This document shows, in pieces, positions 1 to 34,227 of a stretch of 34,227 nt of DNA. The DNA comes from Nitrospirae bacterium RIFCSPLOWO2_02_FULL_62_14 (GTDB taxonomy: Bacteria; Nitrospirota; Nitrospiria; Nitrospirales; Nitrospiraceae), in NCBI GenBank assembly GCA_001805245.1, contig MHEU01000023.1, positions 55,596 to 89,822 of the forward strand. Reading direction: 5' to 3'. The position numbers were made by a program, and so were the translations under genes. The number at the start of each line of letters is the position of its first letter. The stretch's first letter is position 1. The notes beneath the pieces are model-generated. The model was not told the DNA's origin. It did not search any database and was given only the letters and a program-made list of their open reading frames with translations.

Positions 1-273
1 CCCTTTTTCAGCGTGGAAATGCTCGCCGTCTGAGGCGGCGATGCCGGAACCTTCCTGCCCGCGATGTTGGAGGGCGTAGAGCCCCAGGTAGGTGATGTTG
101 GCCGCTTCCTTGTGGCCGTAGATGCCGAAGACCGCGCATTCGTCGTGGAATTTGTCGGGGGTGATGAACTGGGGACGTGGAACGTGACCCTTCGACAAGC
201 TCAGGGTCCCGAGCAAGGTCGAGGGAGGCGTGGGCTGCCCAGCCATCGGAAGCTCTTTTCGGGTGCGGCCCAT
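1..273 (-). CDS. purF: Amidophosphoribosyltransferase PurF, N-terminal part (cut by window edge)
   Basis: First enzyme of de novo purine synthesis: it transfers glutamine amide nitrogen to PRPP. Only the N-terminal 91 residues are in the window. The [10 protein letters not shown] segment with the Ntn nucleophile Cys, followed by [16 protein letters not shown], is typical of the class II glutaminase domain. With the ATG at 273 (AGGAG 8 bases upstream) the Cys is residue 46, so the leader before it is about 45 residues, against roughly 10 in the Bacillus enzyme. Part of that leader (about residues 18-30) is the translation of a dispersed hairpin repeat at 192-222. The gene starts 12 bases after the purL stop and is the last visible gene of the operon. 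Family assignment is secure; the exact start is less so. Confidence 0.9.
191..222. repeat. Dispersed hairpin repeat inside the purF leader
   Basis: The stretch reads TTCGACAAGCTC, a short loop, then GAGCAAGGTCGA, forming a hairpin (TCGAC 192-196 with GTCGA 218-222; GCTC 199-202 with GAGC 211-214). A relative occurs at 19706-19740. Read in the opposite frame it encodes the DPELVEG string often seen in spurious ORFs of other genomes. Here it is in frame within purF, upstream of the catalytic Cys. Confidence 0.7.
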
Positions 274-285
274 GACCCCTACTCC

Positions 286-2534
<2,249 letters not shown>

Positions 2535-2538
<4 letters not shown>

Positions 2539-2900
2539 GATCCTTTGCGGACCTGCGAGGGGGTAACTTGTCCTCTCTCAAGCAGGTCAAAAAGCTTCTC
2601 GTTTCGTGGATGAGTCATAAAGTGCTGAAGAGCCTCGAACCAAATGTCGACCCTTCGCTGAATCGGCAGATTCTGTCGGATGCGCGAAATAATGACCTGG
2701 CCACGATAGCCAGAAGCGACATCTTCGAATTCGGTGTCTTGAGTGAGAAGCACAATATCCTCGGTGGTCAACCGCTTGCGAATTTCTGAATCGTTAACCC
2801 CACGTTGGCCGAGAATAATGATGTGCTCAACATCGAACGCCGCCTGTTTCAGCCGGTGGTACAACGGCAGTGGGAAGTTCTCATCCAAGAGAATCTTCAA
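2535..2900 (-). CDS. DUF5615 PIN-like toxin
   Basis: 121 residues, N-terminus [10 protein letters not shown], with the [11 protein letters not shown] acidic segment near residue 51. These are hallmarks of the DUF5615 PIN-like family, which is usually paired with a DUF433 protein and regarded as the toxin (a putative RNase) of a type II toxin-antitoxin pair. The upstream partner at 2897-3127 overlaps it by 4 bases. Its own stop overlaps the purL ATG. The acidic residues expected for a PIN-type metal site (Asp6, Glu7, Asp near 54) are present, so it looks intact. RNase activity is inferred from the family, not shown. Confidence 0.8.
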
Positions 2901-3127
2901 GAGGCTTGCTCGACCGCCGGCGGGACATGCTCAGACACGTGAGCCGCATACCGGAGCGCGGCGAGCACTTGCGCATGACTGATCGAATAGGCTTCCTGCA
3001 CTGCCTGAAAACTTTCGCCTGCGGCAAGCGCTCCCACAACCGTCGCTACGTCAATCCGTGTCCCGGTCAAGCAAGGTTTCCCAAATCGAACATTGGGGTC
3101 CATTGAAATGCCAGGGAATATTTCCAT
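2897..3127 (-). CDS. DUF433 antitoxin
   Basis: 76 residues matching DUF433: DPNVRFGKPCLTGTRIDVATVV followed by a short helix-turn-helix-like half with LAALRYAAHVSE. DUF433 proteins are the small partners of DUF5615 PIN-like toxins and are thought to neutralise them and bind DNA. The toxin start overlaps this gene's stop by 4 bases. Two bases separate its ATG from the stop of the 50-aa ORF upstream, so the three genes form one translational unit. The closest described behaviour is VapBC-like; the antitoxin role is family knowledge plus context. Confidence 0.8.
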   Translation of the reverse strand: MEIFPGISMDPNVRFGKPCLTGTRIDVATVVGALAAGESFQAVQEAYSISHAQVLAALRYAAHVSEHVPPAVEQAS

Positions 3128-3129
3128 GA

Positions 3130-3282
3130 CTAGGACCTCCCCTTTTCGGTCATGATCTGTTGTAACGCATCGGTCAACAGGATGCCTCTTCCAGCATCAA
3201 TCTCGGCCAGCCCGTCGAGAATGCCGACCTCCTCTTCGTCGGTCAATGGTCTCGGTTCATCAAGAGGCTCGTCTGCTCCCAT
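3130..3282 (-). CDS. Small unknown acidic protein (50 aa) at the head of the toxin-antitoxin cassette
   Basis: An ATG at 3282 with a clear AGGAG ribosome site 6 bases upstream opens 50 codons ending at TAG 3130-3132, two bases before the DUF433 ATG. The protein is acidic at the N-terminus (MGADEPLDEPRPLTDEEEV) and contains a GLAEIDAGRG segment that resembles helical linkers in small antitoxins, but I do not recognise a family. The good ribosome site and tight spacing argue that it is a real gene, possibly a third component or the N-terminal half of a split antitoxin. Confidence 0.55.
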   Translation of the reverse strand: MGADEPLDEPRPLTDEEEVGILDGLAEIDAGRGILLTDALQQIMTEKGRS

Positions 3283-3373
3283 TGTATGCTCCTAAATATA
3301 ACCTCTCCATGATCTTCTTGTATTCCTCATCCGTCAGGTTGTGCTGCGCGATGAGGTCTTTGGATAATTTCAT
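3260..3373 (-). pseudogene. Truncated duplicate of the purL 5' end
   Basis: Three bases after the purQ stop an ATG opens a 37-codon frame. Its first 24 residues ([11 protein letters not shown], then LTDEEYKK) match the start of PurL ([17 protein letters not shown]). The match ends near 3300, where the ribosome site of the 50-aa gene begins, and the frame then runs to a TGA at 3260. In the matching part the DNA is roughly three-quarters identical to the intact purL start, so the copies are not recent exact duplicates. This looks like the original purL initiation site, displaced by the cassette. It may still be translated as a leader peptide. Confidence 0.8.
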
Positions 3374-3376
3374 CAG

Positions 3377-4093
3377 CTACGCCACCACCGCCTTGAGCTT
3401 CGCCTTCTTCAGCGCGTCCAGCATAGAGAGGAAGATCACCTGACCGTCGTGGTTGCCGAGGATGTCTTCGGCGCAGCGCTCAGGATGCGGCATCAGGCCC
3501 AGCACGTTGCCTTCGGCATTGCGAATACCCGCAATATTATCGAGCGAGCCGTTCGGATTGGCTTCCGGCGTCACTTTCCCCTCCGGCGTGCAATAATGGA
3601 AGACGATCTGCGCGTTGGCCTGCAGCGCGGCCAGCGTCACTGGATCGGTGTAGTAGTTTCCGTCCGCGTGGGCGATGGGAATCTTGAGGACCTGCCCCGA
3701 TTCGCACAGGCCGGTAAAGGGCGTGGCGGCGTTCTCGACTTTGACATGGACGTACTTGCAGATAAAGGAGAGCGACTTGTTCCGCAGCATGGCGCCTGGC
3801 AGCAGCCCTGCTTCGAGCAGAATCTGAAAGCCGTTGCAGATGCCGAGGACCATCCCACCCTCCGACGCAAATGTCTTGACCGCATTCATGACCGGCGAGA
3901 ACCGGGCGATGGCGCCGGTGCGAAGATAATCGCCGTAGGAAAAACCGCCGGGCAGGATGATGGCGTCGAGGCCGGTCAGCGAGGTTTCCTTATGCCAAAC
4001 CGGGGTGGCCTTCTGGCCGAGGACGCTGGAAATGACGTGGATGCAGTCGTGATCGCAGTTGGAGCCGGGGAAAACGATGACGCCGATATTCAT
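3377..4093 (-). CDS. purQ: Phosphoribosylformylglycinamidine synthase glutaminase subunit PurQ
   Basis: Class I glutamine amidotransferase that supplies ammonia to PurL. In its 238 residues the nucleophile is Cys86 in GICNGFQIL, and the His/Glu of the triad are His203 and Glu205 in [10 protein letters not shown]. The N-terminus [16 protein letters not shown] is typical. The start is clear. The gene is followed three bases later by the truncated purL copy and preceded by a 65-base spacer after purS built from imperfect repeats. It belongs to the purS-purQ-purL set needed for the small-type FGAM synthase. Confidence 0.97.
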
Positions 4094-4158
4094 AAACCTC
4101 AGAAGGTTAAGGTTGAGGTTCAGGCTGAGTTAGGAGCTCCTTAGCCTCAACCTAAGCC
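4094..4158. repeat. Repetitive purS-purQ spacer with an inverted repeat
   Basis: The spacer is made of reiterated words (AGGTTGAGG, CTCAACCT, GCCTCAGCC) centred on the palindrome TAGGAGCTCCTTA at about 4133. Most of it can fold into an imperfect hairpin just upstream of purQ. It resembles other degenerate, word-repeating spacers in this window (22233-22346 and 22794-22856). No function is evident. Confidence 0.5.
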
Positions 4159-4401
4159 TCAGCCTTGTAATTCGAACCGATACTCCTCAATGATCGTATT
4201 GGCGAGAAGTTTCTCGCACATGGCCTTGACCTCGGCCTCGGCCCTTTCCTGCGTCGTCTCCTGCAGATCCACCTCAAGATACTTGCCCATCCGTACATTA
4301 CTCGCGTTCTTGAAACCCAGCGTCGCCAGCGCATGTTCGATGGCTTTCCCCTGCGGGTCGAGAATACCGGACTTCAATGTAATGTGAATCTTCGCCTTCA
4401 C
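4159..4401 (-). CDS. purS: Phosphoribosylformylglycinamidine synthase subunit PurS
   Basis: 80-residue structural subunit that bridges PurL and PurQ in the small-type FGAM synthase. The sequence MKAKIHITLKSGILDPQGKA, then ALATLGFKNASNVRMGKY, is characteristic of PurS. The ATG (4399-4401) overlaps the stop of the upstream small membrane protein gene by 4 bases (ATGA), indicating coupled translation. It lies in the same operon as purQ and purL. Confidence 0.96.
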   Translation of the reverse strand: MKAKIHITLKSGILDPQGKAIEHALATLGFKNASNVRMGKYLEVDLQETTQERAEAEVKAMCEKLLANTIIEEYRFELQG

Positions 4402-4622
4402 AGTTCGGTTTCCTTCTTCGATAAGCCGGTCAGTCCATCAATGTAGGTGCGAATCCAGAAAATGCCCCCGATGGTTGCAATTCCACCGACTGAGAGCGCC
4501 GCAAAGGCCCAGCGCCACTCCGAATCGGTCAGGTGATAGGCCATCAGCCCGACGGCGCCAGCCCACACCAGCACCGATGCCACCAAGCCATAGTGCAGAA
4601 ACCATTGAAGCAGCAGCTTCAC
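4398..4622 (-). CDS. Small two-helix membrane protein in the pur operon
   Basis: 74 residues starting at GTG 4620-4622, with GGAGG five bases upstream. Two hydrophobic segments (about residues 8-29 and 37-57) are separated by a short polar loop (TDSEWRW), and the tail SKKETEL is charged. I do not recognise a family. Placement between purC and purS, with a 4-base overlap into purS, suggests a real gene cotranscribed with purine synthesis. No function can be inferred from the sequence. Confidence 0.65.
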   Translation of the reverse strand: MKLLLQWFLHYGLVASVLVWAGAVGLMAYHLTDSEWRWAFAALSVGGIATIGGIFWIRTYIDGLTGLSKKETEL

Positions 4623-4664
4623 CGTTCCTCCTCACCAATTTCTTTTCTTTCCTTTGTGCTCTGA

Positions 4665-4699
4665 GGTGAGGGGAAAGGCGCGGAACCTTTTCCCTCACC
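4665..4699. repeat. Inverted repeat upstream of the small membrane protein gene
   Basis: Arms GGTGAGGGGAAAGG (4665-4678) and CCTTTTCCCTCACC (4686-4699) pair at 13 of 14 positions around a 7-base loop. In operon direction the hairpin is followed by an A-rich rather than U-rich stretch, so it is not a standard terminator. It may be an mRNA stability or processing hairpin. Confidence 0.55.
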
Positions 4700-4725
4700 T
4701 TACTTCTTTCTTAGATGGGCGGCCG

Positions 4726-4799
4726 TGACTGCCCTCCACTGCGCGCATCGAGGGAGCACATTCTGATCGTGCGGCCTCTGCGAGCACGGAGGGCAGTCA
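4726..4799. repeat. Inverted-repeat element between purC and the small membrane protein gene
   Basis: Perfect 12-base arms TGACTGCCCTCC (4726-4737) and GGAGGGCAGTCA (4788-4799), with flanks matching further at one mismatch, enclose 50 bases that contain another weak pair (GCAC/GTGC). It looks like a dispersed palindromic element inserted in the operon spacer. With the neighbouring hairpin at 4665-4699 it fills most of the 197-base gap, which holds no gene I can support. Confidence 0.55.
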
Positions 4800-4819
4800 T
4801 GGCGTCACCTCTGCGTCCT

Positions 4820-5524
4820 TCACCCACATACCCTCTTCAGTACTTCTTGATACGCTTCTTCGATCTTGCCCATGTCCTTGCGGAAGCGATCCTTGTCCAT
4901 GACATCGCCGGTCTTGGCATCCCAGATCCGGCACGTATCCGGCGAAATTTCATCGGCGAGAATCAGCTTGTTGTGGTGGATGCCGAACTCCAGCTTGAAG
5001 TCCACCAAGACCATGTTCCGTTCCTTGAAAAACGGCATAAGCACTTCATTCACCCGGCGCGCCTGCTTCTTGATGTCTTCGACCACCGACGGCGTCGCCA
5101 GTTTCAGCAGCCGCACATGCTCCTCGGCGATCAGGGGATCGCCCAGCGCGTCGTTCTTGTAGTAGAACTCCACGATCGCGGGCTCGATCTTCTCCCCTTC
5201 CTTCAGCCCCAGCCGCTTGGCGAGGCTCCCCGCCACGATGTTCCGCACGACCACTTCGATGGGAACGATGGCGACCTTCTTCGTGAGCATCTCGCGGTCG
5301 TTCAACCGCTCGATGAAATGGGTGTGCACGCCGTTTTCCTCGAGCACCTGGAACAGGCGCGAGGCCACCTGGTTATTGACCACGCCCTTGTCCACGATCG
5401 TGCCGCGCTTCTGCGCGTTGAAGGCGGTCGCATCATCCTTGAAATACTGGATGACGTGGTCGGGCTTCGACGTCGCGAAGACTTTCTTCGCCTTACCTTC
5501 GTAGAGCATCGCTCCTTTCGTCAC
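4820..5524 (-). CDS. purC: Phosphoribosylaminoimidazole-succinocarboxamide synthase PurC
   Basis: SAICAR synthetase, joining aspartate to CAIR in purine synthesis. With the GTG start at 5524 it has 234 residues, the usual length. Marks are MLYEGKAKKVFAT near the N-terminus, VPIEVVVRNIVAGSL, and LVDFKLEFGIHH. I chose GTG 5524 because GGGAGG lies 6 bases upstream and the codon overlaps the purB stop (GTGA). An ATG at 5509 is the alternative, but its AAAGGAG is only 2 bases away. The reading frame extends further upstream inside purB, but that extension is not PurC-like. Confidence 0.95.
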   Translation of the reverse strand: MTKGAMLYEGKAKKVFATSKPDHVIQYFKDDATAFNAQKRGTIVDKGVVNNQVASRLFQVLEENGVHTHFIERLNDREMLTKKVAIVPIEVVVRNIVAGSLAKRLGLKEGEKIEPAIVEFYYKNDALGDPLIAEEHVRLLKLATPSVVEDIKKQARRVNEVLMPFFKERNMVLVDFKLEFGIHHNKLILADEISPDTCRIWDAKTGDVMDKDRFRKDMGKIEEAYQEVLKRVCG

Positions 5525-6834
5525 TTTGCCCTCCCCTTCCCGGTTCCAAACACGCGACGGTAAATCGTGTCCACATGGCGCAAATAATACCGGGGATCGA
5601 AACAGACCTGGATTTGCGCGTGCGTCAGGCGCTTCGTGATGAACGGGTCCTTGCTGACCAGATCGTGAAAACCGGACCGGCCCTTCCACGCAGACATGGC
5701 GCAGCGTTGCACGGCCTCGTAGGCCTCCTTGCGCTGCGCACCCTTGTCGATCAGCGCGAGCAGGAGCCGCTGCGAATAGACCAGCCCTCCGGTCATCTCG
5801 AGATTCTGTTTCATCCGCTGCGGATAGACGATGAGGTTGCGGACAAGATCGGTGATCCGCACCAGCATGTAATCGATCAGGATCGTGCTGTCCGGCATGA
5901 TCACGCGCTCGACGGAGGAATGGCTGATGTCCCGTTCATGCCAGAGCGCCACGCTCTCCATCGCGGCCAGGCTGTTCGCCCGGACGACACGCGCCAGGCC
6001 GCAGAGATTTTCCGATGCGATCGGATTGCGCTTGTGCGGCATGGCCGAGGATCCCTTCTGCCCTTCCGAGAAGTATTCCTCCGCTTCCAGCACTTCGGTG
6101 CGCTGCAAATGCCGGATTTCCGTCGCGAACTTTTCGATGCTCGCCGCGAGCAGCGCCAGCGCAGACGCATAGGCCGCATGGCGGTCCCGCTGAACGATCT
6201 GATTCGACACCGGGTCGGTCTGCAGTCCGAGTTTTTTGCAGACATACTCCTCGACTTCGGGACCCGAATGCGCGAAGGTGCCCATCGCGCCGGACAGCTT
6301 GCCGATGGCGATTTCCTTGCGGACGATCCGCAGCCGGTCCCGGTGACGCCTGGCTTCCTCGTACCAGATGGCCAGCTTGAAGCCGAACGATATCGGCTCG
6401 CCATGCATGCCGTGCGAACGGCCGACCATGATCGTGTCGCGGTGCTCGAACGCGCGCTTCTTGAGCACCGAGAGCAGCACTTCCATGTCGAGCAGAATCA
6501 GGTCCAGCGCCTCGCCCATCTGGACGGCCAGCGAGGTATCCACGATGTCGGAGGAGGTCAGGCCCGCATGCAGGTACCGCACGTCCTTGCCGACCGGTCT
6601 GGCGAGGGATTCGAGGAACGCGATGACGTCGTGCTTGGTGACTTGCTCGATGGCGGCGATGCGGTCCGGATCAATCTTCGCCTTGCGGCGGATTTTGGAG
6701 GCGACTCCGCGCGGGACCCGCCCGGCCTTTTCGAGCGCTTCGCAGGCGAGCAGTTCAACCTCGAGCCAGATCTCGTATTTTCGTTTGAGGTCCCAGACGG
6801 CCTTCATCCGAGGCAGTGTGTAGCGCTCGATCAC
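5521..6834 (-). CDS. purB: Adenylosuccinate lyase PurB
   Basis: Removes fumarate from SAICAR and from adenylosuccinate, in purine and AMP synthesis. 437 residues, the usual length for the short type. The superfamily signature SSAMPHKRNP is at 262-271, the catalytic His lies in GRSHGMHG (His141), and TSSDIVDT is near residue 93. The ATG overlaps the nusB stop by 4 bases and the stop overlaps the purC GTG, so nusB-purB-purC are translationally linked. Confidence 0.97.
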   Translation of the reverse strand: MIERYTLPRMKAVWDLKRKYEIWLEVELLACEALEKAGRVPRGVASKIRRKAKIDPDRIAAIEQVTKHDVIAFLESLARPVGKDVRYLHAGLTSSDIVDTSLAVQMGEALDLILLDMEVLLSVLKKRAFEHRDTIMVGRSHGMHGEPISFGFKLAIWYEEARRHRDRLRIVRKEIAIGKLSGAMGTFAHSGPEVEEYVCKKLGLQTDPVSNQIVQRDRHAAYASALALLAASIEKFATEIRHLQRTEVLEAEEYFSEGQKGSSAMPHKRNPIASENLCGLARVVRANSLAAMESVALWHERDISHSSVERVIMPDSTILIDYMLVRITDLVRNLIVYPQRMKQNLEMTGGLVYSQRLLLALIDKGAQRKEAYEAVQRCAMSAWKGRSGFHDLVSKDPFITKRLTHAQIQVCFDPRYYLRHVDTIYRRVFGTGKGRAK

Positions 6835-7274
6835 TTCCCTGCCTCCGTCAGTTCCGCCCGTTTATCCGCCAGCCGCGGATCTTCTTTGAGCACCTTGTCG
6901 AGGATGCCGTTGACGAACCGCTTGGTTTCGTCGTCGGCGAATTGCTTGGCCAGCTCGATCGCTTCGTTCACGGTCACCTTCGCCGGTACATCCGGCAGCC
7001 AGAGCAATTCATACAGGCCCATGCGGAGGATGTTGCGGTCCACGATGGGCATGCGCTCAATAGTCCAATTGGCGGCCAGCTTGCCGATGAGCGCGTCGAG
7101 TTCGTCGTGGCGCGCCATCACCCCTTCGACGATCTGCTCGGCAAACTCGCGCACGTCGGGCGCAGTGGGATGCTGAGTCCAATAGTCCGCCAGCCAATGT
7201 TCCGTGGTCCGGTGAATGTCCCACTGAAAGAGGAGTTGCAGCGCACAGACCCGTGATTGGCGGCGAATACCCAT
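6831..7274 (-). CDS. nusB: Transcription antitermination factor NusB
   Basis: RNA-binding factor that with NusE (S10) assembles the rRNA antitermination complex. 147 residues, all helical. Typical segments are MGIRRQSRVCALQLLFQWD at the N-terminus, PIVDRNILRMGLYELLW, and VTVNEAIELAKQFADDETKRFVNGILDKV at the C-terminus. ribH-nusB adjacency is common in bacteria; the continuation into pur genes is less so. The spacer after ribH is 28 bases. Confidence 0.95.
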   Translation of the reverse strand: MGIRRQSRVCALQLLFQWDIHRTTEHWLADYWTQHPTAPDVREFAEQIVEGVMARHDELDALIGKLAANWTIERMPIVDRNILRMGLYELLWLPDVPAKVTVNEAIELAKQFADDETKRFVNGILDKVLKEDPRLADKRAELTEAGK

Positions 7275-7302
7275 ACGCGCTGCTACCCGGCCTGAGCCAC
7301 GA

Positions 7303-7830
7303 TCATTTTTTTCGTTTCTTCGCGGGACGGCCCGCCGCCGTGCTCTTCAGAGACTGGCCTTTGCTGCCGCGCAATTGCTTCATCAGGTCGGCCATCTGCA
7401 CAGCGGTGCGGGCTGCTTCCGAACCGCGGTTGCGCTCCGGCTCGGCGGACCGCTCCAGGGCCTGCTTGCCGGTATCCGTCGTCAGCACGCCAAAAATGAC
7501 CGGCACCGACATCTCCAGCGCCGCCCGGGCGATGCCCCGGCTGGTCTCCGAACTGATGAATTCGAAATGCGGGGTCTCGCCGCGAATGATGGCGCCCAGA
7601 CAGATGACGGCGTCGTAGCGTCCGGACTTTCCAAGCTCCCTGGCAACAAGCGGGATTTCATACGCCCCGGGAACAAAGGCCACGTCGATGGCATCCTTGT
7701 CCGCGCCGGCCTCGACCAGCACATCCATCGCGCCGGCCAGAAGACGGCTCGTGACGAATTCGTTGTACTTGCTGACGATGATGCCAAACCGGCATCCCTT
7801 GGCCTCTAATTTCCCTTCCAGTGTTGCCAT
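7303..7830 (-). CDS. ribH: 6,7-dimethyl-8-ribityllumazine synthase RibH
   Basis: Penultimate step of riboflavin synthesis, condensing the ribityl-pyrimidinedione with dihydroxybutanone phosphate. Starting at ATG 7830 gives 175 residues and puts the catalytic His in GAIIRGETPHFEF at residue 88, the same number as in the Bacillus enzyme. Other marks are VSKYNEFVTSRLL and FVPGAYEIPL. About 20 residues beyond the usual end form a basic tail finishing AAGRPAKKRKK, perhaps for RNA or acidic surface contacts. A GTG at 7863, just after the ribBA stop, could be an alternative start. AAGGAG lies about 13 bases before the ATG, rather far. Confidence 0.93.
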   Translation of the reverse strand: MATLEGKLEAKGCRFGIIVSKYNEFVTSRLLAGAMDVLVEAGADKDAIDVAFVPGAYEIPLVARELGKSGRYDAVICLGAIIRGETPHFEFISSETSRGIARAALEMSVPVIFGVLTTDTGKQALERSAEPERNRGSEAARTAVQMADLMKQLRGSKGQSLKSTAAGRPAKKRKK

Positions 7831-7859
7831 AGTGATTTCGATGCTCCTTGTGAAAGGCG

Positions 7860-9068
7860 TCACACCTTCTTCAATAAATGGCCCAGCTTGTTTTTCTTGG
7901 TCCGCAGGTACCGTTCGTTGGCGTCGCCCGGGGTAATCTCGATCGATACCCGCTCGACGACTTTCAATCCATAGCCCTCGATGCCGACGATCTTGCGCGG
8001 ATTGTTGGTCATCAGCCGGATCTGCCGGAGCCCCAGATTGACCAGAATCTGCGCGCCGATCCCGTAATCACGCAGGTCCGGCTTGAACCCGAGCTTGAGA
8101 TTCGCCTCGACGGTGTCATGGCCTTCGTCCTGCAGTTTGTAGGCCCTGAGCTTGTTGATCAGCCCGATCCCGCGGCCCTCCTGATTGAGATACAACAGGA
8201 CTCCGCGCCCTTCCTTCTGAATCATCTCCATCGCCCGGTGCAACTGCTCGCGGCAGTCGCATCGCAGCGATCCGAAGACGTCGGCGGTCAGGCAGCCGGA
8301 ATGCACGCGCACCAGCGTCGGATCGGACGAATCCACCCGCCCCTTCACCAGCGCCACGTGCGTGCCGCCATCCACTTCGTTCTCGAACACGATCGACTCG
8401 AATTCACCGAACGTCGTCGGCAGGTGCGCCTCCGCCACCCGTCTGACGAACGTTTCGCGGCGCATGCGGTGCTCGATCAGCGCCTTGATCGTCACCATCA
8501 CCAGCTTGTGCTCCCTGGCAAACTCGGCCAGTTCGGGCACGCGGGCCATGGTGCCGTCCTCGTTCATGATTTCGCAGATCACGCCTGCAGGCGACAGACC
8601 GGCGAGCCGCGCCAAATCCACCGACCCTTCGGTCTGGCCGGCGCGCTTGAGCACCCCGCCCTTCTGCGACTTGAGCGGAAAGATGTGGCCCGGCCGGGCC
8701 AGATCGGCAGGCTTGCACTTCGGATCCACGGCGGTGTGAATGGTGGTGGCCCGGTCGGCGGCCGAAATGCCGGTCGTAATGTTGTGACGCGCGTCGATCG
8801 AGACCGTGAAGGCGGTGCCGAACGTCGCGGTGTTCACCGGCGCCTGGGGAGGCAGTTGCAACTCGTCGACACGCTCCGGCGTCAATGCCAGGCAGATCAA
8901 CCCGCGTGCATGCTTGGCCATGAAATTGATCGCGGCGGGCGTAACCTTCTCGGCCGCCATGACGAGATCGCCCTCGTTTTCCCGGTCTTCATCGTCCACC
9001 AGGATCACAAAGCGGCCTTTTTTAATTTCTTTGATCGCTTCTTCGATCGTATTGAACGGCGATGCCAT
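7860..9068 (-). CDS. ribBA: Bifunctional 3,4-dihydroxy-2-butanone 4-phosphate synthase / GTP cyclohydrolase II RibBA
   Basis: Supplies both precursors of riboflavin. 402 residues. The N-terminal DHBP synthase domain (about 1-205) has the acidic loop [10 protein letters not shown] at 25-34. The C-terminal GTP cyclohydrolase II domain (about 207-402) has the zinc cysteines in [17 protein letters not shown] (Cys259, Cys270, Cys272). Both active sites look complete. It is the first gene of the long rib-nusB-pur operon, with a promoter just upstream (9115-9144). There is no room for an FMN riboswitch in the 72-base gap to the NarK-like gene. Confidence 0.96.
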
Positions 9069-9114
9069 GTTCCTGCTCGATTATAGATAGGCGAGAGATT
9101 CGATAAGTGCTTAA

Positions 9115-9144
9115 TATATAATACGTTTTGCGCCCGGCTGTCAA
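9115..9144 (-). promoter_or_regulatory. Predicted sigma-70-type promoter of the rib-nusB-pur operon
   Basis: On the minus strand a perfect TTGACA (9144-9139) is followed after 18 bases by TATATA (9120-9115); TATTAT at 9123-9118 is an alternative with 15-base spacing. The -35 box overlaps the stop codon of the upstream transporter. A second TATAAT at 9085-9080 sits closer to ribBA but lacks a good -35. Confidence 0.55.
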
Positions 9145-10361
9145 CGGGGAAAACCGTCACGGGATGCGCAATTACGAGCGCCGGCACGCCGCTCCATCAC
9201 GAAAACACTGACCCATGCGGCGCAGGCCAGCGCAGCGAACAGCAGGAATCCGGTCCGGTAGGTTCCTGTCACATCTTTCAGCGCGCCCAGCCACGCAGGC
9301 AGCAGAAATCCGCCCAATCCGCCGGCGGCGCCGATCATCCCGGACGCCAGCCCCATCTGCTTGGAATAGCGGTCGGACACGATCTGAAACACGACGCCGT
9401 TTCCGAATCCCATGCTGGCCACGGCCGCCACGAGCAAGGGCACCGCCCATGCGAATGGCGGAAGAGCGCTGACGACCGCGACGAGCACGGCCGTGGCCGG
9501 CAACAGCCACGCCAGCACGGCCCGTCCACCCGCCCGATCGGCGACATGTCCGCCCCACGGCCGGATCAGACTGCCGGCCAATCCGCAGAGCGCCGTGACC
9601 GAGCCTGCCGTGACGACGTCCAGTTCATAGTGGTCATGCAGAAAGATCGGCAGAAAACTGCACAGTCCGGCAAATCCGCCGAACGTCACTGCGTACAGAA
9701 AACACAACCAGTAACTGAACGGCTGCTTGAGCAGCCCCGCCACATGGTCCCATCTGCCTGCGTCGCGCCAGGCGGAAGAGCCGCCGATATCCCGGCGGAC
9801 CAGCATGCCGAACAGCGCCAGCGTCACGACGACCGGCACCGCCATCAGACCGAATACGCCATGCCAGCCGACGCTCTGCGCCAATCGCGGCGCAAAGAAT
9901 GCGGCCAGAACGATCCCGCTGTTGGCCGACGCCGCCACGCCCATCGCCAGCCCGTGATGTGCCGGCGGATAGGCGCGGTTGGCCAGCGGCAGCGAGACGG
10001 CAAAGCTGGCGCCGGCAATGCCGAGACACAGCCCCATCACCAGCAGTTCGTCGTAACTGGACACGCCCAGCCACCCCCACACCAACACCAGGCTTTCACC
10101 GGCCAGCAAGGCAAGCCCCGTCGGCTTCGGGCCGAACCAGTCGCTGCAGACCCCGGCGCCGATCCGCAACAGCGCGCCGCCGAGCAGCGGCATCGCCACC
10201 ACCAGGCCCTTTTGCGTGGCCGTGAGATGAAATTCGTCCGCGATGAAGACGCCGAGCGCCCCGACCAGCAGCCAGGCCATGAAGCTGACTTCGAAATGCA
10301 GCCATGCCGCGACCAGCGACGGCCAATGCCCGCTCCGTATGGCCCGCACAATGTCTTTCAC
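9141..10361 (-). CDS. NarK-like nitrate/nitrite transporter (MFS, NNP family)
   Basis: About 406 residues and 12 hydrophobic segments. The nitrate-nitrite porter signature regions are present: AVSLPLANRAYPPAHHGLAMG followed by NSGIVLAAFFAPRLA. The two substrate-contacting arginines of NarK have likely counterparts in GGALLRIGAG (Arg66) and GSLIRPWGG (Arg267). I place the start at GTG 10361 with GGGAGG four bases upstream; a longer frame to 10514 overlaps the divergent sigma gene and is not transporter-like. It probably exchanges or exports nitrite/nitrate across the inner membrane. The direction of transport cannot be told from the sequence. Confidence 0.85.
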   Translation of the reverse strand: MKDIVRAIRSGHWPSLVAAWLHFEVSFMAWLLVGALGVFIADEFHLTATQKGLVVAMPLLGGALLRIGAGVCSDWFGPKPTGLALLAGESLVLVWGWLGVSSYDELLVMGLCLGIAGASFAVSLPLANRAYPPAHHGLAMGVAASANSGIVLAAFFAPRLAQSVGWHGVFGLMAVPVVVTLALFGMLVRRDIGGSSAWRDAGRWDHVAGLLKQPFSYWLCFLYAVTFGGFAGLCSFLPIFLHDHYELDVVTAGSVTALCGLAGSLIRPWGGHVADRAGGRAVLAWLLPATAVLVAVVSALPPFAWAVPLLVAAVASMGFGNGVVFQIVSDRYSKQMGLASGMIGAAGGLGGFLLPAWLGALKDVTGTYRTGFLLFAALACAAWVSVFVMERRAGARNCASRDGFPR

Positions 10362-10412
10362 ACGGCCTCCCGCTTTATTGCCTGCACAGCCTAGCACAGG
10401 ATGCAACATGTT

Positions 10413-10441
10413 TTGTGCCGGCGCCACGTAACGTTTATAAT
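10413..10441 (+). promoter_or_regulatory. Promoter of the sigma factor gene
   Basis: TTGTGC (10413-10418), 17 bases, then a perfect TATAAT (10436-10441). The expected start of transcription, about 10448, is only four bases before the ATG at 10452, and no Shine-Dalgarno sequence is present. The mRNA is therefore predicted to be nearly leaderless. Confidence 0.6.
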
Positions 10442-10451
10442 CCTCGCACGT

Positions 10452-11456
10452 ATGGCACAACGCCTTCCAGAGCCTGATCCCGACGCCGTTGAAACGGACG
10501 ATGAACCGTCGCACCCGCTCACGCCGGAGCTCGCCGACAATTTAGTTGACGAGAAGCCCGCCCGTCCCGCCGGGAATCGCGCCGCGGCCGTATCCTCCAC
10601 GGCGGTCACGCCGATCACGACCCTGCAGCGGTATCTGGCCGAAGTGCGCCGCTACCCGTTTTTGTCGAAGGAGGAGGAGCTGGCGCTCTTCCGCGAATAC
10701 CAGACGAAGGACAGCCGCGAGGCGGCGGTCAAGCTGATCCTCTCGAACCTCCGCGTCTCCGTCTCGATTGCCGCGGAATACTTACATACCGGCGCCGACC
10801 ATATGGATTTGATCCAGGAAGGCAACGTCGGCCTGATGCAGGCGATCAAGAAGTTCGATCCGACGAAGAACGTCCGCTTTCACGCCTACGCAGCCTGGTG
10901 GGTGCGCGCCTACATCCTGCGTTATCTCCTGAACACCCACCGGCTGGTGAAAGTCGGCACGACCCAGGATCAGCGCAAGCTCTTTTACAATCTGCGCAAG
11001 GAAAAGGCCAAGCTCGAGCGGGAAGGATTTACGCCGGATGCGAAGCTCCTGGCCGACCGGCTCAACGTCAGCGAGCGCGACGTCGTGGAAATGGACCAGC
11101 GCATGGGGAGTTGGGAAGTGTCGCTTGACCAGCCCCTGAAGCAGGATAACGACGGCGGCACCCTGCTCGACATCCTTCCCGCGCAGGAGGCCCCGGCCGA
11201 CGAGCAACTGGCCAGTCTGCAGCTCCGCCGCCTGTTTCGGAAAAAACTGGCCGAATTCAGCAAGACGCTCCCCGAGCGCGACGAGGACATCCTCCGGAAC
11301 CGCATCCTGTCCGAGACACCGGTCACGCTGGAAGACCTGGGCCATAAATATGGCATTACCAAGGAACGCACCCGCCAACTGGAAGCCCGCCTGATCGACC
11401 GTCTCAGGGACTATATTAAAAAGGATGTGGCCGATTTCGATTACCTGCGATCGTAA
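10452..11456 (+). CDS. rpoH: RpoH-like (sigma-32 type) RNA polymerase sigma factor
   Basis: 334 residues. Region 2 includes DLIQEGNVGLMQAIKKFDP (119-137) and the AWWVRAYILRYLL helix. It is followed by QRKLFYNLRKEKAKL (174-188), the RpoH-box type sequence that separates heat-shock sigma factors from RpoD and RpoS. Region 4 with a helix-turn-helix (VTLEDLGHKYGITKERTRQLE) is near the C-terminus. An acidic, proline-rich extension of about 50 residues precedes region 1.2. The start at 10452 is chosen because the only good promoter lies immediately before it. groES-groEL directly downstream supports a heat-shock role. Confidence 0.85.
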   Translation: MAQRLPEPDPDAVETDDEPSHPLTPELADNLVDEKPARPAGNRAAAVSSTAVTPITTLQRYLAEVRRYPFLSKEEELALFREYQTKDSREAAVKLILSNLRVSVSIAAEYLHTGADHMDLIQEGNVGLMQAIKKFDPTKNVRFHAYAAWWVRAYILRYLLNTHRLVKVGTTQDQRKLFYNLRKEKAKLEREGFTPDAKLLADRLNVSERDVVEMDQRMGSWEVSLDQPLKQDNDGGTLLDILPAQEAPADEQLASLQLRRLFRKKLAEFSKTLPERDEDILRNRILSETPVTLEDLGHKYGITKERTRQLEARLIDRLRDYIKKDVADFDYLRS

Positions 11457-11533
11457 TATAAGCATATTAAAATCAACGACTTATATCGTTTAGGCAAAGC
11501 ACTCTTCCGGCAAAGAAAACCTCTGTTCTCCCC

Positions 11534-11569
11534 CTTGACTTGGACAGGATTAGCGCTATTTCCCCATCT
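11534..11569 (+). promoter_or_regulatory. Candidate groESL promoter(s)
   Basis: Two overlapping possibilities. CTTGGAC (11539-11545), 16 bases, then CCCCATCT (11562-11569) resembles a sigma-32 promoter, whose -10 consensus is CCCCATnT. TTGACT (11535-11540), 16 bases, then TATTTC (11557-11562) resembles a weak sigma-70 site. The CCCCATCT match beside an rpoH-like gene makes the heat-shock reading attractive. Confidence 0.45.
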
Positions 11570-11619
11570 GTTCTATGTGATAGCTTCGAGCGTTCAGAGC
11601 CAATCACAATCATAGAACA
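11569..11619. promoter_or_regulatory. Inverted repeat in the groES upstream region
   Basis: Perfect 9-base arms TGTTCTATG (11569-11577) and CATAGAACA (11611-11619), with TGA/TCA extending the pairing inside, lie between the candidate promoter and the strong AAGGAGGAG ribosome site (from about 11636). It could be an operator or a leader hairpin. It does not match CIRCE. Confidence 0.5.
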
Positions 11620-11651
11620 GTCAATAACCACCTGTAAGGAGGAGCAGCGTT

Positions 11652-11960
11652 ATGTCATCATCGGCAACGAAGGAGAAGAAAGAGTCCAAGGCTGCCAAGG
11701 GCTTCCATCCCCTCGGCGACCGCGTGTTTGTCACCTATACGGAAGAAATGGAACGGACCGCGGGCGGTATCTATGTGCCTGACTCCGCCAAGGAAAAGCC
11801 GCAGCGGGGCGTGGTGCAGGCGATCGGGAAAAAGGTCGAGCATGTCAAGGTCGGCGACCAGGTGCTCTTCGATAAATACTCTGGCAGCAAGCTGAAGATC
11901 GACGACGAAGAATGCCTCATCCTCAAGGAAGAGGATATCCTGGGCATCTTCGCTCACTAA
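11652..11960 (+). CDS. groES: Co-chaperonin GroES
   Basis: Lid of the GroEL folding chamber. 102 residues; the core starts at FHPLGDRVFV and includes the mobile loop region EEMERTAGGIYVPDSAKEKPQ and the C-terminal LKEEDILGIFAH. A lysine- and serine-rich extension of about 17 residues (MSSSATKEKKESKAAKG) precedes the usual N-terminus. The start is supported by AAGGAGGAG just upstream. groEL follows after 48 bases with its own AGGGAGG site. Confidence 0.95.
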   Translation: MSSSATKEKKESKAAKGFHPLGDRVFVTYTEEMERTAGGIYVPDSAKEKPQRGVVQAIGKKVEHVKVGDQVLFDKYSGSKLKIDDEECLILKEEDILGIFAH

Positions 11961-12008
11961 TCACCCACTCACATACGACACACTAGTTTTATTTAAGGGA
12001 GGACTCAC

Positions 12009-13652
<1,644 letters not shown>

Positions 13653-13690
13653 GAAGCGAGCAGCACGTAGCAAATAGCTGATAGCTTCGG

Positions 13691-13734
13691 AAAAGGGCCC
13701 GGAAACCCAATGCGGTTTCCGGGCCCTTTGCTTT
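13691..13734. terminator. Strong bidirectional Rho-independent terminator
   Basis: A perfect 16-base stem AAAGGGCCCGGAAACC (13691-13706) pairs with GGTTTCCGGGCCCTTT (13713-13728) around a 6-base loop, followed by GCTTTT on the plus strand. It ends groESL, and read the other way it can end the convergent glnE gene. Confidence 0.9.
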
Positions 13735-13752
13735 TCCGGTCAGGGCTGCCAG

Positions 13753-15471
13753 CTATTCGCTGTTCGCTACTCGCTTTTTTTGACTGCGGGCGGCCTTGAC
13801 GAGCGCGGATCGCGCCGGGGCGTTGAACAGATTTTTAAAAATGCGATGCACGTTCGCCGTGTGCCGGCGGTGGTCGGAGAGAAACTTCCGGCCTGCCGCC
13901 CTCCGATCGACCGGGTCATACCCGAGCCGGATGGCGCAACGCGCCAACTCGTCGGGTGATTCGGGCAGCGCGTGGGTCTGAAGATCGTGGACCATCTGCA
14001 ATTTGTGCTCGACGTCCCGCAGGAACACGTATGCCCGCTCAAGAGTTCGCCGGTCCGCGGACGAGAGCAGCCGGTGGCGGGCCATCCTCTCCAATGCCCC
14101 CAGCGTGCTGCGGTCCCGGAGATCCGGCAGCCTGCCGCCGAGAAGGATCTGCGCCGCCTGCACGATAAACTCGATCTCGCGGATACCGCCCCGCCCCAGC
14201 TTGACATTTCGGCGCTCCTGCCCCCGGTCGGCCATTTTCGCATCGATCATGTCCTTCACGGCTTTGATCTGGGCCAGAATCGCCTCCGGCGCATGTGCGT
14301 CCGTCCCGTCAAAAATAAACGGTTTGATCCGGCTCAAAAACGCCTCGCCGACTGAACGGTCGCCTGCCACCGGCCAGGCTTTGAGCAACGCCATCCGCTC
14401 CCACTGTTCGCCCCGCGTGCGATAGTACTGCGCGTAGCGGTCGAGCGACCGGGCCAACTGGCCGCTGGTGCCTTCGGCGCGGAGCCGCAGGTCCACCCGA
14501 AAGACATGGCCCTCCTGCGTCACATCCGCCAGGGTCTTCGTGACGGCACGCGCCAGACGTTCAAAATATTCCTCGTTGGAGATGCCGCGGCTCGAGTCCC
14601 TGGCGCCGGCACGGCCGGCTGGTGCCGTCGTGCCGCTGTCGGAGGCGTAGACAAACAGCAGGTCCACATCGGAGCTGAAATTGAGTTCGCCACCGCCGAG
14701 TTTTCCCATGGCAATGACGGCGAAGCCGGTCTCGACCAGCCGACCGCTGGAATCTTTATGTCTTGGCCTGCCGTATTCCTGGTTCAGCCCGGCGCCGGCA
14801 ATCTCGTAGGCGGCATGGATCAGCACGCAGGCCAGGTCCGTCAATGCTGCGGTCGTCTCCCTGACATCGGCCATCCGCAGTAAATCTCGAATGCCGATGC
14901 GCAGCATCTCGCGCCGCCGGAACCGCCGCAGCGCATCCAGCTGAAGCTCCGCCGCCTTGACGTTCCCCAGCATCATGCGCAGCGACGCCGCCAGCATGTC
15001 CCGCGACGGCCTGCGCGTCAGGACTTGTTGTTCCGCCAGCCAGTAGACCAGCAGCGGATCCCGGATCAATGTCTGGGCCATGGACGGACTGTTCCCGAAA
15101 ATCGTGCAGAGCAGATGCAGCATGCGCGGGTTGCCGCCGAGATAATCGAGAATCTGGCTCCGGTTGAGGCCGGCCTGCAGGAAACGCTCCCAGTGATTGA
15201 GGCCCTGATCCGGATCGGCGGTCCGGGCCAGCATGCCCAGGAGCTCGCCGAGAAATTTGGCCAGGAGCAGCCGCGTGCGGGGCTCGCCGGCCATGGACTG
15301 AAGATTGGCGTCGGCCAGCTTGAGGTCTGTCAGCCCGTAGGGCGCCAGCAGCCTGGCCACGCCGTCCGGCTTCAGGCCCGAAGCCAGCAGGAGCGGCGAC
15401 GGGTCATGCTTCCGGACGGCCGACCACCCCTTGCGGGATCGTCGCGGGCGGGAAGATGGAGCACGTGTCAT
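13753..15471 (-). CDS. GlnE-type adenylyltransferase, single-catalytic-domain half protein
   Basis: Resembles the N-terminal (adenylyl-removing) half of GlnE, which controls glutamine synthetase by adding or removing AMP. 572 residues against about 950 for whole GlnE. The nucleotidyltransferase motif GKLGGGELNFSSDVDLLF (256-273) has both aspartates (Asp268, Asp270), and a third acidic residue lies in FRVDLRLRAEG (Asp327). A PII-uridylyltransferase-type helical domain follows (NVKLGRGGIREIEFIVQA, 422-439). It ends after this domain with no second catalytic half. The rest may be supplied by the divergent gene at 16212. A perfect TATAAT ends 8 bases before the ATG, so the mRNA is probably nearly leaderless. 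Confidence 0.85.
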   Translation of the reverse strand: MTRAPSSRPRRSRKGWSAVRKHDPSPLLLASGLKPDGVARLLAPYGLTDLKLADANLQSMAGEPRTRLLLAKFLGELLGMLARTADPDQGLNHWERFLQAGLNRSQILDYLGGNPRMLHLLCTIFGNSPSMAQTLIRDPLLVYWLAEQQVLTRRPSRDMLAASLRMMLGNVKAAELQLDALRRFRRREMLRIGIRDLLRMADVRETTAALTDLACVLIHAAYEIAGAGLNQEYGRPRHKDSSGRLVETGFAVIAMGKLGGGELNFSSDVDLLFVYASDSGTTAPAGRAGARDSSRGISNEEYFERLARAVTKTLADVTQEGHVFRVDLRLRAEGTSGQLARSLDRYAQYYRTRGEQWERMALLKAWPVAGDRSVGEAFLSRIKPFIFDGTDAHAPEAILAQIKAVKDMIDAKMADRGQERRNVKLGRGGIREIEFIVQAAQILLGGRLPDLRDRSTLGALERMARHRLLSSADRRTLERAYVFLRDVEHKLQMVHDLQTHALPESPDELARCAIRLGYDPVDRRAAGRKFLSDHRRHTANVHRIFKNLFNAPARSALVKAARSQKKRVANSE

Positions 15472-15479
15472 GGCTCGGC

Positions 15480-15485
15480 ATTATA
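15480..15485 (-). promoter_or_regulatory. Minus-strand -10 box of the glnE half gene
   Basis: TATAAT reads on the minus strand at 15485-15480, eight bases before the ATG (15471). The -35 position (ATGAAT at 15508-15503) matches TTGACA only at TGA and falls within the terminal inverted repeat of the adjacent element. Confidence 0.45.
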
Positions 15486-15562
15486 CCGGTGCAGCCCGCA
15501 TTATTCATGGGGGTTCGTGACGAAACCGCTGAGACGCCGTGCGAGACGGGCGCGTGGAGCCT

Positions 15563-15593
15563 GGGGACTGGCTCCGCCGTTTGCGGCGGTGCC
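15563..15593. repeat. REP-like hairpin
   Basis: GGGGAC followed by the stem GGCTCCGCCG (15570-15579), loop TTTG, and CGGCGGTGCC (15584-15593), pairing 9 of 10. It shares the GGGGACTGGC head with the elements at 15892-15925 and 19643-19761. Confidence 0.7.
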
Positions 15594-15822
15594 TTGTATC
15601 TTAGTTCGGTGTTGGTTCACGATATGTCTTCAGGCAACCCAGACGTGACAGACCGATGGTGCCGAGGTCTTCAAAGACCGTGGGACAGCGCGGGTCATCA
15701 CGTCTACATTCTGAATAAGCCCGAACAGTTGCGTGGGCCATTGAGCCCGCATCGCAAGGCTGGGACACAGAATTGGGGAGCCTGGTTCTCTGGTCCGTCA
15801 GTTGTGGCATGCGTGCCTCTGA

Positions 15823-15846
15823 GCACGCAGGGGCGCCCCTGCGTGC
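15823..15846. repeat. Perfect 24-base palindrome
   Basis: The half GCACGCAGGGGC is followed at once by its exact reverse complement, with no loop. It lies inside the inverted-repeat-bounded segment, next to a short TTGACAGTCAA palindrome. It could be a cruciform-prone site or an element end. Confidence 0.75.
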
Positions 15847-15891
15847 TTGACAGTCAAGACAGTTGCTGTCCCCTTGCACGTGGCGCAGAAC

Positions 15892-15925
15892 GGGGACAGG
15901 CGCCAGGAAGAAGGGCGCCAGTCCC
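15892..15925. repeat. REP-like inverted pair
   Basis: GGGACAGGCGCC (15893-15904) and GGCGCCAGTCCC (15914-15925) pair at 11 of 12 positions around a 9-base loop. The heads GGGAC(A/T)GGC are the same as in the other REP-like elements of the window. Confidence 0.7.
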
Positions 15926-16199
15926 AGCAGGCTGTTGACCGACCGAGCAGCGAGCCCGCCATCCCTTGTTTGGCGTGTACCGCGCGCTTTTTATCGTCGT
16001 ATCGAAATGAATGCGCGCGGATAAAACCCTCAAGTGCTTTCTTTCTGAAGTTACGAGCGGAGAGGTCCTTTGCCTCCAGTGGGCTTAGATTCTGCCGCGT
16101 GCAACTGCGGTCAGCGTGTCGCAGCGGCGTATCGGCGGTTGCAGTAGAAGCCGTCATGAATAATGCGGGCTCACCTCGTACAATCACGCACGCTTTCGC

Positions 16200-16205
16200 T
16201 ATACT
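16200..16205 (+). promoter_or_regulatory. -10 box of the ACT-GlnE gene, predicting leaderless mRNA
   Basis: TATACT lies six bases before the ATG at 16212. Transcription starting seven bases after the box would begin on the A of the start codon. No Shine-Dalgarno sequence is present. The -35 position (CGTACA, 17-base spacing) is weak. Confidence 0.45.
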
Positions 16206-16211
16206 GGCGCC

Positions 16212-18473
16212 ATGGACCAGCAGGCGATACAGCGCGACGCCATCCTGAACAATCTTCTGGCGTCGGCCCCGGACCTTGCGCCGGACGTGGTGCGCGACTT
16301 CCTGTCCCGCATGGACGAGGAATACTTCCAACGGTTTCAGCCGGCCGACATCATCCGGCATCTCCAACTCGTCGAGCGCCTGACGCCCGATCATCCCTGC
16401 CACGTGTCCGTGACGGAACACGACGGCGGATGGTTGCTGGTCATCGTGGCCTACGACTATTTTTCAGAGTTCGCGGCCATCGCCGGTCTCCTCTCCAGCC
16501 ATCGCCTGGATATCCGCGAGGGCGCGCTCTACACCTACACGGATGCATCGGGCCAGGCCGGCCCGCGCCCCGCCGCTCCCGGAAGACGCGCCCCGACCCG
16601 TCCCGGCCTGTCACGGAAGAAAATCGTGGATGTGTTCCGTGTCCGTCCGCTCCCCGGCTCGACGTTCGGCCCTACGGAGCAGCGCGCGCTGGCCGGCGAG
16701 CTCGAGCAGGTCATCCGCCTGCTGGATGCCAGGCAATTTACCGATGCGCGCCGGTTCGTCAACCGCCGGCTGGTCGAAACGCTCGGCAAGGCGCGCGGAG
16801 CATTCCACGGCCTCCTGGCGCCCGTCCAGATCCGGTTCGATAACCAGGCCTCACCGACCAGCACCGCCATGGACATCCGTTCGACCGACACGCCGGCGTT
16901 CCTCTATGCCTTCGCCCTCGCGCTGTCGATGCGCGGGCTCTATATTCACCAGGCCCGCTTCGAGCATGTCGGGGATGAGTTGCACGACCGCTTTTTCGTC
17001 CGCGGCCGGCACGGCAGGAAAATCGAGAGCAAGGCCGAGCAGCAAGAACTGCTCGTCACCGCCACGCTCGCCAAACAGTTCACGCAGCACCTGATCTGGG
17101 CTCCCGATCCGACCAAGGCCCTGGAATCCTTCGATCAGTTCCTGGACCAGCTGTTCCGCGACGCCCGCGGAAAAAAAACGCTGGCCTTCCTTTCGAAAAA
17201 ATCGACGCTGCCGCTCCTCGCCCGCCTGCTCGGCACCAGCGAGTACCTCTGGGAGGATTTTGTCCGCCGGCAGCATGCCAACCTACTGCCGATCCTGGAT
17301 GCCCACCGCGACACGCCGCTCGTCCGCACCCGGCAGCAATTGGCGCTCGCGCTCCGCCGGCAACTGGCCCGCGCCGGCACCGACGAGCGGCGCCGGGCCA
17401 TCCTCAATCAGTTCAAGGATCAGGAACTGTTCCGCATCGACATGAAACATCTGTTGGACCAGAAGACCACGCTGCCCGATTTTTCACGCGCGCTGACCAA
17501 TCTGGCGGAAGCCATCCTGGAGCAGGCCGTGGCGGACTGCGCCGCCAGTCTCGTGCGCCGGCATGGCGTGCCCCGGCTCGACCGCCGGACGCCCTGCCCC
17601 TTTGCCGTCTTTGCCATGGGAAAGTTCGGCGGCCGGGAACTGGGGTACGCCTCCGACATCGAAGTCCTCTTCGTCTTCGGAGGACCCGGACGGACGTCAG
17701 GGCGGCAGCCTCTCGATCATAGCGAGTACTACGAACGCCTGGTCCATATGCTGCTGCAATGGATCGAAGCGAAGCAGGAGGGAATTTTCCGCCTGGATGT
17801 GAGACTGCGTCCGCATGGCGGGAAAGGCCTCCTGGCCAATACCCTGGATGAACTGCGCCGCTATTACAGCCCGTCCGGGCTTGCCGCCCCGTTTGAACGA
17901 CAGGCGTTGACCAAGCTCCGGTTCGTGTGCGGGGACCGTACGTTAGGCGGGCAGGTGGAGGCGCATCGCGATGCCTTCGTCTACAGCGGCCAGCCGTGGG
18001 ACCTGGCCGCCTCCCTCTCGTTGCGGCGGCAACAGATCAAGGAACTGGTGGAGCCCGGACAGATCAACGTGAAATACAGTCCCGGCGGCATCGTGGACAT
18101 CGAATACACTGCCCAATACCTGCAGGTATTGCATGGCCATGCCCTCCCCGATCTTCGCACCCCCAACACGCTGGAGGCAGTGGCGGCGGCGGAGCGTCAT
18201 CGGCTCCTGACGGCCCGCGAGGCCGGGGCTCTGCACGATGCCTATCTGTTCCTGCGAAGCCTGATCGACGCGCTGCGGATCGTCCGCGGCCATGCCAAGG
18301 CCCTGGTGCTCCCCGCCATCGGATCGGATGAGTTTATTTTTCTGGCCAGACGGATGGGCTACACGAAAGACGACTGGCAGGGAGAAGCGAACACGCTCGC
18401 CGGCGACGTGACGCGGCACATGGAGGAAGCTCGCACGATTTACGCAAACCGGTTCGCCCGGGACAACGGCTAG
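16212..18473 (+). CDS. ACT-ACT-GlnE-type nucleotidyltransferase fusion protein
   Basis: 753 residues. About 65-110 (HVSVTEHDGG, then LLVIVAYDYFSEFAAIAGLL) and about 205-270 (QIRFDNQASP, then DIRSTDTPAFLYAFALALSM, ending in FFVRGRHGRKI) resemble ACT domains; the second is very like the C-terminal ACT of GlnD. From about 440 the protein is GlnE-like: GKFGGRELGYASDIEVLFVF (471-489) with Asp482 and Glu484 where GlnE has DxD, Asp529 in FRLDVRLRPHG, then a helical PII-uridylyltransferase-type domain (GGIVDIEYTAQYLQ). Joining GlnD-type sensors to a GlnE-type catalyst suggests the adenylylating half of a split GlnE system that senses glutamine directly. That role is inferred. It is divergent from the other half gene. 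Confidence 0.75.
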   Translation: MDQQAIQRDAILNNLLASAPDLAPDVVRDFLSRMDEEYFQRFQPADIIRHLQLVERLTPDHPCHVSVTEHDGGWLLVIVAYDYFSEFAAIAGLLSSHRLDIREGALYTYTDASGQAGPRPAAPGRRAPTRPGLSRKKIVDVFRVRPLPGSTFGPTEQRALAGELEQVIRLLDARQFTDARRFVNRRLVETLGKARGAFHGLLAPVQIRFDNQASPTSTAMDIRSTDTPAFLYAFALALSMRGLYIHQARFEHVGDELHDRFFVRGRHGRKIESKAEQQELLVTATLAKQFTQHLIWAPDPTKALESFDQFLDQLFRDARGKKTLAFLSKKSTLPLLARLLGTSEYLWEDFVRRQHANLLPILDAHRDTPLVRTRQQLALALRRQLARAGTDERRRAILNQFKDQELFRIDMKHLLDQKTTLPDFSRALTNLAEAILEQAVADCAASLVRRHGVPRLDRRTPCPFAVFAMGKFGGRELGYASDIEVLFVFGGPGRTSGRQPLDHSEYYERLVHMLLQWIEAKQEGIFRLDVRLRPHGGKGLLANTLDELRRYYSPSGLAAPFERQALTKLRFVCGDRTLGGQVEAHRDAFVYSGQPWDLAASLSLRRQQIKELVEPGQINVKYSPGGIVDIEYTAQYLQVLHGHALPDLRTPNTLEAVAAAERHRLLTAREAGALHDAYLFLRSLIDALRIVRGHAKALVLPAIGSDEFIFLARRMGYTKDDWQGEANTLAGDVTRHMEEARTIYANRFARDNG

Positions 18474-18476
18474 GCG

Positions 18477-18773
18477 CTACGCCCGCATTTTCTCCAGGAT
18501 TTTATCCATTTCCTCCGCATCGAAGGCACGCAGGGTTTCCGTCCGGACGCTGCCTAGGGCGCCTCCGCTGAGCATGATCGCCGTGGCCGATGCCTCGTCC
18601 GGCGCCTCGAACACGATCAGGCCGTCATACCGCCCCAGCGTCCAATAGATCCCCTTGACCGACCCGCCGGCTTTCTTGATCGCCGCCTCGAACCGCTCGG
18701 ACCGCTTGGTCGTGTCCCTGACGTTTTTGATTCCCTGATCCGTCCAGTTGAACAAACACACGAACGTCGACAT
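18477..18773 (-). CDS. GYD-domain protein
   Basis: 98 residues matching the GYD domain family: MSTFVCLFNWTDQGIKNVRDT, then GGSVKGIYWTLGRYDGLIVFEAPDEASA. The fold is a small ferredoxin-like one of unknown biochemical role. GGAGG lies five bases before the ATG. It follows the CBS-domain gene by 22 bases on the same strand and is convergent with the ACT-GlnE gene, with only three bases between the stops. Confidence 0.85.
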   Translation of the reverse strand: MSTFVCLFNWTDQGIKNVRDTTKRSERFEAAIKKAGGSVKGIYWTLGRYDGLIVFEAPDEASATAIMLSGGALGSVRTETLRAFDAEEMDKILEKMRA

Positions 18774-18795
18774 TCACACCTCCATGACCGATGGT

Positions 18796-19581
18796 TTAGT
18801 CGTCGTCTTCCCCCTGCCCTTCCGCATTCAAACCGGCCAGTTCGGCATAGGCCCGCAGGATATCCGACACGGACAGCACCCCGATAATCGTGCCATCCTC
18901 GGTCACCGCGATATGCCGGATCGCCTTCCGTTTCATGAGCGTGATCGCCAGCGACAGCGGTTGGTCGTCCTCGATCGAGATCACCGGCTTGCTCATGCAC
19001 GATTTTACGGCCGCCGTATTGGGATCCATCCCCTTGGCCACGGCCTTTCGGCTCAGATCCGTGTCCGTGATGATCCCCAGATAGCGCGATCCGTCATCCA
19101 CCAGCAGCGAGCCGACTTTCCACTTCTGGAGCAGACGTCCCGCCTCTTTGAGCGGAGCGTCCTTGTGCACGCTGCGCACGTCATGTGACATGTAATCGGC
19201 CACACACGCATTGGCGAGAGGACTCCTGCCGGCCCCGCCCGTTTGCAGCGTGACGACGCAACTCTCAAGGGCCTGCTTGCGCTGCTGCAGGCTTTCGCGG
19301 TGGGTATCCTGGGCGCCTCCCTCCTGCGCCTCTTCCTGCATGTTCAACAGCGCAGCCGCCTCGCCCATGGTCGCGTATTCGTAGGCCTCTCGGAGATCGG
19401 ACGTTTCGCCGAATACCTCCCCGATCAACGTCTCGGCTTCGGCGTCGAACTCCTCCAGCGACGTGGTCGGTTTCCGTCTGGAAAGAAGCGGCTGGAAACG
19501 GGCCAGCAGTTCGCGAAACCGCTCGACATCGTGCGTGACAATCGAGGCTTTATTCTGTTTCTTATGGCCCGGCCTGCCCAT
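18796..19581 (-). CDS. CBS-domain pair protein
   Basis: 261 residues from ATG 19581. The N-terminal 120 residues are helical and charged (Gln/Glu-rich around 80-105). Two CBS domains follow: about 127-182 (VADYMSHDVRSV, GIITDTDLSRKAV) and 193-246 (SCMSKPVISIEDD, GVLSVSDILRAY). CBS pairs bind adenine nucleotides and act as energy or nucleotide sensors. No catalytic domain is attached, so it probably regulates a partner. A longer frame to 19719 runs through the REP repeat and is unlikely to be translated. The N-terminal part is not a family I recognise. Confidence 0.8.
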   Translation of the reverse strand: MGRPGHKKQNKASIVTHDVERFRELLARFQPLLSRRKPTTSLEEFDAEAETLIGEVFGETSDLREAYEYATMGEAAALLNMQEEAQEGGAQDTHRESLQQRKQALESCVVTLQTGGAGRSPLANACVADYMSHDVRSVHKDAPLKEAGRLLQKWKVGSLLVDDGSRYLGIITDTDLSRKAVAKGMDPNTAAVKSCMSKPVISIEDDQPLSLAITLMKRKAIRHIAVTEDGTIIGVLSVSDILRAYAELAGLNAEGQGEDDD

Positions 19582-19642
19582 ACCCTTCCCCGTAAAAAGC
19601 AGATGCAGAGTACCGCACCGCCCGTCCGAGAAACAAGAGGGT

Positions 19643-19676
19643 GGGGACTGGCCCTTTTCCGCCCAGGGCCTGTCCC
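19643..19676. repeat. REP-like inverted pair
   Basis: GGGGACTGGCCC (19643-19654) and GGGCCTGTCCCC (19665-19676) pair at all but one position. Same head sequence as the elements at 15563 and 15892. Confidence 0.7.
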
Positions 19677-19686
19677 CCTTCCCACT

Positions 19687-19761
19687 GGGACAGGCACCGC
19701 CGCCATTCGACAGGCTCATGGCCCCGAGCTTAGTCGGGGGGCGGCCGGCGGAGCCAGTCCC
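19687..19761. repeat. Nested repeat: REP-like pair around a TTCGACAGGCTC hairpin
   Basis: The outer arms GGGACAGGCACCGCCGCC (19687-19704) and GGCCGGCGGAGCCAGTCCC (19743-19761) pair with few mismatches. The loop between them (19706-19740) holds a relative of the repeat found in purF (TTCGACAGGCTCATGG, then CCCGAGC). The right end touches the stop codon of the octaheme cytochrome gene, so the structure may also serve as its transcription terminator. Confidence 0.75.
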
Positions 19762-21176
19762 TACCCGCCGCCCCGCTTGCCCTGCATTTCTTTATCGTAG
19801 AACTCCAGCATCCGGGCAATCTCCTCCCTGGTCATGCCCTTCTCAATCCATCGGTGGGCTTCCTGCGCGAGCAACTCCTTGGCCACCTGGGGAGAACGCT
19901 CGCGCACCAGCGGGAGAAACTTGGTGTAAAAATGCTTGGCGACCTCATAGAAGCCCTGCCAATGGACAAAATCAGGCGCTATTTTTGAGAGCCCGTGCCT
20001 GGCCCGCCGTCCCTCATGATGCCATAGTTCGTAAAATACCCACTCGATCTCTTCATCGTAGGGAGTCGGCGTGATCTTCTTCATGGCGAGCAGCTTATCC
20101 ATGGCCGCCTTGGACGGCTTGCCGAATTTTTCGTTATAGAGGGTGATGCCTCCGTCCATCTGCGTGAAGAACCGCTCGACGATCTGCTCGCTGTGGCAGG
20201 ACGCGCAGACCTGCCTCATCGCTTTCCGGCGGGCTTCGTGGTTCTCGAGCCGCGTCGAGACGACCGGACGGAGGGTCCAGCTGATGCGGTCGCCCACGTC
20301 ATGCGTGACGTCCTGCGTATGGGTCGCGCTCATGTGGCAGGTGGCACAGGTGGGAAAGAGATAGTCTTTCCCGGGATGCCACTGCTCCGACGGCTGCGCG
20401 AGCTTCATCTTGTCCTTGTTCGCCGCAAACATGACACCGTGCTTGCTTTCGTAATAGGCCTCGATCTGGGGATGATCCGGCCCCATATGACAGCGGCCGC
20501 AGCTTTCCGGTTGCCGCGCCTGGGCGATCGAGAAACTGTGCCGCGCATGACAGGCGGCGCAAGTTCCCTTCGATCCATCCGGGTTCACCCGGCCGATTCC
20601 TGAATTCGGCCATGTGGATGGATGGAGCTTTCCGTTTTCCATGACCTTCACGACGCTGCCATGGCATCCGGCGCACCCCGTGGTAATCACTTCCGGCCCT
20701 TCCACGACGTTGCCGAGGAAATTATCGAGGGAATTGGTGAATTGAGCGGCCTTGGCATGATGGGACTTCTCGAATTCCTTGGCCTCTTTGTCGTGGCACT
20801 GCATGCAGTCCTTCGGCGTGACCAGCGTGGACACCATCGAACCGTAATGGTCGTAGGCGTCCGGCTCCCCTTTCTCCGCCCGATGGCATTCGACGCACCC
20901 GATGCCCTTCGGCGCATGGCGGCTGTATTTCCAATCATTGATTCCGCCGACCGCGATATCCTTTGCCATGTGGCAATCGATGCATTTCTTGTTCTCGCCG
21001 GAAATGAACGGCCGCAATCCACCGCCCAGCCGCTCCTCGATCTGCACGTACCCGACCCCGGTCAGCGCAAGGAACAACACGAGGCACAGCCCCCCAATCA
21101 TGTAACGGGTGAAATTCATTTTCCCGTTCGGCGCATCGTGCCGTTCTTCGCCTTGGTTTCCATCATGTTCGTTCAT
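19761..21176 (-). CDS. HAO-like octaheme cytochrome c, membrane-anchored
   Basis: 471 residues with eight CxxCH sites (Cys at 65, 94, 124, 168, 206, 226, 277, 324). A single N-terminal membrane helix (about 24-45) exports the heme part. The heme spacing and the region WHHEGRRARHG with PDFVHWQGFYE near 385-411 place it in the hydroxylamine oxidoreductase / octaheme nitrite reductase superfamily. HAO carries a cross-linking Tyr near here; I see Phe403 in the place I would align with it, which would favour a reductase or electron-transfer role. It is the last gene after Rieske and cytochrome b. AAAGGA lies before the ATG. Substrate is unknown; nitrite, hydroxylamine, or only electrons are possible. 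Confidence 0.8.
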   Translation of the reverse strand: MNEHDGNQGEERHDAPNGKMNFTRYMIGGLCLVLFLALTGVGYVQIEERLGGGLRPFISGENKKCIDCHMAKDIAVGGINDWKYSRHAPKGIGCVECHRAEKGEPDAYDHYGSMVSTLVTPKDCMQCHDKEAKEFEKSHHAKAAQFTNSLDNFLGNVVEGPEVITTGCAGCHGSVVKVMENGKLHPSTWPNSGIGRVNPDGSKGTCAACHARHSFSIAQARQPESCGRCHMGPDHPQIEAYYESKHGVMFAANKDKMKLAQPSEQWHPGKDYLFPTCATCHMSATHTQDVTHDVGDRISWTLRPVVSTRLENHEARRKAMRQVCASCHSEQIVERFFTQMDGGITLYNEKFGKPSKAAMDKLLAMKKITPTPYDEEIEWVFYELWHHEGRRARHGLSKIAPDFVHWQGFYEVAKHFYTKFLPLVRERSPQVAKELLAQEAHRWIEKGMTREEIARMLEFYDKEMQGKRGGG

Positions 21177-21203
21177 GGTGTTTCCTTTACCTATTGGCCA
21201 GGC

Positions 21204-22232
21204 TCACATCCGCGTATCCAGATACATCAGGACAGCCACGGCGGCGACGACGACGCTGCCCACAACGGCATTCATGACCATCATCGGCCATCCGCGCTCC
21301 GACAACACACGGTCCACGAACGGGTACGCCACAAAGAGTCCGGCTCCACCCAACAGACTCCAGATTGCCACCGGCCCCGGCAGCAGGGAGATCCACATGT
21401 ACGGCGCGGAGAAATACCATGGCGGCGAGACGTCCGAGGCGACCTCCTGCGGATTGGCGGGAGGTCCCAGCATCGGCGGAAAGATCATGACCAGATCCAC
21501 GATCAACACCAGGAACCCCACGGCGATCGCGCCCATCTTCAGCGTATGTTCCGGATAGAAGGGATGGAAGCCGCGGCTTCCTTCGACATTCGCGAATCCA
21601 AGCAGCCGGACCACCACGACATGGCAGGCCACCAGTCCCCCCAGGAGCACGGGAAGCAGCTTGGTATGCAGGTCATAGAGCCGCAGGAGCGTGTTGCCGG
21701 ACACCTCCTCGCCGCCCCGCAGGAGGTGCAACAGCGGCGTCCCGACAATCGGCAGTGCCCCGATCATGCTGGTCACGACCGTCATGCCCCAGTACGACAC
21801 GTTGTCATAGACCAGCGAGTACCCCGTGAACCCCATGGCGAAGGTCACGAATAACACCAGCGAGCCGCTCACCCATTTCAGTTCACCCGGTGGCCGGTAA
21901 GCGCGAGTGATGAACACCCGGATGACGTGGAAAAGCAGAAACAGGATCATCAAGTCCACCGACACCTTGTGCAGGCCGCGCACGAACCAGCCCAGATAGA
22001 CTTCATGCGTAATCTGCTCCACGCTTTCGTAGGCCTTTTCCGGTGACGGCACATAGTAAAAGGTCAGCATGAGGCCGGTCGCCACCAGGAGACCGAACAG
22101 CGTGAGAGGAATCGCCCCGAGCGTGTAGGGCCACCAGTCCAAATGCTCCGGCAAGTCCTTCTGGATGTAGTCCACCCAGGACTTCGGAGTCGGTTCCTGT
22201 TGAGCCTGCGCCGCCTGTGGTGTTGTGCTCAT
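21204..22232 (-). CDS. Cytochrome b subunit (b6-type) of a bc complex
   Basis: 342 residues, about eight membrane helices. Heme ligands are His88/His102 (13 residues between) and His189/His204 (14 between, the b6-type spacing). The quinol-site motif reads PPWY (270-273) where PEWY is usual. It is shorter than mitochondrial-type cytochrome b (about 380-430). It transfers electrons from quinol to the Rieske protein and, through the b hemes, across the membrane. The Rieske gene lies 114 bases upstream and the octaheme gene 27 bases downstream, so the three probably form one complex. Confidence 0.9.
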   Translation of the reverse strand: MSTTPQAAQAQQEPTPKSWVDYIQKDLPEHLDWWPYTLGAIPLTLFGLLVATGLMLTFYYVPSPEKAYESVEQITHEVYLGWFVRGLHKVSVDLMILFLLFHVIRVFITRAYRPPGELKWVSGSLVLFVTFAMGFTGYSLVYDNVSYWGMTVVTSMIGALPIVGTPLLHLLRGGEEVSGNTLLRLYDLHTKLLPVLLGGLVACHVVVVRLLGFANVEGSRGFHPFYPEHTLKMGAIAVGFLVLIVDLVMIFPPMLGPPANPQEVASDVSPPWYFSAPYMWISLLPGPVAIWSLLGGAGLFVAYPFVDRVLSERGWPMMVMNAVVGSVVVAAVAVLMYLDTRM

Positions 22233-22346
22233 CTCTTGTTGTGTCCGTTACTTCCGTTGGTCCGTTGGTGCAGTTTGGTCCATTACATCCGTCACGAGTC
22301 CTTAACCGACCAACGGTCTAAACTGACTCAACGGGCCCAACGTCCT
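22233..22346. repeat. Word-repeating spacer between Rieske and cytochrome b genes
   Basis: CCGTTGGTCCGTTGGT (from 22254) faces GACCAACGG (22308-22316), and CAGTTTGGTC faces GGTCTAAACTG, giving an imperfect hairpin. The spacer is of the same degenerate reiterated style as 4094-4158. No gene is seen. Confidence 0.4.
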
Positions 22347-22793
22347 TCACGTGCTCTGGATATTCACGTACAGTTGTTCTCCCCGCCTGATCACCTCGAA
22401 CCGGTCGAGCGGGCGGGGCGGAGGTCCTGCGATGTTTGTTCCGTTCTTGTCATACACACCCCGGTGACAGGGGCAGAGAAACTGCTGGCGCTCCCTGTTC
22501 CATGACACAAGACACCCAAGATCCGTGCAGCGCCTGGAAAAGGCCGCGACGCCCTGGTCCGTCTGCAACACCAGAATCTTGTGGCCGCCGAAATCCATCG
22601 ACAGCGCTTCTCCCGGCTGAATCCGTGACTCCGCCCCGATGAGCACCGCTTCGGACTGTCTCGGTTTCTGGCTCGGAACCAGAAACTGAACGAATCGCAG
22701 CCCGAGGGTGCCGAGCCCGAAGAGAAGCCCGAACCCCATCACTGCCTGGCTCAAAAACCGGCGCCGGCCGGCATCATCGTGAATGATGGCCAT
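22347..22793 (-). CDS. Rieske-type iron-sulfur protein with a changed ligand box
   Basis: 148 residues. An N-terminal twin-arginine-like stretch (GRRRFLSQAVMG) and membrane helix (about 16-38) anchor a Rieske domain. Box 2 is normal (CPCHRGVYD; Cys107, His110). Box 1 reads CTDLGC (89-94): Cys89 and the disulfide-type Cys94 are kept, but the histidine ligand of CTHLGC is Asp91. The codon is GAT, one base from the His codon CAT. The proline-rich GPPPRPLDRF loop is conserved. Head of the cytochrome b / octaheme cluster. The ATG lacks a clear Shine-Dalgarno; the spacer upstream is degenerate and repetitive. Confidence 0.85.
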   Translation of the reverse strand: MAIIHDDAGRRRFLSQAVMGFGLLFGLGTLGLRFVQFLVPSQKPRQSEAVLIGAESRIQPGEALSMDFGGHKILVLQTDQGVAAFSRRCTDLGCLVSWNRERQQFLCPCHRGVYDKNGTNIAGPPPRPLDRFEVIRRGEQLYVNIQST

Positions 22794-22856
22794 CTTAAAA
22801 ACCGTAAGGCGTCAGACGTGAGGCGTAAAACGAAAAAACCTCTTTCGTCGTACGTC

Positions 22857-23999
22857 TCACGAGTAGCCCCTCTCCCCGTGCTGCGTCAGATCAAGCCCCA
22901 CAACCTCCGCCTCTTCGTCCACGCGCGGCGGCAGGACCAGCGTGAGACCTTTTACCAGGAGAAAGGTCACAGTCCCGGCAAAGGCCCAGACAGAAACCAC
23001 CGCCACCATCTGCGCGAAAAACTGGTAGGGATAGCCGTAGAACAGGCCGTCGCTTCCTTCCGGATTGACGGTCGTGGAGGCAAAGAGCCCGGTGGCGATC
23101 ATGCCCCACGTGCCGCCGACCCCGTGCATGCCGAACACATCGAGCGAATCGTCATATCCCAGAATGAGTTTCACGTAGTTCACCACCATGTAGCAGAGCC
23201 CTCCGGCCCCGATCCCGATGACGACCGCCGAGAAAGGGCTGACATAGCCGGCCGCAGGAGTAATCGCCACGAGCCCCGCCACGGCTCCGCTGATCGTTCC
23301 CAAGGCCGTGGGTTTGTCCCGTTGCAGCCATTCGGCCGCCATCCACGTTAATGCCGAGGCTGCGGCGGACATCTGGATCGCCACAAAGGCGCCGGTCACA
23401 GTGGTCATCGGCGCCAGCGCGGCGCCCGCTGCAAATCCGAACCAGCCGACCCACATCAACCCTGCTCCGCAGAACGACAGGGGCAGATGGTTCGGCGTCA
23501 TCTCGACCCGTCCGTACCCTTTGCGCGGCCCGATCATGACCGCCGCCACCAGCGCCGAGACCCCGGCGCTCACATGGACCACTGCGCCGCCGGCAAAATC
23601 GAGTACACCCAGATTCGCGAGCCATCCGCCTCCCCAGAGCCAGCGCGCAATCGGTCCGTAGACCAGCGCAGTCCACAGGAGCCCGAAGACGAGGAAGAAC
23701 AGCACCTTCATGCGTTCGACCAGCGCCCCCGTCACCAGCGCCAGCGCGAGCGCAGCGGTCATCGTCTGGTAGGCCAGTTGCGGCGCCGGACTTCCCAGCC
23801 TCCTGCCGAACGTCAGCGTATCCCCGAAACACAGCCATGCCAGCGAGACCACGGCGAGCGCCAGCAACGGCATGCCCATGGTGTTGAGCACGTTTTTCTT
23901 CCGCACCATCCCGCCGTAAAATAACGCCACGCCCGGCAGCGTCAACATGACCAGCACGGTGGAAACCAGCAGCCACAGTGTTTGATCGGACCGGAGCAT
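22857..23999 (-). CDS. Divergent ammonium transporter-family protein (Amt)
   Basis: 380 residues of the Amt/Mep/Rh family: FYGGMVRKKNVL at the N-terminus, DFAGGAVVHVSAG with the first pore His (His142), FGMHGVGG with the second (His292), and the cytosolic tail GLDLTQHGERGYS. Compared with E. coli AmtB and the neighbouring Amt, both periplasmic Phe-gate positions are altered (Tyr77 and Thr81 for Phe103 and Phe107), and the recruitment residues Asn216 and Ser219 are alanines (Ala190, Ala193). It may have altered selectivity or a sensing role. It follows the next Amt gene by 13 bases. Confidence 0.9.
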   Translation of the reverse strand: MLRSDQTLWLLVSTVLVMLTLPGVALFYGGMVRKKNVLNTMGMPLLALAVVSLAWLCFGDTLTFGRRLGSPAPQLAYQTMTAALALALVTGALVERMKVLFFLVFGLLWTALVYGPIARWLWGGGWLANLGVLDFAGGAVVHVSAGVSALVAAVMIGPRKGYGRVEMTPNHLPLSFCGAGLMWVGWFGFAAGAALAPMTTVTGAFVAIQMSAAASALTWMAAEWLQRDKPTALGTISGAVAGLVAITPAAGYVSPFSAVVIGIGAGGLCYMVVNYVKLILGYDDSLDVFGMHGVGGTWGMIATGLFASTTVNPEGSDGLFYGYPYQFFAQMVAVVSVWAFAGTVTFLLVKGLTLVLPPRVDEEAEVVGLDLTQHGERGYS

Positions 24000-24012
24000 C
24001 AGACCGTTCCGA

Positions 24013-25251
24013 TCACGAATACGCTCTCTCGTTATGTTGGGTGAGATCCAGGCCCATCCGCTCCTCCTCCGGCGTTATCCGCAACCCGACGAGGCGATTC
24101 ACGAGCTTCAGGATGAGATAGGTTCCGAGGCCGGCAAACAGCGTCACCGCCAGCGTGGCCAGAATCTGCACCCCGAAGAACCCGGCATTGCCGTGCAGCA
24201 AGCCGTCGGCTCCTCCGGGGTTGACCGCTGTGGAGGCCAGCACGCCCGTCGCCAGGACACCGAACACGCCTCCGACCCCGTGGATGCCGACGACGTCCAG
24301 CGAATCGTCATAGCCGAACTTCCCCTTTTTCATGATCGCCAGGTAGGACAGCCCGCCGGCCGCCAATCCGATCAGCATCGCGGAAAATGGCCCGACGTAC
24401 CCGGCTCCCGGCGTGACGGTCGCCAGCCCGGCTACAGCTCCGCTGGCGATGCCGAGCACCGTCGGCGTCCCGCGATGCACCCATTCGACCGCCATCCAGG
24501 CCAAGGCCGCGGTTGCAGCAGCCGTATGAGTGGACACAAACGCGACGACCGCGATCGAATTGGCTCCCAATGCACTGCCCCCATTGAACCCGAACCACCC
24601 CACCCAGAGCAGGCCGGTCCCCAGGAGCACCATGGGAAGATTGTGGGGCGCCATGTATTCGGTGCCGTACCCCTGGCGCTTGCCGAGCACATAGGCACAG
24701 ACCAGGGCGCTGATTCCGGAACTGATGTGCACGACCGCTCCGCCGGCAAAATCCAACGCGCCCAGCTTGCCCAGCCATCCCCCTCCCCAGAGCCAATGGG
24801 CGACCGGGCAGTAGATGACGACCGACCAGAGGACCGAGAAGAGGAGCAGGGCGCTGAACTTCATCCGCTCGGCAAAGGCGCCGGTGATCAGGGCCGGCGT
24901 GATCGCCGCGAACATCATCTGAAAGATCATGAATGCCTGGTGTGGGATCGTCGGCCCGTATGCCGGATGCGGTGACAACCCGACCTCGCGGAGCCCGGCC
25001 CATTCCAGCCCGCCGATGAGGCCCCACTTGTCCGGTCCGAACGCCAGACTGTAACCAAACAGGATCCAGAGCAGACTCACCACGCACAGGATAACAAAAC
25101 TGTGCATGATGGTACCGAGTACGTTCTTGCTGCGGACCAGCCCGCCGTAAAAGAGGGCCAGCCCCGGCACGATCATCGCCAGCACCAGGGCCGAGGCGAT
25201 CAACACCCAGGCCGTATCGGCGGGATCAATTTGAGGCACTATCGGCGTCAT
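24013..25251 (-). CDS. amt: Ammonium transporter Amt (canonical pore)
   Basis: 412 residues with 11-12 membrane helices. The AmtB features are all present: Phe110 and Phe114 (gate), twin pore histidines His175 and His324, GWFGFNGGSA with the Asn and Ser of the recruitment site, Asp167, and tail GLDLTQHNERAYS. GGGAG lies seven bases before the ATG. It is cotranscribed with the divergent Amt downstream and lies 123 bases after cyanase. It imports ammonium, which could also recapture ammonia from cyanate breakdown; PII from the glnB gene in this window is a likely regulator. Confidence 0.96.
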   Translation of the reverse strand: MTPIVPQIDPADTAWVLIASALVLAMIVPGLALFYGGLVRSKNVLGTIMHSFVILCVVSLLWILFGYSLAFGPDKWGLIGGLEWAGLREVGLSPHPAYGPTIPHQAFMIFQMMFAAITPALITGAFAERMKFSALLLFSVLWSVVIYCPVAHWLWGGGWLGKLGALDFAGGAVVHISSGISALVCAYVLGKRQGYGTEYMAPHNLPMVLLGTGLLWVGWFGFNGGSALGANSIAVVAFVSTHTAAATAALAWMAVEWVHRGTPTVLGIASGAVAGLATVTPGAGYVGPFSAMLIGLAAGGLSYLAIMKKGKFGYDDSLDVVGIHGVGGVFGVLATGVLASTAVNPGGADGLLHGNAGFFGVQILATLAVTLFAGLGTYLILKLVNRLVGLRITPEEERMGLDLTQHNERAYS

Positions 25252-25346
25252 CGCATGCTCCCTGCGGGTGAACGTTGCCGGCCCTTTGCGGTGACGGCCC
25301 AGCCGGTATCGTCAATGCCGGTCGGCCACAACTCTAACCGCGTTTT

Positions 25347-25361
25347 ATGCAATATTTGCAT
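25347..25361. promoter_or_regulatory. Palindrome upstream of the amt pair (possible operator)
   Basis: ATGCAATATTTGCAT has 6-base arms with a 3-base centre and lies in the 123-base gap between cynS and amt. The surrounding 30 bases are AT-rich compared with the neighbourhood. No sigma-54 GG-N10-GC pair is visible. Confidence 0.35.
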
Positions 25362-25374
25362 CACATACCAGCAG

Positions 25375-25827
25375 CTACTTGGTTTGCTCAATGTGCGGAA
25401 GGAATTTGCCGTTCCACGTCATGACGACACGATCCTCCCCCTGGCTTCCCTTCGTCTTGTGGATCGTGAACCGGAAATCGATCGCGGACATGATCCCGTC
25501 GCCGAATTGCTCCTGGATGATGGCCAGGATCCCGTCGCCATAATGAGCGCAGACCTCCGTCATCCGGTACACGTGAGGCTCCTGAAGGATGGCCGGATCA
25601 AAGGAACGAACCGGGGGCTTTCTCATTTCTTTCAGGAGATCCTCGGTGAGACCCGGCAGCAGCTTGACCAGTTTCTCCTCGGTCCCCTTCTTCAGTTGCG
25701 CCTGCCGGCGCAGGATCTGGGCGACATAGACATTGCACAGGCCCAGCGCATCGGCCAGTTCGTCATACGTCTTTCCGGATTTTTCCTTCAGTGCCAGCAC
25801 CTTCGCCACGACTTCCTTCTTGTCCAT
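25375..25827 (-). CDS. cynS: Cyanase (cyanate hydratase) CynS
   Basis: Converts cyanate and bicarbonate to ammonia and CO2. 150 residues from ATG 25827, close to the E. coli length of 156. AGGAGGG lies 6 bases upstream; a GTG at 25830 is the alternative start. The N-terminal domain is a helix-turn-helix-like dimer fold (DELADALGLCNVYVAQILRR). The C-terminal cyanase domain carries the catalytic Arg88, Glu91 and Ser114 in EPHVYRMTEV and DGIMSAIDF. It follows the transporter genes by 186 bases on the same strand. Confidence 0.97.
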   Translation of the reverse strand: MDKKEVVAKVLALKEKSGKTYDELADALGLCNVYVAQILRRQAQLKKGTEEKLVKLLPGLTEDLLKEMRKPPVRSFDPAILQEPHVYRMTEVCAHYGDGILAIIQEQFGDGIMSAIDFRFTIHKTKGSQGEDRVVMTWNGKFLPHIEQTK

Positions 25828-26013
25828 CACAATCCCTCCTGTGATTTAGAGCCGGCCGGCCACAACAACCGGCACATGCTCGCTGGTTATGTCCCTTGGA
25901 CCTATCGACTCTTCGCACACGGGCTGCCTGCAACCGCTCGTGCACATCCTGTCATCCATCTCCGTACCCATATCTGCTCCTTATGATTGCGCGTGCGGTG
26001 CATGTGGCATGCG

Positions 26014-26880
26014 TCATCGCAAGATGAGCGATTCCTTCTCGAAATCCACGACTCTGGGACTCTTGCCATCCGACGCGCCGGAGGCCACCTCCACATCGTC
26101 ATGCTTGGCGTGCTCAACCAGGAAATGAATGATGTGGTTCCTGATCTTGTAATAATGGGGATGCTCGATGACCGTGACGCGAGCTCGGGGCCGTGGTATC
26201 GTCACGATGACGTTTTCGGCGATTCGCGCTCCCGGGCCGTTGGTCATGAGCAGAATTCTATCGGACAGCAAGATCGCCTCATCCACGTCGTGCGTGACCA
26301 TGAAGACCGTGTTGCGCGTCGCATTCCACATCTGAATCAGCTCTTCCTGAATCACGCCGCGCGTAAGCGCATCGATCTGCGCAAACGGCTCGTCCAACAG
26401 CAGTACTTTCGGCTCGATGGCGAAGGCTCTGGCCAACCCGACCCGTTGTTTCATGCCGCCCGACAGCGCCGTCGGCCGTTTAGTCTCGGCGCCCTTGAGC
26501 CCGACCAGCGCGATGTATTTGTGCACGTGCGCGGCGATCTTCTCGCGGTCCCAGTCCGGATAGGCCGCCCGTACCGCCAACCGGATATTGTCAAAGACCG
26601 TCATCCAAGGCATCAAGGCAAAGTTCTGGAAGACCACCATCCGGTCCAGTCCGGGCCCGGCGGCTTCGCGCCCGTTCAAGATCACGCCGCCTTCCGTGGC
26701 CGATTCTAGCCCCGCGATGATGTTCAGAAGCGTACTCTTGCCGCACCCGGAGTGCCCGATTGTCGTGACGAACTCGCCCTTCTCGATTTTGATCGTCACG
26801 TCCTTGAAGATGCAGACGGGACTCCCGCCCGAGTGGCTCGGAAAGAATTTCGTCATATGATCGATCTGCAAAAAAGCCAT
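26014..26880 (-). CDS. cynD: ABC transporter ATPase, nitrate/cyanate type (CynD/NrtD)
   Basis: 288 residues. Walker A GHSGCGKST (42-50), signature LSGGM (139-143), Walker B VLLLDEP (159-165), and the switch His197. It belongs to the NrtD/CynD/TauB-like group energising uptake of small anions. AGGAG lies before the ATG, inside the end of the permease gene, with 3 bases between the genes. The assignment to cyanate rather than nitrate rests on cynS downstream. Confidence 0.85.
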   Translation of the reverse strand: MAFLQIDHMTKFFPSHSGGSPVCIFKDVTIKIEKGEFVTTIGHSGCGKSTLLNIIAGLESATEGGVILNGREAAGPGLDRMVVFQNFALMPWMTVFDNIRLAVRAAYPDWDREKIAAHVHKYIALVGLKGAETKRPTALSGGMKQRVGLARAFAIEPKVLLLDEPFAQIDALTRGVIQEELIQMWNATRNTVFMVTHDVDEAILLSDRILLMTNGPGARIAENVIVTIPRPRARVTVIEHPHYYKIRNHIIHFLVEHAKHDDVEVASGASDGKSPRVVDFEKESLILR

Positions 26881-26883
26881 CGG

Positions 26884-27765
26884 TTACTCCTGATAGGTGA
26901 CAAGACCTGCCAGCTTGTTGAATCCCGAGTCCAGAATGACTCCGACCACTCCCACGACCAGGATGGCGAAAATCACGCCGGCAATATCAAGATTGTTCCA
27001 TTCGATCCAACTGAGATAGCCCACACCCAACTCGCCCAGCAACATCTCGGCGGGCACCACGGCCACGAGCGCGCTCCCGAATGAGATCCGCAATCCGTTC
27101 ACAATCGTCGGCGCGGCCCCCGGAAGAATGACTTTGTACAGCCGCTTGAACCACGATAGCTGGAGAATGGCCGCCACGTGCAGATACTCCTTGCGCAGGG
27201 ACGTGACCCCAAACGCCGTGGTTGCCAGGGTCGGCCATATCGCCGCCATGAACACGACCAGCACCGCCGTCCATTTCGGATCCTTGACGGTATAGAGCAG
27301 CAGCGGCATCCACGCCAGGGGCGAGATCGGCTTGAGAATCTGGATGAACGGGTTGACCGCCTGGAACAGCGCTTTATTCAGCCCCAGCAACACACCGAGC
27401 ATGATCGCGACCACCGACGCCGCGAGAAAGCCCGCCGCAAAGCGTGACACCGTGTAGACCACGAGATACGCGATCCCATGGTCGTTGGTCCCCTTTTTCA
27501 CAAACGCCTCGGCGAGCTCCATTCGGGCTTTATCGAACACCATCAGCGGTCCCGGCACGCCTTTGACTTTCTCCTTTTCGGGATTCCAGGCGTATCCCCC
27601 TTCCGGCGTCCGGACGATGTCCCCGTTGAATTCCATCAACTGCAACTGCTCGTCCGTCTTTCCTTTCGGGTCAAATGCCGGACGCAACGTGAACAGATGC
27701 CAGCCCGTCAGAAAGACGGCGAGCAGAAACACGGAGATCATCCACGGTTGACCTTGAGTGCTCAT
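26884..27765 (-). CDS. cynB: ABC transporter permease, nitrate/cyanate type (CynB/NrtB)
   Basis: 293 residues. An N-terminal membrane anchor (about 9-27) is followed by a long periplasmic stretch (about 28-95) and a BPD_transp-type domain with about five helices. The EAA-like loop reads ATTAFGVTSLRKEYLHVAAIL. ILKPISPLAWMPLLLY is typical of the NrtB/CynB/SsuC group. It forms the membrane channel with the ATPase. 24 bases separate it from the binding-protein gene. Confidence 0.85.
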   Translation of the reverse strand: MSTQGQPWMISVFLLAVFLTGWHLFTLRPAFDPKGKTDEQLQLMEFNGDIVRTPEGGYAWNPEKEKVKGVPGPLMVFDKARMELAEAFVKKGTNDHGIAYLVVYTVSRFAAGFLAASVVAIMLGVLLGLNKALFQAVNPFIQILKPISPLAWMPLLLYTVKDPKWTAVLVVFMAAIWPTLATTAFGVTSLRKEYLHVAAILQLSWFKRLYKVILPGAAPTIVNGLRISFGSALVAVVPAEMLLGELGVGYLSWIEWNNLDIAGVIFAILVVGVVGVILDSGFNKLAGLVTYQE

Positions 27766-27789
27766 CTATTCCCTCTCTCGTCGGCCCGA

Positions 27790-29112
27790 TCACGCCATGC
27801 TGTGAATCTTGAAGCTCTTCACATAGGCCTCTGGCTGCTCAGGATCGAACGCCTTGCCCATGATCACGTGCTTGGCCATCGTGCTTTTATGGGTTGGATA
27901 GCCCAGTTCCTTGGCAATCCGGTCGCAATCGGCGGCAAGGTAGACCTGTTCGGCGACCGCTTTGTAGTTCACGTCCTGCTTGAGATGCCCCCAGCGCTTC
28001 ATCTGCGTCAAAATCCAGATGGCCATCGAGTGCCAGGGGTAGGGATCAAAGTCGATCCGGTCAGGCACCTTCTGTATTTTTCCGAGCCCGTCGGCATAGG
28101 TGCCGGTGAGCACCTGTTCTAACACCGTGACCGGCTGATTGAGATAGTTCGTCGGTGCAATGGCAGTCGCGATCTCTTTGCGGTGCGCCGGATTGGACGC
28201 GTAATGCGTGGCGTCCACAATAGCCCGGAAGAGCGCTATGAACGTATTGGGATGCTGGGTTGCAAACGCTTTTGAGACGGTGAACGCGCAACAGGGGTGG
28301 CGGTCCCAGATCTCCTTCGACAGCTTGTAGATGAACCCCACATTTTCATACACGGCACGCTGATTGAACGGGTCCGGCGCCAGGTAGCCGTCGACATTCC
28401 CGGCCTTCAGGTTCGCCACCATCTCGGGCGGCGGCACCACGCGAATTTGGACATCCTTATCGGGATGGACGCCGCCATCGGCAAGGAAATAGCGCAGCAG
28501 ATAATTGTGCATGGAGTAATCGAACGGGACGCAGAACCGGAAGCCCTTCATGTCGGCGGCCGTTTTCACGTCCTTGTGCTTGATGTGCAGCGTGATCGCC
28601 TGCCCGTTGATGTTTTCCACCGCCGGCATATAGAACGGCGTCGGCACCGAACCGGCGCCCAGCGTGATCGCCAGCGGCATCGGCGTCAGCATATGCGCGG
28701 CATCCACTTCCTTGTTGATCGCCCAGTCCCGGACCATCGCCCAACCAGCCGCGCGCTTCACCGTTGCATTCAATCCGTGCTTCTTGTAGAACCCCAGCGG
28801 CTCCCCCATGATGATCGGGGTCGCGCAGGTGATCGGAATAAATCCTATGCTGAGATCCTTTTTCTCGATCTTGCCGACCGGATCGGCCGCCAGGGCCGTC
28901 AGCGTGTTCAACGGCAGGACCTCGCTGATGAGCGCCGCCAGGGCGGCACTCCCGAGCCCGGCCAGGAGTTGACGACGGGTTGGTCCGGCCGCCGTCAGAA
29001 CCGATTCGACCACGGTTCGCTCGATCGCGCGCGCGAAATACTCCTCGGAGGACAACTCGCCAGTAACACTGACATCGACGGGGCCTGATTTTTCCTCGTG
29101 TGATCGTGACAT
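27790..29112 (-). CDS. cynA: ABC transporter substrate-binding protein, nitrate/cyanate type (CynA/NrtA)
   Basis: 440 residues from ATG 29112, with GGGAGG six bases upstream. An N-terminal cytoplasmic stretch of about 40 residues precedes a twin-arginine signal (TRRQLLAGLGSAALAALI; Arg46-Arg47), then a Nrt-type anion-binding domain (SIGFIPITCATPIIMGEPLGFYKKHGL). The Tat signal suggests export in folded form. The family binds nitrate, nitrite, bicarbonate or cyanate. Cyanate is favoured by the order cynA-cynB-cynD-cynS, as in cyanobacterial operons. No lipobox is seen. Confidence 0.8.
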   Translation of the reverse strand: MSRSHEEKSGPVDVSVTGELSSEEYFARAIERTVVESVLTAAGPTRRQLLAGLGSAALAALISEVLPLNTLTALAADPVGKIEKKDLSIGFIPITCATPIIMGEPLGFYKKHGLNATVKRAAGWAMVRDWAINKEVDAAHMLTPMPLAITLGAGSVPTPFYMPAVENINGQAITLHIKHKDVKTAADMKGFRFCVPFDYSMHNYLLRYFLADGGVHPDKDVQIRVVPPPEMVANLKAGNVDGYLAPDPFNQRAVYENVGFIYKLSKEIWDRHPCCAFTVSKAFATQHPNTFIALFRAIVDATHYASNPAHRKEIATAIAPTNYLNQPVTVLEQVLTGTYADGLGKIQKVPDRIDFDPYPWHSMAIWILTQMKRWGHLKQDVNYKAVAEQVYLAADCDRIAKELGYPTHKSTMAKHVIMGKAFDPEQPEAYVKSFKIHSMA

Positions 29113-29140
29113 CGGATACCTCCCAGTTTGAACGGGACAC

Positions 29141-29207
29141 AATAAAAAAGGCGCCAACGTCTGCCAGGGAAGTCCCCTCTGGCTCCCCTGACAGCACTGG
29201 CGCCTTT
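29141..29207 (-). terminator. Long two-stem hairpin with T-run: glnA terminator or cynA leader attenuator
   Basis: On the minus strand the outer stem AAAGGCGCCA (29207-29198) pairs perfectly with TGGCGCCTTT (29156-29147), and an inner stem of 8 of 9 pairs (29194-29186 with 29169-29161) stacks inside. A run of T follows at once (29149-29144). It lies after glnA and 28 bases before the cynA ribosome site, so it may end glnA transcription or act as a conditional terminator for the cyanate genes. Confidence 0.8.
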
Positions 29208-29305
29208 GCCAGTCCTCGCGGCCTGACGTCGTTGTCCGGCCTTCTTCAGCTGTCAGCTTTCAGCCATCAGCGCTCCCCTGAGCCCTGATAGCTGACCGCT
29301 ATTAT

Positions 29306-30715
29306 TTACACGTCGTAATACAGGAAAAACTCGTACGGATGCGGGCGGAGCCGGAGCGGATCCACTTCGCGGGTCCGCTTGTAGCCGATCCACGCATCGA
29401 TCAAGTCTTCCGTAAACACGCCGCCCTTGAGCAGGAACTGATGGTCCTTCTCGAGATGCTTGAGCGCGTCGTCCAGGCTGCCCGGCATGGTCGGGACCCT
29501 GGCCGCTTCGCGCGCCTCCAGGTCGTAGAGGTCCTTCTCCATCGGCTCTCCCGGATCGATCTTGTTCTCGATCCCGTCCAGCCCGGCCATCAACATGGCG
29601 GCAAAGGCCAGGTAGGGATTCGTCGAAGGATCAGGGAACCGGACTTCGATCCGCTTCGCTTTCGGATTGGGCGAATACATCGGAATCCGGATGCCGGCCG
29701 AGCGGTTCCGGCTCGAATAGGCCAGCATGACCGGCGCTTCGAATCCGGGCGTCAGCCGCTTGTAGGAGTTGACCGTCGGGTTCGTGATCGCCGCCAGCGC
29801 CGGCGCATGTTTCAGGATGCCGCCGATGTAATGCAGGCACAACTGCGACACTCCGGCATATTCCTTACCGGCGAACAGTGGCTTCCCCTCTTTCCAGATG
29901 CTCTGGTGCGTGTGCATTCCAGACCCGTTGTCGCCGAACAATGGTTTGGGCATAAAGGTCACGGTCTTGTGGTGTCGCCTGGCCACATTCTTGACGATGT
30001 ACTTGTACATCATCATCTTGTCGGCCATGACGACCAGCGAATCGAACCGCAGATCTATTTCAGCCTGACCGGCCGTCGCCACCTCGTGATGGTGCTTCTC
30101 CACCGGAATGCCGACTTTTTGCATTTCCAGGATCATCTCGCTGCGGATGTCCTGCTGCGTGTCGATCGGAGGCACCGGAAAGTAGCCTTCCTTGTGCCGG
30201 ATCTTGTTGCCGAGATTCACGCCCTCCTGGCCGGCATTCCAGACGCCTTCCTCGGAGTCGAGGAAGTAGTAGCCGCTATGGCTCGTCTGGTCAAAACGCG
30301 CGTGGTCGAAAATGAAAAACTCGGCCTCAGGCCCCCAGTAGGAGATATCGCCGATCTTGGTGCTCTTGAGATGCTTCTCCGCCTTCTGCGCGATGAACCG
30401 CGGATCGCGCTCGTAGATTTCGCGCGTGATGGGATCCATGACGTTGCCGACCAGGCTGAGCGTCGGCACCGCCGTGAAGGGATCCATGCAGGCGGTGGCC
30501 GGGTCCGGCACCACCAGCATGTCGCTGTTGTTGATGGCCTTCCATCCCCGGATGGACGAGCCGTCCAGGCCCGAACCGTCCTTGAACGTGCCTTCGTTGA
30601 GTTCCTCGATTGGAATCGTGAAATGCTGCCAGGTGCCGGGCAAATCCACGAATTTCAGGTCGACGACCTGAACCCTGTTCTTCTTTGCATATTCGAGTAC
30701 TTCACGCGGAGTCAT
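29306..30715 (-). CDS. glnA: Glutamine synthetase type I GlnA
   Basis: ATP-dependent amidation of glutamate with ammonium. I start at ATG 30715, which has GGAGG six bases upstream; an ATG six bases earlier touches the ribosome site. This gives 469 residues, the E. coli length, and places the adenylylation tyrosine in DLYDLEARE exactly at 397. Active-site marks are [19 protein letters not shown] and [13 protein letters not shown]. It follows glnD by 26 bases, so amt3-glnB-glnD-glnA is likely one operon. Tyr397 together with the GlnE-type genes at 13753-18473 implies control by adenylylation. Confidence 0.97.
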
Positions 30716-30741
30716 CCACATCCTCCTTTCAAACCACTACC

Positions 30742-33420
30742 CTAGAATGTTGATAATGAAACACCGGGCACGGTCCCCGTGTCTACTCTCATCCGTCCCA
30801 ACACAAACCGGTCGATTTCACCCTTGAGTGTCGCCCTGATCGCCTCCAGCCGGGCCGGATCGGTGACTTTTCCCCCCTTCGAATCCGTGACATAAAACAC
30901 ATCCGCCACCTGGTCCAGCCGCGTCGAGATGCGTGCCGCCTGCACGGACAGCCCAAGCGTGAAAATGGTGCGCGTAATGACGTAGAGCAGCCCCTGCCGG
31001 TCCTCCGCAAAGACATCAATGATCGTGGCACGGTCGGACGTCTCATTGTCCACCTGAACGTCCGTCGACTGCCGGCCTGTCGGAAGCCGCCGCTGGTGGT
31101 CCAGACGGCGATAGCGACCCATGAGCTGCTCGACGGTTTCCTCGCCAAGCAACACGCTCCGTAGGGCCCGCCCCACGTCCTCCCGCCGTTCGGCCGGCGG
31201 GACGCCGGCGAAATCCGGATCGTTCACCTGAAACGTATCCACGATCACGTCATCACGGCGGGTGACGATCTGGGCATCGAGAACATGGAGGCCCATGGCC
31301 GCCAGCACGCCGGCAATCTTGGAGAAGATGCCCGGGATCACGTCATTGCGCGTAATGACCGCATAATCGCAGGTTCCAAGCGCCTCGTTAAACGCCGACT
31401 CCACCTTCACGTCACGGGGCGAAAGACGGTGGATGGCCGTCAGGTGCCCGGCAATGCGTTCCGGCGCCGTTCCGTGCACGTACCGCAAGGGAAAATGCTC
31501 CAACTGCGCCTGCACCCAGCCCGCATCCGGCTGTTCCGGCATCCGCGCGGCCACCTCGCGGACCAGCTGCGCGATCCGTTCACTTCCCCACGACGCATCC
31601 TTCTCGCCCGACACTTCCGGCATCGTGCGCAGATACAACTCAATGAGCAGGGATTCCTTCCACTTGGTCAGGACTCCGGGCCCCACGGCCGCGATATCGG
31701 CTGCCGTCAATACCAGAAACTTTCGTAACACCGCCGGCGTGCCGACCTCGCGCGCAAACGTCAGCAGCACATTGCCATCGTAGGGGTCCCGCCGGAACGC
31801 CGTATGCGCCATGAGCAAATGTTTATGGACGAGAAAGACCAGCGCCCTGGTGTCCTGCTCGTCGAACCCGAGGCGGGCGGCCGTCTCCTCCGCGAGACGC
31901 TTTCCCACTTCGCTGTGGTCTTCCTCCCTGCCCTTGCCCAGATCGTGCAGCAGGACCGCCAGATGGAGCAGGTCCTTGCGGGGAATTTCCCGGTAGACTT
32001 GGCCGATCATACCTGATTCCTGCTCGAACGCTTCCGCCCTGGCCACGGCAAGGAGGCTGTGCTCGTCCACCGTGTACTTGTGATACTGGTTGAACTGCAT
32101 CAGTCCGCGCACCGTGGCAAAGACCGGGATCAACCGCTCCAGCAGATGCGCGCGGTGCATGGCATCCAGCGTGCTGGCGGTCCGCGGACCGGCCAGAATC
32201 TTCACAAACCTGGCGCAGACGTCGGAATTGTCAAAGACGCTCGCCGGCAGGCTTTCGACATGCCGGTGGATGTCCTCGATCAACTCCGGATCAATTTCAA
32301 GCGCCCTCGCCCGCGCGACATCGAAGAGCTTGAGCAGCAGCCCCGGGCTGTCGAGGACGCGCGTGCGTTCTTCGACGGGCACGGTGAGCACGCTGCCCTG
32401 TGCCACAAAGTGCCGGTCGATCCGCGGGGCGGGCAGCAGCCGCGTCAGCCGGCTCCAGAGCGAGACCGTCCGGCACCGTTTGACGAACCGCATCATCCGC
32501 TCGTTCAATCCCATCGTATGCCGGTAATAGACCTGCATGAACTGCTCGACCGCCAGCAGATGCGGGCGATCCTGATATCCGAACCGCTGCGCGAGCCACA
32601 TCTGCTCGTCGAACGTGAGAATTTCCTGGGCCGACCCTGCATGCACGTGCATCAGCGCCCGCACGCGCCAGAGAAAGTCCCGGGCCTCGGTCAGGGCCCG
32701 ATAATCCTGCCGGGACAGAATGCCGCGGTCAGCCAGCTCACGAATGGTCGCCGCACGGTAGCGGGCCATCCCGATCCACTGCAGCACATGCAGATCACGC
32801 AACCCACCCTTGCTCTTCTTCACATTGGGCTCGAGCAGATACACCGTTTCCCCGAACTTCTCATACTCGCGACGGCGCACCTCCAGCTTCTGATCGATGA
32901 AACGGTCCACGCCCTTGCTGACGATCTGCCGCGTATAGCGGTCGTGAAATTCCTGAAAGAGCGTCGCGCTGCCGGCCAGGAACCTGGCTTCCATCATCGA
33001 CGTGCGGATCGTTAAATCCTCCTCCGCCAGCTCCAGGCACTCCTGAATCGTCCGGACGCTGTGGCCGACCTGGAATCCGGCATCCCATAGGGGATGCAAC
33101 ACGGTTTTGACCAGTTCCGGAATCATCGCCTTGGCGTCGGCCTTGAACAACACCATGAGATCGATGTCCGAGTGGGGCGCCAGTTCGCGGCGTCCGTAGC
33201 CTCCCAGCGCCACCAAACAGCAGGACCGGCTGGCCGCGATCTCCGCCGCCTCGCCCAGCTGTCGCAGGCCGTTCCGGTACCGTCCGATGATCAAGCCATC
33301 GACCAGTTCCGTGAGCGCATCCATCACCTCGGCGCCGGATGCCCCCTCCAGCAACCGCTGCTGGATGACCTCCCGCCGCTCGGTCAGCGCCGAACTCTGT
33401 ACGTCCATAGTGTCCCGCAT
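30742..33420 (-). CDS. glnD: PII uridylyltransferase / uridylyl-removing enzyme GlnD
   Basis: Glutamine sensor that adds or removes UMP on PII. 892 residues, full length. Nucleotidyltransferase motif GGYGRRELAPHSDIDLMV (73-90; Asp85, Asp87). HD hydrolase region with His454 (DEHSLLAVA) and His492-Asp493 (LLHDLGKG). Two C-terminal ACT domains at about 690-750 and 805-870 (AVITRNDVIPGIFSKI; DVFAEDRQGLLYVITRTIF). glnB starts 5 bases upstream of it. A second ATG five codons in is possible. Confidence 0.97.
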   Translation of the reverse strand: MRDTMDVQSSALTERREVIQQRLLEGASGAEVMDALTELVDGLIIGRYRNGLRQLGEAAEIAASRSCCLVALGGYGRRELAPHSDIDLMVLFKADAKAMIPELVKTVLHPLWDAGFQVGHSVRTIQECLELAEEDLTIRTSMMEARFLAGSATLFQEFHDRYTRQIVSKGVDRFIDQKLEVRRREYEKFGETVYLLEPNVKKSKGGLRDLHVLQWIGMARYRAATIRELADRGILSRQDYRALTEARDFLWRVRALMHVHAGSAQEILTFDEQMWLAQRFGYQDRPHLLAVEQFMQVYYRHTMGLNERMMRFVKRCRTVSLWSRLTRLLPAPRIDRHFVAQGSVLTVPVEERTRVLDSPGLLLKLFDVARARALEIDPELIEDIHRHVESLPASVFDNSDVCARFVKILAGPRTASTLDAMHRAHLLERLIPVFATVRGLMQFNQYHKYTVDEHSLLAVARAEAFEQESGMIGQVYREIPRKDLLHLAVLLHDLGKGREEDHSEVGKRLAEETAARLGFDEQDTRALVFLVHKHLLMAHTAFRRDPYDGNVLLTFAREVGTPAVLRKFLVLTAADIAAVGPGVLTKWKESLLIELYLRTMPEVSGEKDASWGSERIAQLVREVAARMPEQPDAGWVQAQLEHFPLRYVHGTAPERIAGHLTAIHRLSPRDVKVESAFNEALGTCDYAVITRNDVIPGIFSKIAGVLAAMGLHVLDAQIVTRRDDVIVDTFQVNDPDFAGVPPAERREDVGRALRSVLLGEETVEQLMGRYRRLDHQRRLPTGRQSTDVQVDNETSDRATIIDVFAEDRQGLLYVITRTIFTLGLSVQAARISTRLDQVADVFYVTDSKGGKVTDPARLEAIRATLKGEIDRFVLGRMRVDTGTVPGVSLSTF

Positions 33421-33425
33421 GGTCC

Positions 33426-33791
<366 letters not shown>

Positions 33792-34227
33792 TTATGAGTA
33801 TGCGCGTTCGTTATGCTGGCTCAGATCCAGCCCTGTGGCTTCTTCCTCGGGCGACACACGCAGTTTGATCATGTTGTCGAGCACTTTCAGAATGATGTAG
33901 GTGCCGACGAACGCAAAGATCACCGCGACTACGGCCGCGACTGCCTGCATGCCCAACTGGCCGGGGTTTCCGAACAACAGGCCGTTCGGACCGGCAGGAT
34001 TGACGGCTGTGGAGGCCAGCAGGCCCACGCCCAGCATGCCGACCAGACCTCCCACGCCGTGCAATCCGACGACATCGAGTGTGTCATCATAGCCAATCTT
34101 CCCCTTCCACACAATGGCCAGGTACGCGAGGGATCCCGCCGCCCCGCCGATCAGGATGGCGGACACCGGCCCGATAAACCCTGCCCCGGCCGTGACGGAC
34201 GCCATGCCGGCCACCGCACCGCTGGCC
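33792..34227 (-). CDS. amt: Ammonium transporter Amt, C-terminal part (cut by window edge)
   Basis: About 144 residues of the C-terminal third of an Amt protein, open to the window end. They include VVGLHGVGGLVG with the second pore histidine, DSG-like KIGYDDTLDV, and the cytosolic tail GLDLSQHNERAYS. 27 bases separate its stop from glnB. The amt-glnB pairing is the classical arrangement in which PII closes the channel when nitrogen is plentiful. It is the third Amt gene of the window. Confidence 0.95.
   Translation of the reverse strand, partial: ASGAVAGMASVTAGAGFIGPVSAILIGGAAGSLAYLAIVWKGKIGYDDTLDVVGLHGVGGLVGMLGVGLLASTAVNPAGPNGLLFGNPGQLGMQAVAAVVAVIFAFVGTYIILKVLDNMIKLRVSPEEEATGLDLSQHNERAYS

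Follow-up and report, generated by a model that had tools for sequence, protein, structure and literature searches.

The nitrogen-related locus described here encodes a GlnE system divided between two proteins, and we propose, with a probability of about 60%, that it performs a split cycle of glutamine synthetase (GS) adenylylation, in which AMP is removed and added by separate proteins and amino-acid input enters through a pair of ACT domains carried by the adding unit. The window, by which we mean the whole analysed stretch of 34,227 bp, contains a gene for a 572-aa protein and a gene for a 753-aa protein, located head to head on opposite strands (Table 1). The initial annotation described both open reading frames correctly, but the span it gave for the system, positions 15472–18473, takes in the spacer and the 753-aa gene but not the 572-aa gene.

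Table 1. Features of the split GlnE system and of the associated nitrogen genes in the window.
Feature	Position	Strand	Description
One-unit GlnE, 572 aa	13753–15471	-	Proposed GS-deadenylylating unit
GlnE nucleotidyltransferase domain of the 572-aa protein			Residues 120–379; SDVD motif, third carboxylate D327
Helical GlnD_UR_UTase domain of the 572-aa protein			Residues 405–549
ACT-ACT-GlnE fusion, 753 aa	16212–18473	+	Proposed GS-adenylylating unit and amino-acid sensor
Region before ACT1	16275–16400	+	Residues ~22–63; homologous to the stretch preceding ACT1 in GlnD
ACT1	16398–16727	+	Residues ~63–172; variable low-confidence loop 112–132; signature A-[YF]-D-Y-F-[SA]-E-F
ACT2	16824–17093	+	Residues ~205–294; signature D-[TS]-P-[AG]-F-L-[YF]
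GlnE nucleotidyltransferase domain of the 753-aa protein	17217–17960	+	Residues 336–583; GKFGGRELGYASDIE; D482, E484 and third carboxylate D529 invariant
Helical GlnD_UR_UTase domain of the 753-aa protein	18060–18446	+	Residues 617–745
glnA	29306–30721	-	Type I glutamine synthetase, presumed target
glnD	30742–33420	-	Complete; nucleotidyltransferase (SDID), helical domain, HD, two ACT
PII (GlnB/GlnK)	33426–33788	-	T-loop TYRGTEY

One Pfam GlnE domain and one helical GlnD_UR_UTase domain were identified in each protein above the Pfam cut-offs, with E-values of 1.3e-66 and 1.4e-29, respectively, for the 572-aa protein, and 8.3e-44 and 2.2e-15 for the 753-aa protein. Each of them therefore has one catalytic unit instead of the two per chain found in GlnE, and both score below the NCBIfam equivalog cut-offs (e.g., 367 and 230 bits for PRK11072, versus a cut-off of 487). 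When the genome (2.66 Mb, 95% complete) was searched in full with PF03710, three matches were obtained, namely the 572-aa protein, the 753-aa protein, and the nucleotidyltransferase of GlnD; no third GlnE and no single-chain GlnE were found in this assembly. A separate full-length glnE elsewhere in the genome, which had been named as the observation that would speak against a split system, was thus not detected. The window gave no match in Rfam.

The split is not confined to this genome. A scan of genome contigs revealed 80 loci. All of them carry the label Nitrospirota, apart from a single locus that was binned as uncultured Nitrosospira, and they include L045 and L089, from the complete chromosomes of Nitrospira moscoviensis and Candidatus N. 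defluvii, respectively. The two genes are divergent in all 105 loci holding both of them, some of which represent the same genome fetched twice; besides N. moscoviensis and N. defluvii, these loci represent other orders of Nitrospiria. Nine more members, from remoter families of the class and order, have the same split and the same D-x-E motif discussed below. Since it is conserved across the whole class, the observation is not due to chance, and the split together with the ACT fusion is a class-wide trait of Nitrospiria. A frameshifted or fragmented single gene can likewise be ruled out, because the genes are divergent and this arrangement is conserved throughout the class. Among 61 relatives, 47 have both genes, 12 have neither, and two, both fragmented drafts, have only the 572-type gene, so that the two genes seem to be retained or lost as a pair. 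Several Nitrospiria genomes (G008, G026, G035, G037, G043, G045, G046, G053, G293, G325, and others) were found to encode GlnD and neither GlnE unit; these are cases of joint loss of the pair. The absence of glnE has been reported for Nitrospira from the Great Lakes (PMC9239080). Outside the class but within Nitrospirota, all 20 GlnEs that were read are single chains, encoded by open frames of 872–1230 aa, with D-x-D in both halves and no ACT pair. A search of plasmid records with the 753-aa protein returned 30 records, none of which covered 80% of the query, and the listed matches were limited to the GlnE part.

To assign the two proteins to the halves of ordinary GlnE, we compared them with PDB sequences and constructed a tree of 74 catalytic units. 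The best PDB match of the 572-aa protein was 1v4a, which represents the deadenylylating N-terminal half (AT-N) of E. coli GlnE, with 199 bits, followed by 3k7d with 157 bits. For the 753-aa protein the scores were nearly equal, with the C half (3k7d, 111.6 bits) marginally ahead of 1v4a (107.9 bits). On the tree, the 572-type units cluster with the N-terminal halves taken from single-chain GlnEs (support 99). The 753-type units form a long separate branch on the C side of the split between N and C halves; alternative topologies placing them with the 572-type or with the N halves were only marginally rejected (AU p = 0.047 and 0.050). The N domain of GlnE is responsible for deAMPylation and the C domain for AMPylation (PMC12409994). 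Therefore, judging from sequence, the 572-aa protein is most likely the deadenylylase of GS, and the 753-aa protein is most likely the adenylyltransferase acting on the GS tyrosine. The earlier proposal that the two activities reside on separate proteins agrees with this assignment, in which a unit of the AMP-removing type and a unit of the AMP-adding type occur on different chains.

The 753-aa protein differs from the C-terminal half of an ordinary GlnE at its junction. The first 65 or so residues of the C unit (529–594 at locus L150; before about residue 505 in E. coli), which lie where GlnE has its central regulatory segment between the units, have no counterpart in it. From our reading of the literature, this absent segment may be the PII-responsive central region. 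The ACT pair occupies the position of the segment joining the halves of ordinary GlnE, and the fusion probably originated when a copy of the GlnD C-terminus was joined to the GlnE C-terminal half as the halves separated.

The evidence for a double ACT module of GlnD type, here located N-terminal to the catalytic unit, comes from both profile and structure comparisons. Single-domain Pfam ACT models remained below their cut-offs on the 753-aa protein, the best being ACT_ACR9_3rd with an E-value of 0.003; this plant ACR9 model matches 23 of 28 members of the ACT-GlnE group. The NCBIfam GlnD model TIGR01693, however, aligned residues 22–280 with positions 615–841 of GlnD at an E-value of 4.9e-23, so that the ACT profile search proposed initially succeeded with the GlnD model and fell short with the single-domain ones. 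HHalign comparison of 21 ACT-GlnE N-termini with 11 GlnD C-termini gave a match of 99.6% (E = 5e-25, 235 columns) spanning the first 285 residues of the 753-aa protein. Because this alignment includes the stretch ahead of ACT1, the ACT pair reads as a transplanted GlnD tail, as far as such profile alignments can indicate. Searched by sequence against PDB, the ACT region gave chance matches only, and for this reason a fold search was used. AlphaFold models of residues 1–298 alone (pLDDT 84, pTM 0.81) and of the whole chain (pLDDT 81.5, pTM 0.76) both contain two beta-alpha-beta-beta-alpha units. In Foldseek, the whole chain matched GlnE structures; the top match of the ACT region was L-GDH180, and ACT-like domains were found as well, for example that of GL3 (TMt 0.73). 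An ACT fold is thus predicted where the initial annotation had placed one, and its description of the larger protein as two ACT-like segments followed by a GlnE-type domain with a D-x-E motif is confirmed.

The loop of ACT2 is close to canonical. The loop of ACT1 is also strongly conserved and differs consistently from the P-G-[IL]-F of GlnD. Since the P-G of GlnD is absent, the ligand could differ from that of GlnD, or ACT1 could have a structural role. For the pair as a whole we consider that it probably provides amino-acid input, with glutamine as the probable ligand.

The metal-binding motifs of the two catalytic units are different. D-x-D, present in the 572-aa protein as SDVDL, was found in 89 of 89 homologues of this type, and the third carboxylate is invariant, so that the smaller protein is indeed a single GlnE-type domain with an intact motif, as had been noted at the outset. 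In the 753-type proteins the motif is D-x-E (SDIEV in the 753-aa protein), fixed in 79 of 79 ACT proteins; the G-X11-D-x-D pattern of GlnE is thus retained by the 572-type only. The replacement of the canonical motif in every ACT protein could mean that the 753-aa protein has little or no catalytic activity and serves as a regulatory partner, the modification reactions of GS being performed by the 572-aa protein. We consider this improbable, because the remaining residues of the active-site motifs, including G470, K471, G473, G474, E476, R531, and R533, are invariant along with the three carboxylates, which makes a dead enzyme unlikely; pseudoenzymes seldom retain all of these residues. Moreover, kanamycin nucleotidyltransferase has the same SDIE string, and by analogy D-x-E need not lower catalysis.

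The presence of a GlnD C-terminus and a GlnE-type catalytic unit in one chain also allows one to suppose that the 753-aa protein, as a hybrid of GlnD and GlnE, adenylylates PII rather than GS; in Corynebacterium glutamicum, PII is adenylylated at Tyr51 (PMC12894286). Nevertheless, a complete GlnD co-occurs with the 753-aa protein, its gene is invariably head to head with that of an N-type GlnE unit where both are present, and GlnE models score far above GlnD nucleotidyltransferase on its catalytic unit, so that we regard modification of PII as quite improbable and GS as the more probable target.

The presumed target is encoded in the same window. The tyrosine in the KDLYDL motif of glnA aligns with the adenylylation-site tyrosine of E. 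coli GS (NLYDLP). This tyrosine is equally conserved in genomes lacking both GlnE proteins, most of which retain it where this part of glnA could be read; therefore, its conservation is only permissive and provides no support for co-evolution. The nitrogen cluster at positions 22857–34226 is located on one strand and comprises an amtB-like gene truncated at the end of the window, PII, glnD, glnA, a nitrate-type ABC transporter (NMT1-like protein, permease, and ATPase), and two amtB genes. Downstream of the ACT-GlnE gene in related Nitrospirales lies glnA-amtB-PII-amtB, encoded on the other strand.

According to the split-cycle model that we favour, the 572-aa protein, of the N-half type, would remove AMP from GS, and the 753-aa protein, of the C-half type, would add AMP to the GS tyrosine. 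Binding of glutamine, or of another amino acid reporting nitrogen sufficiency, to the ACT pair would switch on the adenylylating unit and turn GS down; when the ligand level falls, the separate deadenylylase would restore GS. Since the ACT pair stands at the position of the joining segment, the enzyme itself would sense nitrogen status. Either unit, or both, may still be subject to PII.

The initial annotation went further and suggested that PII is possibly bypassed. This part finds no support, since PII and a complete GlnD are encoded in the same window, the nucleotidyltransferase and HD motifs of GlnD are intact, and four PII-family matches are present in the genome; PII control may therefore persist alongside the ACT input. 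A stricter version of the model, in which the AMP-adding unit reads glutamine or another amino acid through its GlnD-derived ACT domains, the AMP remover is separate, and PII is not needed as a carrier, is accordingly put forward only tentatively. One could also hypothesise the opposite, namely that PII and PII-UMP are the main switch of the split GlnE and that the ACT pair is a scaffold, a dimerisation module, or a PII-docking module and not a sensor. The intact GlnD, the several PII proteins, the proximity of PII to ACT-GlnE in related genomes, and the loss of P-G from the ACT1 loop are all in line with such a role. However, ACT2 keeps D-x-P-[AG]-F-L-Y, the strong conservation of both loops is as expected of a ligand site, and the 753-aa protein is devoid of the segment that joins the halves of single-chain GlnE; we therefore consider control by PII with a non-sensory ACT pair rather unlikely.

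The spacer between the two glnE genes contains, at positions 15480–16184, a multi-copy element of about 700 bp with imperfect terminal inverted repeats of 60 nt, for which 98 matching places, whole or partial, were found in the genome. A 286-bp stretch inside it (15588–15873) occurs near full length and with 98–99% identity at two other places in the genome and partially elsewhere; apparently, it is a second repeat nested in the larger element. In the relative L038, the spacer is only about 60 bp long and contains TATAAT- and TATACT-like boxes 6–10 nt from each start codon. In the genome studied here, the element splits the two promoter-like regions apart, and a sigma-70 promoter scan of the spacer revealed none above the threshold. 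Elsewhere in the window, a 533-aa open reading frame on the forward strand (5575–7176) had no Pfam or NCBIfam match and is perhaps not a real gene.

The literature searched contains the split only as a name and yielded no account of the ACT fusion. A metagenomic table lists "GlnEB" of N. moscoviensis, corresponding to NITMOv2_1289 and NITMOv2_1290 (PMC6131200), and gives no analysis of domains and mentions neither an ACT domain nor D-x-E; GlnEB is very probably the same gene pair, located at L045. Among characterised proteins, GlnD shares the double ACT and the stretch preceding it with the N-terminus of the 753-aa protein. It does not, however, correspond to the fusion, which lacks the GlnD combination of nucleotidyltransferase, HD, and double ACT in one chain: there is no HD domain, the unit that follows the ACT pair, rather than preceding it, is of GlnE type, and the ACT1 loop is altered. 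The plant ACR proteins and the glutamate dehydrogenase L-GDH180 of Mycobacterium likewise have ACT-type modules linked to nitrogen metabolism, but no AMP-transfer domain.

The GS cascade of E. coli is a textbook case of reversible protein modification. E. coli GlnE (b3053; PDB 1v4a and 3k7d) shares the nucleotidyltransferase and helical domains with both proteins, while Nitrospiria have two genes, D-x-E in one of the units, an added ACT pair, and no joining segment in the 753-aa protein. To our knowledge, no ACT domain has been recognised in E. coli GlnE, and the route by which glutamine enters it has not been resolved structurally. The proposed location of the opposing activities on separate proteins, together with a recognisable ACT module, would make each step assayable alone, and bears on the control of nitrogen assimilation in nitrite oxidisers and comammox bacteria, both of which subsist on inorganic nitrogen. 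A direct effect of glutamine on GlnE has a precedent, because the E. coli enzyme is under allosteric control by both glutamine and PII (PMC5448240); the novelty in Nitrospiria lies in the ACT module and the split.

Follow-up and report, generated by a model that had tools for sequence, protein, structure and literature searches.

The window analysed here, a stretch of 34,227 nucleotides from a Nitrospiraceae genome related to nitrite-oxidising Nitrospira, carries on its minus strand (19761-22793) three consecutive genes for a Rieske protein, a b6-type cytochrome b and a membrane-anchored octaheme cytochrome. Which reaction would such a module carry out, and in which direction would its electrons flow? 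The preliminary description had left the choice between a variant complex III and a quinol-driven reductase making ammonium from nitrite or hydroxylamine. The second option, which is also the published reading for Nitrospira, is retained here; the first is disfavoured. From the gene context and the published expression pattern we consider it likely that the module is a membrane-bound quinol:nitrite reductase serving assimilation.

Gene order and neighbourhood

Open reading frames and profile matches confirmed the three consecutive genes as they had been read from the sequence alone, and likewise their position downstream of two Amt genes and cyanase (22857-25830; Table 1). From the second amt gene through the Rieske and cytochrome b genes to the octaheme gene the intergenic gaps are 63, 114 and 27 bases. 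A third amt gene is found further upstream of the module, beyond cynS, with the genes for the ABC transporter, GlnA and GlnD. Besides the octaheme no further cytochrome c is encoded in the cluster.

Table 1. Genes and motifs of the module and its surroundings (positions in the window)
Feature	Position	Strand	Remarks
Octaheme cytochrome c (OCC; "ONR" in the Nitrospira literature)	19761..21176	-	471 aa; PF13447, E 5.8e-30
Octaheme anchor helix	21048-21107	-	residues about 24-43; N-terminal hydrophobic helix
b6-type cytochrome b with fused subunit-IV-like part	21204..22232	-	342 aa; PF00033, E 9.6e-47
PPWY at the Qo-site motif	21414..21425	-	alignment, motif scan
Rieske protein	22347..22793	-	148 aa; PF00355, E 1.6e-11; N-terminal helix and soluble domain
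Rieske box II, CPCH	22464..22475	-	His110 kept; following residues without the potential-raising Ser
Rieske box I, CTDLGC	22512..22529	-	Asp91 at the cluster-His position of CTHLGC
Amt ammonium transporter 2	22857..23999	-	PF00909, TIGR00836
Amt ammonium transporter 1	24013..25251	-	PF00909, TIGR00836
Cyanase CynS	25375..25830	-	PF02560; TIGR00673 over cut-off
ABC transporter of the nitrate/cyanate kind (ATPase, permease, binding protein; NrtABC/CynABD-type)	26014..29157	-	TIGR01184 over cut-off, TIGR01183 below cut-off, PF13379
Glutamine synthetase GlnA	29306..30721	-	PF00120
PII uridylyltransferase GlnD	30742..33420	-	PF08335 with HD and ACT-type domains

Blastp searches identified matching genes in identical order in N. 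moscoviensis (L014) and other Nitrospira, and the arrangement is therefore not due to chance. Identity to the N. moscoviensis proteins is 85% for the octaheme, 84% for the cytochrome b and 83% for the Rieske protein. Two amt genes stand upstream of the module in Nitrospira, and a linkage to amt and glnA is seen in other Nitrospira. With the same genes, the same order and the same nitrogen-assimilation setting, the window shows no difference in kind from the Nitrospira "ONR" module. The module itself is already published and our locus adds a member: the passages of PMC6606698 that deal with it describe it as "ONR + Rieske/cytochrome b" (petBC), N. moscoviensis and N. japonica included. As far as the module passages of PMC6606698, PMC6311188 and PMC12342949 go, the role proposed is quinol-driven reduction of nitrite to ammonium for assimilation, with expression as support; the N. 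moscoviensis module is expressed with nitrite as nitrogen source, expression of the N. japonica ONR is seen on nitrite but not on ammonia, and N. moscoviensis is said to lack NirA. These passages mention neither the Asp and PPWY motifs described below nor the kinship to the Ignicoccus hospitalis OCC or the module's occurrence in a second phylum. Apparently new, in that we did not find them in print, are the box I Asp, PPWY, the second-phylum copies and the HAO-like heads on the same anchor. No description of the two motifs was found in the open-licence literature on Rieske proteins, octahemes and Nitrospira; Koch 2015, which together with Ushiki 2018 is reportedly the source cited for the Nitrospira ONR module, may have noted them.

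The Rieske box and the Qo site

What matters most in the locus is the Asp in the Rieske box. The protein has the Rieske fold, as PF00355 scores over its cut-off and the model (pLDDT 77.6) is closest to 8hn2 (Z 15.3, rmsd 3.0 over 107 residues) and also matches 1g8j (Z 14.8, rmsd 1.7 over 103 residues). Of the two His ligands of a Rieske cluster, however, the first is replaced by Asp. In the alignment this exchange is present in 21/21 Nitrospira rows, where both GAT and GAC are used as codons, and in all seven rows of the second phylum, and it was seen in none of 68 Hydrogenedentota genomes. The six other Rieske loci of the host genome retain the His. An Arg two residues ahead of box I goes along with the exchange (28/28 Asp rows vs 2/28 His loci). 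The two ligand Cys and the disulfide Cys pair are invariant in the same 21 and seven rows.

Mutation work has treated both Rieske His as essential, and deprotonation of the Rieske His is central to the uptake of electron and proton from quinol. In bc1 Rieske proteins, mutation of the His leads to loss of the cluster, which speaks for a subunit that has no cluster and acts as scaffold only, marked as such by the Asp; so does the finding that the fixed cluster-His position is replaced while His110 is the only invariant His in the soluble domain of ~110 residues. Yet the ligand Cys, the disulfide Cys and the second His, kept in every row, would be needless at a dead site, and we regard a cluster-less protein as improbable. 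Two Cys and one His probably bind the cluster, together with either Asp91 or a solvent ligand. Judged from the sequence, both the missing second-sphere Ser and this putative ligand set should lower the cluster potential, and the lower potential predicted would suit a low-potential quinol and a low-potential octaheme.

Among the closest described systems are the complexes of Kuenenia stuttgartiensis (Kuste4569-4574 and Kustd1480-1485), which according to the relevant parts of PMC12954380 likewise combine a b6-like cytochrome b with a multiheme protein instead of cytochrome f but, unlike the module of the window, have split b6 and subunit IV and an NAD(P) oxidoreductase subunit. One of the two contains a HAO-like OCC, and the earlier statement on HAO-like subunits in certain anammox bc complexes was correct. 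The same source gives their Rieske proteins as high-potential (+303 and +335 mV), and comparable Rieske domains have there already been expressed and measured. Their His coordination is ordinary, with CTHLGC seen in the box of kuste4569 (9rk4), to which the Kuenenia match is best.

The cytochrome b has its best PDB match in cytochrome b6 and a weaker one in subunit IV, and both parts lie in one protein and not in two as in b6f. Two His pairs with a spacing of 13 and 14, which we read by the b6 spacing rule, provide the four heme-b ligands. The heme-ci Cys is absent in the 23-row alignment, with Leu at the aligned position. At the Qo site the Glu of PEWY is lost: PPWY is found instead in 23/23 Nitrospira rows and in seven of seven second-phylum genomes, and the other two cytochromes b of the host genome have PEWY. 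Neither CTDLGC nor PPWY had been noticed in the preliminary description.

A b6/bc-type fold with four His ligands would also befit a variant complex III in which the octaheme merely relays electrons to a soluble cytochrome c, and the lack of another cytochrome c in the cluster fits with this too. At L047 and L049, however, the host genome possesses two further pairs of a Rieske protein and a PEWY cytochrome b, the module stands among nitrogen-assimilation genes and is, in the published passages, expressed with nitrite as nitrogen source, and in three genomes a HAO-like head substitutes for the octaheme. A mere relay function is therefore hardly to be expected.

The octaheme and its possibly exchangeable head

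A motif scan of the whole octaheme protein gave exactly eight CxxCH motifs, one N-terminal hydrophobic helix and no CxxCK heme. The protein belongs to the HAO superfamily and shares a conserved central block with HAO, and in the tree the HAO of related Nitrospiraceae form a branch apart from the window-type OCC (100/100). Towards the C-terminus hhalign ends before the segment with the cross-linking Tyr of HAO, which we take to be Tyr467 in N. europaea, and MAFFT could pair this Tyr with the invariant Tyr410, an ambiguous alignment that makes the comparison unreliable in this segment. The best solved relative is the archaeal OCC of Ignicoccus hospitalis (4qo5; 232.6 bits, E 7.3e-68, vs about 105 bits for HAO), and the kinship spans the octaheme domain. 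The Ignicoccus protein is presumably membrane-associated, as it is also titled in a reference within PMC8840924. By sequence the octaheme resembles this OCC rather than the Thioalkalivibrio ONR (TvNiR), which like it has eight hemes, and for which ammonium is the proposed product, but which in the part of PMC8840924 concerned has a CxxCK active heme. The AlphaFold model of the octaheme (10 rows) has a pLDDT of 45.4.

The set of Asp-Rieske protein, PPWY cytochrome b and octaheme is also present in seven genomes of a second phylum. Upstream of the module amt is visible in six of them, twice in four genomes; in L146 one amt is seen before the contig runs out, in L150 the 4 kb ahead of its one amt contain no second, and in L148 the sequence starts at the Rieske gene, leaving no upstream region visible. 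Three of the seven have a HAO-like octaheme with the same N-terminal anchor helix, and for this reason the catalytic head seems to be exchangeable while the anchor stays. Kuenenia 4n4j is the nearest match to the HAO-like head of L147, with which the heads of L145 and L148 share 72-82% identity.

Three earlier statements on the Asp were given up. That the Asp Rieske is tied to one octaheme type was dropped when the HAO-like type was found; the count of the Asp type as one among the 150 matches listed was dropped as further Asp genomes (G377, G534) lie outside those listed; and that an octaheme partner requires the Asp was rejected, since OCC relatives at L131 and L138 adjoin a His Rieske protein and a PEWY cytochrome b.

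Membership of the HAO superfamily and the three second-phylum heads could point to the reverse flow, in which the octaheme oxidises hydroxylamine or NO and passes the electrons to the quinone pool, or detoxifies these compounds. We give this very little credence: the HAO of related genomes score far better (E mostly < 1e-90) than the OCC (E about 1e-31), the linkage to amt suggests that ammonium is the product, and the expression published for N. japonica, in the passages named above, is on nitrite and absent with ammonia.

A probable route from quinol to ammonium

A quinol:nitrite reductase could work as follows. Quinol would be oxidised at the Qo site of the cytochrome b; one electron would enter the Rieske cluster and continue from there into the anchored octaheme with its eight hemes, and the other would cross the membrane via the two b hemes. 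On the outer face the octaheme would reduce nitrite, possibly hydroxylamine, to ammonium outside the cytoplasm, which the neighbouring Amt proteins would import for GlnA. According to the part of PMC8840924 concerned, hydroxylamine and sulfite are further substrates of octaheme nitrite reductases, so the octaheme might act on another small substrate (sulfite, NO or hydroxylamine) with ammonium being incidental. This is quite improbable, given that the module is linked with amt, glnA and cynS in the window, with amt and glnA elsewhere in Nitrospira and with amt in the second phylum.

Nitrite reduction for assimilation fits with the remaining inventory of the host genome (G000), where a profile search gave no NrfA over cut-off and where the single NIR_SIR protein (L093) looks like a sulfite reductase, and with amt preceding the module in two phyla. 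Counting against it, eight CxxCH without CxxCK depart from NrfA and from the Thioalkalivibrio ONR. By eye, the ORFs around L093 resemble cysD, cysN and cysH. We rejected it as NirA because of these neighbours, because 76% orthologs are present both in N. moscoviensis, said to lack NirA, and in a genome bearing HAO, and because it scores below every equivalog cut-off, although its best two equivalog models are NirA-type. As G000 is 95% complete, a NirA may be missing from the assembly. L095 was rejected as NrfA, being below cut-off; its match to another multiheme family is likewise below cut-off.

We tentatively propose, with somewhat less than even confidence, a distinct class of ammonium-producing Rieske/cytochrome b complexes in at least two phyla, in which a natural Rieske cluster ligated by Asp together with two Cys and a single His, and fixed in evolution alongside the Qo Glu to Pro exchange, would feed low-potential quinol electrons to an anchored octaheme with an exchangeable head of the Ignicoccus-OCC or HAO/HOX kind. 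If true, evolution would have experimented with the Q cycle through a fixed His-to-Asp exchange coupled to the loss of the Qo Glu, and these changes could account for the supply of low-potential electrons to a nitrite-to-ammonium reductase. Other membrane partners adjoin relatives from the OCC family, by eye a four-heme ORF (L038) and NrfD-like and Fe-S ORFs (L018).

The module and other candidates for nitrite assimilation

The preliminary description had placed a Rieske/cytochrome b/octaheme module beside nitrogen-assimilation genes, and the three genes are indeed present at 19761-22793, downstream of amt, amt and cynS. In the window (G000:C23:55596-89822; family Nitrospiraceae, 95% complete assembly) the minus-strand genes are transcribed in the order amt (cut), glnD, glnA, a nitrate/cyanate-type ABC transporter, cynS, amt, amt, Rieske, cytochrome b, octaheme, a CBS-domain protein and a GYD protein. 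The cytochrome b resembles b6, carries a fused subunit-IV-like part and has two His pairs with spacings of 13 and 14; in the alignment the Cys holding heme ci in b6f is not present. The gene of the CBS-domain protein (18796-19719, minus strand) follows the octaheme gene directly and has the same place in the Nitrospira moscoviensis locus L014 and in loci L012, L006 and L124. Two divergent GlnE/GlnD-type nucleotidyltransferase genes lie at 13753-15471 (minus strand) and 16212-18473 (plus strand), a pair kept in L006 and L124, and a small DUF5615/PIN-like protein (2535-2900, minus strand) adjoins purL.

Coordinates of the module genes and of HAO/HOX-like octahemes in second-phylum loci
Feature	Position	Strand	Remarks
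Rieske gene	22347-22793	-	
Cytochrome b gene	21204-22232	-	
Octaheme gene	19761-21176	-	eight CxxCH motifs; hydrophobic segment at N-terminus
HAO/HOX-like octahemes beside Asp Rieske/PPWY cytochrome b	L145:26-1396, L147:2838-4256, L148:1878-3371		OCC-type anchor helix

The module itself is already known from the Nitrospira literature; its proteins in N. moscoviensis are 83-85% identical to those of the window. In three papers an "octaheme nitrite reductase" (ONR) adjoins a Rieske/cytochrome b pair and is proposed to reduce nitrite to ammonium with quinol for assimilation (PMC6606698, PMC6311188, PMC12342949). The second of the two functions offered in the preliminary description, a quinol-driven reductase making ammonium for assimilation, agrees with this proposal and stands as the probable one. 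According to the same sources all three module genes are highly expressed in N. moscoviensis with nitrite as sole nitrogen source, and N. japonica shows expression on nitrite and none with ammonia (PMC6606698, the latter as cited there); genomes with ONR mostly carry petBC alongside, with NapC instead in a quarter (PMC12342949), and a review of the gene cluster describes the protein as lacking biochemical characterisation (PMC6311188).

A profile search of the window genome for NrfA (PF02335) gave a sub-threshold match only, and the PF01077 search gave one NIR_SIR protein (G000:C9, locus L100, ORF 5191-7779). By eye, ORFs resembling cysD, cysN and cysH surround this protein. It scores below every NCBIfam equivalog cut-off, the best sub-threshold models being NirA-type, and orthologs at 76% are present in both N. 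moscoviensis and the HAO-bearing genome G228. We read it as a sulfite reductase; the octaheme would then be the only candidate for nitrite assimilation within the limits of the 95% assembly. The C-terminal stretch of the NIR_SIR protein looks by eye like a TusA domain, which is absent from the Pfam result. Another Nitrospiraceae genome, G174 (L124, G174:C1:972000-990000), has a NIR_SIR match just beyond the octaheme on the same contig (G174:C1:978398-979768; 35% to the sulfite reductase query) and may have two routes for nitrite reduction.

Identity of the octaheme

The best solved relative of the window octaheme in the profile search is the octaheme cytochrome c (OCC) of Ignicoccus hospitalis, 4qo5 (232.6 bits), whereas HAO and the remaining solved relatives reach at most about 105 bits. 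PF13447 matches occur in 57 of the 118 family genomes, and the best of them form two groups by score, HAO (mostly E below 1e-90) and OCC type (about 1e-30), with some partial matches besides; in the tree HAO stands apart from the OCC rows with support 100/100. The window octaheme contains no CxxCK motif and differs in this from the Thioalkalivibrio ONR, of which CxxCK is a defining feature (PMC8840924). AlphaFold gave no usable model of the window octaheme. In loci L017, L018 and L038 OCC relatives have other membrane partners by eye: in some cases a four-heme protein together with NrfD-like and Fe-S ORFs, in others a NapC-like protein with four hemes.

An aspartate Rieske protein with a PPWY cytochrome b

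Box I of the window Rieske protein reads CTDLGC. In known Rieske proteins box I is CTHLGC or CPHLGC, and its His is a cluster ligand. The ordinary cluster is coordinated by two His, and a Ser after box II gives other Rieske proteins a higher potential (PMC12954380); in the window protein this Ser position is occupied by Gly. All 21 Nitrospira rows of the alignment have the Asp; some are incomplete, yet every one spans the motif. Both Asp codons are used, and the linked cytochrome b has PPWY at the Qo motif in 23/23 rows. Six other Rieske loci of the same genome keep the His, two of them bc-type and adjoining PEWY cytochromes. His110 of box II is the only invariant His of the soluble domain, so that no other His is able to replace that of box I. 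All 28 Asp rows (21 from Nitrospira, 7 from the second phylum described below) have an Arg at the second position ahead of box I, against 2 of the 28 His loci (25 plus 3 control loci); this Arg may offset the charge of the Asp. The model of the Rieske protein has a pLDDT of 77.6, and its closest structure is 8hn2 (Z 15.3, rmsd 3.0 over 107 residues).

In the proposed mechanism quinol would be oxidized at the Qo site, the Rieske protein would accept one electron and hand it to the octaheme, nitrite would be reduced on the outer side, where c-type hemes are attached, and Amt would return the ammonium to the cell. From general redox chemistry we infer that a cluster of lower potential would be well matched to menaquinol and to the difficult step from NO to hydroxylamine.

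Distribution of the aspartate module and its octaheme heads

The pattern CTDLGC...CPCH occurs in 13/295 Nitrospirota genomes, all in the family of the window, and in 0/68 Hydrogenedentota genomes. A PPWY cytochrome b lies beside the Asp Rieske gene in 12 of the 13; the short piece of the thirteenth (L062) shows none. In a second phylum, that of genome G359 with locus L018, the pattern with His or Asp matches in 156/395 genomes, and the 150 matches listed, read by eye, comprise 149 with His and one with Asp (G603). Among 59 relatives of G603 searched, 22 match and 7 of these have Asp, including G377 and G534, which are among the 156 matches but outside the 150 listed. In all seven Asp loci (L123, L145-L150) the genes next to the Asp Rieske gene encode an octaheme and a cytochrome b with PPWY. 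L123, L145, L147 and L149 each have two amt genes upstream; L146 shows one before its contig end, L150 has one with no second found in the preceding 4 kb, and L148 starts at the Rieske gene. The Asp Rieske proteins of this phylum are 52-57% identical to the window protein, so recent contamination from Nitrospira is not their source.

As controls, 20 of the 149 listed His matches were fetched. All 20 have His, and the Qo motif, readable in 10, is PEWY in 7, PDWY in 2, PSWY in 1 and PPWY in none; three His loci among the G603 relatives have PEWY and no octaheme within the fetched stretch. In a Rieske tree of 39 rows the 14 Asp rows in hand at that stage form one group (support 97/93; deeper branches are weak), consistent with a single origin of the Asp Rieske protein. 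Evidence against a tight link between Asp and octaheme comes from L131 (G417) and L138 (G369), where OCC relatives (43% and 34%) stand beside a His Rieske protein and a PEWY cytochrome b.

Four of the seven second-phylum Asp loci encode an octaheme 58-64% identical to that of the window, and those of L145, L147 and L148 are only about 30% identical to it. Of these three, the octaheme of L147 was compared with solved structures, and its nearest matches are the Kuenenia structure 4n4j and kin rather than 4qo5; those of L145 and L148 are 72-82% identical to the L147 protein. Between the octahemes of L147 and L149 the anchor is identical at 30/49 positions and the remainder at 38%. When the anchor was compared with L138 and with OCC relatives that have other partners (L039, L041, L017, L018), 8 to 101 of 200 shuffles reached the anchor score; L131 gave a weaker anchor match, reached by 0/200. 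The same kind of anchor on different catalytic heads suggests, at the level of sequence, an anchor that attaches to the Rieske/cytochrome b core and a catalytic part that is exchangeable; in L145, L147 and L148 the catalytic domain has apparently been exchanged. We found no description of an Asp-for-His Rieske protein with PPWY, of its spread to a second phylum or of the exchanged octaheme head in the open literature searched.
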